NCBI GenBank assembly: GCA_022539475.1
Contig: VCMS01000187.1
Span: 189,376-253,375, forward strand
Origin: Gracilaria domingensis
Lineage: Eukaryota > Rhodophyta > Florideophyceae > Gracilariales > Gracilariaceae
Direction of reading: 5' to 3'
DNA length: 64,000 bases
Position 1 is the stretch's first letter. Every line of letters begins with the position of its first letter. Position numbers and translations under genes: made by a program. The notes beneath the pieces were generated by a model. That model was given only the letters and a program-made list of their open reading frames with translations. It was not told where the DNA came from and did not search any database. Shown in pieces: positions 1 to 64,000 of this stretch.

Positions 1-805
1 AACAGCGAAGATTTGTTTCTCTCTTTGGGGTTTCTGCTGAGATATGTTCCACATTGTGGAAAAAAATGAAGTCAAACATTCCTTCCGCAGCTGCTCTAAA
101 ACATCTTCTTTGGGCATTGTTATTTTTAAAACTTTATACCAACGAATCTACGTTGTCTGCAATACTAGATGCGGATGAGAAGACAATACGTGTTTGGGTT
201 TGTACCTTCGTCTGCTTGCGTGGAGACATAAAAAAAGTAAGTTATTCTTATTTGAAGCTAATGAGTGTAAAATGAAATGTTAATCTAAAAAGCCTGTAGG
301 AAAATAGATCAAATGGGAGCAACGTCTACAGAACCTTCATAACAGTACACATGTCATTTTTATATTCGTGGATGCGACAGATTGTCTCATTTACGAGCCC
401 AAACTTTTTAGCTCAATTTGGTACTCTCACAAATTCAAGAGCGCGGGACTTAGGTACGAAGTCGGTTTGAGCATATTTGAAGATAAGATTGTATGGGTAA
501 ATGGCCCATTTCCATGCGGCAGTTATCCTGACAACAAGATTTTTGAATCTGGATTGAAACATGCTCTTCTTACCAATGAGTTTGTGATTGCCCATAATGG
601 ATATACCGCCCAAAAATGCATTAATCCAGATAATAAGATCTTTTTATTTGGATACAATCAATGTCGAATTAGAGCTCGACATGAAGCTCTCATGGGACGA
701 TTGAAACAATTCCAGGTGTTGAAACAAGTTTTTCGTCACAAACTTTCTTTTCATGTTTCTTGCTTTCATGCTGTCGCGCAAATTACTGCCGTTGTACTGG
801 GATAA
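1..805 (+). CDS. PIF/Harbinger transposase, 5' end outside window, one intron, probably inactive
   Basis: DDE_Tnp_4-type (PIF/Harbinger) transposase that would cut and paste its own element. The frame is already open at base 3, so the N-terminus lies upstream of the window. Exon 1 (to 236) carries the helical segment ALKHLLWALLFLK and DEKTIR. A 71-bp intron (237-307, GTAAGT to TAG) joins it in frame to exon 2 (308-805), which has VDATDC (first catalytic Asp), YSHKFKSAGLRYE, PCGSYPD and RARHEAL (the Glu). The second catalytic Asp, expected in a (A/T)DNGY motif, reads AHNGY, so activity is doubtful. The copy at 48457-49412 is a paralogue with the same intron position. No terminal inverted repeats were found. 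Family call is firm; inactivity is inferred from the single missing residue. Confidence 0.8.
237..307 (+). other. spliceosomal intron in the Harbinger transposase
   Basis: Starts GTAAGT and ends AATAG. Removing it keeps the frame and joins a lysine codon to the segment that encodes IKWEQRLQN, which aligns with the equivalent region of the second copy. One of very few introns supportable in this window. Confidence 0.6.
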
Positions 806-1689
806 TAGCAATCCCTTTTCAATTCGTAGACAGATCTTTCCGTAAATATCACGAATGAATTCATTATCTTACGTTTTTATCCATTCCAGCCTACATTTTT
901 GACAGACTTAAAGTCCTTGGGCTTTGTGACATTTTTGGTTTTGATTTTATTGGTTAAGAGTTGAAAAAGACACTTTTGAGTCTAAACTTAAATTCTTTTT
1001 CTGTCTTTATTATTGACCCTTGCAGTATTGTAACATATAATTTCTAGGACGAAGCAAAACCGGTTGAGAAAGGCGGAACTCATTCATACGTCTTTTACAA
1101 CAGAACCGTTCAGAACAATTCTCCTGTATGCCAAAAGTGTTTCATATATTCATGGTCGCAGAGATTTAGCTACAATCCTATTTTCTACGAAGTTCTTGAT
1201 TTATGTTGGTTTGAAAATATTTATATTTCATTTTCTGTTCAACAGGAACTTTATGATAAACAGCTTTCCTCTAACTACGAAATTCAAACAAAATTCTCTC
1301 GTCTTTGTTGAAAGCTATGGAACATAATTTACACATGTGTATGATAAAAGTTAGGTTCATCTTGGTGTTGAATGTTAAAGTATGAATGAATTAAAGTGAA
1401 CAGTAATTACGGCTTGTAAGTTGTTAAATTACTGTTGCAGAATGTAAAAATTGATCATTTTTCCGCAGCTCCCAGCAGTTTTGACTACAGTACTCAACAA
1501 AAGCAACTTTACAGTCAATAAATTTCGTTTTGTTTGGGCACACGGGTGGACTAAAACTAGAGTGACTTTTTGCGAATTAACGCCATTTCCCGCATCCTCC
1601 AGTTTTACTTGACTACTTACAAAAGTAGTGCGCGGCGCGTGTCACCGTATTGTTAAAATAAAATATGTAGCGGCGCAGCGCATGCACAG
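806..1689. other. AT-rich intergenic stretch, no gene seen
   Basis: No convincing coding sequence. A short open frame at 1064-1327 has no recognisable domain and AT-driven composition. It probably includes the 3' flank and end of the Harbinger element, but no terminal repeat was identified. Confidence 0.5.
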
Positions 1690-2425
1690 CTCATGCTTTT
1701 TTTTCTTTGCCCCTCTTTTTTTTCTCTCACAGTTAGCTAGTTTTTCTACAATTTTCAGCTCAGATTAGATCAAATCTATTTACAGAAAGTAAAGCGGTGC
1801 CAACAGTAAGAGCTCTGCGATGAATAGTCTTTATTTAGTGAAAATAGAACTTAACCCTTTGGACACTGAACGCTTATGTAAGTTATAATAGACATAAGAT
1901 GCAACAATGATTGGACGCGAACCAAAACAATTGGTTGTTATTCTGCCATGTGGTGATTTTGCTTATGTATAGTATACTAGACATAAGCATATATTATGCA
2001 TGCTTTACGTAACTGCATACGCTGTGCGCTACCATTGGCTCTTCGAAAACTCTGCGAAATAGCTAGCCAATAAGCGCCATTCACAAAAATCAATATGCAC
2101 AAGAAAACAATCAATCAATGACTACTGGCTAATTTTAATGGCTTTCAACTCGTCTTTGCAAGCTCATTGGCTTTCGCTTATGTCTACTATACTAGACATA
2201 AGAACGTTTAGTGTCGAAAGGGTTAAGACTTAGTTTGCGAAGCAATTTTTAGTATCATATTGCACACGGGTAGGATTATTAGTGGTTAGGATTGTGGCAC
2301 GCGTATTAGTGGTCACGTGTACTGTAAAAGACTAAATATGACTAGAGTTTTATTGCATATGCTAGTCAGTCAGTCATTAGTCATTTGTATTTCTATCTAG
2401 TCAGTCAATCACAAATACGGGCCTG
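1690..2425 (-). mobile_element. hAT-type MITE, inverted copy, interrupted by a TTAA element
   Basis: The right end reads GACTG-rich sequence ending ACAAATACGGGCCTG at 2425, the inverse of the left end of the element at 6457-7002. Internal stretches (flanks of 1851-2226, and a T-rich TTTCTTTGCCCC segment near 1695) also match that copy in reverse. The left terminus could not be found, so the start is approximate. It is split by the 368-bp TTAA element at 1855-2222. Non-coding; a transposase in trans is assumed. Confidence 0.6.
1855..2222. mobile_element. TTAA-type (piggyBac-like) MITE
   Basis: Flanked by TTAA at 1851-1854 and 2223-2226. The left end CCCTTTGGACACTGAACG mirrors the right end (reverse complement CCCTTTCGACACTAAACG). 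Internal CTTATGT/ACATAAG palindromes repeat. It holds no coding sequence. Its flanks join cleanly into a match with another hAT MITE, which shows it landed inside one. Confidence 0.75.
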
Positions 2426-3050
2426 ATGCTTGTATACAAGCTCTTCGTCAGCTCGACGATGAACATGTTTGCTGTGGGCGTGTAGACGTTGTGATGGTTC
2501 CATCTTGGCGCATGGAGTGCTCATGCAACTCCCACGTCACTAGGGCCGCTATTTGGGGGCGGGGGTTCTATTGGTGGTGGCTCTGCAGGCAGTTTTGTCT
2601 CGGCAACTCCTTTTGGTGCAGTTTCAGCAACTCCATCACAATCGCCGACACCTTGTCCTAGTAAAGGAGATCGGCTTGGTGCTCCAACTTTGGCCTTCGG
2701 CGGTGGTACTGCAATTTCGACAGGCAGTTTTGTTGGTTCCTGTGACGTTGGCAGTGTTAGTGGTTTTGGTTGTTATGCCCACAGGAGAAGACCAAGGAAA
2801 TGCATCTCCCAGGCTTCCCATGCTGTATTAGCAAAGTTCAAAGAGCTTTGCAATCGTTTTCAACGATGAGAAACTAGAGGAAGCAGTTCGAACAGCTTTA
2901 CTTCGGTCTGCAAAAGGCTCCTCAGTCTGACCGTACAACAAGAGACAGAGTTTACATCCGAAAAGAGTTCCCGTGTCGGCATGCAAAAGCCTTGTTTGAT
3001 ACGCACTTGCGGAAGCCAAGGTTTTAATTTAGGCAATCAGCTCAAGACGT
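2426..3050. other. Intergenic, possible gene relic
   Basis: A +-strand Gly/Ser/Thr-rich open frame (about 2545-2870) with a few Phe-Gly pairs recalls a low-complexity nucleoporin-like or linker fragment, but it has no start, ends in stops and matches nothing I can name. The remainder shows no feature. Confidence 0.25.
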
Positions 3051-4316
3051 TTAGGAGCAAGCTCTCACTGCCACGCTCTCAAGTTCAAAGACAAACGTAG
3101 AATTCCTCGATTCGCCGATCGTTAACGAACACTCGAAGGACCCGTTTTGGCACGCGTCCTCGGCAAGCGCCACGGTGAAGTCAAGAGTGGAAAACAGCAG
3201 CGGCGGCAACGTCATCGGCAGCACAGGTTGCCGCACAACTACGCGGTCGCCGCAAGTATCCATGGCTACGGGCGTCACCGCCCCCTCCGTGTCGCGGAAC
3301 AGCAGCCCCTCCAGCGGCTGGAAATTCGAAAGCTGCAACACGTCCAAGACCGCGTCATACACACCCGCACGACTGAAGTTCGCGATGAAAGACCCGTTCA
3401 CCTGGCTGGCGAGCGCCGACAGCTGCCCAGGGGCAACCGCCACGCCCGGCGCCGGCTCCGGCCGTTCGCAGAACACGAGCAGACATAAAGGTCTGAACGG
3501 GCATTGCGGCAATTGAGGCAGAGCGGCGTCCAGTCCGGGCTCTCCCACCGAGGCTGCAATGAACGAGAATTTGGACGGTAAGAAGTCGACAAAGTCAAAC
3601 AACGAGTTTCGATCGAGTACCTTCTCAAAGTCGTCCGTTGCGCAAGCCGGCTCTCGACCAGGGGTGTCACCGACGACGATGATGATGCGCCTCGCATTGA
3701 AGCCAGTCCATCCGATGTTGTCGCTGCGCGAATCTTCGATGGCGCGAAGGAGTAGACGGGGGCCGTTTTGCAAAGACAGAGAGGGTATGGTCCGCAGCGC
3801 TTGTTGGACGGCAGTTGTATTGGTCGTCAACGATTGCAACGGCCTGTATGCTTCAAACGTATCGAACGATTGCTCGCCGCCGTACACGCCCACGCCCACG
3901 ATGGCGGAGTGGTTGGAGATCAAGTCAGCGGCAAGCACGGACAATTCAGACACCACTCTCGGAAGCTCGGCGGCCATGGAGGGAGAGCCGTCCACCAGCA
4001 GCAGCACGTTGACGCGATTGTCGAGCAGATTGACGCCCATGCGGAAGTTGACGGACGAGTTTGGCGACAGCACGAGCTGCGTGACGGGAACCTCGTTGTC
4101 CGGGCACGGGTTGGCGTCGGCAATGGTTTGGTTGAGCACGCAATCGCAGCCGGAGAGAAGACAGCCGAACTGAGATGCGGCGGTGCATTCGTCGTTGGGC
4201 CACAGTAAATCGCAGCGGACGTGCGCGAATAAGCCGCGCTCTCGGCAGACGGGCGCCTGCGCGAGGGCGACGGCGAGCACGGCGAGGCATGAGAGGAACG
4301 GCAGCAGCGAGGCCAT
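3051..4316 (-). CDS. secreted VWA / integrin-beta-like domain protein
   Basis: 421 residues from an ATG at 4316. An N-terminal signal peptide (MASLLPFLSCLAVLAVALAQ) precedes a Cys-rich stretch (residues about 24-72: CRERG, RCDLLW, FGCLLSGCDC) like a PSI/knottin module. A VWA-type domain follows (about 100-330) that starts with a hydrophobic strand and the MIDAS metal-binding motif DGSPS (DxSxS), then GVGVYGG and a second strand IIIVVGDTPGR. Order and spacing recall the head of integrin beta chains. Several NxS/T sequons and paired cysteines fit an extracellular glycoprotein. No transmembrane helix is visible at the C-terminus, so it is probably secreted, binding a ligand or matrix through a divalent metal. 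The ligand is unknown. Confidence 0.65.
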   Translation of the reverse strand: MASLLPFLSCLAVLAVALAQAPVCRERGLFAHVRCDLLWPNDECTAASQFGCLLSGCDCVLNQTIADANPCPDNEVPVTQLVLSPNSSVNFRMGVNLLDNRVNVLLLVDGSPSMAAELPRVVSELSVLAADLISNHSAIVGVGVYGGEQSFDTFEAYRPLQSLTTNTTAVQQALRTIPSLSLQNGPRLLLRAIEDSRSDNIGWTGFNARRIIIVVGDTPGREPACATDDFEKVLDRNSLFDFVDFLPSKFSFIAASVGEPGLDAALPQLPQCPFRPLCLLVFCERPEPAPGVAVAPGQLSALASQVNGSFIANFSRAGVYDAVLDVLQLSNFQPLEGLLFRDTEGAVTPVAMDTCGDRVVVRQPVLPMTLPPLLFSTLDFTVALAEDACQNGSFECSLTIGESRNSTFVFELESVAVRACS

Positions 4317-5273
4317 CTTGAGCGGCGTCGAGCGCGGGCAGATCGCAGCGATGGGCGTTGGCGGCGGCGCTCGTTGCGCCGCAGCGGCGGACGCACGTCG
4401 ACCTTCATCTTCGGGTGCGCGTCGATGACGCGGAGCGATCGCTCCGAAGTGGTGTGAAGGATTTGCATTTCTGTGATTCAGGTGTACCGCTGTAAGCCTC
4501 CAATTTTAATCGAAAAAGTACAAAGTCCGGGAGTATAAGCAACAAATCTTCCGTCACGCTTGCGTGTGAGCTGAGCGTATCTGGGCACATGCGCGGTTTC
4601 AAACGCAGTCTGCGTATGGAGCTCGGAGACTGAGCACCGTCAAGATGATCTTGTCGATAAGGTTAGCATCAACACCATCCTTCTCGTCTTTCGTGTTGCC
4701 AATCCCCCAATGCCTCCCATGACGTCACTCGAAAGCCTGTTCACTCTTTGATCCTCAGTTGGTCATGTGAAACAAACTATGAATGGATAATACTGAGAGG
4801 AGGATGGCAGATGAAGAGATGATTTCGAGAGTCATATCTTCCTTCCCATATGTGCTTAGCTCGACCGTCCACAAGTACACTTCAAGTCATAAAACGTTCT
4901 AAAGACACAAACTTTCATAAATTAATCTCGCCTATTGCTTTCTTCAACAACTCGGTAAGCTTTGCTTTCCACATTGTGTTCATAAACATCCCAAACTCAA
5001 CCTGCAAGTCAAAGCCCTTATGAATAGGAAACAGATGGAATTAGTGAGCATCTTCGGTTTGCCGGAGCCCCACTATGTCCCACGCTGTTTCTTGCAAAAC
5101 GCCTTTAAAGGAAGAACTGGAACTACATATATACACATCTAGCATGAAGCACATTCTGGCACGAAGCAGGTACACAGACAAAACAGTTGAGCACACATAC
5201 AAAAGCTGCAACTTTTCTTATGACCTGACCTATACCTAACTTGTTCCCTAGAAAAAGCTCGAGTTCTGCACCA
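4317..5273. other. intergenic, between divergent genes
   Basis: Separates the VWA gene (-) from the zinc-finger gene (+), so it should hold both promoters. A TATATA stretch lies near 5127-5135, about 140 bp before the zinc-finger ATG. Overlapping open frames at 4330-4600 are GC-rich shadows of no recognised family. Confidence 0.4.
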
Positions 5274-6405
5274 ATGGACCGCGACAACCGAAACAATTCT
5301 CCTGACAGAACGGACAGCCAAAAAAAGGCATCGAAAAGGCGCCGGAATAGGAGTCAAAGCTCCTTAAATTCCTCTGCAGCCTCCAACTCGAACAGCAATT
5401 CGAATCTCCCTTCAGTGAGCCAAATACGTGAGCGCAGTCAAACATATCGCCCTGCCCCTCAAGCTTCGAACCCCGGTGCACCTCCTCCACTCGGTCAATT
5501 GCTCCGATCTGCTTCTCGGAATCGAAACACGCAGTCTACCTTCAGTAGAAGACGTGCACAGGGAAAGCCATAGATACGCCTCACTCAGAAACCCTCCTGT
5601 TCAATCCTAAAGTCCTCCTAGCTTCCAAAGCCTTGCGGACTTGGCAAATATCCGTAACTCGAACTGGCGGCAGCCAAGCTCGAGTGCTCGCAGGGCTCAC
5701 AATGAGCCACCCCAGGCGGGGCAATCGAATCAGAGGACGCAAGCAGCTACTGCCATTCCTAGCACCAATCCTGCTCATCAGCGAGGAGTGGCAGGTCCAA
5801 GCAGAGGTGCCTCCCATCAAGGGCTGCCTGGTTCCAGTACTGGTCAGTCTCAACAACGCGGTGGCCCATCCGAGAGAAGAACCGGTGCAGTTCCATCCTC
5901 CTCCGTTTCGTCTGGGTACACTGAGTGCGCGAATTGCTACCGACTCATAGCAAATTCAAATTATCAGAGTCACGCAGGGCCGTATGTGACTATCAAAATT
6001 GTAAATTGAGTAGTCACTAGTCAACAAAAATGACAAATCGAGTCGATTTCATCGACTAGTCACAACGCTCTAAAAATAAGGAAAATTTAGCATAAGGACT
6101 AGTCGTTCTGCTAAAGTAGTCAGTCAAACTCTATTATTTGGCAAAATAGTCAGTCACAAATACGGGCCTGGAGTCACGTCAGAGCATGTTCGAGCACCGG
6201 ATTTCGATGCCGCCATCCCAGGTGTCAGTTTGCAACTCCCTTCGAGTCCCGGCTTGTCCTGCATCAACGGACGCATATGGGAGTCGATACGAGAGAAACA
6301 GTGCCGGCACATGAATGCCCAATCTGCAATAAGAAGTTCTCGTCATCGTACACGCTTGCGAGGCACTGTCGCCATGTACATGGTGTTGAACTAAACCGGA
6401 CATAG
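5274..6405 (+). pseudogene. C2H2 zinc-finger protein gene split by a MITE
   Basis: An ATG at 5274 opens a basic, Ser/Asn/Arg-rich frame (nuclear-localisation-like KKASKRRRNR) that stops at 5573. A +1-shifted frame is open from about 5611 and continues the same Ser/Arg/Pro-rich style, so a frameshift or an unrecognised intron lies between. At 5967-5974 the frame meets a 196-bp hAT MITE (5975-6170). When one copy of the 8-bp duplication is skipped, the frame resumes at 6179 and runs to TAG at 6403-6405 with three finger-like units: TECANC...H/C across the insertion, CRHPRCQF...HQRTH, and CPICNKKF...HCRHVH. The gene was thus probably a DNA-binding C2H2 protein; the insertion truncates it before the fingers. 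Whether the MITE is fixed is unknown. Confidence 0.7.
5975..6170. mobile_element. 196-bp hAT-type MITE with perfect 8-bp TSD
   Basis: Ends CAGGGCCGTATGTGAC and (reverse) CAGGCCCGTATTTGTGACTG form terminal inverted repeats. GAGTCACG is duplicated exactly at 5967-5974 and 6171-6178, the 8-bp duplication of hAT elements. No coding sequence. Confidence 0.9.
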
Positions 6406-6456
6406 ACAGGCGATCTGAAAAGTGCTATACGTTCTGAAAGGCTTCTGTCTTATAGT

Positions 6457-7002
6457 CAGGCCTGTATTTGTGACTGACTGACTTGATAGAAATATAAATG
6501 ACTAATGACTGACTGACTGGCATATGCAATAAAAGTCTAGTCATATTCAGTCATTTATAGTACACGTGGCCACAAATAAACGTGTCACGTTCATAACCAC
6601 TCATAATCCCACTCGTGTGTAATTTAATAGCTTGACTGGTTTGCAAATTAAGTCTTACGTTTTATTTTCACTATAAATAGTATACATAGTTAGCAATTTG
6701 CTAAGATGTCGCTTTGTTTGATTAATTTTGTCTTTGCTTTCAATTTTTTGCTTAAAAACTTTTTAAAAACTTTGAAATTTGATATTAGCATTCTTTAGAA
6801 CGAATGTATATTGTTAGAACCTAAGCAAGTTGACATGTATACTTATACATCTCAAACCAAGAGCAGTGCAGTTTAATTTGTAAGCACACACGCTTAGAAA
6901 AAGGGCAAAGAAAAATGTGACTAAAAGTGACTGACTACGAATTTTATTGAGTGACTTTGACTTTTCGACTTGGTCAAAAATCTAGTCACAAATACGGCCC
7001 TG
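6457..7002. mobile_element. 546-bp hAT-type MITE
   Basis: Terminal repeats CAGGCCTGTATTTGTGACTG and (reverse) CAGGGCCGTATTTGTGACTA. Flanking octamers CTTATAGT (6449-6456) and CTTATAGC (7003-7010) are a target duplication with one difference. The subterminal part is rich in GACTGACTGACT repeats, possible transposase-binding sites. No coding sequence. Confidence 0.85.
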
Positions 7003-7177
7003 CTTATAGCATCTAGCTACAAAAACGGAATATCGTCATGCACGAATGATAATAGTTTAAATGCTGAAAGATATATTTTAAATAAAACATTTTATGAAAG
7101 AAGGGCATTGTTTTCGCCTCGGAAGATTTAGTTTGAATGATGTTGTACCGAAGAAAAGTTCTATAGGAGCCTTGCGT

Positions 7178-7220
7178 CTCCTACTTTGAGAAGTTCGCTT
7201 CTCAAAGCGCTGATTATTTG
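7178..7220 (-). repeat. interspersed hairpin motif, copy 1
   Basis: Read on the - strand: AATAATCAGCGCTTTGAGAAG followed by a few bases and CTTCTCAAAG, forming a stem. The same motif lies in gene sense just after the stop codon at 24001 and again at 24155. This copy is about 270 bp downstream of the F-box gene, also in gene sense. Function unknown; a 3'-end element or a small repeat. Confidence 0.45.
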
Positions 7221-7491
7221 TCGTGTTAGATCTTTTTGGTCCCGTTCTACAGCTCCAAATTGGGTACCACCTAATTCCGGGCATATCACATTGACACCCC
7301 CTATAAACCTCAAACAGCTCCAATATCCACTGCGTAAAGTCGCCACAGGAACGACCATGCTCAACCAAAACAATTCTTTTAAGGACCTCAAAAGTTCGAA
7401 ACGCTCGAGAATATAATCAGGAAGCCCTGAACGAACTTAATAAACAGCATAAGCATTGTTCTTGTGTTTATCATAAATACTAAGTACATTT

Positions 7492-8688
7492 CTAGATGGA
7501 GGGAATAGAAATGCTTCTGGGATCTTCAACTTCAGCAAACTGATCGAGAGTCAGAAATAACTCACATCTCCCGCCATCCCTTCTCTCCACGATCAGAACA
7601 CCAGACGCACACCCGGGAGAAGGTCTTCTATCAGACATGTATAACCACTCTTCCTCGTAATCCCACATCACTTTTGGCCCGGGCCACTTAAAAACATCTA
7701 CACATTGCGGCGTAATGTACATTCTATAACGCTTGTCCTCCTCAAGAAACTGGCGCAGAACAGGAGATCTTCGGAGACTGTCCCAGCTTTGCATGTAATC
7801 GTCTCCGAAATCAGAAATGTTCAAATGGCAATGCTCCACACGCGGTGCAACAATGGTGATGTCCTGTGCCGATTCTGACTCTATATGTGTGCACAGCGAA
7901 AGTCGCTTCAGAACGGGGAAGGATGGATCAGCGTTCAAACGGTCTTTCGTCCTTTCTTTGAAGTTCTCCCAGTCATCCTGCATTTCCTCGGTAAAAATAT
8001 CGTTATCTGAATAATCAATGTCCAAAGACTGCAGCAAAGGCCACTTTTTCAGCTTCAGCGTCAGAAAACCGACCCTGGTGCTTTCCAAAGCTTCAAAGCG
8101 AGTGCATACCATCTGCTTAAAAATTAAACCCGGAGCATACCTCTGCAAAGTTGGTTGAATGTTAGACCAAACGTTGGAAATCTGCTCCTCTGTCTTACCA
8201 TAGGGCAGGGAGGAAAGCTCGAATACATGACGACCTCTTCGAAGAGCGGTGTGAATCTTTCCAATATTTGCCAAGAGGTGGTCCCCCACACAATATAAAA
8301 GTACTGGAACATCGCGGAGCAACCGATTCCATCTTTTGCCGACCTTCCACGGCTCATCCAGAGCGAAATTGTACGCACGTGAAGAAGACAGCGAATCCCA
8401 AAACGGTTTATCGATGATTGCGTCTGCCCAAGAAGTGCACACTTGCGCGCAGTCTATCAGAGTTGCAAGTTCCGGTAGCCATCTTAAGGGTTTATAATCT
8501 TTTTTGAAGCGACCGGGTGTTTCATCGTCACGGGGGTTCTCATCTTCTTCGTCTTCAATCAAATAAGGCTCAAAGAGCTCCCATTCCGACAACTTCCAAA
8601 CATACTCCGTGCCGATGTAAAAGATCCTTTGGAGAACTTCTGGCGGGAAGTTGGAAATACAGCTGCACGGTGCAATGGGACTCATCAT
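7492..8688 (-). CDS. F-box protein
   Basis: 398 residues from ATG at 8688. The N-terminus has an F-box-like segment (about residues 12-60: NFPPEVLQRIFYIG, with a later LIDCAQVCTSWADAI), the part that binds Skp1 in SCF ubiquitin ligases. The rest (about 150-330) has leucine-spaced segments such as WPLLQSLDIDYS and FPVLKRLSLCTHI that look like degenerate leucine-rich repeats for substrate choice. A short acidic and hydrophobic tail ends RSISIPSI. Half of a close paralogue survives as the pseudogene at 13510-15155, so this belongs to a lineage-specific family. Role as a substrate adaptor is inferred from domain order; the target is unknown. Confidence 0.7.
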   Translation of the reverse strand: MMSPIAPCSCISNFPPEVLQRIFYIGTEYVWKLSEWELFEPYLIEDEEDENPRDDETPGRFKKDYKPLRWLPELATLIDCAQVCTSWADAIIDKPFWDSLSSSRAYNFALDEPWKVGKRWNRLLRDVPVLLYCVGDHLLANIGKIHTALRRGRHVFELSSLPYGKTEEQISNVWSNIQPTLQRYAPGLIFKQMVCTRFEALESTRVGFLTLKLKKWPLLQSLDIDYSDNDIFTEEMQDDWENFKERTKDRLNADPSFPVLKRLSLCTHIESESAQDITIVAPRVEHCHLNISDFGDDYMQSWDSLRRSPVLRQFLEEDKRYRMYITPQCVDVFKWPGPKVMWDYEEEWLYMSDRRPSPGCASGVLIVERRDGGRCELFLTLDQFAEVEDPRSISIPSI

Positions 8689-9056
8689 ATGGTGGTCGCC
8701 TTGTACGAACAGAGCTGACTGCGAAAGGGGGGATAGTTCAAAGGAGAGATAGCAGATATGGTGCCACGCCTGTCACACAGCAGACGCTTCGCGAGGCACA
8801 GACCGGTTCGCCGATTTAGGACGTCGACTTAGGACAGGGAGCCCTCTTGCTCAAAAGAACAACTGGGCTTGTGAGGTGCGAGATAGATTTCGCAAGTGCA
8901 AGAATACAGTTTTTCGAGAGTATATTCTGATACGTTCCAGGACAGCTTGCCGTCGTCAGAACTTCTGCAAGTCGGTAAAGCTTGAGACTTCGGATGGTTC
9001 AAGGAAGCACAACAGTTCAGAACGATTCGTATTCGTGCTTAGCGAAAAGACTACTT
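8689..9056. other. intergenic, upstream of the F-box gene
   Basis: No gene recognised; overlapping short frames have no domain. Should contain the F-box promoter. Confidence 0.4.
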
Positions 9057-9362
9057 GGCAGGCAAGGCACTACTATGGCTCTTGGTCCTGCTCGAGTCGT
9101 ACTTGGGAGGAAAGACAGGCAAGCAAACTGGCAACAGCAGTGTCCTTACAGACTAGTCGGCAGGCAAGGCACTACTACGGCTCTTGGTCCTGCTCGAGTC
9201 GTCCCCGGGGAGGAGCGAACGTCAAGTAAATGCGCGAAGGCAGTGTTTTCATAGACTATTTGGCAGGCAAGGCACATTAGGCTCTTGGTCCCGCTCGAGT
9301 CGTACGCGGAGAGGGAAGGGAGGCACGAGAACGGGCGACGGCAGCGCTCTTATAGACAAGTG
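9057..9362. repeat. three tandem ~102-bp repeats
   Basis: Units start at 9057, 9159 and 9262, each with GGCAGGCAAGGCAC, then GGCTCTTGGTCC and GCTCGAGTCGT. The first two are closest; the third has small indels. Open frames through it shift between units, so it is probably not coding. Confidence 0.75.
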
Positions 9363-10296
9363 CTTGCCCATCGACACGGAGCGTCTTCGATTTGTGTTGT
9401 GCCTTTGAAGCGATGCCATAATGGCCGCTTTGACGCCAATCATTGTGCTACGAATGCCATAATGGCGCCTTTTACACCTGCTAATCTGCCATGGCATGAT
9501 TGGTTGCCGCCTTGGTATCCCCAGCTGGACTCCGTGTCCACGGCTATGACACGAAAGACAGCACGGATTGTAAACGGATACTGTTTTCAAACGTGTTACA
9601 CTACTTGTGGTACAGGTGTATGTTAGAATTTGAAATTTTCACGAGAGCATGAAAAGTTTAGCAAATTATAATTCAGTCGCCATGATGGAGAAGGACGGCG
9701 TCGGAGGACACCAGTTTTCGTACCATGGCGGCCATGGCATGGCCTCTACAAAATCTCAATTGCTTTCCCAGCCGGCTCCGGCGGCATGACTATTGCTACC
9801 GAAGGTAGTACAAGATGCAACCGGGTGGACCGAAAACACGCAACTGTTCACGGTTGCAGCATAAACCTCGAATTCATGTGTCCAAATTCAACGTTTTTGA
9901 GAACTTTTCAAATTCTCACTTTTATTTCGAAATAGTGCTAATTCCCATCTGAAAGGTGGAAAACGTGTCTTCGTACTGTAATGTTGCATCGCATTGTCGT
10001 GTGCGCCAACGCCCACAAGTTTTCATTCGTCTCGTCTTCCCACTCCGTTTCACTTCGTGCTTTTGACGCGCTCCTGGCCAGAGTACAGAACAGCTCAGTG
10101 ATATGACGCCCCCGGGAACTAATGTGCTCAGTATCAGGATTCCTCGCCACGAGCCGCAATGTTGCTCAACATGTTGAGCGTATATTGATTCTGTCCCGCT
10201 CTCCGGCAAACGCCGAGAAGACGAGCATGAAATATCTGACGTCATCTGTAGTTTTCCGTTAGAGCAAAGGGATGGTAAAGGACAGATCCATGTTTC
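9363..10296. other. intergenic, no gene recognised
   Basis: A short direct repeat (GCCATAATGGC at about 9414 and 9454) is the only pattern. Frames at 9922-10245 on the - strand have no domain. Confidence 0.4.
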
Positions 10297-10971
10297 TCAA
10301 AAGAAAGAACACGCTCTGCAACACGCGAAATCACGACGTGGTCTGGGGCAAGCAAAGCAGCAGCTTCCAAAAGGGCGACCAAATCCGGCAGCAGCTGCCG
10401 TAGTTCCTGCAACCCCAAGAATAGAACCGGCATCAATCACCTGGCCGGTGCCGGGCAACTGCCCAGCCGCACCTCCTGGTAGGGGCAAATTACTAGGAGC
10501 GGGTGGAACACGGGCGCATTGGGTTGGGAAAGCGAGATTTCGAACTGATTTCCATGACACTGCAGTCGGAATTCCTTCAGATTTGGGGATCGTGGCCTGG
10601 TAATCCACAACTGCATTGGAGGCAACTCTGCTGCTGGCAAACAGCAGGAGCAAGGTGTCGTCGTTGTCTGGTTTGAGGGTGTTGCACTCAAATTCTTCCT
10701 GGTGCTCTGATACACAGGAGTCTTGATTACAGGTTATTGTGATTGAATTAGAACCGTCTTGGGTCCTTTTTCGTGAAAACAGTGCAGCGGGCCTGACGGG
10801 GGTGTTAGCGATTCCTGAATCGTCATTTTCGTAATCCGTCCACACCCGGGCAGACATAAGTGTTTTTGAGTGCAAGTCATTGCTTTCAGCAGAGATCGGA
10901 ATAGATCGAATAGGAGTGGTCACAGAGAGAAGGACAAGACTAGAAAGTAACACAATCGTTTTCGTTGGCAT
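10297..10971 (-). CDS. small secreted protein of unknown function
   Basis: 224 residues from ATG at 10971. The N-terminus is a signal peptide (TIVLLSSLVLLSVTTPIRS). The middle has a short Cys pair (CNQDSC) and the segment ECNTLKPDNDDTLLLLFASS. A Pro/Gly-rich spacer (LPLPGGAAGQLPGTG) leads to a Cys-rich end with CCFACPRPRR and CCRACSFF. I do not recognise the family. The last 45 residues overlap a hydrophobic alternative frame (10242-10436), so a late frameshift that changed the C-terminus is possible. The signal peptide is the best evidence that this is a gene. Confidence 0.5.
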   Translation of the reverse strand: MPTKTIVLLSSLVLLSVTTPIRSIPISAESNDLHSKTLMSARVWTDYENDDSGIANTPVRPAALFSRKRTQDGSNSITITCNQDSCVSEHQEEFECNTLKPDNDDTLLLLFASSRVASNAVVDYQATIPKSEGIPTAVSWKSVRNLAFPTQCARVPPAPSNLPLPGGAAGQLPGTGQVIDAGSILGVAGTTAAAAGFGRPFGSCCFACPRPRRDFACCRACSFF

Positions 10972-13509
10972 GGCGAACTTGTGGGAAAAGTTCGAGACGA
11001 GATTTCACACTTCTGCTTCGATATAGAAAAGATATATTGCTGAGAAGAGAGGATGAACGAAGAGCAAGCACGAAAAGGAGCGATCGGGTTGAAGCTACCG
11101 ACGGTACTGGCACAGCTGTTAAGAACTCATTTCAAGCAGTTTCGGCAACGATGAACGGAGTATAATGCACACGAGCAAACAGTTTAAACAGATTATACAA
11201 ATCCTATGTTGTGGAGGCAACCGTCTAACCTCCTTTCTGCTTTGCGTATGTTTGTCAATTTAGCGACGCGCTTGTGAAAAGAGGCGCAGGAATGGAGAGA
11301 TCTGCGGTGTTGGGTAGTTTGCAAAATGTGGCATTGGTCTCTGTAACAATGTTCCGACGCTGTTGGGTTCGATCTTTCTTATCTCTAAACCTCAGGTTTC
11401 CAACCGTTGACTAGTTAAGTTTCCCGGTACTCCCGGGGTACATTTCGTTGATGAGTCCTTAAGAAGCATGTAATAAGCATCGCTTTGTCACTTCTTCTCA
11501 TCTAGTAGGTTTTCTGCTGACTAACGTTCAACCTCAAAATGTTTCCAAGAACCGGAACACAATAGTCTGCTTTTTCTTAAAGCACTACGCTTTAGAATGG
11601 AATGTCATGATTCTTGCTTAGCAAGATAAACTACGTCGACGATGGCAGTCAGAAGGAATGGTCGGAAAGTTTTCAGGAACTGTAAACCAACTTTCAACTT
11701 TGGGGAGAATAACTGAAAAGTTTACGAGAATGTCAACCAGATTTGGATTTTCTCAAATCCTGAAGTTAGGCCTGTAGCGTATTTACTACGAGATAGGAGG
11801 GTATTCTTCACTCAGTTGTTGTGAAGGGAAGCTCGACGATGGGAGCAAATATCCTTTTACGGTGTTGTTGCAAACAAGAATGAATTCCTCAGGAAGTCCT
11901 ACAGGAGCGGCAATTAATTTGCGTGTGCTTTACGAGCCTTCTGCATCAACGCTGTTATTGGCAAGAGGAAGAACGACAGAATTTGGGACAGCATTTGGTC
12001 ACGTCATACTCTGGTTGCCTCTCCTCGTTCGCTACTCGGCTCAGCCAACGTCGCTTCACTTTGAGGGTATCAGATGCAATAAAGAGAATAATCACGTTTC
12101 GACCGTGGCGAAGAATGATGTCGTGTTGAGCTTGAGTTCCATTACGCAAGAGCAGAAGAGATATCTACTCACGCTCTGCTTCCAAAGAAGTGCGTTGCTA
12201 CTATGCAGCTCTGAGTTAGTTGCATTTCAATTAGCTCTATAAGATGCCTCCTGTCAATGGTGTATTCCGATAAATCCTTGGGCGGACAGCTACCCGTGCG
12301 TTGCTACGAGGGAAAAATATGCCAAAGAGTTCGAGAGCCGTTCCTCTCTTCTTCTTCGTATCGTTCGACGAAGTTAGTGAAGCATCTGATCACACTAGAT
12401 GTCCTGTCTCGTCCTCCATGCAGAGGTCTTGAGAGATTCAAAAGGAGAGAAGAATCATAAGCTATGTCATCAAAGAGTACGTCTTCTCACAAAAACAACG
12501 ACATACCGTTGGCATCACTGCACCACTTTCTAATCAGTTATATTGCATTCGTCGCATCGACAATATGAAAAATCAGCGACCACTACTTATTGAGGGCCAT
12601 CGGCCCATGTGTCGCTCTCTGTTGATCTCTGTTTGTTGGGGATGTGGGAGATACAGACTAGACAAAAGCTCAAGAGCATCTGCCGCACAATAGAGTATGT
12701 ACTATATACGTTCAGTTATTCCTCATTAGGACTGCACTGCTCCCAGGGTGAGTGCGGTCGGTGAAAAAGAAAACGACGAGCTGGATCGCATCCGCCGTCG
12801 ACGAGGAGGGCGCAAGCACCGCGAAGATTAACGCCGCCGCCGGCGCTGAATAGGATCTGCCAATCCACTGCCACATCCGCTACGTGTACCAAATAAAACT
12901 CCTGCTTCGTTCCTCGAAACTACATTCTCAGTAGCGCAATCCCCTAAAAGGCCATAACTTTCGCTTCTTGTACCATCTAGAACGGTCTGAACACGAGAAT
13001 AGGACGTCTGCAGAAGAGGAAGATGAGGCCGACGTCGAAAGTTATTTGCGAGCGACCAGGTGTGAAGAAACGAAGGAAGCAACGTCGAACGAGGAGGAAA
13101 ACAATGAAGAAAGTGTTGCGACTCTGACGGACGGAGAGGAAATGGTCTAAAGCAGTAAAGATTGTAACGGCAGCCAACCGCCGACGTTACCTTGCTCCCA
13201 GCGGTTGACCACCTGACCGCAACGTGAAATGAGCTCACTAAGATCGGCTTGCTCTCCTACGGCTCGCGCAAGCACAGCATCTAACACGGCGTCTCCTCGC
13301 GTCATGCGGCGGATACCTGTACGGCGACTAGTACGATGACCTTCCGCAGCTCGCAGCAGGCACGGGAGGGTGCTTTGCGGGAGGGAGGCGGTTGGTGAAC
13401 GGGATTTTTTTACACCGGACAGGAGCCTTGAATGAAACGATGGAAAGTGTCTTCTGACTGAACTTGAGCAATCTTGAACGTCGTCTTTATCTCCTTGATT
13501 TCAACAATA
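10972..13509. other. 2.5-kb gap with no supportable gene
   Basis: Open frames at 11862-12242 (+, 126 residues), 12828-13238 (-) and 12968-13150 (+, Glu/Asp-rich) have no recognisable domains and were not promoted to genes. No tRNA or long repeat was seen. Confidence 0.4.
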
Positions 13510-15155
13510 CTACACGACGGGAATAGAAATGACTGTAAGGTCCTCGACTTCAAATAGCCGGTCCAGAGTGAGAGTTAGCTCACACTTCTTCCCGTCTCTT
13601 CGCTGTGAAATCATGACGCCTCAATCATGCGAACTTCCCGACATAAAAGACATCAACCTCCACCTTTCCTGATACTTGCTCATTGTCTTTGGACCCGGCC
13701 ACTTGAACGCATGATGTCAGTAGTACTGCACATTAGGTGGCACCCATTTACATAGATTAGCACCCGCTTAAGCATCTGCTTCTTTCACTATTAAAGCAGT
13801 GCTGAGGAGAACCAGACACACAGTCTTGTTCTCCAACGCCTCACTACTCATTCGCTCTCACAGGTTAATGGGCCTACGGGCACGCTGCCCTCGCATCTAC
13901 GATGCTTCTATTGTACTCTAGTCAATGAACAGAGTACACTTTTATCCCAAATCTTTCTTCTTCGCACATTTCATAACTGTAACCGCAATTTAAGCACATC
14001 TTTTCTTTATTTTCTTATGCTGAACTTTTTCAAAAGGAGCAGCACTACTTAAGATGGCAGTCGGTTCCTGACAAATTAATATAGAAATGATGCCGGAGGC
14101 TGAAGAAGATAGTAAGAGATTTGGTTTCTTTAATTGAATGGATAACTACCGCGACAAATTACGTGGACACCATTCAAGTTTTTCAACCGCCTTTAATGTC
14201 GGTACTTATTGGAATCGCTTTCAATGCGAACCAAGGATAATTGTGTTGAGCCACGCACTAAACATTTACACCAGGCCATAAGGAACTGGGTGTGGTGAAC
14301 AAAGCACAACAAATATATTTTTTATGGTGGAACAGAAATATCACTGTAACCACTATATTTATTTTGCTGGATTACTTCAATGATTGTAATTCTTGGCCTA
14401 TTTCTTAACACTGAACAGAAAAGTTCAAATCTGGGGCACACCTATTGTAGATTTCGACCGCCTACCGCTTCACAGTCCTACGACTTTAAACCCGTACCGA
14501 TCGAGGGGGGGTGTCAGTAGTACTGCACATTAGGTGGCACCCATTTACATAGATTAGCACCCGCTTAAGCATCTGCTTCTTTCACTATTAAAGCAGTGCT
14601 GAGGAGAACCAGACACACAGTCTTGTTCTCCAACGCCTCACTACGCATTCGCTCTCACACATGAATGCAGAACGGAGTGGTGTAAGTTCTATAGCGCTTG
14701 GCGTCATCGAGAAACTGCCAGAGAACAGCACAACTTCGAAGACGTGCCCAGCTCTTCAACGAAAGGTCGTCCTCGTATCCAGTAATCCTTAAATGATAGT
14801 GTTCAACATGTGGTGCGACATTAGTAACAGTTTGTCCTGCTTTCGAATCGACGTGGGTGCAAAGTGAAAGGCGCTTTAGCGATGGGAAGGGTGGATCCTC
14901 TATCACATCTTGTGGTTTCCTTGCAATATAGTTTCCCCAATCGCGGATCACTTCTGGAATTGTTATGCCATTCATTGCGCAGTCAATGTCTAAAGACTCA
15001 AGCAACGGCCACTTCCTCATCGCTAAAGTTTCCATACCAAGCCGGCTGCTTTCCCAAACATTTCTGTCAGGTTTGATCCTTTGATTCTTGACATCGAGAT
15101 GTCGCACATACTTCTGCAGAATGGGTTCCAATTTGAGTGAGGAAATAGGGAGATA
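13510..15155 (-). pseudogene. F-box protein pseudogene, split by a TRIM element
   Basis: Reading leftwards from about 15155, the frame matches the C-terminal 60% of the F-box protein at 7492-8688: ILQKYVRHL, KWPLLESLDIDC, FPSLKRLSLCTHVDS, HVEHYHLRITGYEDD and RYRTYTTPFCIHV. It is cut at 14660 by a 945-bp element and resumes at 13714 with FKWPGPK, continuing to a TAG at 13510-13512 with CELTLTLDRLFEVED. An in-frame TGA after SSHD would stop translation even without the insertion. The F-box half is missing upstream. It is therefore a truncated relic of a duplicated family member. Confidence 0.8.
13715..14659 (+). mobile_element. TRIM (miniature LTR retroelement), 945 bp
   Basis: Two 148-bp direct repeats (13715-13862 and 14512-14659) begin TGTCAG and end CTCACA (TG...CA) and differ at about one base. 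A purine run GAGGGGGG ends at 14511, right before the second repeat, as a 3' polypurine tract should. CATGA is duplicated at 13710-13714 and 14660-14664. The internal 649 bp has no coding sequence and no obvious primer-binding site. A partner element must supply the enzymes. Confidence 0.9.
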
Positions 15156-16189
15156 TGAAGATCATTGTCTGCGGGGAGTTACTCCGCCATGGTTGTGTTG
15201 ATCACTGCGTAGGACACCTTGCAGGTTGGACCAGGGCCTGGCGAAAGGAGGCCAGACGCCGCTGCAAGCCTTAAGAGCCTTGGGCGCCTCCACCCGAGGG
15301 GTGCGGTTTGGAACTTTGCGCTTTTGGAGCTTCCGTCCATCGCTGGGGGGGGATGTCGGGGATGCAGCTGTTGCTGTGACGTATTGCTGGCAGCAATTTG
15401 CTGCGGACATCTCAGTGCAACTTGTAGTGAGTGTCCACGTATTCCACAGGTACAACATTTGCAGAGCCTAATTAAATAATACAATATAATATGCAAAAAG
15501 CAATTCACACAAGGCTAATTGCGCGTACCACTTCGCTGATTGACATTCGGTTGCAGCCTGAGCGAGAACCGCAGCGAGCACCGCAACAGAAATCAGTTTA
15601 CAGCTTACGACGGTACGACGGTAACAACTTCGACACTCTGGACCAAGTGAACGAATCATGCGCCGGACATTTTGGCTTCGTTCGTGCAACGGAAAAACAA
15701 CTGGGCTGTGAAGGCCCCATAACAAATGTAACTTCGCTGAAAAGGCCCATGTGATTTGCAGTCAGCACATTAATCCTGTCTTTGCATCGGGACATTCAGT
15801 TCCGTTTGAATAGCATTTGGAAACTCATGACGCAGCTTTCCCCGTCATCTGCAATTGTAACGTTATCCTAGCGCAACGCGGCCCCCAATTCACTGCCACA
15901 ACCACAATGCTCCAAACACTTTTACGCTCTACTTGTCAAATACTATCCCTATTCAAGGGGCTGGTTCCCGAGTTGCAATCATGTTCAAAGCTTTAGAATA
16001 AAACACCTGAATCCGATGCGGGCCGCATCGAATCGAAAGCATGCCCAGGGCAGCACTCTCGGGATTGTTGTGCGAGATGAATCCCTCTCTTGACCACCAA
16101 TCCCATATAGTCTCAAGCAGCCAAGTCCTGCTTGCTCAAAATCTCTTCTGGTCTTGGACACGCGCTCAATCGTTTCATCTTTTGCAATC
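15156..16189. other. intergenic, no gene recognised
   Basis: Short frames on both strands at 15162-15754 lack domains. The stretch should hold the promoter of the haloperoxidase-like gene. Confidence 0.4.
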
Positions 16190-17730
16190 ATGAAGGGCAT
16201 ACAATCAGTTTGCCTTTTACTTCTCTCCCTCCTGGCCACCACGTCCTATTCTCAGCTGGCAGCCATTCCGGCGATACCTCCTAACGCTACTCTCTACGAG
16301 GCGCTGATTCCTACCTTCATTCCAACCTTCAGCCCGGCAACCTTTGCGCTCTTTCCTATCCAGATTATCACCGCCGAGACGCCTATCGCCGCGCGTTGCT
16401 TATCACGAATGTCATCTTGTACGACTCGCATGCTCCCTGTCATCCCACCGCTCTCTCCTTCTTTGGGGTTCGTGACACATATCCGGCGGAATGGTGCACG
16501 CCTAGGTCCGACCAAATTGCCATCATCCACTCTTTTGCGGCGCTTCGTGCCATCGAACGCGAGTTTCCGAGCGAGGCACGCTTCTTCATTGGCTACCTCC
16601 TGCAAGCCGGTCTTAATGTCATGGACAGATCGCTCGATGTCACCACCCCCGTCGGTATGGGGAACATGATGGGTTACAGAGCCGCCGAATATTTTTCTCG
16701 AGATGGCTTCAATTCGCTCGGCGACATGACGCGCAAGTTGAACAAACAGCGTTTCTCGGACCCCACTGGATATGAGCCGGCAAACATTGCCGGCACTGAC
16801 CCTTCGGAATTGCCGAAGCCGCTTCGTTGGCAGCCTCTCATTCAGGAGGATGATGGACGGGGTCGTTTTGTGTCACAGGTGCATATCACCCCGCACATTG
16901 GACTCACGGCTAACCCCGCTGCGCTGACTCGTGAGGAGGTAGAGGCTCGCGTTCATGCAGGTCCGTACCAGAATCCAGACATGGAAAACACCTTATCGGA
17001 AGAGGATGAAGCTACGATGCGTCTTTTGTTGGATGACTTCTTTTCAGTTTCACGCAATCTCACACAGCAGCAGATCATTTCAGCTAGGTTCTGGGATAAC
17101 AAGTTCTCGTCACTCGCTTTAGTTCAGGTATACACTGGGCTTGCATGGCAGCTAAGCGATTTTGAAGTGGCTCGTGTGGGTTTGGGAGACATTATCGCGC
17201 AGTATGACGCCATTATCGTCGCATGGAAGGAAAAGAGGATGCACGATCTTACCCGACCCACAACGATGATTCGCAGGTATTTCAGCGGAAAGAACATCTC
17301 CGCTTACATCAACGAGCTTCAGAGTCCAGGAATCGTGCTTGGTGAGGAGTACGAGCCTATATTCAAGGTCATGCCTCACTCAGAGTTCCCATCCGGGTCC
17401 GCCCTCATCTGCCATGCCTTCTTCGAACACCATGAAATGTTTGCCAAGACCAGACCTGGAGGTGATTTGATTCTCCCCACGAAAATTCCGATCTTTCCTA
17501 ACACCACACTGTTCGCTCTGGATGGCCCAGCATTTGTGGACATCCCATCGTTCAAGGGCGCTGCAGAACAGTGTTCAATTTCTCGTCTGTGGGCTGGAGT
17601 GCACTTCCGACCGTCTGTTGAAGCTGCTCAAAAACTCGCAGCGGGAATCGGAAAGAGTGCTTTTGAGTTCATGGCTGATCTCGTAGAAGGCAAGGTTCCA
17701 GAAAGGTGTACCCACTGCATGAGCTTCTGA
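16190..17730 (+). CDS. vanadium haloperoxidase / PAP2-superfamily protein, secreted, frameshifted
   Basis: An ATG at 16190 opens a signal peptide (VCLLLLSLLATTSYS). The main frame is shifted by one base relative to it; the change lies between about 16340 and 16390, where no GT donor is present, so this is an indel or sequence error rather than an intron. The main frame (from about RRDAYRRAL, 16370s, to TGA at 17728) matches vanadium chloroperoxidase-like proteins. Vanadate-binding motif 1 is K-x6-RP (KRMHDLTRP) and motif 3 is R-x5-H (RLWAGVH). Motif 2, normally PSGH, reads PSGSALICH, so the acid-base His is Ser. Family members oxidise halides with peroxide or act as phosphatases. With that residue lost, activity may differ. 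No sign of other pathway genes nearby. Confidence 0.7.
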
Positions 17731-17771
17731 GCTTCGACCCTGCGCATTTCGATCCAAAGATCGCAAGAAAT

Positions 17772-18686
17772 CAGGGCCGTATTTGTGACTGACTGACTAC
17801 GCTCAAAAATGAGTGACTAATGACTGACTGACTACGGCGGTAAAAATTATTTAGTTGTTTTAGTCATATTATGATGAAGTCCTTTGCAATGGTGTAGTTA
17901 ACGCGGAACTATATCGTGATACTGATTTGCCAGTATATTTACAGAAATTAGAGGATAAAAGTGCTCTTCTTTACGAATATATGCTCAAAGATTTTCAGAA
18001 AGTATTTGAAACCTTTTAATATTTTTTCGATTTTTTGTTGCAAGTGAGCTTAGGGTTTAATCCTTTTCAGACGGTTCGCCTGGTTCACTAGACGTAAGCG
18101 GACAACATGATTGGGTACCCACTGTAACCGTTCGTTGTGAGCGTGCCACTTGTCTGCTTGGCTTACGTCTAGCTCACTATGCATGAGCAAAATCTTTTCT
18201 ATTGGCTACAAATTCAATCGGTTTGGGATCAAACCAATAATATTCGAACTTCAGTACCACGTGTGTTTCAATCAACATGGCCGTAAGATCGACTCATTTA
18301 TGTCATTCTCATTGGCCATTTCTCATGTCTTATAGACATAGACATAAGAAATAGCCAATAGACGTAAGCCAAGCAGACAAGTGGCACGCTCACAACGAAC
18401 GATTATAGTGGTTGCCCAATCATGTTGTCCGCATATATGTCTAGTGAGCTAGACCTAAGCGAACCGTCTCAAAAAGGTTAAAAAGAATTATGTAGCGCAG
18501 ACTAGACTTCTACATCTTGCTGAACGCACCGGAGATACTTTAGTGGACGCAATTGCGTCGAAAGTGATAAAAGTGAGCTAAAAAAAATTTCGAAGCTTTC
18601 TATGACTAACATGACTGACTACATGATTTTCGTTGTGACTAATGACGAAGTGAAATTACAATTTAGTCACTCACAAATATGCCCAT
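17772..18686. mobile_element. hAT-type MITE carrying a nested TTAA element
   Basis: Left end CAGGGCCGTATTTGTGACTG at 17772; right end (reverse) CATGGGCATATTTGTGAGTG at 18686, same family as 5975-6170 and 6457-7002. No clear 8-bp duplication, so the ends may have diverged. It starts 42 bp after the haloperoxidase stop codon. Confidence 0.7.
18061..18477. mobile_element. TTAA-type MITE with long inverted repeats
   Basis: Flanked by TTAA at 18057-18060 and 18478-18481. Arms of about 110 bp begin CCTTTT..AGACGGTTCGC and include GGCTTACGTCTA / TAGACGTAAGCC and GCGTGCCACTTGTCTG in inverted orientation. No coding sequence. Lies inside the hAT MITE 17772-18686. Confidence 0.8.
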
Positions 18687-19000
18687 GATTAGCGTGCGGT
18701 TCTGGTGATACAGAGAAACTTACGGACGGGCACAAATCTAAAGTGAGCACGGAAACTGTGAAAGCAGCCTCTCCCGCTCGTGGGCCGGACCGTCAGTAGG
18801 TTGGATAGTACCGTTCGAGTCCGGCTGAAGAAAAAGCGCCGGTCTGAGAATTCATCTCGTCTCTGACGATAGTGGACTCTTGTTCCCGGACACCCAAACG
18901 TTGTCGTTGGCGTCCAATCGTTGCAAGTTTCCTTCAGATACATGCTTTACACCCAAATCTAAATGTGAAACCAGCCCCAAAGGCACTCTGTTTGATACAC

Positions 19001-20491
19001 TTAACCTTCCATGCTTTGCGCGTCATTCCGCTTGGTTTGCCCGCGTTGCACGCCCACCACAGCCCAATCCGCATCCCTTACTTTCTTCGCCACCAAAACA
19101 ACTCGTCCGTATCCTTCGCAAGCACCCCCACAGCGCTCCTCCTGAGAACGCCAGTGCTCAGCGATGCCCTTCGCGCTTACCAAGTCTCCCCTCAGCTTTA
19201 TATCTCTTCCCAGACGGGTCGCCGCCACCTTGAGACTGATCAGAGCTACTAAACCAGCGAAAAACAGTACAATGCCCCACAATGTCCACGTAGGAACCGT
19301 CACGAGGTCGCCATCCACCTCCATTCTCACGTTCTGCAGCCCCTCCATGCTCAACGCCATGATCATTCGACTACATAGCACCGTCAAAATGGCCAGCTCG
19401 CGGTTCGTGTGCATTCTGTTGTTTCTTCCGTGTAGAAACACCATAGCCTTTAGCACACGCAAGTCATGAAAAGTTGTCACCCCCTCCAACGCCACAGACA
19501 TGACGAGAGAACGTTCGCCTTCCTTGCCTGTTACCTCATCGTAGAGGGCCAACACGCTTCTGTTTCCTGTAATTGGCACCAGACACGCGTACAGCGTAAT
19601 TGTTTTTCCGTTCCACTCTCCTGTTTGCTTATTTCTAATCCAGTTCGCGGCTGTAAGGCACTCTAGAGGCACACCGCTGCTCGTGCGATATAGCACCGTC
19701 TCCCAAGCCCACGGATTGTTGCCACTGGTATTTCCCGTCAGAGGTTTCTCAGACCCTGATATGGTCTCGTGGTGGGAAAAGTTCACCGCAATGAAGCTGT
19801 ATTTCTCTAGAGCGCCAATTTCCACATCTCCCACCTGGTCAAAAGCAACTCGGTCTTCTTCTGAATGCGTATCTCTGCCAATCGCCAGCTGCGAGCGGTT
19901 CCATATGTTGGTTTGCAGGATGTGAGCTGCACTGAAACTAGATTGTTCGATCAGCGACGAGGCATCTATTTTCCTGGACATGTTCTGGGGGCAAAGAGCT
20001 GCTTCGCCCAGATTGTAGAAGTCGACCGAGCCGGATACATTGAAGAACACGGGCGAGTACCACTGATCATATATGTTAAAGCAAGTTCCCTCTACTCTCT
20101 GCAACGCGTGGCGAAGTTGTACAATATAATCCGAATTGGCGTGTGCAATGAGCTGGCTGACGTTTGAAACTTGTTTGGATACTAGAAACGTTTGTGTGCT
20201 TGTCGTGGGAATGGAGGTGGCGCCCGTTGAGTAATCGAGCGCTATTTCCAGAGCGGCGGCGATGAACACAGTTGCAAACAGCGACAAAGGACAACCATTC
20301 GAGCGGCTCGTACACAGTCGTAGAGGCGAATATGCAGGACAGTACCGTCCCTTCTTGAGCAACGTTCTGGAGGCATTTTGGCGCACGAGCGTGTTGACCA
20401 CGATGTCAGCGGAACAGCCTATGGTTAGAGAGAATATCACATACTTCAGCACGTTGAAGGTATTGGGATGTAAGAACACGACGTTGACCAT
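19001..20491 (-). CDS. membrane glycoprotein of unknown family, paralogue 1
   Basis: 496 residues from ATG at 20491 (MVNVVFLHPNTFNVLKY). Hydrophobic segments lie at about residues 12-34, 68-88 and 400-422 (WGIVLFFAGLVALISL). Between the second and third is a roughly 300-residue domain with many NxS/T sequons and conserved cysteines, so it should face the outside or a lumen. A cytosolic tail follows. It aligns along its length with 22541-24001: VEGTCFNI..WYSPV, RTSSGVPLECL, LVMSVALEGVTTFHDLRVL, VTVPTWTLWG, and AEHW near the end. I recognise no known domain. It is divergently placed to its paralogue, 2.05 kb apart. Confidence 0.65.
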   Translation of the reverse strand: MVNVVFLHPNTFNVLKYVIFSLTIGCSADIVVNTLVRQNASRTLLKKGRYCPAYSPLRLCTSRSNGCPLSLFATVFIAAALEIALDYSTGATSIPTTSTQTFLVSKQVSNVSQLIAHANSDYIVQLRHALQRVEGTCFNIYDQWYSPVFFNVSGSVDFYNLGEAALCPQNMSRKIDASSLIEQSSFSAAHILQTNIWNRSQLAIGRDTHSEEDRVAFDQVGDVEIGALEKYSFIAVNFSHHETISGSEKPLTGNTSGNNPWAWETVLYRTSSGVPLECLTAANWIRNKQTGEWNGKTITLYACLVPITGNRSVLALYDEVTGKEGERSLVMSVALEGVTTFHDLRVLKAMVFLHGRNNRMHTNRELAILTVLCSRMIMALSMEGLQNVRMEVDGDLVTVPTWTLWGIVLFFAGLVALISLKVAATRLGRDIKLRGDLVSAKGIAEHWRSQEERCGGACEGYGRVVLVAKKVRDADWAVVGVQRGQTKRNDAQSMEG

Positions 20492-22540
20492 TTTGAGATG
20501 ACGGAATTGTTATCAGCAGCGGTTTTGGGGACTGGTCATTACTTGAGGGCGACTTAATGTGGTCTCGGAGACAGGCGTTAGCAGTAGGATCTCTCCGCCG
20601 GGCTGTAGTTGCATGGACAAGAGGAAACTGCGTTTGGGCGGTATTCGTGCACGCTGCACGGTTAGCTTTTTAACTCATTCAACGACGATGGGACACTGAC
20701 GCCATGCAGCAATGCGTAAGCACTGCACTTGTTGCGACATAAGGCGTTGACTGAGAGCGTGCGCAGCACGGGCGCGACTTCGTCACAATTTCATTCACCG
20801 ACGAAATACCCATTTTGGGTACCAAAGGTACCTTGAACACATGTTAGCGTTTGCCACGTCAGTATGGCACCTGCCCACCTGTGCCGATAATGAACGCAGC
20901 TCGGCGCATACTGGAAGGCAACCCAGGACGTGGCTGCCGCTGTCTCCCGTCCCTGCTCAACAACGGTGCCCGTCCCCGCTGAGCCGTCTCCATTTTTGCA
21001 GCGTTGACAATGGCAAAATGCAGAGAGTGAAAGGAATGCGGCGGGGCGATAGCAATGAGAATGTAGCGGAGACGGCGGCTTTTCCAGAGAGAATGCGAGG
21101 AGAATGCGGCGAACAGAGCAGGACGGTTGCGACGGAGGCGATGTGGCTGTCTCGAGATCGTGGCGGCGGCGTGGGTGGTTTGTAGGTGGTCGCGCAAATT
21201 GTAGTACGTGTGACAGGTGTGCGGAAGTGCCCAGACTACGTGGACACGCTTGTGACCAGTGCAACATATGCGTTGTGTGCCTGGTGACTAGTGATCAAGA
21301 TTGAAGATCGGTACCTCTGTAATCGGAGGGCACGAAGAGAGAGAGTTCTCCGTAGCCCATTTGGTGCATGCTTTCCCCAGCAGAGCTTGCTCTCCCCTGC
21401 AGGGAAAGCATGTACCAAATGAGCTCAGGAGAATTCTTTCTGATAATGGCCTCGGATGCTCCTCATAGTCTAGGAACAAACACAATGCTGTGCATATCGC
21501 GAGACCTCTGGCCCGGTACAGGTGCAAGCACTGCGCTTCAGTGCTGCTCAGCTAATCCGAGAGCAAGCAGAGGGAAACCACGTCGTGGGATACGCGGACG
21601 CGCCAGCGAATGAGTCTGATATAATGTGGATAATTTCCTACAACTTCTCTTGAGCCCGAAAAGAGCAGCTACGCACGCATGAAGAGCCGTAAATCCTTCG
21701 AATTCCGTCCTGTTCTATAGCAGCGCTGCTGGATACCTGTTTCAACTATAATGTCCAACATGACATGAAGCACGGGGTAAAGCACCTGCGCTAAACCTGA
21801 ACAGGACATTGGCTACAGCCGTGTTGTAACGGATAAGTAGTTGTACAAGCTCGTAGTTACCTTACCGTCTCTCTTCTAGTCACACTTAGTCCTGCGTGTG
21901 ATTCAACATAGCCACACTCCTGCGAACGCGAGCATATCCAGCGCCGTATAAAGACAGCGATGTGATCTTCCTTGCCCTTCTGTCTCGAGAGGGCAAGCAG
22001 TCACCAATACCTTCATTCTACACCCGACATCTCGTCTTGCTATTACAATTGGTACCATCGCACATGTAAGGCCATTTTTGCCGCAGAATTGAAGAGATAA
22101 AAACCCTACCCAGCGCTACGAGGAGACTAGTACGAGGCGTTCTGTCTGTTTCACTTCTCTATTGCGACGTTGATCAATTCTGCTGGAATTACTGAGCACT
22201 GATTTTTTTCCACGCTGGATTCCACCTTGCGTGTTGTGTCGCTCACGTTGCCCAAACGTTGTGTCGGTGATGTGGGGTGAGATCTTCCAAGGTGCAGCAT
22301 CTGTGCTTCTGAAGTCAGGACACGCGCCTTACGATACACGAAATTCAGATCAGGGGTTGTTGTACGGCAGCTAGGATCCTCCTTCGAAACGATGAGGTAT
22401 CAAATGGCATGATCAGACCACATCCTGCGCTTCATCTTGTTCTACAGGATTTGGTTTCCTTCTTCTACGCGTAAGCCGTGGTCCAGAGAAGAGAAATACT
22501 GCCTCCAGCTTCACTAGAGAGTTCGTTCATTGCGCAAAGA
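20492..22540. other. 2-kb region between divergent paralogues
   Basis: Should contain both promoters. Overlapping frames at 20791-21304 have no domains and look like GC-rich shadows. The one structured item is the inverted repeat at 21313-21464, listed separately. Confidence 0.45.
21313..21464. repeat. imperfect inverted repeat, ~60-bp arms, 25-bp loop
   Basis: Arm 21313-21376 pairs with 21402-21464. The core CATTTGGTGCATGCTTTCCC pairs with its complement with one mismatch and pairing continues outward through TTCTCC / GGAGAA with scattered mismatches. Could be a foldback element remnant or a hairpin RNA precursor. Confidence 0.65.
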
Positions 22541-24001
22541 ATGGTCAAAATCACGTTTATATCGCCTGAAGTATTCAACGTTCTCAAGTACTTCGTTCTC
22601 TCGTTGACAGCGAGCGTCGCAGGTGATGCGCTTTTTGATGCTGTCCATGCGTACAACATGTCAGGAAAGCTGTTACGAAGAGGTTATGTGTACCCGTCAG
22701 ATGTACCGCTTCGGATGCGCGTGAGACGCGGAATAAAGTATGTCTCTCTTCGTGAACGCTGGTTGCTGGTCTCTGTCATCATAGCTGTTGGTTTCGAAAT
22801 GTCTCTAGAATTTTCGACTGGGGCCGAATCTGCGTGGACAACTCGCTCAGATACCTTCCTCATGAGTAGGCAACCTTCGAGTATGGAGCAGGTTTATCAG
22901 AGCGGTCAGGAGTACATCAAAAGGATGAGCAGTATTCTGGAGAGAGTGGAGGGAACGTGTTATAATATTAGAGAAGAATGGTACTCGCCTGTGATGTTCA
23001 ACATGACAAATTCGTCTTCGTTCTTCGGTACAAGAAGAGCTGCCTGGTGTCTTCAAAACTATACTCAGAAGATTAGCGTCACAAAACCGCTTTACCAATC
23101 GGCTTTTCAGGTCTCCGACGTGGTGCAGATGAATCTTTGGAACGCTTCCCAACTTCGTGTTGGAGGTCACGTGGAGAACTCTGAGGAAAGTGTGCCACTT
23201 GAGCAGGTAGATGATGTAAGAGTCGGCGTTCACGAGAAGTATAGCTACTTGGCGGTGAACTTTTCCAACGACGGTCATGTGAAAGGGTCTACGAGAGCTC
23301 TATCTGGAAATTCTACGCATGACAACCCGAAAGCATACTTCACGGCCAACTACAGAACGGAGACCAACTTGACAATTGAGTGCCTCGGATTTGGATCGTA
23401 CTTCAACAAACGTACAGGTGAACCGTGGCCAGTAATAAACCCCTGGATTGAGGTGTGCTTAGTGCCCAGTAGCGATGGCAGAATGATTTTGGGGATGTTT
23501 GATGATATCGATGGTGTCGAAAAAGAGTTCCAACTCGTGATGTCAGTAGCATTGGAAGGAGTGAAGTCGTTCCACGACTTGAAGGTGCTGCGAGCCTTAC
23601 CTTGGATGGTAGTACAAAACAAGGGGAGACACACGTACCGCGAGCTAGGCGTATTAGCCGCCTTGTGTTTCCATATGATCACTGGCATTGCGACTGCCGG
23701 GTTCCGCGAGATTGAGGTTGAGTTCGGAGATAAGGCTGTGACGGTACCGACGTGGAGCATTTGGGGAATGGTGTTGCTTGCAGTTGGAGTGTGCATGATT
23801 TTGGCGGCGGCTGGATTGCTGCATGGGGAGAGATTGAAGTTGAACGTGATGGGTAATTTGGCCACTGCAAACGGCGTTGCTGAACATTGGTTGAAGAAGC
23901 ACGAGCACTTTGAAGAATTTGGTGACAAAGGGCGAGTTTTCCTGGTGAAAAAGCCAAACGAATCCGATGGGTGGGCGACTGTGGCAGTAGCACGAGGATA
24001 G
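22541..24001 (+). CDS. membrane glycoprotein of unknown family, paralogue 2
   Basis: 486 residues. The frame is open from 22478, but the ATG at 22541 is chosen because it aligns with the start of the paralogue (MVKITFISPEVFNVLKY against MVNVVFLHPNTFNVLKY). Three hydrophobic segments occupy the same places (about 12-35, 66-88, and WGMVLLAVGVCMILAAAG near 410). The large middle domain has NxS/T sequons and shared cysteines (VEGTCYNI..WYSPV, NLTIECLGF, EVCLVPSS). The tail has AEHWLKKHEHFEEFG. Function unknown; a cell-surface or endomembrane role is inferred from topology. A hairpin motif follows the stop codon within 15 bp. Confidence 0.7.
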   Translation: MVKITFISPEVFNVLKYFVLSLTASVAGDALFDAVHAYNMSGKLLRRGYVYPSDVPLRMRVRRGIKYVSLRERWLLVSVIIAVGFEMSLEFSTGAESAWTTRSDTFLMSRQPSSMEQVYQSGQEYIKRMSSILERVEGTCYNIREEWYSPVMFNMTNSSSFFGTRRAAWCLQNYTQKISVTKPLYQSAFQVSDVVQMNLWNASQLRVGGHVENSEESVPLEQVDDVRVGVHEKYSYLAVNFSNDGHVKGSTRALSGNSTHDNPKAYFTANYRTETNLTIECLGFGSYFNKRTGEPWPVINPWIEVCLVPSSDGRMILGMFDDIDGVEKEFQLVMSVALEGVKSFHDLKVLRALPWMVVQNKGRHTYRELGVLAALCFHMITGIATAGFREIEVEFGDKAVTVPTWSIWGMVLLAVGVCMILAAAGLLHGERLKLNVMGNLATANGVAEHWLKKHEHFEEFGDKGRVFLVKKPNESDGWATVAVARG

Positions 24002-24007
24002 CACCAG

Positions 24008-24048
24008 ATAATCAGCGCTTTGAGAAGCGAGCATTTCGAGAAGGAAGC
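24008..24048 (+). repeat. interspersed hairpin motif, copy 2
   Basis: AGATAATCAGCGCTTTGAGAAG begins just after the stop codon of the membrane glycoprotein gene, in gene sense, matching the copy near 7200 and the one at 24155. Confidence 0.45.
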
Positions 24049-24149
24049 ACATCTCAAATGTCACTCGCAAAAACAATTGATAGTCACGAAATCCCCAGCA
24101 GGGGCGTAAACGGATGATTCTTGGCCTAGACTAACTTCTTTCCGCCATT

Positions 24150-24190
24150 CCAGAAAATAAGCGCTTTGAGAAGTAAATTTCTCAGAGTAA
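24150..24190 (+). repeat. interspersed hairpin motif, copy 3
   Basis: AAATAAGCGCTTTGAGAAG followed by TTTCTCAGAG, about 145 bp after copy 2 and in the same orientation. Confidence 0.4.
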
Positions 24191-25532
24191 AAGACACAAA
24201 GCTCTTCTTGAAATAAGTTTTTGATACAGGGAGAAGCGGGAATTCGAACATGTTATAGTTTTCGAAAAAAGTTTGAATCGGTATTTGATCGTAGCGAATT
24301 GTTTCAAAACTATACAAACGCTTTAAATTCGTTTCGAATGAAACGAAACGTTTAAAACGCGTTTTGTACCTATTGGAAATGACCAGGGTTCAAAAAACAT
24401 TCGAAACATTACAGTACCCTCTGGTTACTGTAATGGAATTAATTCAACGAGAGCCACCAGCTTCCACGAGAACGTCTGCCATCATGGCATATGGTCGCGC
24501 GCTGCATCCACCGATCACCGTCCTGCATTAGGACGCATCGTCCTTTGTCATGTCTGACTCCCTTCCGGCCATGGCAGACATTTGATGCGTCCTTTTGAGC
24601 ACATGCTTTGCACAGAGCGAGCCAACAACTGCATGCCGGACAATCACCTACGCCATTGCGTTCCTTCTTTGATGCATATGATGGCAAATATACAGTAAGT
24701 TACGGCCGCGTTGGTTTTTTGCTCCAAAAGCGGAGAGCCGAAAACAATCGGGCATCATTGCAAAGCTCTAAGCTGGCCTTCGCCATGCCGCTCGCACGCA
24801 CAATCATTGACCCACATGGAAGAAAGAAAAGCGCTGTCGATGACATTTATTGACTATCATTCTGTGCGGAAACTCGCACCAAGACTACGTCCAATTGGAA
24901 GGCTCTCTATATTTACCTATAAATTCACACCAAGATTGTTTACATGAGTGGTGGCAATACACCTCGGTTTGAAGCCACAGCTATGCTGGTCGGCGCATCA
25001 TCGAAATGAAGCGAGTCAAAAAGAAGACCGCTTGGTAGATCTCATGTCTTGAGAGTGCTGTCCATTGATGCTAAAAATATTCTGCTGTCATTCACGTCAA
25101 AGCACAGTTCTGACAGAAGACCGTGATAGCCACTAAAACACCGACGCACACTGGCAGCACCACACCTGCATCGTATGCAGGTCACTGCAGTCCCCATATT
25201 ATAACTGTTGGCTTCGGGATACCACAGGTTCCTGCTTTCTGTGCGGGTAAGCTACGCTGGGAAACTCATAGATACTTTGTATTGCGTAGCTTCGTTCTAT
25301 TCTGGACCTATTTGCGCAAATCTGGGCAAGGTAGAAAAGCCTCGGAGGAAAGGAGAATGTCATGGAAACTGTTTTCGTTCGTCAATGGCGGCCAGAACGA
25401 TGCAAAATGGTTTTGTTTAGCTTGCACTGAATGGTGTACAATGTTCATGGGAAACAGGGAGAGCGGAAACAGCTGTCGGAAATTCCTACTTCTAATCGCG
25501 GGCTGTATAGCACTAATTGAGAACAACCTTTA
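24191..25532. other. non-coding flank of the hAT element
   Basis: Contains a palindrome-rich patch near 24310-24400 (TTCGTTTCGAATGAAACGAA, AACGTTTAAAACG) and CAGGGTTCAAAAAACATTCG at about 24384. Similar TTTCGAACGTTTTAAA sequence lies at 27885-27910 beyond the transposase gene. These are probably subterminal parts of one element; exact ends and target duplication were not found. Frames at 25123-25653 are antisense shadows. Confidence 0.4.
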
Positions 25533-27731
25533 TTACAAAGATGTGGGCATCGCAAAGAGGATGTCGTCTGGTATGTTCTCAGCACTGTTAATCTCCATCA
25601 ATTGTATTTCTAACAAAACGGCCTCGTCATCCCACTCTTCGGTCCCTTCTTGATTTTGATTTTCACTTTCTGACCCAGATTGCGTCTCTGTTTCGGGATT
25701 GGTGGGAGTAGCAACTGCAGAATGGCCTGGATGGAGTGGTGCATTCGGGGCTGTTTGAATAGCAGCAACATGTTGAGGAGGGGAGGGAACTGCGGCTTGG
25801 ACGTGAGGGAGTAGCTCCAAGAACCCTTTATGACGAATATTCCGAGGAACGCGTCGGCAAATTGACGCATTGTGAGCAACGGCAACCTGTTTTTCCATAG
25901 TTAACTCTCCAAGGCGACAACGACGTTCACTGAGTACGCGTTTCGGTATTTTATGGTTTCGCTCAATCCCAGCGGTGGAAGCAGGAGAACGGTACACTTC
26001 ATCCAAAGCCAGGGCAAGATGGGGAAACTTTCCGCGAAGTTGACCCCAAATAAAACGTGGCTGAAAATGCTTCAACGAGGTTAACAATGGTTCGTTCGAG
26101 AGTGAGAGTCGCAGAAAATCATTCATCAAATTATCATTGTGTTCAGAGTTGGAAGCCAACAGTTTCAAAGCGCTGTGACATTGCTCATTAAGATCCCCAT
26201 TTCCAAGTTCAGAGAATTCAGGACCATACAAAGGGCCAAAAAAGGATAAGAGCTCGGTGTACAACGGGTCGCATCGAATTGCGAGAGCGTGGACGGGTGA
26301 GTAAATACGGTTCCATCGGCGAGTCAAGGAAGACTCCACATAATGCTTTTCTTCGGTTGAAAGCAGTGAAGACGAGCGAATCGACGACGCAGTACAAACG
26401 AAACAGGCGTATGCATCTGATAATGTGGCGGTGTCGGATTCCAATAGTCCAATGTAGTACGAGATTGGTTCCAACACAGATACAATTCGTTCCACATTAG
26501 CCCAGAATGAAGCACTCATTAAAGTCGTTGCCAGATTATTTGGTAGTTCAAACTGAGGATCAATGCCACGTTGGCTTCGTTCGTTTAAGAGAACAACAGG
26601 AATGAATGCAAGCACGGAACGGACAGTGAGCAGTCTGGAAAGCATTCTATTAACAGACGTCCATCGTGTGGGAGAGAAGAGAACCATTGCATAGATTCTT
26701 CCCTTCATTTCCATGCAAATGGATTCATAAAGCTTCCGCAACAAACCAACATTCTTTACAGTTTTTGAAACAAACATTGCTTGCTTGACCGTTGCCGAAA
26801 GTATTTGTAGACGACCAATGTCCATACTTAGGTTATGCAAACAGTGTGTACTGCAGCCATATGTAAACTTCATAGTATCCAACTCCAAAAGCCGAGCTCG
26901 TAATGCACGCATTGCGTTACAAGAATCGGATATAAATCCAAAACAAGGTGATTGTCCAAGTTTCACTGTTAGTCTCTCCAACAAATTTTTCAATCTGGCC
27001 ACCATGTTTTCCGCTGTCTCGCGGTTTAAGTCAGACCGAAGGTACTCAATAAATAAAGGAACCGGAACGTGGACAATGACGTTACACAGTGATTTGGATA
27101 CACGGTTTGTAGAACCATCAATGCCTAGTACACCTCCCTTGTTGTTCCGAATCAATTCAAATGACTGGTTCATGACTCTCTCATACACATCATCAAGCAG
27201 TTGGCCACTAATGATTGGCGCTGATGGAAGCCGGTAATTTGGGGCAAGAAATTGGAAAAACTGACGCCAGGATGGGTGTTCAAAGAGAGAAAAACTTGAA
27301 CCCGTCTCATGTATAGCATTGGCAAGAAGATTATCCAAGCGATTTCTTTGCTCCATCGTAATAACCCCTTGTACTAAATGCGATAGTGGACCAGTAGATA
27401 TTTGCGTATTGACAGATACGTTTCTTGAACTGGGTACGGAAGGACCAGCTGTTGAGTTTGTTGGTGTGTTTGGCAACGCTATAGTGGGTGTAGCAACAAG
27501 GGCACCAATTGCTCGTTTCACAGACTTGCAGTTACGGTAGTGCGTATCCATATTAGTTGACGTAGCTGAAACGGTCCGTTGACAGTACTTACATTTTGCG
27601 CGGGTTGTTTTCATGCCAGTCGGAGGGGAAGTTTTGTCAAAGAATGCCCATCGATTAGATTTTGGGCGACCCATTATTGTTGGAATGAGGTAAGAGTTAA
27701 GCCCTTCTCCATCGTCTTGATGAGAAAGCAT
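25533..27731 (-). CDS. hAT-superfamily transposase
   Basis: 732 residues from ATG at 27731. A BED-type zinc finger lies near residues 25-70 (WAFFDK, CKYCQRTVSATSTNMDTHYRNC: Cx2C...Hx3C). The middle holds the DUF659/RNase-H-like region (GVLGIDGSTNRVS; FGFISDSCNAMRALR; CSTHCLHNLS), with the Asp residues and CxxH element of hAT enzymes. A C-terminal dimerisation segment follows (LALALDEVYRSPASTAGIER). The frame is uninterrupted, so the enzyme may be functional, cutting at hAT ends to give 8-bp duplications. The MITEs elsewhere here also leave 8-bp duplications, but their CAGGGCCGTATTTGTG ends were not seen around this gene, so it is probably not their direct parent. Confidence 0.85.
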   Translation of the reverse strand: MLSHQDDGEGLNSYLIPTIMGRPKSNRWAFFDKTSPPTGMKTTRAKCKYCQRTVSATSTNMDTHYRNCKSVKRAIGALVATPTIALPNTPTNSTAGPSVPSSRNVSVNTQISTGPLSHLVQGVITMEQRNRLDNLLANAIHETGSSFSLFEHPSWRQFFQFLAPNYRLPSAPIISGQLLDDVYERVMNQSFELIRNNKGGVLGIDGSTNRVSKSLCNVIVHVPVPLFIEYLRSDLNRETAENMVARLKNLLERLTVKLGQSPCFGFISDSCNAMRALRARLLELDTMKFTYGCSTHCLHNLSMDIGRLQILSATVKQAMFVSKTVKNVGLLRKLYESICMEMKGRIYAMVLFSPTRWTSVNRMLSRLLTVRSVLAFIPVVLLNERSQRGIDPQFELPNNLATTLMSASFWANVERIVSVLEPISYYIGLLESDTATLSDAYACFVCTASSIRSSSLLSTEEKHYVESSLTRRWNRIYSPVHALAIRCDPLYTELLSFFGPLYGPEFSELGNGDLNEQCHSALKLLASNSEHNDNLMNDFLRLSLSNEPLLTSLKHFQPRFIWGQLRGKFPHLALALDEVYRSPASTAGIERNHKIPKRVLSERRCRLGELTMEKQVAVAHNASICRRVPRNIRHKGFLELLPHVQAAVPSPPQHVAAIQTAPNAPLHPGHSAVATPTNPETETQSGSESENQNQEGTEEWDDEAVLLEIQLMEINSAENIPDDILFAMPTSL

Positions 27732-28618
27732 ATGATATGGAGTTGATATAGTATTAGTGCCTGCTTTCTTACTATATAATTCAAAAATTTAAAATGGAAG
27801 GTTTTGGTTGGTCAAGCGCAATGAGCACTTTCTGAACATGTTCTGAACGTATGAAACGTGTAGAAAATGTTTAAAATATTCAAAAAAAGTTTCGAACGTT
27901 TTAAATGTTTCTATATTCAAAACCTATTTAATTTCTGCAAGACGCTTTGCATTGCTGGGAATTGCGGGAAGGAGATGCATATATGTATTGACGTAGCGTT
28001 CTTTCAAGTTTCACTTTCTATGTCTAAAGCTTTTATATTATTCTGGTGAGAAACAAGTACTCTTTCAAAACCTTGCACGAAACAGAAACCCATGACAAGA
28101 ATTTTATTACGTACGAAGAAAGTAAAAGAACGCATTAAAATGTACCCTCTACTTGCGTTCTAGTAATACTTTCATTTTTAGCGTAAGAATCATCGGGCGC
28201 TTTAAGGTCAATGTGTAACACCGTAGACCCATCTACAAAATCTAGAAGTTCCTTTCGCGGTATGTGCGTTTCAACCACAAAAGAAAGTTCAATTCTACAT
28301 ACAGAACGTACACAATCAACAATCAAAGGCGGACTCTCGTAACAATTTCAGACCTCTGTAGAAACCCAAGATCATCGGGTGATATTTCAGCATTATAGAA
28401 ATTACGCTGTACGAAGTTCGTAGCGCTTTTCGTGATAACTTCTCAGGAAAACATTTTACGAATTTCGTGAGCTTATGAAGTTACGCATTAGGAACTTCGT
28501 ACCGTGTACACGTCACCGACGTAACAGTGTGTGTAAGACTTAGTCGCAGGTGAAACTTCCACGACAGCTCGTTTGAGGGAACAAAAAGTTCCCAGCTACG
28601 GTTCTACCTCCACGAGCG
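27732..28618. other. flank between hAT and Harbinger elements
   Basis: No gene supported. A 63-residue - strand frame at 28135-28326 has no recognised domain. Near 28395-28510 the palindrome ACGAA-N-TTCGT occurs repeatedly just upstream of the Harbinger reading frame. Confidence 0.4.
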
Positions 28619-29116
28619 ATGCGAATCTCCAAATACTCTCTCTCGCGCTGCCGCCGAAGAAAACGGCAGTGGAGTTACCAATTCTCGTTAGCGCTGCTCC
28701 CAGAGCTTCCAGAAGAAATTGGAATAAGCTTCAAGCAACAAATGGATACAAAGGGACGAGAAATCGAGGCCTTACTACGACGCTATCAAGCAATTCGCTC
28801 TAGCAGGTTCAATATCAATATGTTTTCTGACAAAGAGTGTTTAACAAACTTTCGATTCAAGAAACAGGATGTCCAGTTCTTAGCTACACTATTTCCTTGG
28901 AGAGGAAGAACAAAGCGAAACCGTTTTTGCTGTGAGGCGGTAACAGCGGTTTGCGTTTTGTGTCACAGATTAGTTTCAACGACAAGATGACATGACGTTG
29001 AACACATGTTTGGAATGCGTGCACCACATCTTAGCGAAGTGTTCTGAGAAATATGTGAGATGTTTGTAGGGAAATATGGGTATGTTCTGGATATTCGGAC
29101 GGTATTTGTGGACGCC
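28619..29116 (+). pseudogene. PIF/Harbinger transposase, N-terminal part
   Basis: The frame has FNINMFSDKECLTNFRFKK, then a segment ending AVCVLCHRLVSTTR, the helix-rich N-terminal region of Harbinger transposases that precedes the DDE fold. Two in-frame TGA codons (at 28988 and in SEVF*EIC near 29044) both sit where the family has Trp, so each is a probable TGG-to-TGA change. The frame is cut at 29116 by a 2.2-kb insertion and resumes at 31323. Upstream start not certain: no confident ATG context. It is the first of three pieces of one gene. Confidence 0.75.
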
Positions 29117-30176
29117 ATTTTTCGGGGGAAACAGCGCGGGTGGTGACAAACCCAAGGAGAGCGACACAATAAATGCTCGAGAGTACCAGCCCAAAAGGGG
29201 CGACAAGTTAACGTAGCTCAGATGCCTGCAGGAGCAGACAAGATAACCCCAAGATATTAGAAACTCCCCGCTAACAGGAAGCGGGGAGAGTAATTAAACG
29301 AGAGCGTAGTTCGGCGTTCGATGCCGAATGCCAACACAGCAACAGAATGCGCGGCCAACAGATCAAAACACCAAGGCTGTCGGCGGAACAATAGAAGAGG
29401 CAGGGCTGAAGCGTTCGATCCTGTCCTCGATACCACCACAAACCTAACAACCAGGCAAGGTGGCGACAGGAATGGAACCAGTGCAATGCGCAACACTGCC
29501 CACGTCCGTCCGAGAGAACGGGGATGTAGATATGATCGCAATGTGCGGACGAGCCCAATGGAGGGCAGCACAAGGCGACTGTGTAGGGAGCGGCTGGAGA
29601 CCGGGCCGCCGTTAATAAGGAAATGTAGGGGGAAAGGTTGGTGGCAGGGAGGCGCAGACTGCGCTGAGGGAAGATGGGATTGCCAAAGGAAAGAAGGTTG
29701 GTGACGACTGAAAGTGAAAGGGAGGAGGAAAGACGAGAGAGGCAAGGATGGGGGGGGGTCGTCGAGGGGGGAAGTGGTCTGCCCCCAACCGAGTTGCTTT
29801 TCGTGCGCTCGGGTTCGGGGGTTTATATCTACAATCTCAATGCTTTGTGTATCTTAAGCTGCATGCTGAACATCGGCTTCCACCAAATACCCTAGTCTGC
29901 TCACCATATGCATAGTAGGTAGTGATGTCGACATACGGTTCTTCGTTATGTAGGTCGGTGGTTGGCTATATTTCTTTCGGCTATTTAGGTTTTCAATTAG
30001 TTCTTTGGGTAATGTCCACTTTCCACGTCGTGCCATCATGTCATCATCGGGGTCGGCCGTGCGTGACCGGTTTTCATGCGGTTTTGTTTCATATTATATA
30101 TACCCTTGGGTGCCTTCCGGGTCTGTCATGCTACCTCTGGCTTGCCGCTGCCTTTCGGCTACCCCTCCTTGAGACC

Positions 30177-30581
30177 ATGTCGACTCCGAACGAAGTTATG
30201 GCTGCCATGACCGACGACGATACCGACCACTCCGACGTTCCCACGGCGAAGTCCACCATCCTCATCGAGAGCGAAGCGAAAGAAGTGACGGTTGATGACA
30301 TCCGCCAGGAGGAAGAAGAGGGGATGGACGATGATGAAGAGGCGCAGGAGGAACGAGAGCAAGTTCAGCTCATGGCTTGTGAGGATGCACTGTACGACTT
30401 TCTTTTCAAACGCGGTACTTCGTTAGAGGAACTTAGGGAGAACTTGAACGAGCTTTCGGTGCATTTCGTACGTGGCATTGGCGTGGGCCTAGCGTTGGCC
30501 ATGATGGTGCAACGCTCGCCCTCTCGTGCTCGCGCCCTCCGCCTTGTGCACGATGCCATCCGTGCCCTTCTTTCCCAGTAG
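30177..30581 (+). CDS. acidic small ORF within the 2.2-kb insertion
   Basis: 134 residues from ATG at 30177 (MSTPNEVMAAMTDDDTD). The N-terminal half is very acidic (DIRQEEEEGMDDDEEAQEE) and is followed by a predicted helical half (EDALYDFLFKRGTSLEELRENL; ALRLVHDAIRAL). The frame is open further upstream but with AT-rich, non-protein-like composition. No family recognised. Could be a host gene captured by the mobile element or the element's own product. Confidence 0.4.
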   Translation: MSTPNEVMAAMTDDDTDHSDVPTAKSTILIESEAKEVTVDDIRQEEEEGMDDDEEAQEEREQVQLMACEDALYDFLFKRGTSLEELRENLNELSVHFVRGIGVGLALAMMVQRSPSRARALRLVHDAIRALLSQ

Positions 30582-30779
30582 AGTTCACGATGCTCGTCCT
30601 TCTTTGCTATGAGTGCAGCCTAACAGCTGTTTCCTCGGGATGTATACAGCCCTCATCGTCAATCGTACCTGCGTTCATGGCGTCTGAGTAAACGTTCTGC
30701 TTCTGCGTGATCGCGTAACCGTCTTTGAAGCGCTGCTTCGTTGCGCCGAGGCGGCGCGGTGGTCCCGTTCGTCCGTGCG

Positions 30780-31080
30780 GCGTCGCGCCGGCGCGGCGCG
30801 GCACGCGCCTCGATTCTTCTGCGGCGTCGCGCGCGCGCGGTGGCGCTTCTTCTTTCGCAGCTGCGCGGCGGCGGCGGCGCTTCTTCTCGCGGCGGCGCGG
30901 CGGCGGCGGTTCTTGGTGCGGCGGCGCGGCGGCGGCGACGCTTCTTAATGCGGCGGCGCGGCGGCGGCAGCGCTTCTTCTTGCGCAGCGGCGCGGCGGCG
31001 GCGCTTGCTCTTGCGGCGGCGCGGCGACGGCGACGCTTCTTAATGCGGCGGCGCGGCGACGGCGACGCTTCTTGATGCGG
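30780..31080. repeat. GC-rich minisatellite
   Basis: About seven or eight degenerate units of roughly 33-36 bp built from GCGGCGGCGCGGCGG with a CTTCTT spacer. All frames give Arg/Ala-rich low-complexity peptide, so the long frames here are artefacts of base composition. Confidence 0.7.
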
Positions 31081-31322
31081 CAGCCACGCGGCCCGCAATT
31101 GCCGCAGCCGTCGCGCCTCGGCAGCGCGACGGCAGGGCGAAGGACATCGTGCTCTCTGGCGCGCCGCCGTGCGGGGCGGCGCGCGTCTCGAGAGTTGTAA
31201 GAGGCAGGGAGAGAAAATTGCAGCTTCCACGCCGCACTTTCCTTATCTTCCCGCCGAGATCAGGAAAAAAATCGGGAGAGGGGGTGTCTTAGGGAGTCCC
31301 AGGACACACCCCCAGAAACGCC

Positions 31323-31692
31323 TCCACAGTATTGTTACAAAAACGTGCATCGCAGTATGCTACAGCGATAGCGAATGTGGGAGCACCCAACGACCACTGT
31401 GTAGGTTTCATAGATTTCACAAAGGTTCGAATGCAACGTCCAGGGGGTCCCAACTGTTTTCAACGCGCATGTTATTCTGGCCATAAGCGAATGCATTGCT
31501 TGGTATATCTCAGTATAAGTACTCCAGATGGACTAATGTTTGCACTGTATGGACCCCATATGGGCAGACGTCAGGATCTGACTTTGTTACGACAGAGTGG
31601 GTGGGAGCAGGAGTTAGAGGCATCTCTTTTGGTTCATGGGGTACAGCACTATGTGTATGGGGATGCACACTTTCTATTGAGACCGTGGATGT
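31323..31692 (+). pseudogene. PIF/Harbinger transposase, central DDE part
   Basis: Continues the frame from 29116. It has ASQYATAIANVGAPNDHC, then GFIDFTKV (first catalytic Asp), QRACYSGHKRMHCLVY, TPDGLMFALYGPHMGRRQDL and VYGDAHFLLRPW (second Asp). GRRQD where the family has GRRHD. At 31692 it is cut by the 12.3-kb LTR element and resumes at 43999 or 44004. Confidence 0.85.
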
Positions 31693-32681
31693 TGTAGAGC
31701 AAAACCCTGCGCTAAGCGCGATGGGGAATCTCCACTAGGATGTCCGAGTCCTACTCCCTGGATGGGATAGAAACAGCGGTAGAACCCTCTGTCCGTGCTC
31801 GAGTCGCGAGACAAGCCGGGTGTAAGACCGGAGACGGTGACTGGATATACCTACAGAGGTGAGATGCAAAGAACGGTGTAGATCCAGAGGTGGAGTGTGA
31901 TCCGAACCTGGAGAGATGGAGAAAAAAGGGGACCGTGCCAACGGTGGAAAGCTCACGGTGCAACCCACCGGAGCGGAGCTACGGACCGTGCCAACCGGCG
32001 GAAACAGGTCCGATAGCGGAGCGACGCACAAACGCGTGCCAAAAATATACCCAATACTGGGGCGGAAGCAATACCTGAACCAGGTGAACGGGTGACAACA
32101 ACAGTCACGAAAGTGAACAACAAAATACAATGACAACAACAATGGACCGATACCACGGTAGATATAACAAAGATTCCAAAGAGGGCAAGATGCAAGCTTC
32201 CTAAGTGACCCTGAGGGGTAGTAGTGCCGAAACCAATCGTGGTTACTCTCCGAGGGGAGTGGTAAACCTACGTAGGCAGCTGTCTACTATAGCCCGATCC
32301 TGAACAGGACGCGACTCAGTTGTCCATTTACTCGTCGGCTCCAGGGTGAGATCACCCCAGCATATATACTATTACTACTACGGTATCTACAATGCACACC
32401 TCCCGAGGGTCATACACGTGGACGACCCACTGTCAGGGTGCGGGGTATTCCCCAACGGGCGTGGCACAAATATCTAACTAGCCAGCTCGACCACGTGGCC
32501 TACTATCACACCCACTAGGCACTTCCCATGCAGGGTCTACCTATTAAGGGTCCAACCAAACCATCCCAACAATACCCAAAATTAAAGGGAGTTTTCATAA
32601 CTTAGCCACGTCACCGGCCATCGGTACCATCTCATTATGAGAACCGTGATGCATCCGATATCGGAAAGCCGTTGCTCCACA
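31693..32681 (-). repeat. 3' LTR of element A
   Basis: 989 bp with TG...CA ends; matches 43010-43998 throughout my reading, and open frames inside both copies are letter-for-letter the same. Confidence 0.95.
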
Positions 32682-32697
32682 TCTCCCCCTCCTTAGG
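32682..32697 (-). promoter_or_regulatory. polypurine tract of element A
   Basis: On the - strand CCTAAGGAGGGGGAGA abuts the 3' LTR, the position of the plus-strand primer in LTR retroelements. The same CTAAGGAGGGGGA core recurs inside pol at 36506 and 39696. Confidence 0.85.
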
Positions 32698-32742
32698 TTC
32701 GAGCGCGAGCGCGAGCGCGACGGCGAAGTACCGACATCGGGA

Positions 32743-32750
32743 GTATAAAT
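32743..32750 (+). promoter_or_regulatory. candidate TATA box for the antisense ORF
   Basis: GTATAAAT directly precedes the ATG at 32751, 62 bp inside the LTR border. If it works as a TATA box, transcription would start about 25-30 bp downstream and the first usable ATG would be 32898. A GAGCGC-repeat patch lies just before it. Confidence 0.35.
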
Positions 32751-34808
32751 ATGACGCCCCCTCAGGGTTCTACCGACCACTTGGTTCTTCCACGCAAGCG
32801 GCTTTTGCCTCCGACTTCGGATATAACTCCTCCTTCTCCTCCGATACCTCGGCGTTCGCTGCCAGTCTCAACTGCTCCTTCTCCTCCCTTAGCAGGAATG
32901 AATCCGAACCCGTTCCATACCAACCCGCTCCCGGGGAACTCGTCGTCAGCTCCGCAAGCGGCGTCTGAGGTGCCCTCGGGCAGTGCGTCACAACAAAGAC
33001 ATCCTCCTCAAGGCCCCTCCCAATACTTTGGTGGGTTTCAGTCAGCTCCTCTCCCTCAAGGGAATCCGTACGGTGGTCCGCTCAACCAACCCTACGCGGG
33101 GTACAACCATCTCGGCTTCTTCCCTTCTCAAGCGCAAGCTCCTGTCCCGCAAGCGGTGGCTCCTTTCAGCTTCTACGAGGCGTATCCCCATCCGGGTGCT
33201 CCTCTTCCGATGCCTCCGGCTCCTCCAGTTGCTCCTACTCAGCAGGCTTTCGATCCTAACGCCATTGCTTGGAATGCAGAGCAGGCTGTCCCGTTGACGG
33301 TGAACCCCCGTGGGTGGATTAGTCGTGAGTCCCTCGTGAATCGGGATATACGCCGCGAGGGCCTTATCTTCTCCCGCGCGCCGTGGTTCCACCCGACAGC
33401 GGTTGCCGATGAGGCTCTCATCGATTCTTACGCCGTGAACGGAATGCTCCCAGGTGGGATCCCCCGAGATGCAGTACGCTCCCGCGAGTGGCGAACCCGC
33501 ATTGCGGTAGAACCTCACTTGCTCCGATGTGAACGCGGGGAGTCCCTTGACCAAGCGCGTGGGGAGATGGCTCGTTTGGCTTACTCCAGGGTTGGAAGAT
33601 TGCGATATGATCATCCGATTCCGGCAGAATTCGACTTCGACGTGTCGCACTATCGTACCTACGGGGAGGTTTCATATGGCAACGCGTTGGCAGAGTTTCC
33701 GGAAGCGGAGCATCGGTATCACTTGGGTGAAGTGGATCCTGATATCCTCCTGTGGAGTCGTCCCTTGCTGAGGGCAGAGTTCCGATACCTGTCACGGAGT
33801 AGGCGTCACAACCGTGATCTCTATGATTTCGAGAGGCGGGTCCGGTTTGAGCGGAATGCGCGCTCCCGTCGGGGACTTCTGATTCCGTATCCAAATTTGG
33901 AGGTCGATCGTTTGCGCTTCGATGCCTTACCGTCCCGATACGTGGGCCTTCCATCGTGGTGGAGTCGGGTAGAGGTCCCTGCGGGGTGTTTTGCTGAACT
34001 CCCGCCGAGCATCTACTATATCGGCTCGCGGTTGATAGACAATCCCGACTCGGGCTATTGGTCGTTGGTACTCGCCGAGTGGGCTGCCCGCGTCGCGGTT
34101 CACCTCCTGTGGGATGTCTATGATCACTTCCGCTTGTGGTATCTTCCTCCAAATTTGAGGTGGCTCCTTCGAAGGATTGATCTCGTTACCCCCTTGGGTT
34201 CCGAGGCTAACCAGGAAGAGGTTGGGGAGTTGTTGGATGTAATCGACAGGGTCGATTGGGACCGAGTTCCGGTAGCTTGGCAGCCTGACAGGCGACAGCG
34301 TGTCCGCGACCGATCACCGGGGCGAATTTCCACCCGTTCCGGGGTCTGGGTGTACTACGACCCGTGGGAGCGCCAGCTCATCTCTCAAGAGCAAGCGAAC
34401 GCGATGGCCGCACTTCCCCGCGCTATGCCGGTAGGTCACCCAGTTGGGTTTGTGTTCCCTGAGGACTATGCCGTGCCCTCGGATGTCCCTGATCCAATGG
34501 TGGATAATGATGAGATCGCCGTCGTTGCCGGAACAGGCCAACTCACTGGCATTCCGAACACGGACCCGAACGCAACTGCGGTCCCGACGGAGGGCGCTCC
34601 TGCCCCTGAGGGATGGTCCTTGATAGCTCCCACCGCACAACCGGCAAATTGGGCCGGAAGCGTGGCTTCCCTCCGGGCCGATCTCCAGGCTCATGGCGTG
34701 CCAATCCCTCCGGGCGTGAACACCATCGCAGGGCTAGCGGCCCTCGCGAGCGAGTACTTCTCACAGAATCCCAACGCGGGAAGCGGTGCTCCCTCCACTG
34801 GCGGTTAG
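32751..34808 (+). CDS. antisense ORF of element A (aORF), unknown protein
   Basis: Up to 685 residues on the strand opposite to gag and pol, between the chromodomain ORF and the 3' LTR. The first 170 residues are Pro/Ser/Gln-rich and look disordered. Residues 190-530 form a compact Arg/Tyr/Trp-rich domain (WISRESLVNRDIRREGL; RLRYDHPIPAEFDFD; GYWSLVLAEWAARVAVHLLW). The tail is Pro/Ala/Gly-rich. Start could be 32751 or, behind the TATA-like box, 32898 (MNPNPFH). Element B has a decayed homologue in the same antisense place. No family recognised. Conservation at protein level suggests a real product, perhaps acting in packaging, regulation or host interaction; this last part is speculation. Confidence 0.75.
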   Translation: MTPPQGSTDHLVLPRKRLLPPTSDITPPSPPIPRRSLPVSTAPSPPLAGMNPNPFHTNPLPGNSSSAPQAASEVPSGSASQQRHPPQGPSQYFGGFQSAPLPQGNPYGGPLNQPYAGYNHLGFFPSQAQAPVPQAVAPFSFYEAYPHPGAPLPMPPAPPVAPTQQAFDPNAIAWNAEQAVPLTVNPRGWISRESLVNRDIRREGLIFSRAPWFHPTAVADEALIDSYAVNGMLPGGIPRDAVRSREWRTRIAVEPHLLRCERGESLDQARGEMARLAYSRVGRLRYDHPIPAEFDFDVSHYRTYGEVSYGNALAEFPEAEHRYHLGEVDPDILLWSRPLLRAEFRYLSRSRRHNRDLYDFERRVRFERNARSRRGLLIPYPNLEVDRLRFDALPSRYVGLPSWWSRVEVPAGCFAELPPSIYYIGSRLIDNPDSGYWSLVLAEWAARVAVHLLWDVYDHFRLWYLPPNLRWLLRRIDLVTPLGSEANQEEVGELLDVIDRVDWDRVPVAWQPDRRQRVRDRSPGRISTRSGVWVYYDPWERQLISQEQANAMAALPRAMPVGHPVGFVFPEDYAVPSDVPDPMVDNDEIAVVAGTGQLTGIPNTDPNATAVPTEGAPAPEGWSLIAPTAQPANWAGSVASLRADLQAHGVPIPPGVNTIAGLAALASEYFSQNPNAGSGAPSTGG

Positions 34809-35241
34809 CCCCTCATGAGGTCTTCCTCCAATCTTAGAGTGTCTTGTGATAGTTTCCAATTAAAGCCAGCTAGTGGCAAGTTTTCCCTTACCCTCGTCGA
34901 GGTATGCTTCTCGGCGACGAGCTTCTTCTTCTTACTTCTTCCTCTTCCTTCTTCAGGACCTTCTCCTTCTTCCTTCCATAGGATTCTCAGCATCCTTCTT
35001 CTCTTCCCTTCCATGGCTTCTCGGCGTAGATATCTTCTTTCTCCTTTTTAGGCATTTTCTACTTTTCCGCAATGCGGCATTGTCCCGATAATTCGGTGGT
35101 TACTACTACTAACACTTCTCTCCTATTATACAGAGGATCTCTTCCTACTTCTTGACTTCATCTTCTCTTCTCGAGCGTCACTCTTCTCTTCTTCAAACCG
35201 GAGAGCGGGCACGAGAACTGTAAACTGCACCGGTTAACGGG
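34809..35241. other. convergent spacer in element A
   Basis: Lies tail-to-tail between the antisense ORF and the chromodomain ORF. Rich in CTTCTT pyrimidine runs; no gene. Both transcripts would end here. Confidence 0.5.
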
Positions 35242-35490
35242 CTACCCCACCATCGCATTGTCCAACGTTGGAGGCAATGGTGTCCGAGACCGGCGATGAT
35301 ACGACAAGACCTTGGACCTAGGGAGGTGTTCAATTGGCTCCCAAGTGTCCTCCTCTGGGGAATAGCCGTACCAACGGACTCTATACAGTAGCTTCCCTTC
35401 GGGGCTTTTCTCGTGTTCCACGATACGATCTACCACGAATTCCTGTGGGTATACGCCATCCTTGGCATCTCGTGGTGCTTCTCCCGACAT
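35242..35490 (-). CDS. chromodomain protein of element A
   Basis: 83 residues from ATG at 35490, in its own frame about 700 bp after the integrase stop. The chromodomain (VYPQEFVVDRIVEH ... YRVRWYGYSPEEDTWEPIEHLP) has the aromatic and acidic positions that bind methylated histone tails. In other chromoviruses it is fused to integrase and targets insertion to marked chromatin. Here it is separate, as in element B, and could be reached by splicing or made on its own. The frame is open further upstream (to 35622) without a known domain. Confidence 0.75.
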   Translation of the reverse strand: MSGEAPRDAKDGVYPQEFVVDRIVEHEKSPEGKLLYRVRWYGYSPEEDTWEPIEHLPRSKVLSYHRRSRTPLPPTLDNAMVG

Positions 35491-36194
35491 TGGGCAGTGA
35501 TGTCCAGTGGTACCCACGCGGGTTAGTGGTCCTTGGAGGCGTTGAACCGATCTTCGGGGCGGTGGACAGGTGGACTTCGGTCTTCTCAAGCCGTCCTGAC
35601 GGAGTGCGCTAACTCCCGACACGGGCGTCCAATTGCCTCACAAGTGAGCTCAACCGAAAACTCTCGATCTCCGGAGTCCGGCGAGCTCCTTTCTTTCCCA
35701 AACGGGCGGCCAACCGACGTACGGTAGCGTCCGTTTTGCGGAACCACTTTCACTTTGGCCGCAGGAGAGCCGTTGCGACGGAGAAGTAGCCTACAGCACT
35801 CCCTGTGCAGGGCGGCGGAACGCTGGGCCACGGCGCATATCCGGCCGTGCACTCCATTTTCATTGGATGGTGGCGCGCGCGTGTGTGCCACACATCCCGT
35901 GAACGGTATCTACAGTGTCAGTTTCCGGCAAGCGGTCGCTAAGCGGCGGGCACCACTCTCCAGCAATGACATGGGATTACAGTATTCAATCTCGAATCTC
36001 CCGCCATAGGGCTGCGCATGCGCACTGCGCGCGGTGCCATTTACCGTAATTCCGGGTCCGACGCACTATAGCGTTCCGTCTGCTAAGCAGCGCCCTTCAT
36101 GGGACTTCTCCCCTTCCTGACCAAGGCTTTCCAGCACAATCCACAAGGATTCTTGTCTTCTTAACTCTCCCACTGCGGGCCATTCCCAGGTAGG
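35491..36194 (-). other. spacer between pol and chromodomain in element A
   Basis: No conserved domain. Open frames here do not align clearly with the equivalent 60974-61666 stretch in element B. May contain splice or re-initiation signals for the chromodomain ORF. Confidence 0.35.
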
Positions 36195-39100
36195 CTATGC
36201 GTCACTTTCCATGCCGCTTCGTCCCGCGAAGGGGTCAGCGGATACTGCACGTTCGCGCGAGCGAGTTATAGCGCGTTCCAGCGACTTGGATTGCATCCCA
36301 ACGGGGCCACTAACATCCTTAGCAGCAGCACTCCCAGCAGGGGATTCTTCACTTCTTCTGACTTCGTTCCTCGCCGAGGTTTCGGAATCACGCGACGTAG
36401 CGCCAGCGCGATCGTTCCCAGTGGGGGATTCCATCTCACTCTGAGACTCAGCACCTCGGGTAGGTCCAGCGGATGCCGGAGCAACCGGAGCGCGATTTAC
36501 ACTGTCCTCCCCCTCCTTAGGGTGCGATACGGCTTCCGCATCTCGCGCCAATACCGTAGACGAGGGGTGAATCTCATGTGACTCAGTAGAGGGTGTAGGT
36601 GTAACCCGTGAGAGTCCGGGGTTATCCTTGAGCAACTCTGTTGTTTCAGGCAAGTCAGCGAGACCGCGCTGCGGGTGGGGCAAAACTGATGGACGGTTTG
36701 CTGCAGTACCCGTCTGTTCGGTAACTTGACGCGACGATGGACCGTTTCCGGTATCCGGCGCGGCGATAACTTCCTGTATAGGGCTCGGTGCGCGATATAC
36801 TCGATCTCGCGATACCCGCTCGTGCTGATTATCGATATCAAGCACGACGGTAGTCTCCTGTATGGATACAACCCGATAGGGGCCACTGGCGATTGGAGAG
36901 AGCTTATGGCGCTTCTCCTTCTCAGGATTGTAGTACTCCTTCCTGAGGAACACATAATCACCAACCCGAAGCTGCGGTAGCGGCCTACGGATTCGGCTAT
37001 CGAAATTGCGCTTGTAGGCGAGTTGGGCTTTCTCCATAGAGCGCTTAGCCATAGGCACCATCGTGGTTAACCATTTCTTCCACGCTTCGCGGTGTAGCCT
37101 CGGTGTCGAGTATTCGTCCATGGTTGGCTGGGCCTCAATGGCAAGAGGAGGTGGTCTCCTTGACAGGACGAACTCGAAAGGGGACAACGACGTTACCCGA
37201 TGTACCTGGGTGTTGTACGCGTATGTAATGGCGTCTGTGTACAAATCCCAAGTCTTGGGGTGTTCCGCAACGTAGGATCTCAATGCACCAAGAATGGTTC
37301 GGTTAAATCTCTCTGCCTGACCATTAGTTTGGGGGTGATACGTTGTTGTGAACAGATTCCTAATGTCGAGGATGCGACAAACGTCTTGGAAGAATTTCGA
37401 CGTGAACTGGGAGCCGTTGTCGGAGAGCACGTGTACCGGTGGTCCATAGACAAAGACCCAGTGGGTAAAAAACGCCTGAGCCACAGCAGCAGCAGTTATC
37501 CGCTTGAGCGGCACAGTCCGTACCAGCTTTGAGAAGCGATCGGTGATCACCAAGAGGTATTGATTCCCTTGCGAGGTTTTGATCAATTCGCCAAGAATGT
37601 CAATGGCGACAGACTCTAGCGGCGCCCTTGCAGGGAATAACTTCAACTTCTTTGAATACTTCCTCAGCTTGATGTCGTTTTTGGCACATTCCTGACAGGA
37701 TCGACGTACTGCATAGCAGTCGAATGCCATTGCAGGCCAGTAAAAATCCTTTCTCAATGTGAGATACAACTTTCTTCCTCCCGGATGGGCTCCCAGCTTC
37801 ACATAGTGAGAGAGGTGAAGAACTCGACTCTGTAAGGAGTGCGGCACCACTATTTGTGGGTTCGGTGACACCTTTCTTATTAAGTAGCCTTGATTATTCA
37901 CCTGAAAGGGCAAGTGGTATCCACCGTTCAGACGGGCTCGTACCTGTGTACAGAAGGGATCCATCTGCTGTTCCCGTATCATCTCCTCGGGCGTGATGGG
38001 TATAAATGACCCGGTACCCGGTTCAGTGGATCGTGTGACAAGTATATCGTCACAAACGTCATCCGTCACAGTTTCCATACTCCCCTCGAGGTCGCCAACC
38101 ATAAAGCATGGGATGTCGGCGTCCTCTGTAGGCTCGGCTTCAGCTGATGTGCCCAAGCGGGATAGGGCGTCCGCCTGGAGGTTAAGGGAGCCTTTCTTGT
38201 ACACTACTTCGAAGTCGAATTCCGACAGTCGGAGTCTCCACCGCATCAGGCGTCCCGATGGTTCGGTGATTTCCATCAGCCAGCGAAGGCATTTGTGGTC
38301 GGTGTGTACACGAAAGTGGGTCCCCATCAAATATGGTCTGAGTGTCGACAATGCCCAGACTACGGCAAGACATTCCTTCTCGGAAACTGAGTAATTCCGC
38401 TCATGGACGTTTAGCGATCTCGACCAGTACCCAATAGGGTGTCGTCCCCCGGTCTCATCGGTTTGAAACAAAGCGCACCCAACCTGGTTTGCGCTAGCGT
38501 CAGTGTCGACCTCATAGGGTAACCCAGGTTTGGGGAGAGCCAGAATTGGCGGAGACGTCACGGCTTCAACCAATGCCGCGAACGCGGAGGCCTCTTCGCC
38601 TCCAAAGGGGTGCAATTCAACAGGTTTTCCTTTCGTAAGGAGCTTGTTCAACGGTGAAGCAATGTCCGCGAAGTTCGGAACGAAACGTCGGTATACATTA
38701 CACAGTCCTAAGAAGGATCGCAGCTCTGTTTGAGTTCTCGGGTGTTTCGCCTCCTTCAAGGATTTGACCCGCACTTCATCGACTGAAAGCTTTCCGGGAC
38801 GGATTATGTGACCCAGATACTTGACCGATTCGGTGAAGAACTCGCACTTCTTGAGTTTCAATGTTATCCCTGCGTCACGCAGTACTCTCATAACGTCCCG
38901 CACATGGGTCAGATGATCATCCAGATTGTTGGAAAAAACGACGATATCGTCCAGATACACCAAACATGTGGTCCACTTAAATCGCGCCAGTAGGATATCG
39001 ACCGCACGCTGGAATGTAGCGGGTGCATTAGTTAACCCAAAGGGCATTCTCCGGAAACGGTATAGGCCTTGATGGCATACGAACGCCGTCTTATTCCGGT

Positions 39101-39653
39101 CTTTCTCCCTAATGGGAACCTGCCAGTATCCCCAGTTAGCGTCGAGTGTGGTGAACACGTTCGCGCTCCCAAGAGAATCGATATATTCGTCCATCCGGGG
39201 TATCGGATATACATCTTTCACTGTCACCGCATTCAACTTTCGGTAATCGATACAAAATCTCCAAGATCCATCCGGTTTCGGAACTAGCACTACTGGTGAC
39301 GCCCAAGGGGATTGAGCGGCCTCAATAACGCCAGCCCGCAACATCTTCTCCACTTGAGACTTCTCTTCCTCCCGAGCCTTCGGTCCGGCCCGATAGGGGT
39401 GTTGTGCAATCGGCCGAGTGTTCGGAAGTAAGTCAATGCAATGCTCAGTTATTCCAATCGTTCCTAGAGTTCCGTCCCACATGGGAGTGAATTCCCGCAG
39501 CATCTCGCGAAGCTTCTCCCGATGGGATTCCGGTACATGCTCCAAATCAAGCTTCATCAATTCCTCGACAGGATCCTTCAAATCACTGCCAGGTGGCACA
39601 GGACTAACCTCTAGAGGTCTCGGATTGTCTGAACCCGAGTCTTCTTGGGCTTC
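36195..39653 (-). CDS. pol: Pol of element A: reverse transcriptase, RNase H, integrase
   Basis: In frame with the protease ORF, separated from it by one TAA (39654-39656). About 1150 residues. RT spans roughly residues 75-310 (SWRFCIDYR, VYLDDIVVFS with the YLDD active site). RNase H follows (VDTDASANQVG, SEKECLAVVWAL, VHTDHKCLRW: D, E, D). Integrase has an HHCC finger (HYVKLGAHPGG..CQECAK), then catalytic D, D and E (IDILGEL; LSDNGSQFTS; NGQAERFN) and a GPY/F-like module (GPYRVVSI). A long Pro/Ser/Glu-rich tail contains HPKEGEDS, whose DNA is a polypurine-tract copy. All catalytic residues are present. Confidence 0.9.
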   Translation of the reverse strand, partial: EAQEDSGSDNPRPLEVSPVPPGSDLKDPVEELMKLDLEHVPESHREKLREMLREFTPMWDGTLGTIGITEHCIDLLPNTRPIAQHPYRAGPKAREEEKSQVEKMLRAGVIEAAQSPWASPVVLVPKPDGSWRFCIDYRKLNAVTVKDVYPIPRMDEYIDSLGSANVFTTLDANWGYWQVPIREKDRNKTAFVCHQGLYRFRRMPFGLTNAPATFQRAVDILLARFKWTTCLVYLDDIVVFSNNLDDHLTHVRDVMRVLRDAGITLKLKKCEFFTESVKYLGHIIRPGKLSVDEVRVKSLKEAKHPRTQTELRSFLGLCNVYRRFVPNFADIASPLNKLLTKGKPVELHPFGGEEASAFAALVEAVTSPPILALPKPGLPYEVDTDASANQVGCALFQTDETGGRHPIGYWSRSLNVHERNYSVSEKECLAVVWALSTLRPYLMGTHFRVHTDHKCLRWLMEITEPSGRLMRWRLRLSEFDFEVVYKKGSLNLQADALSRLGTSAEAEPTEDADIPCFMVGDLEGSMETVTDDVCDDILVTRSTEPGTGSFIPITPEEMIREQQMDPFCTQVRARLNGGYHLPFQVNNQGYLIRKVSPNPQIVVPHSLQSRVLHLSHYVKLGAHPGGRKLYLTLRKDFYWPAMAFDCYAVRRSCQECAKNDIKLRKYSKKLKLFPARAPLESVAIDILGELIKTSQGNQYLLVITDRFSKLVRTVPLKRITAAAVAQAFFTHWVFVYGPPVHVLSDNGSQFTSKFFQDVCRILDIRNLFTTTYHPQTNGQAERFNRTILGALRSYVAEHPKTWDLYTDAITYAYNTQVHRVTSLSPFEFVLSRRPPPLAIEAQPTMDEYSTPRLHREAWKKWLTTMVPMAKRSMEKAQLAYKRNFDSRIRRPLPQLRVGDYVFLRKEYYNPEKEKRHKLSPIASGPYRVVSIQETTVVLDIDNQHERVSRDRVYRAPSPIQEVIAAPDTGNGPSSRQVTEQTGTAANRPSVLPHPQRGLADLPETTELLKDNPGLSRVTPTPSTESHEIHPSSTVLARDAEAVSHPKEGEDSVNRAPVAPASAGPTRGAESQSEMESPTGNDRAGATSRDSETSARNEVRRSEESPAGSAAAKDVSGPVGMQSKSLERAITRSRERAVSADPFAGRSGMESDA
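36506..36520 (-). promoter_or_regulatory. internal polypurine-tract copy 2 (element A)
   Basis: On the - strand CTAAGGAGGGGGAGG, the same core as the 3' polypurine tract, encoding KEGED in the pol tail. Could prime an extra plus strand. Confidence 0.5.
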
Positions 39654-40690
39654 TTACGTATTAACGGCTTCAACAACTTGCGGTTCGGCGCTCTCTTCCC
39701 CCTCCTTAGGGTCAGACACTCCGAGAACCTTGGCGATAGGTATTTTCGTCGGAACGACCGCAGTCGGGTGTGGCAGCACAGTACCAATCACTTGGTTCTT
39801 TACCAGCCACTGAGTGGATTTTCCCAAGTTGGCGACCATGACCTTGAAGGGTTGATCTGGTTGGATAGTGACCACTCCATTAGCGAGAGCGATTTGGCGC
39901 TGTTCATATAAAGCTGGTAACGGTTGTATCGTGTGGAGGCCCCATTGTTTGGTGTTGACGTCGACCCATACCTGGGATTCTGGGGGCAACTGCACGGACT
40001 TCGTGACGTGTAGTTTTGTCGACCCCATGCCATCGTTGGAGGCTTGTTGCGCGGCCGGCAGCGGTACGTGCTTCCGCGTAGCGGCTCGCAATGGTTTCCG
40101 AACAATCGGCAGTATCGACCCGTCTTCCATTTCCACTTGGCGTTTCCGCGGACGGATGGCTTCCACGAACCGATCGCAGAAGTCACAACCGAAAATAATC
40201 GGTGCAGCCAATGAGTCACAGACGACAAAATCAAGTTGTACCAAACAATTTCCTAATCGTACAAGGAGTGTAATATAACCAGCCGTTCTCAACGGATTAT
40301 TGTTCGCATCGGCGAGATTTAGAGCAGGGCCGAAACGGATTGTCTCCCGAAGAGTGGGCGGGATTAGCTTCTTGTTGATCAAGTTGGGGGCGGCTCCTGT
40401 ATCCAGGACAGCTAATTGCCTAACCATGAATTGGGTGGACAGGCCAAGGTCGGCATACACCTTGTAGTTCCTCTTGGCCATTACCAGGATTCTATCCGGA
40501 GCACGGAATTTTCGGGACCGTACCCACGGGCGACGAAGAACACCACAGTGTTCCGAATCTACGTCAGTGGCAGCCATCTTCCTTGTTAGGATTCTAACAG
40601 CCGGGGAGTGAAGCGGAGGCGCCTCGGGCGTCTTCAGCTTCGGCTCAGAAGACGCCCCTCCCGTTGGGGAGACTCCCAAGTCTAGTTTTT
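39654..40690 (-). CDS. protease domain of element A Pol, -1 frame to gag
   Basis: About 343 residues, entered by a -1 shift at the gag end (near 40685); there is no good ATG. The aspartic protease motif is LDTGAAPN, with the flap and second hydrophobic-Gly segment AAPIIFGCDFCDRF. It cleaves Gag and Pol in particles. The frame ends with a TAA in a poorly conserved linker just after SDPKEGEES; the next codon continues the RT frame without shift. In element B protease and RT are one open frame, so the TAA is probably a CAA-to-TAA change, or a readthrough site. Confidence 0.8.
39696..39710 (-). promoter_or_regulatory. internal polypurine-tract copy 1 (element A)
   Basis: On the - strand CCTAAGGAGGGGGAAG, encoding PKEGEE, upstream of RT. 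Equivalent to 57502-57515 in element B. Confidence 0.5.
40626..40690 (-). promoter_or_regulatory. gag/pol -1 ribosomal frameshift signal (element A)
   Basis: The heptamer G AAA AAC sits directly before the gag TAG. Downstream are a small hairpin (CTCCC/GGGAG with a 4-base loop) and a 10-bp perfect stem GGGCGTCTTC / GAAGACGCCC with a 12-base loop. Pol is open in the -1 frame through this point. Element B has the same arrangement with a compensating base-pair change. Confidence 0.65.
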
Positions 40691-42793
40691 CGGAGCAGGA
40701 CCAGCCTGTCGGGGCCGATTCCCGTCCTGGGCACCAACTTGATCACCGTTCGCGGATTCAGCTCTTCCCTCCATTTTCTGGCCTACCACAGGAGCGGCTT
40801 GATTCGCCATAGATCCGCCACTCAGATGAACTGCCATTGCGTGCTTTGCGCCTTCGTAGGAAGTTCTCGGCACACGAGCTTGGTTCTCCGGGGAGAGAGA
40901 TTCGAACTGAGCGATGATTTTCGACCTTTCCCGCGAAGGGAGCGTACACTGCGTTGAGATATGCCCATATTGGTAACATTCATAACAGATAACTGGGGTT
41001 GAATAGTCCTGTGGACCTCTATCCACACGACTCTGCGGGGTGTTATCCCTCCATCCTGGGCGAGTAAACCTCATGCCACGACCTCCATAGGGAATTGGCG
41101 CTGCCGGAACCCGGTGTCCTTGCGCGTAGAATGCGGGATCCGTTTCCGAAGACGGGACAGAGGTGGATGGGAGGTCAGAAGTATCCATAGAGTCGGGGTT
41201 GCTACCGACGAGGTTAACGTTATCGTGATCCAGATTGGAGCCATTCCCGTTAACATGGGCGGAAGAATAATCCGATTCTTCGGCGAAGAGTACCTTACGA
41301 GGTTTCGTTCTAGAGGGATGCCTAGCTCGGAGCGTGTCACCTTCGGCTTGGGCATACTGTACTAATTCCCGGTAGGTCATCTTCCTATTATTCTCCCGAT
41401 GTCGGGCGACAAGTGCCCGTATTTGGGGATCCAACCCATCCACGAACAGGGAACATCTCTCTCCAGAGGAATGTACGTTACCGCAGCGGTGGAAAGCCTT
41501 ATTCAGGCGCGTTGAATAAGCTGTTTCCGTTTCTCCCGGACGTTGCTTCGTATCCCTTAAGGCGGAAGTCGCCTTTTGGATGGCATGACCAGTAGCATAT
41601 GACCTTAGGAGGTAGTGTACCGCTTCGGGCCAACATGTAACTCCCCCTTCCGAGGCTCTTGACGATCCGCGGACGGAATTAAACTGATCCTCTGCCAAAC
41701 CTTTGAGGTAATACGGGAGTGCTACATACGCCTGGCCCTCGCTCATTCCGAGTATATCGGCTTCTTGAACAAACCTTGCGAGGAAGTCCAGGACCAGAAT
41801 AGGGTCCTCTCCTGCAAACTCTCTCTTATTCAGAGTAACGCCGAGTTTTCGGATGTAGTCCCGGACCTTTCCGGTTCCCCTTGAGGTCCGAACTTCGGAG
41901 GTATCCTTAAGTCGATAATAGCGATATGAAAGCAACTTCCGATACAGCGGATTAGATGGCTTCAACTCCTTCAAGCCAGGGTGCTTCTTCCCCTTCTCCC
42001 GGGTGCGGATTGCTCCCTGAGAGGTAAAAGTAGCCTTGGACCGTGACTTCGATGAACGGGGACGCCGACGTCGGCTATCATCCGAAGAGTCGGAGGACGA
42101 CGACGAAGACGAACTGTCCGAACTACTTCCGGAGTCGGAGTCAGACACATCCGAGTAATTACGGGAATCCTTCATGGACCTACGACGGCTTCTCCTAGTG
42201 GATTGGCGAACTGAACTTTCGTTCTCCGAACTATTCCGCCCGGCGGCTTCTGCTTCCTCGTCCATCCGAATGGTGGCCTCGAGTGTGTCCAAGCGTGCGT
42301 GGATCCGTTCCACGGCGGCTTGAGTATCCTCTCGTACGAGGCGGTTTTCCTCCACATAAGCCCTTGGGGAGCCGAAGCACTCCATGAGTGAATTCATCTC
42401 CTGCCTCAGGATACGCACCTCTCCTGAGACGTCCTTATCTAGGAGTTTATAAACCTGTCGACGGAGTTCCTCGACTGACTCAATGAGGGATATGTGGGCA
42501 GCGTTAGCACTACTAAGGCGAGTGCCCAGGTTACTGTACTTCTGAGAGTCAAGTCTTTCCGGCGGTGCGGCAGAGGGTGTCTCCACGACTGGAACTTCCT
42601 CTTCAGGTTGTGGTACTGCCTGCGAAGGGAGTTCCATAATCTCCTGTCCATCGACTGATGCATTCCGGTTCTCGGAGTTGTCGCGATTACTTCCCGATCC
42701 AGGGACCGATATTCTCGAGCGGGTACCGCCTGACCGCGCAGGGGCATTCGAGGTAACCGATCTTCCTTTCGAGGACGTAGCTCGGCGTGGCAT
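40682..42793 (-). CDS. gag: Gag of element A
   Basis: 703 residues from ATG at 42793 (MPRRATSSKG). The frame is open a little further upstream, but only from a non-ATG codon. The N-terminal third is charged and predicted coiled (EELRRQVYKLLDKDVSGEVRILRQ) and is followed by an Arg/Ser-rich linker. The capsid-like core includes KELKPSNPLYRKLLSYRYYRL and a retrotrans_gag-like stretch (EGGVTCWPEAVHYLLRSYATG). A single CCHC knuckle (CYECYQYGHISTQC) near residue 610 binds RNA. The end PAPKN* carries the frameshift heptamer. It would build the virus-like particle. Confidence 0.9.
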   Translation of the reverse strand: MPRRATSSKGRSVTSNAPARSGGTRSRISVPGSGSNRDNSENRNASVDGQEIMELPSQAVPQPEEEVPVVETPSAAPPERLDSQKYSNLGTRLSSANAAHISLIESVEELRRQVYKLLDKDVSGEVRILRQEMNSLMECFGSPRAYVEENRLVREDTQAAVERIHARLDTLEATIRMDEEAEAAGRNSSENESSVRQSTRRSRRRSMKDSRNYSDVSDSDSGSSSDSSSSSSSSDSSDDSRRRRPRSSKSRSKATFTSQGAIRTREKGKKHPGLKELKPSNPLYRKLLSYRYYRLKDTSEVRTSRGTGKVRDYIRKLGVTLNKREFAGEDPILVLDFLARFVQEADILGMSEGQAYVALPYYLKGLAEDQFNSVRGSSRASEGGVTCWPEAVHYLLRSYATGHAIQKATSALRDTKQRPGETETAYSTRLNKAFHRCGNVHSSGERCSLFVDGLDPQIRALVARHRENNRKMTYRELVQYAQAEGDTLRARHPSRTKPRKVLFAEESDYSSAHVNGNGSNLDHDNVNLVGSNPDSMDTSDLPSTSVPSSETDPAFYAQGHRVPAAPIPYGGRGMRFTRPGWRDNTPQSRVDRGPQDYSTPVICYECYQYGHISTQCTLPSRERSKIIAQFESLSPENQARVPRTSYEGAKHAMAVHLSGGSMANQAAPVVGQKMEGRAESANGDQVGAQDGNRPRQAGPAPKN

Positions 42794-42984
42794 ACTGCAG
42801 CTTGCCAACCGAACTCGGGGGCTATTACGCGAACAAGTGCGAGACTTCCAAACTGCAGCCAAAAAAGGGGTGAGAGATCTCGTATCACAGCCAGGTGAAC
42901 GGGGCCGCGACCTTCAATCTCCCAAAAAGGGAATTCCAAGTGTCCAGATTCCAAGCGACACAACAAACCCAGTTATGGTCCTCC

Positions 42985-43009
42985 ACCGTTCTAAGTCGGG
43001 AGACCAAAA
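42985..43009 (-). promoter_or_regulatory. primer-binding site of element A
   Basis: On the - strand TTT then TGGTCTCCCGACTTAGAAC follows the 5' LTR; the first 19 bases of that site recur after the LTR of element B at 54217-54235. It ends the LTR as a tRNA-primed minus-strand start should; the tRNA itself was not identified. Confidence 0.75.
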
Positions 43010-43998
43010 TGTAGAGCAAAACCCTGCGCTAAGCGCGATGGGGAATCTCCACTAGGATGTCCGAGTCCTACTCCCTGGATGGGATAGAAACAGCGGTAGA
43101 ACCCTCTGTCCGTGCTCGAGTCGCGAGACAAGCCGGGTGTAAGACCGGAGACGGTGACTGGATATACCTACAGAGGTGAGATGCAAAGAACGGTGTAGAT
43201 CCAGAGGTGGAGTGTGATCCGAACCTGGAGAGATGGAGAAAAAAGGGGACCGTGCCAACGGTGGAAAGCTCACGGTGCAACCCACCGGAGCGGAGCTACG
43301 GACCGTGCCAACCGGCGGAAACAGGTCCGATAGCGGAGCGACGCACAAACGCGTGCCAAAAATATACCCAATACTGGGGCGGAAGCAATACCTGAACCAG
43401 GTGAACGGGTGACAACAACAGTCACGAAAGTGAACAACAAAATACAATGACAACAACAATGGACCGATACCACGGTAGATATAACAAAGATTCCAAAGAG
43501 GGCAAGATGCAAGCTTCCTAAGTGACCCTGAGGGGTAGTAGTGCCGAAACCAATCGTGGTTACTCTCCGAGGGGAGTGGTAAACCTACGTAGGCAGCTGT
43601 CTACTATAGCCCGATCCTGAACAGGACGCGACTCAGTTGTCCATTTACTCGTCGGCTCCAGGGTGAGATCACCCCAGCATATATACTATTACTACTACGG
43701 TATCTACAATGCACACCTCCCGAGGGTCATACACGTGGACGACCCACTGTCAGGGTGCGGGGTATTCCCCAACGGGCGTGGCACAAATATCTAACTAGCC
43801 AGCTCGACCACGTGGCCTACTATCACACCCACTAGGCACTTCCCATGCAGGGTCTACCTATTAAGGGTCCAACCAAACCATCCCAACAATACCCAAAATT
43901 AAAGGGAGTTTTCATAACTTAGCCACGTCACCGGCCATCGGTACCATCTCATTATGAGAACCGTGATGCATCCGATATCGGAAAGCCGTTGCTCCACA
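43010..43998 (-). repeat. 5' LTR of element A
   Basis: Same 989 bp as 31693-32681. On the - strand a TATATATG near the middle (about 43677-43684) is a possible promoter TATA box. Confidence 0.95.
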
Positions 43999-44290
43999 GA
44001 TGTTGCGACCGTTCAATTCTGATTTTGCTAGAACACTGGAGCGATCAATTAACCGTGATATGAGCGCCGTTCGAGTATGCGTTGATCACAATTACAAAGA
44101 CCTTAAGCAATACTGGACAACGAATGACTTCTCACGCAATCTGAAAGTGCGACAGGCCCCGATCGCTTTACATTACAAAGCCTCAGCCATCCTACTGAAC
44201 TTTCATGCTTGCATTTATAAGTGTGGTCAAACAGTTCAATCATTTCAAGTTAGACCTCCCACGATTGAAGAGTACTTGAGACACAATTAA
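43999..44290 (+). pseudogene. PIF/Harbinger transposase, C-terminal part
   Basis: Continues the frame of 31323-31692 after the GATGT duplication: RPFNSDFARTLERSINRDMS, then VRVCVDHNYKDLKQYWT, where the family has a VEW-type catalytic Glu and this copy reads VCVDH, so the Glu may be lost. It ends ACIYKCGQTVQSFQVRPPTIEEYL and TAA at 44288, a normal C-terminus for this family. Confidence 0.8.
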
Positions 44291-45562
44291 GTGCAGATAT
44301 CAACACCGGATCATCAGGAGCTTTCGTTCTCGAGCAGTGTAAAGGCTTCTGGGCGGGTTCGGTACCGACTCCTTGTGTCGTATGAGACGGTGGGGAAGCA
44401 AGTCAAAATTGTTCTCATCTGTTGTGAGGCATGTGCTACCTTTGAATCAGGGCACTATTAAGTTTGACCTGGGCTCCTTTAATGCGCCCTAAAATGTACA
44501 TGACGTAGCTCCAGCTTCGCATGTGTTACACAGCCTATGGTATGAGCTGTATGAAAACAGGCTACAGGAGACATCTGACGACATCCTGCCAATCTTACGG
44601 AAGCTCATCGAGTGTGTTCAGAAATGAGCACAAGTTGTATACACAAGTGCCTTCGCTGCAATCGATATCTTTGCTGTCTTCTCATCTTTCCGTTTCCGCC
44701 ATGAACCCACTACCCACTGCAAAGTCGTTGCCATTGTGCCGAAAGATTAACCCTATCTATGAGCGAGGAGAACAGTACTACACATATTTATCAAAGGTGT
44801 TCAAAGTTGTAATGCGGCATATGCAGGCGAGGTCGCCACTAGGATTCAGATGTTCAGGACCAGCCAGGACTTGCATATATTAAGACTGCCATAGAAATGT
44901 CTAAGATTCTATCAAACGGGCTGGGCTTCGAGTGAATTCTTTCGAAGATCATGCTCAATGTTGAGAGCGAAGGTTATTACTGGGAGAGAAGTACTTACTA
45001 CGGTATGAAATTTATTGCGGACATCCATTGTGTACGATATGCATCTACTCTTGCATGAGTGAGATTCTTGACAATAAGAATGCCCTACTAACTTAACTGC
45101 GCGTGCTATGATTCGAAGGGAGGTATCGAGCAGTTGGCAAGGTGAACAATAATTGTTCTCTGCGGGAGAACGAATATTAGCGTTTAATGCGAAAGATATC
45201 GAGAAGGGATTACGGAACAAGAGCACAATCTTGAGGACAGATCCCTGTCACGTAGCTGTTAGAACAAAAACTAGATCAATGGTCCAGAGCGATGTTTCAA
45301 AGTGCTATAACGAGATGCTGCCTATCTCAGATGAATAAACGCTTTCTTTACAGTCGCTACTTTGAATCAAACTATTACTAAGCAATCACAACTGCGCAAA
45401 GCGCAATAATTCTTGCAAGAAGCATTCTATTCCTTCTTCAGATATGCAATCTGAACATTGCAACAACTCCAAGCATAATAAATCATTAAAAGTAAGCACA
45501 TGATGTGAACCTAAACCAGAACAACACGCTGCGCATACGTCACAACATAATGCAAGCAAGTA
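44291..45562. other. non-coding space inside the presumed Harbinger element
   Basis: Frames at 44521-44883 (+) and 44912-45226 (-) have no domains. Lies between the converging transposase and Myb/SANT-like ORFs. Confidence 0.35.
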
Positions 45563-46447
45563 TCATCGTGAGGGGGGGCAATAACCACACCTTACTTCTT
45601 GAGCTTTAGAATGAGCTCGCTCATTAGCTCCAGCTGCATTTTGCTCTGTTCTCGAGTCATAGCGCGATTTTTTTTCTTCCTCCCATTGTTCTCGACGCAG
45701 ATCTACTTCTCGTTCATGAACAGCCAATCTGCGTTCTTCAAGACGCTGTTTTTCATTCCACATCTTTCCTACTTCAGATTCTAACGCCATTGTTTGGTTC
45801 GAATCTGCAATGCTGCTGTGACCATTTCGCTTCGTGGTTTCGCTTCGGCGCTCGCTACCCTCCACTCTGGCTTTTTTTGTCCTCCTTCGTTCCAGAGCCA
45901 TTTCCTGCAAACGCTTCCCAGCTGCTACCAATCTTTCTTCCTTTTTTGCAACCTCTTTTCTCTGCGATGCTTCTTGTGAATCAAATTCTTCTTTCTCATC
46001 TATCAACTCATCTAGTAGAATCTCAAACTCTCCCAATTCTTCTGCAATGCCAGATGCAGCACAGTTTGCTGCGTTTGCTTTGCGACGAAGAGTTACAATT
46101 GAACGAAACTTGTCCCTCAGCGTCTTCACAGAAGGTTGCGACTGGTACTGCCACACACGCGACGGAACGTTTTTGAGAAAAAGATTACGAACTTCATTGA
46201 ACCTTTTATCGTTCTCACCATACTTTGCGCGATGTGCGGCTTGACGAATGCATTGCAGTAATAAGTGACGAAAGTTTTTGCTGAACGCAAACCGCCGCCG
46301 TTGTGCTGGTGAAGTGGTAAGTATTGGTTGGAATACTAGTGTCTGGCTATTTTGGTTGGAGTTTTCTATGCGTGTACTTAGCGTATCAGCACAGATATCA
46401 TTTTCACAAGGCGCAGGGTCTACTACGGTCGTGAATTTTGCTTTCAA
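45563..46447 (-). CDS. Myb/SANT-like DNA-binding protein, probable Harbinger accessory ORF
   Basis: Up to 294 residues. Residues about 50-130 (FAFSKNFRHLLLQCIRQAAH ... WQYQSQPSVKTLRDKFRSIV) have the three-helix, Trp/Phe-spaced look of Myb/SANT or trihelix domains. The C-terminal half is a long charged coiled coil (EEFDSQEASQRKEVAKKEER; KQRLEERRLAVHEREVDLRR). The first residues overlap 46404-47330 in another frame, so the two may be exons of one gene. PIF/Harbinger elements usually carry a transposase plus a Myb-like partner that helps its nuclear import and DNA binding; the convergent position next to the transposase C-terminus fits that. Start uncertain. Confidence 0.5.
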   Translation of the reverse strand: MKAKFTTVVDPAPCENDICADTLSTRIENSNQNSQTLVFQPILTTSPAQRRRFAFSKNFRHLLLQCIRQAAHRAKYGENDKRFNEVRNLFLKNVPSRVWQYQSQPSVKTLRDKFRSIVTLRRKANAANCAASGIAEELGEFEILLDELIDEKEEFDSQEASQRKEVAKKEERLVAAGKRLQEMALERRRTKKARVEGSERRSETTKRNGHSSIADSNQTMALESEVGKMWNEKQRLEERRLAVHEREVDLRREQWEEEKKSRYDSRTEQNAAGANERAHSKAQEVRCGYCPPSR

Positions 46448-47330
46448 AGCTGAACTGCGATTTTCTTGCGGCGTTATTTCGTTTTTTATCGGGACACACA
46501 GAAGAAATAAGTGATTGGTTACGGAAGATGCGATCTAAGGAAAGTAGGAAGAAAACAGACAGACTTGTATTACGATAAACTCGTCCTGGATTCTGGAGAG
46601 AGCTTCGAAGCCTGCAATGGGGTTCAAGCAAGATGAAGTGGGATACGAAAACCAAGTTTCGTATCTTTACGATTTTCAGTACACTGTTTTTCGTAAGTGG
46701 GGCGAAATTTCGTAGAGTGTCAAATGTGTTCAACGTGGCTACGAGAAGTGCCACGAATTTCGTACTGCGTAATTCCTCTATTGCCTGGAACTGTTTGGAC
46801 AACCACGTCTTGTGCAATACAGCCATATTCGTCATCGGCGTTGGCCACTGAACTGTTAACTCGAGAGTGTAGCCATCATCGACAACATGAGGAATAATAT
46901 GTCCCTCTTGCACACTGGATGGAAATAAAATCGCCAGAGAGATGTACTTAATTGTTGACTCTTCGGGTTCCCATTCTGACATGAGCCATATAGGCTTAAA
47001 CTGTTTTGCCTTACTATACACATTCTTTTCGAGAAATTCATTACGCGTAACCTCTTCGGATGGTCCTGCGTTATTCCACTTCGGTTGAATTCCAATCTCT
47101 TCGTCCTCCGTTGTTCGCACTGGGATGTAGCTTTCAGGCTGAACATGATTCAACATCTCGCTTCGTATCTTCCCATAGCGGAGACGAAATGTAGGGATTT
47201 TATATGGCCTATTCTTCACTTCGCTTGCGTTCTCGTCCCCCGTTATTTCTCCCGTTCGGAACATTTGTCGGAGCCGCTTGACGGCAGCTGAAGACTGGGT
47301 GAGACGGGGTACTCTGCGCTTGTGAGACAT
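46404..47330 (-). CDS. ORF of unknown function beside the Myb/SANT-like ORF
   Basis: From ATG at 47330 (MSHKRRVPRLTQSS). The first 200 residues look protein-like: a basic N-terminus, then ESYIPVRTTEDEEIGIQPKW and FLEKNVYSKAKQFKPIWLM, and AILFPSSVQEGHIIPHVVDD. The last third overlaps a patch of ACGAA/TTCGT palindromes (46630-46770) and has lost this character, so the coding part probably ends or splices near 46770 toward the downstream frame. No domain recognised. Likely belongs to the same mobile element. Confidence 0.4.
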   Translation of the reverse strand: MSHKRRVPRLTQSSAAVKRLRQMFRTGEITGDENASEVKNRPYKIPTFRLRYGKIRSEMLNHVQPESYIPVRTTEDEEIGIQPKWNNAGPSEEVTRNEFLEKNVYSKAKQFKPIWLMSEWEPEESTIKYISLAILFPSSVQEGHIIPHVVDDGYTLELTVQWPTPMTNMAVLHKTWLSKQFQAIEELRSTKFVALLVATLNTFDTLRNFAPLTKNSVLKIVKIRNLVFVSHFILLEPHCRLRSSLQNPGRVYRNTSLSVFFLLSLDRIFRNQSLISSVCPDKKRNNAARKSQFSFESKIHDRSRPCAL

Positions 47331-48456
47331 GTTTTGGAGATGATGAAAGCTCTGGTGCTCGGTACTTGGGGATTGCTGCCCGGCGTCTGGAACCAATCAA
47401 GGACCCTTATAGGCGCGAAAAGGTATAGATGTACCACCTTGCACTTGTGCTGCGTACATAATCGTGTACGTATCTATTGTCAAACGTATGAGTAATTGTC
47501 ATATGCGGCGACAGATTGAAGTGGATTAAAGATACATAGCCCACGTTAAGCTTATCTTTATGACGTAAGAAAAGGTTTCCGCCTTTTGACAAGTCGTGAA
47601 TATTGCGAAACCTGCCGAGTAGAATATAATCCTTTTAGACTTTTTGGATGAGCAAGCTACGTTTTCAGCCTCTTACTCATGCGTTTATAAAACTGCTAAA
47701 CTTACATGGCCTTTCATTCTAATATCGTACTGACTCCCAACTTAACACACATCATAATGAGCTTCTCGTTGATGTGTTGGGATGCGTTTTTGTAGGTTCT
47801 TTCATCTGTTCAATAATAGTAATATGTCTTCCAGTGTTGGAAGTTAGCATTAGACAACTCTCTAGTATGCAAATAATACCGGTCTATATAGAAATATGAC
47901 TTTATAAAGTAGTATTCTTCAATGCAATGTTGAAAGGTTTGCTAAAATACTGTAAAATATTCGTTTTGTAGCTTCTGAATCTTAGAAAACTACTTAAAGA
48001 ATTTTATCGTAAGGTTTTATCTCGAAAAAATAGAGCATTAAGACCGTTTGCTGCCTGTGAGACCGCGAAACTGAAAACATACATGGAAAGCTCAGAAGAC
48101 ACAACATGCGTTTTACATATACCATATCATATACTTTCTTGTAATATATTCAAACGTTTACAATCTACAGTTAAGTACGTGAGTCAGTTGCGTAAGTTCG
48201 AAAGAAACGTGGGTCACTAGGAACAGAGTATGGAGTGCTTTTAATCGATATTTCATTCTATGTAAACGATTATTTTCTTGTCCAAATATAAAATGTTCTA
48301 TTGACACAGGCCGCCAACAATGCTCCTGCGACAGTAATTCTCTTGTTATGCCCATCATCTTTTGGGTCTCAATAGGTATGTAAGAAGGAGGAATGACAAT
48401 ATTTCTTGTGTAAGTGTCATGAACACACATTGACTATCCATACTTAAAGGCCAGAT
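47331..48456. other. AT-rich intergenic
   Basis: No gene supported; a 90-residue - strand frame at 48158-48430 lies head-to-head with the next transposase but has no known domain. Confidence 0.4.
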
Positions 48457-49412
48457 ATGCAATGTCAACTTCAGAAGCGTTGTCAGAAATCATCAATCAT
48501 GAGAGGTCAGCCCGCTACTCCCTCAAAGTTTCGCAACGTTTTAGTTTCTCTCCCAAGCATTTCAAAGCGACGAAGAAGTGTGAACGCGAGTCGACGTTTT
48601 CTTTGTTTGTTTGGCACGGACTATCATGTTTGTTCTGTTCTTTGGAACAAGCTACGACCGCTTGTGCCACAAGGAGCATTGCCCAAACACCTACTGTGGG
48701 CTCTTCTGTTTCTAAAGCAGTACAATCCAGAAGCTGTGAACAGAGTTATTACCGGTGTTGACGAAAAAACCTTTAGAAAATGGTCTTGGAAGTTTGTCAG
48801 GTTACTATCAGGACTTAAAATTGTAAGTTAATCATTTCAGGTAACTAAGATCTTATTTGAATTATGCTGACCATAACACACCAGATACGACTACAGAATA
48901 GGCTTCTTTCAAAACAGTTTCAGTCTTGTTTTATTTCAGTAGATTGTACAGACTGTCCTATCAACGAACCATACCCTTTTTCAAGAACATGGTATTCTCA
49001 TAAATTTAAGGGTGCAGGTCTCCGATATGAAATAGGGTTAAGAGTAGATAATGGATTTATTGTTTGGGTGAAAGGTGGCTCTCCGTGTGGATTCTTCCCG
49101 GATATTAAAATATTTAGACGAGATTTAAAAGTCAGACTTCAACATGAAGAAAAAGTCGTTACGGACAATGGCTACCCTGATTCAAGATGTATGAGAGCAA
49201 ATCACATTCCCTCACATCTGGAAGATGTGCATTGCAGATTGAGGGCAAGGCATAAAGCATTGAATCGTTATTTCAAAAAGTTCAAAGTACTGGATCAAAA
49301 ATACCGTCACAACCGTTTGACTCATTCGAGCCGTTTTTTTTCTGCTATAGCTAATATTGTGCAACTTTCGTTGCGTAATGGGGCAAGACTTTTTCCTGTC
49401 TTCAGTAACTAA
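48457..49412 (+). CDS. PIF/Harbinger transposase, second copy, one intron, probably inactive
   Basis: Exon 1 (48457 or ATG 48499 to 48822) has SRRFLCLFG-like N-terminal helix sequence, ALPKHLLWALLFLKQY and VDEKTFRKW. The GTAAGT at 48823 and an acceptor at about 48884 remove an intron at the same position as in the copy at 1-805. Exon 2 has ISVDCTDCPINEP (first Asp), YSHKFKGAGLRYEIGL, VWVKGGSPCG and VVTDNGYPDS (second Asp). The Glu expected in RARHEALN is Lys (RLRARHKALN). Thus this copy keeps both Asp but lacks the Glu, the reverse of the other copy. Splice acceptor is less certain than in copy 1. Confidence 0.75.
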
Positions 49413-50666
49413 GAAAAGGCTTTGTATAAACCGTAAAAGAAATACGTAATGCCATATTTTTATAAAGTAACTTCTTGTACATACTTTGGGTTTTTATGTT
49501 CCTCAATATTTAATATCTTAAACACTTCTAACCTCCGTTTGGATAGAGAGTTCTTTTTATAGAAAGGAAGTCCATAAAGCGCGAAAATCTTGGAATTTGA
49601 GGAATTCCCGCATTTCCCTGGTGCGCTGTACATCCTATTTCAAGTCTTTCTGTCGGCTGGGAACTGCGGGAAAAAAGAAGATCTAAGGAGTTGAAAATAA
49701 GACGTCCATTTCTTAAAAGAAGTAAGCTCAGCGCTGAAATACAATTTCTATGGAGGCAATGTGGCAATGTAAGTTAGAACAATTCTGACGTTAAGAAATA
49801 CGAAAATGTGCACAATACAGGAAACGTTCAAAAGAACAATGACCTTGACAATCCCATTAATTTTATTTTAATGATAACTACCAAGTTATCACAAGATTAC
49901 TTCAAAGTCATAACGTTATGTTGTGGTTATAAATTGGAAAACCTTATTGTTTGGGGGCCGGAGCTTCAGGGTTAGAAGTGGAGAAAGTGTTAGATACGTC
50001 ACGTACTTGTTAATCTAATGAAGTTTTTCTATGAGCTTCACAACTTTAGGTTCTTACATGAAGCAAATTTAAAGCTCGAGACGTACAAAACTGAACTTTT
50101 ATGGCTTTTCCTGCAAATTTAGCAAGGTGAGACTTTAAACATCTCTTACTTAGCACTTTACATTTATTAGTGTATACGAACAAAACAATGTCATAGACAT
50201 ATTCTAGCTCTATTTCAAGTTTGAACTAAAATAAAGTTCTACTTTCATGTTCAAACAAAGTTGACATTAGTTACCAAACCCATCATTACACACATCATGA
50301 TATAATGCATGACGTGTTCATGAAGACAATAATGTCATCAACTGGTACTGTAATTCAGATATGTGAGACAATGTGTGCCCTACGAAAAATAGATGTCCGC
50401 CGTTACGCTGCAAGTAAAATTCTTACAAAGGGTATCTCTTACACCATAACATAATTCTGTTTCTTATGGAATGTTCGCACTCTTGCTAAGAAAACCAAAG
50501 CGAATATGTGTTACATTTTTAGACTTTTATGCTTTTTCTGCACTTCCATTAACGCATCATCTTCGTCAAAATGGCGACATTTTGCGATGGTTGTAGTACC
50601 ATATCGAACGAAAAGAAAATTTCCTCCACAAGACCAAAATTTTCTTTTACCTCTAGAAGGAGTATA
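49413..50666. other. AT-rich intergenic, no gene
   Basis: A short TTCCCGCA/TGCGGGAA inverted pair near 49605-49675 resembles the centre of the foldback element at 51577. Nothing else seen. Confidence 0.4.
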
Positions 50667-50850
50667 GTGAACCGTGAGGGGAGCAAAGCATAGCTGGGGC
50701 TCGAACTCAGGACCCCCAGATCACACAAAAAGCACACGAAGGTGGTTACCGACTGAGCTATGGCGGCTCCAGTGCATGTGTCCCACAAGCTGGCACTGTG
50801 GAGGTGTTATCGTCACCATCTGTGACTGTCATCTGCAGCTGACAGCACTA
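50667..50850 (-). repeat. tRNA-derived SINE-like repeat, unit 1
   Basis: On the - strand it has an A-box-like TAGCTCAGTCGGTA and a B-box-like GAGTTCGAGCC 55 bases later, in tRNA order, but the arms do not pair as a true tRNA. A non-tRNA leader with ACACATGCACTGGAG lies 5' of the A box. Confidence 0.6.
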
Positions 50851-50893
50851 CACTGCCCTCTATGATGCATCGAGCTATCGAATGATCATTATG

Positions 50894-51078
50894 GTGAACC
50901 GTTACGCGGGTAAAGCAGAGCTGAGGCTCGAATCCAGGACCCCTAGATCATACAAAGAAACACACGAAGCTGGATACCGACTGAGCTATGGCCGCTCCAG
51001 TGCATGTGTCCCACAAGCTGGCACTGCGGAGGTGTTATCATGACCCTCTGAGATTCTCTTCTGCAGCTGACAGCATTA
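50894..51078 (-). repeat. tRNA-derived SINE-like repeat, unit 2
   Basis: About 80% like unit 1 over its length, same orientation, A box TAGCTCAGTCGGTA intact, B box GATTCGAGCC. Separated from unit 1 by about 44 bp. Confidence 0.6.
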
Positions 51079-52066
51079 CAAAGAGGCATATTTTTCTAGG
51101 ACTACATTTTTAGTACATACATACAAAATTTGAAAGAACGAAACCTGATAGGTTTCCAAAGTAAGCCGCATCTACCAACAATATAGAGCGTAGATATCGC
51201 TATTTTCCGAGATTTACACTCTGTGTTTCATATTCCTTTTCAGCTCCAAACCTAACCAAATTAGAGTACTCTAACTCTAATGCTACAGCTAAACTGAAAC
51301 AAAGAATATAATTACCATTAGCTTGAAGCTGGTTGGAGTCCTAAGCAAATCAATTTCGCTACAACCGAAACGTATTCTATTTCCCATGGCGTCTGACAAA
51401 GATGTCGATTGTAGAGGCTTGTAAGGATTCGCGCAACAACAAAAGCGAGGTACTGTATTCTGTAGAAGCTGAGAATTTAACGGTCCCTCGTGTAAGATAG
51501 CCATGACTTATCACGTAGATGTGACATTTGCAGTAGTAAGTAAACTTGAAATTGCAAGATTTCCCGCATCTCCCAGGGAAATGGGGGAAATCCTACAATT
51601 TGACACTTACTTGCCACCGTAAATGTTTTACGTACGTGATAAGCCATGGCCATTTCGTATGTGATGGCGTGTTTATGTCGAGTTGAAAGAATACAGTACC
51701 CATTGCTTTAATTTTACGCTAAATCTTACACATCCCTACCGTCGACATCTTCGTCAGATGCCACGGGAAATGGAGCAAGTTGCAGTTGAACCAAAAGTGG
51801 TCTGCTTAGAGTTTCAAACAGCTTCAGGTTAGTGGAAATTTTGGTCCTTATTTTACATGAGCTTCAGTATTAGAATAGGAGCACTCTAATTCAACAAGTT
51901 CTTGAGTTTTAAATAACGCCGAAACAAGCAGCGCAAGTCTCGAAAAACAGCGATATCAACGCTATAGAGCGATCTTTGATGCGACATACTCCTACAAACT
52001 ATCACGTATTTTCAGTCGAAATTTGGTAAACATGTAGTACTGCTATAGTTTTAGCAAAGTATGCCT
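51077..52066. mobile_element. foldback element, ~490-bp arms
   Basis: The left arm (51077-51577) is an imperfect inverse of the right arm (51578-52066). Matching pairs include the ends (AGGCATA), TATAGAGCG..GATATCGCT, ATTAGAGT..CTCT and the centre TTATCACGTA..ATTTCCC. No coding sequence and no target duplication found. Confidence 0.7.
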
Positions 52067-52826
52067 ACTTTTGGAATAGAAGAGAAAAACTGGTTGCGTC
52101 ACGAAGGTTTTCTTTTTGTTCGAAACAGTACTACGACATGGCAAGATGTCGGCGTTTTTGAAGATTATTATGATCTCTAGCTGACAGAAAGGCTTTGGAA
52201 GATGGTGCGCAGCGCACCAACAATGCAAACCGTCTAGCTCGAATTCAGAAAGTTTTGAAATAGTTTATCACAATCAAATAAAAATTCAATGTTTTGAGAA
52301 ATGTTGTCACATGTTCGATTTCTCGCTTCCACAGAAAAGTTGATGAAGATAGTTACATTTCTAGATATATCCCTGTCATCGCTAGTGTTGCTTATTTCGT
52401 CTATAGAATAGTGTTTCAAGGTACGCAGAAGATATTTTATCTTGACGATGCGCATGGTGACGCCCACATGCGTGGATGTCTCACTGGATCGAGATGACTT
52501 CATGTATCAAGTACTTTCATTTGGACATCTGGGGGACATATGTAGTGCCACTTTGTTCAACCATCACCACCATCTCACTACATGCAATCGTGTGCACTCT
52601 CCCACTAGTTGTCAAAACTGCTTTACAAGATCATCTACGCTGTGTTTGCTTTTTACTCGCTTTTCTCTCAATTGTTTCATACGCAATATTCCCGCTGCTG
52701 TGATCAGCAAATGAATCAGTAGCAGAGAACGGATTCCGACAGCAACGATGAGATTACCCCAATTCCTGCACATGATGATCGTCCACCGCTCCCCACAGCG
52801 TTTGCAGCTCCTTCGCCCGCGCCCAC
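52067..52826. other. intergenic, no gene recognised
   Basis: Short frames on both strands without domains. Confidence 0.4.
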
Positions 52827-53239
52827 TGTAGTGCAAATCCCACTTGGGAGAGATGACACTCAAGGTCCTCGAATCCTTGATCTCCTGGGAGGTAGACTCA
52901 GCAGAAGAGCCCTCCGTATACGGAGAGCGCGGGTGTAAATCCGCCGGTACTTCGGAAATACCACGGAGGTTACAGCGGGAATCGCCAAGAAGGGATCTGT
53001 AAGCAAACGTCCGAGAGTCGGAGATCTCTGATCGGAGGCGGAAAGAGAGGAACTTAGGTCAACGGGGTGCTTCGAAAAAGATGGAAAGATAGGGAAAAGG
53101 ATGGGAAAAAGGAGAAAGGAAAGAAAAGAAAAAGGGACAAACCCGAGGGCGGGGTCGTGCGACAAGCGGCAACAGACCCGGGCCGAGGGTGCCAATGTGT
53201 ATTGAGCGTACGAGGCAGACCTCTATACAGAGTCGAGAC
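52827..53239 (-). repeat. truncated reverse-oriented LTR
   Basis: Begins TGTAGTGCAAATCCC on the + strand, like TGTAGAGCAAAACCC of element A, and shares spaced matches such as CGGGTGTAA and AGAACCCTC/AGAGCCCTC. It stops exactly where the LTR of element B begins, so it looks like an older LTR cut by that insertion. Confidence 0.45.
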
Positions 53240-54213
53240 TGTAGAGCAACGCAATTTGCGTGGTTATCAGGATGATGCGCCTCATATACTCAGGGGAGTG
53301 ATACGAGGATGCACTCGAAGAGTTATGAGTTGGACCCAATTTTGGCGGTTACTTTTGGAATGGCTTTCCCACAGTTACCTGTAATCAGGGTTGCCATTGC
53401 TGGCCAATACCGCTAGGTGGACGCGTGTACTACACCACCGTGTGTGTGCATATTACGGGACAATAGGTAGTGCACCTGAGGTGCCTGACACTGGGCTAGC
53501 CACGTGTACGGACCCCTGCGGGTGTGCACCACGTGTACATAGTTAGTTTAGACCTACTTAGGTGAGCTCGACCTCGTCGTCGCGAGCACCTTTGTAAAGT
53601 GAACCCGAGCACTTCTAAGTGAACTCTTTGTCGAGTAGCGCTCTCCTGAGTGGTCTCTACACGAGTGAGGCTCTGGCACCAACCGCCTACGTGGGTTATC
53701 ACTCTTGCGAGTATAGCCACGTCTGGTTACGGTGGTCCTACCCTCTCGGTACCTTTGAGGAACATCTGTCGTTGATGTCGGGACCTGAGGGTCGTACCGA
53801 GGAGGTATAGGACTAGATTACAAAGTCATCCGACTCTGTATAGAGTTTTGCCGTGTTTACGGAAACCCGTGCATTACCGTTGGAGGATCTCGCCCCGCTC
53901 CGGGCACAGTGCCGAGGAGGCCCTACCCGTCGCGTGTGGGTGTTGGTTGGTTGTTGTTTTCTGTTGCTTTCCCTCTCGGGACTACACCTGTCGTTGGTCG
54001 TGTTCCATCGTTGCCGATACCACCCCGTCTCTGGAGTTTCTCATCGTTTCCTCACCACGTGGCCTAGCACCTCTGTAGGTATAGCCAGTTGCCCCTTCGG
54101 CCTTACAACCGAGTTACGGTGGTACAGAGGGCTCTGTCACTGGTCTGCCATCTCTCACGAGAGCGGACCTTCGGACAGTCTGGTGGGTTCCACTCTCCCG
54201 AGTTTGCCCCACA
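53240..54213 (+). repeat. 5' LTR of element B
   Basis: Starts TGTAGAGCAACG (element A forward LTR starts TGTGGAGCAACG) and ends CCCCACA three bases before the primer-binding site; 974 bp. Confidence 0.8.
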
Positions 54214-54216
54214 AAG

Positions 54217-54235
54217 TGGTCTCCCGACTTAGAAC
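54217..54235 (+). promoter_or_regulatory. primer-binding site of element B
   Basis: TGGTCTCCCGACTTAGAAC, identical to that of element A, although the LTRs and leader around it have diverged. Confidence 0.8.
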
Positions 54236-54460
54236 CGTTTTAGGTCACTGTCGTGGAATTGACTTGATTGTTGACGGATCACCGTTTTCTGACAACGATC
54301 AGAGGACTCTCTAGAGTTTTGGAGGTTGACAAATTTTGAACGTGAACCGCTGACGTGGTGGTGGTTTACAGAGAAGGTTTATTGAGTTTTCTTGTTCTTT
54401 GGAGACTCGTGTACGAGTTTAACTGGATCATCTGGATCAGATCGCTTACTGGTTTCCAGT

Positions 54461-56529
54461 ATGCCGCAACCGCCTCGAGGTTCTCGAGCTGGTTAAGCGC
54501 GGTCGTCAGCTGCGGTTCCACCAGTTGCACCGACGTCTCGGTCTATCCCAGATGAGGCGCAACCTCTTGAGGTCGTACCCCGCCCCCGGAGAACGCGTGC
54601 AGTTACGGAAGCACCTAAGGAAAATGTGGGTTCTGCTCAACCCGTCGTTGAGACACCATCCATGGTTAACCCTAACGCTGCTACCGTAGCCGAGTTGGCT
54701 AGGTTGGAATCCCGCTTGGATATTAATCACGCTGCTCACGTGGAACTCCTACAGGATGTTACCTCGTTGAGGACGTAGGTTGATAATGCCCAGGTGAGGG
54801 ATGTCTCAGGAGACTTGCGTCTTCTGAGAAGGGACGTGAATTCCATTATGGAAAATCTGGGTACCCCAGACGTCTTCGTCACGGAGTACCGGGCATTTGT
54901 CGAGGAAATGCGCACCGATATCGGTCGAATTCGTTCGCGCTTGGAAACGCTGGAGGATACAATCCGTATGGATGAAGCTGTGAACGCACAGGTTCCTCAA
55001 GGAAATCCATCTGCGGATGAAGACCATCGTTCGGTGAAGCAGAAACGTCGACACTCAAAACGAGTTCACTATGATTCGGATTCATCGCGCTCTGACTCGA
55101 GCGCCATGACTGAAGACAGTTCGTCAGATTCATCTGATAGTGATGAAAACCGTCATAGGTCACGTTCGACACGGTCGAAAGCGACGCAGTCTACTCAGGC
55201 AGTGATGAGATCACGTGTGAAAGGACGGCGCCACTTGGGACTCAAAGAGTTAAAGCCGACGGACCCGCTCTACACAAAGCTGTTGTCGTACCGCTATTAT
55301 CGGTTGGAAGATGTTACTTCGAATCGCTCCTCGCGAGGAACCGGTAAGGTGAAGGACTACATTCGAAGGTTGAATGTTACCCTTGAAACAAGGAAGTTCT
55401 CGGGGGCAGATCCTATCCTTATCCTGGATTTCCTTGCCAGGTTCGTCGAGGAGGCCGATATACTCGGTATGAGTGAAGCACAGGCATATGTGGCACTGCC
55501 GTACTTTCTAACAGGGACTGCGGAAGATCAGTACAACTCAGTTCGAGGAACCTCGAGAGCCTCGGAAGGAGGAGTCACGTGTTGGCCGGAAGCCGTGAAC
55601 TACCTTCTCAGGTCGTACGCGACTTCCAACGCGATTTACAGCGCTACTCTTGCTGTTCGCGACACTAGACAGAAGAGTGGAGAATCTGAAACGGTTTATT
55701 CAACGCGGTTGAACAAAGCGTTTCACCGATGTGGTAATGTGTATTCCGCACAGGAGCGGTGTACCATGTTTGTTGATGGTTTGGACCCCACCATTCGGTC
55801 ATTGGTCGCTCGCCGAAGCGAGAAAAAACGCCGAATGACGTACCTAGAGTTGGTTAATTACGCCCAGGCGGAAGGAGAGACGTATCGAGCCCGCAACCCG
55901 GGGCAGCGCCGCTCGAAAGCGCTACTCGTGGAGAGTTCGTCACCATCGATGTCGGTTTTGCGACGTGAAACCGCTGTCGGTGATGCTGATAACGTCCACT
56001 TCATTGGAAGTAACCCCGATTCTTACGGATCTACGGACCTGCCGTCAACCTCGATTCCGAGCACGGAAGAAGACCCCGCATTGTATGCCCAAAGTGTCCG
56101 GGTGCCTGCAGCCCCGCTGCCTTACGCTAACAATTCGTCGCGTCTGAACCGTCCAGGGTAGAAGGACACAGCACCACAACGTCGAGAGGACAATCGCCCT
56201 CGCGACAAACCGGCCTCGGTCATATGTTACCAGTGCTACCTTCCAGGTCACGTATCGACGCAGTGCGTATTTCCGCCGTCGCACAGGCCGAAAATTATTG
56301 CGTATTACGACGCCCTCACGCCCGAGGAAAAGGAATCTGTCCCACGAAAGGAATATGATAAGGCCAGAGCTGAACTGGGATTACCGGTTCCGGTCTATGA
56401 TCAGCCCTCCGTTCCGGCACAGGCACCTTCGAACCAGGTTCAAGGCGAAGTACCCACGCATGGGGTTCAGTTAGGCCCCCGAACGGAGTTCACGCACCGA
56501 ATTCGGTGAGCCTCGTTCAGAAAAACTGA
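54461..56529 (+). pseudogene. gag: Gag of element B, with premature stops
   Basis: ATG at 54461 (MPQPPRGSRAG) followed within 12 codons by TAA; a second stop TAG at about 54776 and a third at 56159 interrupt a frame otherwise colinear with element A Gag. KELKPTDPLYTKLLSYRYYRL and EGGVTCWPEAVNYLLRSYAT mark the capsid-like core. The CCHC knuckle CYQCYLPGHVSTQC lies beyond the third stop. The last two stops sit where element A has Gln and Trp, so both fit transitions. A one-base shift near the end is needed to reach the conserved terminal KN* at 56521-56529. Non-functional as it stands. Confidence 0.85.
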
Positions 56530-56590
56530 CTTCGGGAGTTTCCCCTACGGGAGGGGCGCCTTCCGAGCCGAAGTTGAAGGCGCCCGAGGC
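56518..56590 (+). promoter_or_regulatory. gag/pol -1 ribosomal frameshift signal (element B)
   Basis: G AAA AAC at 56520-56526 followed by TGA; a small hairpin TCCC-CTAC-GGGA (56541-56552) and a 10-bp stem GGGCGCCTTC / GAAGGCGCCC (56554-56563 with 56576-56585, 12-base loop). Relative to element A one pair changes from T-A to C-G on both sides. Confidence 0.65.
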
Positions 56591-57501
56591 GTCACAGCTT
56601 CGCTCCCCAGCTGTTAGAATCCTTTCAAGGATAGCGGCTACAACTGACGTGAGCTCAGAACACCTTTCGGTTCTACGTCGTCCGTGGATACGGTCCCGTA
56701 ATCTCCGTATTCCGGAAAGAGTTCTTGTGATGGCCAAGAGAAACTACAAAGTTTATGCCGATCTTGGCTTGTCTAACCAGTTCATGGTTCGACAGTTGTC
56801 TGTGTTGGATACAGGAGCTGCACCGAACCTGATTCACCTTGAGTTGGTGTCACCCGCGCTACGGGATGAAATTCGTCATGGTCCAGGTTTGGACATCACG
56901 GATGCCAACAATAACCTGTTGCGTACTCTTGGGTACATACCTCTCATGGTAGGATTAGGAACCTGTATGGTTAGAGTGGATTTCATGGTTTGCAAAAGCA
57001 TTGCCGCACCGGTGATACTCGGTTGTGACTTTTGTGATCGTTTTGTTGAAGCGATTCGACCTCGAGCTCGAGTTGTTACCATGGATGATGGTTCCGAAAT
57101 ACCGATTGTAAGGAAACCGCTAAAGAGAGCTACACGCAAGCGCGTCCCGCTCCCTGCTGCACAGGAAGTTCCAACCGTCGACCCGGTATCATCTAAGCTC
57201 CATGTGGCTCATGCCATCGCAATCCCTGCGCAATCCCAAATTTGGGTCACCATAACTACTAAGCAGTCTGGTCTACGTGTCGTACAACCATTGCCATCAT
57301 TGTATGATCAGAAGCAACTCGCTTTGGCGAACGGAGTAATCTCGGTGGAACCCGACAAACCATTCAGAGTTTTGGTCGCCAACTTTGGCACAACCCGACA
57401 GTGGTTAGCTAAAAACCAAATCCTTGGTACCACTCTCCCACACCCTGCTGCTATCGTACCGACGAAGATACCCGTTGCGGATGTTCTCGGTATAACCGAT
57501 G

Positions 57502-57515
57502 CTAAGGAGGGGGAA
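57502..57515 (+). promoter_or_regulatory. internal polypurine-tract copy (element B, upstream of RT)
   Basis: CTAAGGAGGGGGAAGG encoding AKEGEG, at the same place as 39696-39710 in element A. Confidence 0.5.
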
Positions 57516-60500
57516 GGATCAGCGGAAACCGCTTTTACCGCATCGGTTACCCCGGCGAGCGAAGTTACCGAATCGCTGGCACCCACCGAGGGTAAAGCGT
57601 TGCCACCAGGAACGGAAGATACAGACCCTGTCAAGGAACTGGAACAGTTGAATTTTGATCATGTACCTGAATCTCATAGAGGTAAGCTAAGAGAAATGTT
57701 GAGGGAGTTCACACCCATGTGGGATGGATCCCTTGGGACAATTGGAATCACGGAACACCGTATTGACCTACTTCCAGGTACTAGCCCCATTTCCCAACAC
57801 CCATACCGGGCTGGTCCCAAAGCTAGGGAAGAAGAGCAATCTCAGGTTGAGAAGATGTTACGCGCTGGCGTCATAGAGGCGGCTCAATCCGCTTGGGCCT
57901 CACCCGTGGTGCTAGTTCCAAAAGCGGACGGATCATGGCGATTCTGTATTGATTACCGTCGTCTAAATTCGGTCACTGTCAAAGACGTTTATCCCATACC
58001 CAGGATGGACGAATACATTGACTCGCTTGGGAGTGCTACAGTGTTCACCGCCTTGGATGCCAATTGGGGATACTGGCAAGTTCCGATCCGTGAAAAGGAT
58101 AAGGACAAAACTGCTTTTGTGTGCCACCAAGGTTTGTACCGGTTTAAACGAATGCCGTTAGGATTAACCAACGCACCGGCTACGTTTCAACGTGCTATCG
58201 ATATCCTCTTGGCTCGATTCAAGTGGAAGACCTGCTTGGTGTATCTTGACGATATCATCGTGTTCTCCGATAACCTTGATGACCACTTAACACACGTCCG
58301 GGACGTCATGAGAGTCCTCAGGGACGCGGGCATTACGCTGAAACTCAAGAAGTGCGAGTTCTTCACAGATTCTGTCAAATACCTAGGGCATATCATTCGA
58401 CCTGGACAGCTCTCAGTTGACGCAGTTCGCGTGAAGTCGCTGAAGGAAGCGAAACACCCTACGACACAAACGGAACTCCGCAGTTTTCTAATGTATATCG
58501 GCGTTTTGTCCCGAACTTCGCAGATATTGCGACCCCCCTTAACCACCTTTTGAGAAAAGGTCAACCAGTTCAATTGGAACCCCTAGGCGACGCGGAAGCG
58601 TCTGCCTTTTCGGCATTAATTGACGCAGTAACGTCACCGCCAATCTTGGCTTTGCCTAAGCTAGGACTTCCATTCGAAGTAGACACTGACGCCAGTGCAC
58701 ACCAGGTTGGTTGCGCCTTGTTTCAGGTCACGGAAGACTGCGTGAGACATCCAATTGGATACTGGTCGCGATCCTTAAACGTACACGAACGTAACTACTC
58801 AGTTTCGGAGAAAGAGTGCTTAGCCGTTTTATGGGCTCTAACTACACTGAGGCCATATCTTATGGGCAACCATTCTACGGTACATACGGACCACTCATCT
58901 CTCCGATGGCTCATGGAAATCTCGGAACCATCAGCACGCTTGATGCGTTGGCGCTTGAGGTTATCGGAGTTCGATTTCACAGTTACGTACAAAAAAGGAA
59001 AGTTGAATCTGCAGGCAGATGCACTCTCCCGCTTGGGAACAAATGCAGAAGCGGCACCAGTTGACGATCTGGACATACCATGCTTTATGGTGGAAGAACA
59101 AGCAGGTTGGGTCGAATCTTTGTCGGATGACATCTGTGACGACATCCTGCTCACTTCGGAGAAGTTGGATCCCTTGACTGGATCTTTTGTACCCATCACT
59201 TCCGAGGAGATAATCCGAGAACAGCAAACGGATGAGTTTTGTACGCGAATTCGCCCTCGTCTCAATGGAGGAGATCGTATACCTTTTCAGGTTAACGATC
59301 AGGGGTACCTGGTTAGGTTGGTTGAAGTGTATACCCAAATTGTGGTCCCATACTCGCTGCAAAATCGTGTGTTGGTCATGACACACTATGTGAAGGTAGG
59401 AGCCCACCCAGGAGGTCGAAAACTATACTTGACCCTGCGTAGGGATTTTTACTGGCCGTCAATGGCATTGGACTGCTACGCAGTACGACGCTCTTGCACC
59501 GAGTGCGCTAAGAATAACGTGAAACTCCGTAAGTACTCGAAGAAGTTAACGCTGTTCCCAGCACGGTCTCCTTTGGAGTTTATCGCTATCGATATCTTAG
59601 GTGAATTGATCAGAACCGCAAGAGGTAATCGATACCTTCTGGTTATCACCTATCGGTTCTCTAATTTGGTACGGACAGTCCCGCTGAAACGGATTACGGC
59701 CACCGTGGTTGCACAAGCTTTTGTCACCCACTGGGTCTTTGTGTACGGTCCACCGGTTCATCTATTATCAGATAACGGTTCACAGTTCACGTCGAAGTTT
59801 TTCCAGGACGTCTGTCGGATCTTGAGTGTCAAGAATCTATTTACGACCACCTACCACCCCCAAACAAATGGTCAGGTAGAACGATTTAACCGTACCATGC
59901 TGAATGCATTAAGATCTTATGTGGCAGATCATCCTAAGGATTGGGACTTGTATACGGACGCTATTACGTATGCGTACAACACCCAAGTCCACCGGGTAAC
60001 GAAGCTAGCACCTTTTGAGTTGGTATTGTCAAGAGTACCGCCACCGGTTGCAATCGAGGCTCAAGAAACGCTTTCTACGTACCCGTCTGTTGGGTTATAC
60101 AGGAACGCTTGGAAGGATTGGTTAACCAAAATGGTACCGGTCGCTCGCACAGCGATGGATAAGGCGCAGGCCGCTTATAAGCGCAACTTCGATGCGAAGG
60201 TTAAGACCCCATTACCAAAAGTCAAACCAGACGATATGGTATTTCTCCGCAAAGAATACTATAATCCGGAGAAGAAACGCCGCCACAAGCTCTCGCCTAT
60301 CGCGGAAGGAACCTACAAGGTTATTTCCGTCACGGACGATACCGTAGTATTGGATATCAATAATCTCCACGAACGGATATCGTTAGACCGTGTCGCGCTG
60401 GCCCCACCACCCTACGTTCACGTTAACACCCAACTGGGTGAAGCAACAGGGGTCGAACAGGTCGTATCTTCGCGCCCTGCGACTCTCCGCCCTGATCGCG

Positions 60501-60623
60501 GCTTATCGGATCTACCGAAGTCAGAATCACCCACGCCGGTAGCACAACCCGTTGCGGGAGACGAAGAGGAAAACTCAACTAGAGTTGAACCCCCACCGGA
60601 CGTCGTGGCTCCCGTGCGACCGC

Positions 60624-60640
60624 CTAAGGAGGGGGAGGAA
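60624..60640 (+). promoter_or_regulatory. internal polypurine-tract copy (element B, pol tail)
   Basis: CCTAAGGAGGGGGAGG encoding PKEGEE, at the same place as 36506-36520 in element A. Confidence 0.5.
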
Positions 60641-60973
60641 AGTACGGAACCCGTTACACCGGCGTCGCACGGTCACACTGTGTCGCAAGGTACCGCAACC
60701 AATCTCGCAGTCTCCACCGATAGCATTGTGGTGCGCCGAGGGGCTGTACCTCGTGGTGATACTCCGTCGAGTTCGTCGAGCAATGCGCTGGAAACGACAC
60801 GACCCACCCAGGGGGTACACACCGCTGTGGATAACGTAACCCCGTCGGGAACACCACAACTGAGTGAGGTCACCACCCGCAGAGCGGAGAAGACAGTATC
60901 TGTAGACCCGGGCTTTCCGGGGAACGCAGAACCGCAAGCGGTAGATCAGCTCAATGTTACCGACCGGTGTTAA

Positions 60974-61666
60974 CCACGCCGTGGTATGAGGAAACGAGAA
61001 GTCGTGCTTACCCGCGTATTATTTGGGAAAACAACCTTGGAAAGGTGAAGTACGAAGTACGAGTTTGGAAACCGTCGATAGTGCACCCACGCCGCGTGGC
61101 AGAGGACTCATGACACACCCAAGTGGAGAGTAACACGTTGTGTGACGTGGTGACGTATGGAAAGCACCGCCGACGCGGGGAACTGCTGACAGTAAGTCGC
61201 GTGCGCGAGTACTACACGCGCACGGTGCACGATGTACGGTCGCCAACCGTAGGCGAACGGACACCTGTTAGGGTAACTCGTGGCTCACACGTGCCATCGC
61301 CTGGCCAACCAGAAGGCCGCGATATGCACCGTGATTGGTCAATCCGCCTCCATTGCGCACGAGCGAGACCCTGCCCGTTCTCCGTCGCACGGACGATCCT
61401 TCTGGATAGCAAGAGGGAGCTCAGAATCCCGAAGCTACCGTTGGACGGTCGGAAGCTCAACCAAAACGAGCCAAAGCTCGTCGGACTCAAGAAGGAGAGT
61501 ACTTCAAGAAGAACCTTTCAGGTTGAAGATTGGACGCTCCTGGTGTAAGTTGTAGTTGTCGCACAGCGAGGAACTCCTAGTGAGTCGTGACTGGTTAAGT
61601 CCAAGAGGAACCCCTCTAGAGGTTAGCCGGCCACCACCTCGCCACCTTCGAAGGTACGAAACCACA
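60974..61666 (+). other. spacer between pol and chromodomain in element B
   Basis: About 690 bp, almost the same length as in element A (about 700 bp) but without clear sequence match. Open frame 61123-61548 has no domain. Confidence 0.35.
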
Positions 61667-61909
61667 ATGGGTGAAGGAGAGCAGTCAAACACCGAGGTGT
61701 ACCCGCAGGAATACGTGATCGAACGTATCGTACGTCATGTTGTAGACCCCGATGGGACGGTACTGTACCAAGTGCGATGGTATGGCTACTCCGCCGAGGA
61801 GGACACCATGGAGCCGGTCGAGCACCTACCTAGGTCGAAGATCGTTTCATACCACCGTCGCACTCGGTCAGCCTTGCCGTCCAACCTGGACCAAGCCCAG
61901 GTGGGATAA
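61667..61909 (+). CDS. chromodomain protein of element B
   Basis: 80 residues from ATG at 61667 (MGEGEQSNTEVYPQEY). Aligns with element A: VYPQEYVIERIVRH, YQVRWYGYS, VEHLPRSKIVSYHRR. The Trp of the usual EEDTWEP is Met here (EEDTMEP), which would weaken the fold. Own frame, own ATG, same distance from pol as in element A. Reading frame intact although the rest of the element has decayed. Confidence 0.75.
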   Translation: MGEGEQSNTEVYPQEYVIERIVRHVVDPDGTVLYQVRWYGYSAEEDTMEPVEHLPRSKIVSYHRRTRSALPSNLDQAQVG

Positions 61910-62293
61910 GAACCGTTCCCGGTGAGGAGCTTTCAACTATACCGCGATGCGGAAGACTCAGAATGGAGAGTTGACCCCTTTTGTGTGGGGATGAATGAAG
62001 GAAGAAGACCAATGAAGAGGTGAAGACTGAACTAGAGGAAGTGAGAAGAAAGAAAGAAGAGCATACCGAAATGCCGGTTGTACCGATTTAGAACGGTTAG
62101 AGTAGAAGAGCACCAAAGAAGTGAAGCACCAAGGAAGTGAAGTACACTTGAACACAGTGTGAGCGAAGAAGTAATCGAAGATCGATCAAGTTCGTGGAGA
62201 ACAGGCAAAAGGGTGAAGGGAAAGTTACCCCTAGATGGTTTTAGTGTTTCTATCTTATACTAAGGACCAAGTCCTCCAGCCCTGCTGGTCATC
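61910..62293. other. convergent spacer in element B
   Basis: Purine-rich (GAAGAAGAAAG runs), tail-to-tail between chromodomain and antisense ORFs, as in element A where the same place is pyrimidine-rich on its + strand. Confidence 0.45.
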
Positions 62294-64000
62294 TTACACC
62301 CCCGATGAGGGACCGGCACCGCCGCTACCGGAGGGACCCTGCGAAGGGTGCGGAACGGCGTAAGCCAGTATCCCTGCCATAGTGGTGAGATGATCGGGCA
62401 CGATAATTCCAGCGTTCTGGAGACTGGCGCGCACATCGCGATGTTGCCGAATTCCAACGAGCTGTCGGGGCCGGAGGACCGAGAGGACGGTAGGCCGTAC
62501 AAGGGGCCGACCAACCAGGACACTCGCTTGAATCGGAATTCCACCGGCACGGAGCTGGGGTACCCGCGCTTGGCGTGCAATCACTTGATTCGCCGCCGGT
62601 AGGTCGTTCACGCAACTTGGTCACATCTCGACTCAGTGGCTCCGCCGTCTCTCCACCAGTATCATGTTCGATGATCCCAAGTCATTGGCGACCCAGTTTG
62701 TCACTGAACATGAAACCCAACGGGGTGACTGTCTGGTAATGCCGTGGCTGGTTCGCTGCCCACTCGCATACGCGTAGTCGTCAATCTCCCTCCCATGGGT
62801 CTTATCTCGAAGATCTCCTGCTGTGGGATGGTCTCCTACCGGGGTGAGCGGTCGTAGTGACACGAGACCTTTCGCGTTGCGAACAGGGGCACCGTTTCCC
62901 AATCGAATCCCATCGATACATCCAAGATGTAATGGATTTTCATCCCGTTTCTTTCGGACCTCCAAGGGAGTGGGTGCAAAATCCACGCGAGCGGATAATG
63001 CTTGCGAAGCATCGGCGGAATATAGCCAAACCGGATCAGTTGCGTAAGCCTCTTCCAGAAGGAGACGCTGCTACGCGTGCCGCCTCACTTCCCGGCTACG
63101 AGACCCACCATCCGAAACGCGGATCGTTGATCAGTCGGGAGCCGATATGTAACTCAAGCATGGGGCAGTTCCGCAACTACCCTTTGGGTACCTCACAGTC
63201 ACTGCACCAATCTGGTAGAGGAGGGAACGTCGTCCAACAAAGGCCCTGCGGTCTGTACCTTCGGTCTCGATATTCGGGGTACTGGGAATCAGATACCCAT
63301 GACGGGAACGGCTTTCCGCTCAACCGAATGCGATTGACGAACGCACCCTGGGAAGCGTTTTTGCGAAGCATAACGGACTCGCTGCGGAGTATGGGCGATT
63401 CCACAGCAATTAAAGTGACATCAACACTCGATGTGGTCGGCCATCGCCCAGTCGTACCGCGCATCGGTCGAACGACGCGCCAAGTTGTTCCATATCGGAC
63501 TTCACGAGTGACGGTAGAACGGGAAGTAATCGAACCCATATGACGGTGGGAACCGGTGCTCGAGGTGCACTCGACTGAGTTCTTGTAGCGCCAACTTCGC
63601 GTGTTCCGCGCGCAGCGGTGTTCAGAGTTTCTCACGCCTCGGCGGTGTATCGTACGGAAGAGCATCGGGTCGATGCTGCTATAAACGAACTTTCCGATTC
63701 TGGGATTGCAACTACGTAACGCAGACCGCCCGGTAGGAAAAGCCGTTTTTCGTGCATACGACTCAAGAAGAGTGTTCATCGTTAACAGCTACCGGATGAA
63801 ACCACGGTGCACGCTTGACGCAAACCATCACGGAGTGGGATCGCGTACTGGCGGAGAGATTCTCGATATCCAAGCAGCTTGGTTTCGCCATAGCGGCATG
63901 CTTGCGCTGAAGTTCCATATACGGAACGTTCACGGGAACATGCGTTGAGACTGAGGCAGTGGAGCGCGTCGGCAGAAGCCCGGCTTGAGGGTAGTTTTGA
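62294..64000 (-). pseudogene. antisense ORF (aORF) of element B, decayed
   Basis: The C-terminus is open at 62294-62611 (- strand): VRASLQNAGIIVPDHLTTMA and a Gly/Ser/Pro tail align with SLRADLQAHGVPIPPGVNTI and the Gly/Ser/Pro tail of the element A protein. Further upstream, in other frames with stops, DPWE...TPLGFMFSD (about 62690-62810) and ELSRVHLEHRFPPSYGFDYF (about 63530-63600) match DPWERQ...HPVGFVFPED and RVGRLRYDHPIPAEFDFD. The N-terminal part lies beyond the window. Several frameshifts and stops are needed, so this copy is dead, but it shows that the antisense ORF is an old part of the element. Confidence 0.7.

Follow-up and report, generated by a model that had tools for sequence, protein, structure and literature searches.

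An antisense accessory ORF under purifying selection in two families of chromodomain-bearing Ty3/gypsy elements of Gracilaria domingensis

Accessory genes in antisense orientation have been described in LTR retrotransposons mostly from plants, and in plant Gypsy elements antisense ORFs of unknown function are known between pol and the 3' LTR (PMC7264820). According to the same source, gene23 of maize Grande is transcribed from a promoter of its own and encodes a nuclear product, while the antisense promoter of HTLV sits in the 3' LTR (PMC7264820). Transposase_28 (PF04195) is reported to be encoded by 97% of Retand clusters (PMC11963269). The Boty element of Botrytis cinerea is described as having an additional antisense gene, brtn (PMC7264820, PMC8365987), and the oomycete Chronos elements as Gypsy elements with a chromodomain which fall outside the chromovirus group (PMC5348765). 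An initial annotation of the DNA studied here had referred to antisense ORFs in a few plant lineages; such ORFs are better known than was implied and include one fungal case (PMC7264820).

The window, i.e. the whole stretch of 64,000 nucleotides that was analysed, carries two elements of this kind, A and B. The sense order of element A is gag, protease-like ORF, pol and chromodomain ORF, after which come the antisense ORF and the 3' LTR:

31693-43998, minus strand: element A, an LTR retrotransposon with Ty3/gypsy-type pol
31693..32681, minus strand: 3' LTR, 989 bp, TGT..ACA, 100% identical to 43010-43998
32573..32750, plus strand: conserved U3 edge and spacer upstream of the antisense start, a putative antisense promoter region
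32751..34808, plus strand: accessory ORF of 685 aa in antisense orientation, with the chromodomain ORF on one side and the 3' LTR on the other
35245..35637, minus strand: chromodomain ORF, apart from pol (Pfam Chromo PF00385, E 2.3e-13)
36195..39599, minus strand: pol with RT, RNase H and integrase (Pfam RVT_1, RT_RNaseH, rve)
39654..40679, minus strand: protease-like ORF (weak gag-asp_proteas match, E 0.066)
40685..42913, minus strand: gag frame, 743 codons from stop to stop (weak zinc knuckle, E 0.02)
43010..43998, minus strand: 5' LTR, 989 bp, followed on this strand by the primer-site-like TGGTCTCCCGACTTAGAAC

The insertion of element A is recent, since its LTRs are 100% identical and a 5-bp duplication, GATGT, is found on both flanks. 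Element B has the TGGTCTCCCGACTTAGAAC motif at the corresponding place, behind its 5' LTR. In element A, protease and pol occupy separate ORFs (36195-40679, minus strand), whereas several other genomic copies have longer frames that stay open through pol, for up to 1594 codons. The insertion site is adjoined by a direct-repeat family (30829-31082) with a spacing of 32 and 63 nt, lying in an Arg/Ala-rich minus-strand frame. Elsewhere in the window, an ORF of 732 codons (25533-27731, minus strand) resembles a hAT transposase, with matches to a BED finger, DUF659 and the hAT dimerisation domain, and about 1 kb at 51080-52071 is a large imperfect palindrome, the sequence being 68% identical to its reverse complement.

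Both elements were initially called chromoviruses, which are defined by a chromodomain fused to the integrase C-terminus. The chromodomain is indeed present in A and B, but in both it forms a separate ORF about 560-580 nt past the pol stop. The pol C-terminus is visible in most A-type loci long enough to reach it. The gap between pol and chromodomain would require splicing or separate translation, and splicing could join the two. Since the chromodomain is unfused to integrase and no RT tree stands behind the class, the status of the carriers as true chromoviruses is not secured.

The 685-codon frame opposite to gag and pol, as annotated initially, proved exact: it occupies 32751-34808 on the plus strand, with gag, protease, pol and chromodomain on the minus strand. 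When the element was randomised 200 times with a first-order Markov model, the longest stop-free frame averaged 196 codons and never exceeded 306, so a frame of 685 codons is not expected by chance. No overlapping sense gene was seen, the three minus-strand frames across the ORF being broken by 11, 29 and 13 stops.

The second element lies on the other strand, and its decayed antisense ORF extends to the end of the window:

53240..54213 (ends approximate), plus strand: 5' LTR of element B, 98% identical over 53235-54215 to the 3' LTR of L041, a copy representing the usual version of the family
54794..60973, plus strand: gag, protease and pol ORFs, with pol split over two ORFs in different frames (56574-58553 and 58550-60973)
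61556..61906, plus strand: chromodomain ORF, sharing 67% identity with its counterpart in A over 70 aa
62297..64000, minus strand: decayed antisense ORF, in pieces in three frames

The claim that element B has pieces of the same protein in the same antisense place was borne out by several searches. Using tblastn, a summed E of 3e-11 was obtained for 63950-63069 and 63036-62713 on the minus strand. A profile search of the 1983 stop-free pieces of the window returned the ORF of A and three colinear B pieces in three frames (63788-63180, E 0.00018; 63319-63134, E 0.013; 63084-62839, E 0.0076), with no matches in the reversed window, and phmmer with the window protein added the piece 62620-62297 (E 0.00024). 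Overall, the remnants span 62297-63960 on the minus strand. From approximately 62440 to the window end, the B copy is about 16% off L041 (257 of 1636 aligned ORF sites) with some 40 single-base indels, and the substitutions in the decayed stretch number 73, 83 and 101 across the codon positions. The stretch 61110-62297 is 96-99% identical to L041. At the pol end (60813-61110), the window copy and another copy, L040, each show 86% identity to L041 and numerous gaps, which makes L041 the odd one there. The divergence sets in sharply at 62440 and runs to 64000, beside a stretch of N which lies beyond the window end, next to the decayed segment (L036). Within its family the B copy of the window stands apart as an outlier, and the dead version was found in none of the 39 other scored copies. 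Judged from these patterns, the decayed stretch may have arisen by recombination of an old, dead segment into a younger element, or it may reflect faulty assembly close to the N stretch.

Better preserved versions of the B gene occur elsewhere in the genome. A search with the pol of A, in which 41 of 3903 candidates were scored, gave a second group, with 12 matches of 73-74% identity and one, C194, of 76%, and the regions downstream of three second-type matches were inspected. In L041, an antisense frame of 660 codons is open at the expected place, giving 617 aa from the ATG, and an alignment of its protein with the A protein shows 46% identity in 552 columns (E 2e-154). L040 (C484) has an interrupted antisense ORF and contains N; L042 (C194) has the chromodomain, and no ORF match was found in the 1737 bases remaining on its contig. 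Thus, the proposal of a gene common to two diverged elements stands, with the B family holding its own version in the same place. With 71 of 1344 candidates scored, the search of the genome with the L041 protein returned at least 71 matches; 51 are stop-free, two or three of these partial, and 69 are 95-100% identical. By eye, a B-type ORF lies downstream on the opposite strand in 8 of the 12 second-group pol copies; among the other four, C484 is interrupted, C179 has a DNA match and two were unseen among the matches listed. In 20 B-type copies, LTR sequence was found 75-76 bp from the start codon in every case, and a chromodomain ORF on the opposite strand in 19.

The corresponding search with the antisense protein of A returned at least 68 matches (65 of 1313 candidates scored). 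In-frame stops interrupt 13 of the 22 full-length A-type copies, and nine are stop-free; within the distant group L016 has no stops, and six others have 1 to 4 each. The ORF is firmly linked to the element: among the best 30 of at least 68 matches, LTR sequence was found at 29 loci (at L028 as a match of 31 nt at the contig end), the chromodomain at 28, and both with the ORF between them at 27. Of five more distant A-type loci, two have LTR and chromodomain, and in three the flank is too short to judge. Conversely, the antisense ORF lies 1.28-2.74 kb downstream in 24 of 28 A-like pol copies (identity at least 82%, counted without two secondary fragments of the same elements), and for the remaining four none was found downstream among the matches listed. 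Outside the mosaic copies L013-L015, the divergence of the ORF rises together with those of the LTR and of the chromodomain side (correlations 0.97 and 0.98 over 171 non-independent pairs).

This linkage bears on the reading that the ORF is a recently captured host gene, or a domesticated element gene which now serves the host. Its G+C content of 59.5%, vs. 49.0% for the window, would suit such an origin, but an LTR and/or chromodomain adjoins all 30 A-type loci (the best 30 of at least 68) and an LTR all 20 B-type loci (20 of at least 71), 33 of the 68 A-type and 51 of the 71 B-type matches among the scored candidates lying outside this flank scope. A diverged single-copy paralogue may exist elsewhere in the genome, and we regard recent capture or host service as highly improbable. 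A capture confined to the two copies of the window, which had been named as an outcome that would overturn the initial interpretation, is contradicted by the at least 68 A-type and at least 71 B-type matches.

The mosaics L013, L014 and L015 are of A type in their LTR and through the first two-thirds of the ORF, and nearer to the L016 type in the remainder. They share a recombination break near 34150-34500, within the antisense ORF, and provide sequence evidence for template switching between subfamilies followed by amplification.

Selection on the protein was estimated as dN/dS by the Nei–Gojobori method, with the recombinants L013-L015 (ratios of 0.17-0.28) kept out of the ranges. Between A and seven distant-subfamily copies the ratio is 0.13-0.17 (dS about 0.55-0.64), and it is 0.18 and 0.16 for the still more distant L031 and L032; the 95% bootstrap limits over these nine comparisons are 0.10-0.24. 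A ratio near 1, set initially as evidence against a functional gene, is thus not observed between subfamilies. For A and its 11 closest copies the values are 0.27-0.79, resting on 10 to 45 changes, and for five pairs inside the L016 group they are 0.38-0.72; higher ratios among close copies are expected because copies die after insertion. In a six-frame control of A vs. L016, the true frame gives 0.14, the mirror frame, which shares third positions with it, 0.23, and the other four 1.43-2.73. These four wrong frames are at 1.10 or above in seven of eight pairs, while the closest pair, A–L008, has two at 0.57 and 0.72. Of the 323 differences between A and L016, 217 fall at codon position 3, and the constraint is strongest at residues 175-420 (0.06-0.09). 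Neutral simulation from A with an equal number of changes produced a mean of 10.1 stops and a minimum of 3 in 500 runs, vs. none in L016.

The other genes provide a scale for these values. Between A and L016, the ratio is 0.126 for the protease, 0.089 for 5' pol and 0.297 for 3' pol; for the chromodomain ORF it is 0.73 (0.42 over the last 60 residues), vs. 0.20 in the comparison with L031. Since the ratios for the antisense protein are similar to those for protease and pol, it is about as constrained as the core element proteins, and the alignments show purifying selection of approximately the strength seen on the protease. Between A and B, synonymous change in the antisense ORF is saturated (pS 0.69, with pN 0.36), and the pooled pN/pS of 20 B-type copies is 0.204.

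These ratios also address the view that the antisense RNA matters and the ORF is incidental, convergent transcription producing double-stranded RNA by which silencing or copy number is adjusted. The genomic RNA is complementary to the ORF, in element A a gap of 436 nt separates the ends of the antisense and chromodomain ORFs, and a role of this type is discussed for the plant cases (PMC7264820). Against it stand selection on amino acids (dN/dS of 0.13-0.18), the third-position excess in one frame and the 46% protein identity across the families. As an explanation of the ORF this view is very unlikely, and RNA as the sole role is mostly refuted; an RNA role may coexist with that of the protein.

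The antisense ORF is therefore almost certainly a real, selected, element-borne gene. Both families retain it, the A-type being more worn, and since they keep related versions, the gene most simply predates the split of the A and B families. Since selection kept it working in two long-separated families, it probably helps the elements to multiply.

The protein begins with a Pro-rich N-terminus (residues 1-179) of very low model confidence, which is probably disordered. The core, approximately residues 180-555, is arginine-rich and helical in the predicted model (fair confidence, pTM 0.80), and the acidic C-terminus has two predicted helices, 634-647 and 659-672. As the initial annotation had noted, no domain can be recognised: comparisons of the protein or its core with Pfam, PDB and viral folds gave no match, and the C-terminal Pfam match, Thymopoietin (E 0.071), is well short of the family cut-off. 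Eleven further relatives (P0001-P0011) were found in public contigs. Lysine occurs once in the 685 residues of the A protein, vs. 10.7 expected from base composition (P 0.00025). This scarcity marks the A-type antisense proteins and is absent from pol, protease and gag of the elements; B-type proteins (9 of 617) do not maintain it, nor do all of the relatives. Lysine deserts have been tied to evasion of ubiquitylation (PMC10169902).

The location between pol and the 3' LTR is that of retroviral env, and together with the Pro-rich N-terminus it could suggest an envelope-like or particle-associated structural protein. Opposed to this are the antisense orientation, the highest 19-residue hydropathy of 1.15, with no transmembrane-like segment in the protein, the existence of a separate gag, and a core without match to viral folds. 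The protein is probably neither envelope nor structural, and we give the structural reading very little credence.

Concerning the expression of the accessory gene, the start codon lies 70 bp (A) or about 75-80 bp (B) from the 3' LTR edge, so that a promoter outside the LTR would have hardly any space. In A-type elements, the 109 bp at this end of the LTR, together with the spacer, are 88-95% identical to six distant-subfamily copies, vs. 67-71% in the three adjacent 40-bp bins upstream of this block; other LTR bins also reach up to 92%. The polypurine tract adjoining the LTR falls within 32573..32750, and conservation of the U3 edge could equally serve sense transcription or integration. An antisense promoter inside the 3' LTR is the simplest reading and, on this evidence of position and conservation, a likely one.

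One can suggest the following mechanism. As an accessory gene of a chromodomain-bearing Ty3/gypsy group, the antisense ORF would be transcribed from a promoter located at the U3 edge of the 3' LTR, an LTR which each transposition remakes. With lower confidence than for the promoter, the arginine-rich core and the C-terminal helices may bind nucleic acid, and the protein may act in the nucleus and in trans, its targets being for instance the transcription of the element, its silencing or a pre-integration stage. Nuclear action on nucleic acid seems somewhat more probable than its opposite, judged from these features rather than from any fold or domain match. Overall, a selected accessory gene with antisense expression from the 3' LTR and nuclear action in trans is the explanation we moderately favour, its last steps being those that we infer.

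A more specific function would be that of an anti-silencing factor acting in trans on host silencing, in a role like that of VANC, the anti-silencing factor of Arabidopsis VANDAL elements. It suits a gene that is non-structural, under selection and present throughout the elements, as well as the abundance of nearly identical B-family copies, but the Pfam and structure comparisons linked the protein to no factor of this type by sequence or fold, and we consider this function rather unlikely.

Compared with the known systems, gene23 of maize Grande, rice RIRE2, ORF4 of Silene Retand and bean PvRetro13 are described in the same place and the same antisense orientation, and the plant ORFs, like that of Gracilaria, as conserved and present in most copies (PMC7264820). 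The ORF shows the traits of an aORF-3R: it lies between pol and the 3' LTR, antisense to gag-pol, and is conserved in most copies listed. The antisense protein of Retand has Transposase_28, whereas a Pfam scan of 12 members of the present family at E <= 1 did not return it; moreover, Retand is described as a non-chromovirus, while the present elements bear a chromodomain. Boty, as described, is likewise a non-plant Gypsy element with an antisense gene, brtn being likened here by description only. HBZ of HTLV-1 is presented in the literature as a 3'-LTR-driven antisense gene, as proposed for the present ORF. HBZ is a bZIP protein, and no such family appeared in the Pfam results for the antisense protein. 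To our knowledge, retroviral antisense genes overlap sense genes, whereas no such overlap was seen here. It is conceivable, though doubtful, that an old antisense factor, belonging to a new family whose core is helical, is driven by the 3' LTR, counters silencing in trans and came to an HBZ-like layout independently. For Chronos, a second RNase H is described, and a chromodomain that adjoins the integrase at the 3' end of pol, vs. a separate ORF here, and the word “antisense” has no occurrences in the Chronos paper (PMC5348765).

If the promoter at the LTR edge is real, a non-retroviral 3' LTR would drive a protein gene on the opposite strand. The two families differ by about half of the residues of this protein, give clear evidence of selection on the protein itself, and the many young open copies in one genome make the function of an antisense gene testable. 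The family appears to be new, Retand being set apart by its domain and gene23, RIRE2, PvRetro13 and brtn being compared by description only. Thus, the layout is one already known from other elements, and the protein family, on chromodomain-bearing carriers, is apparently new.
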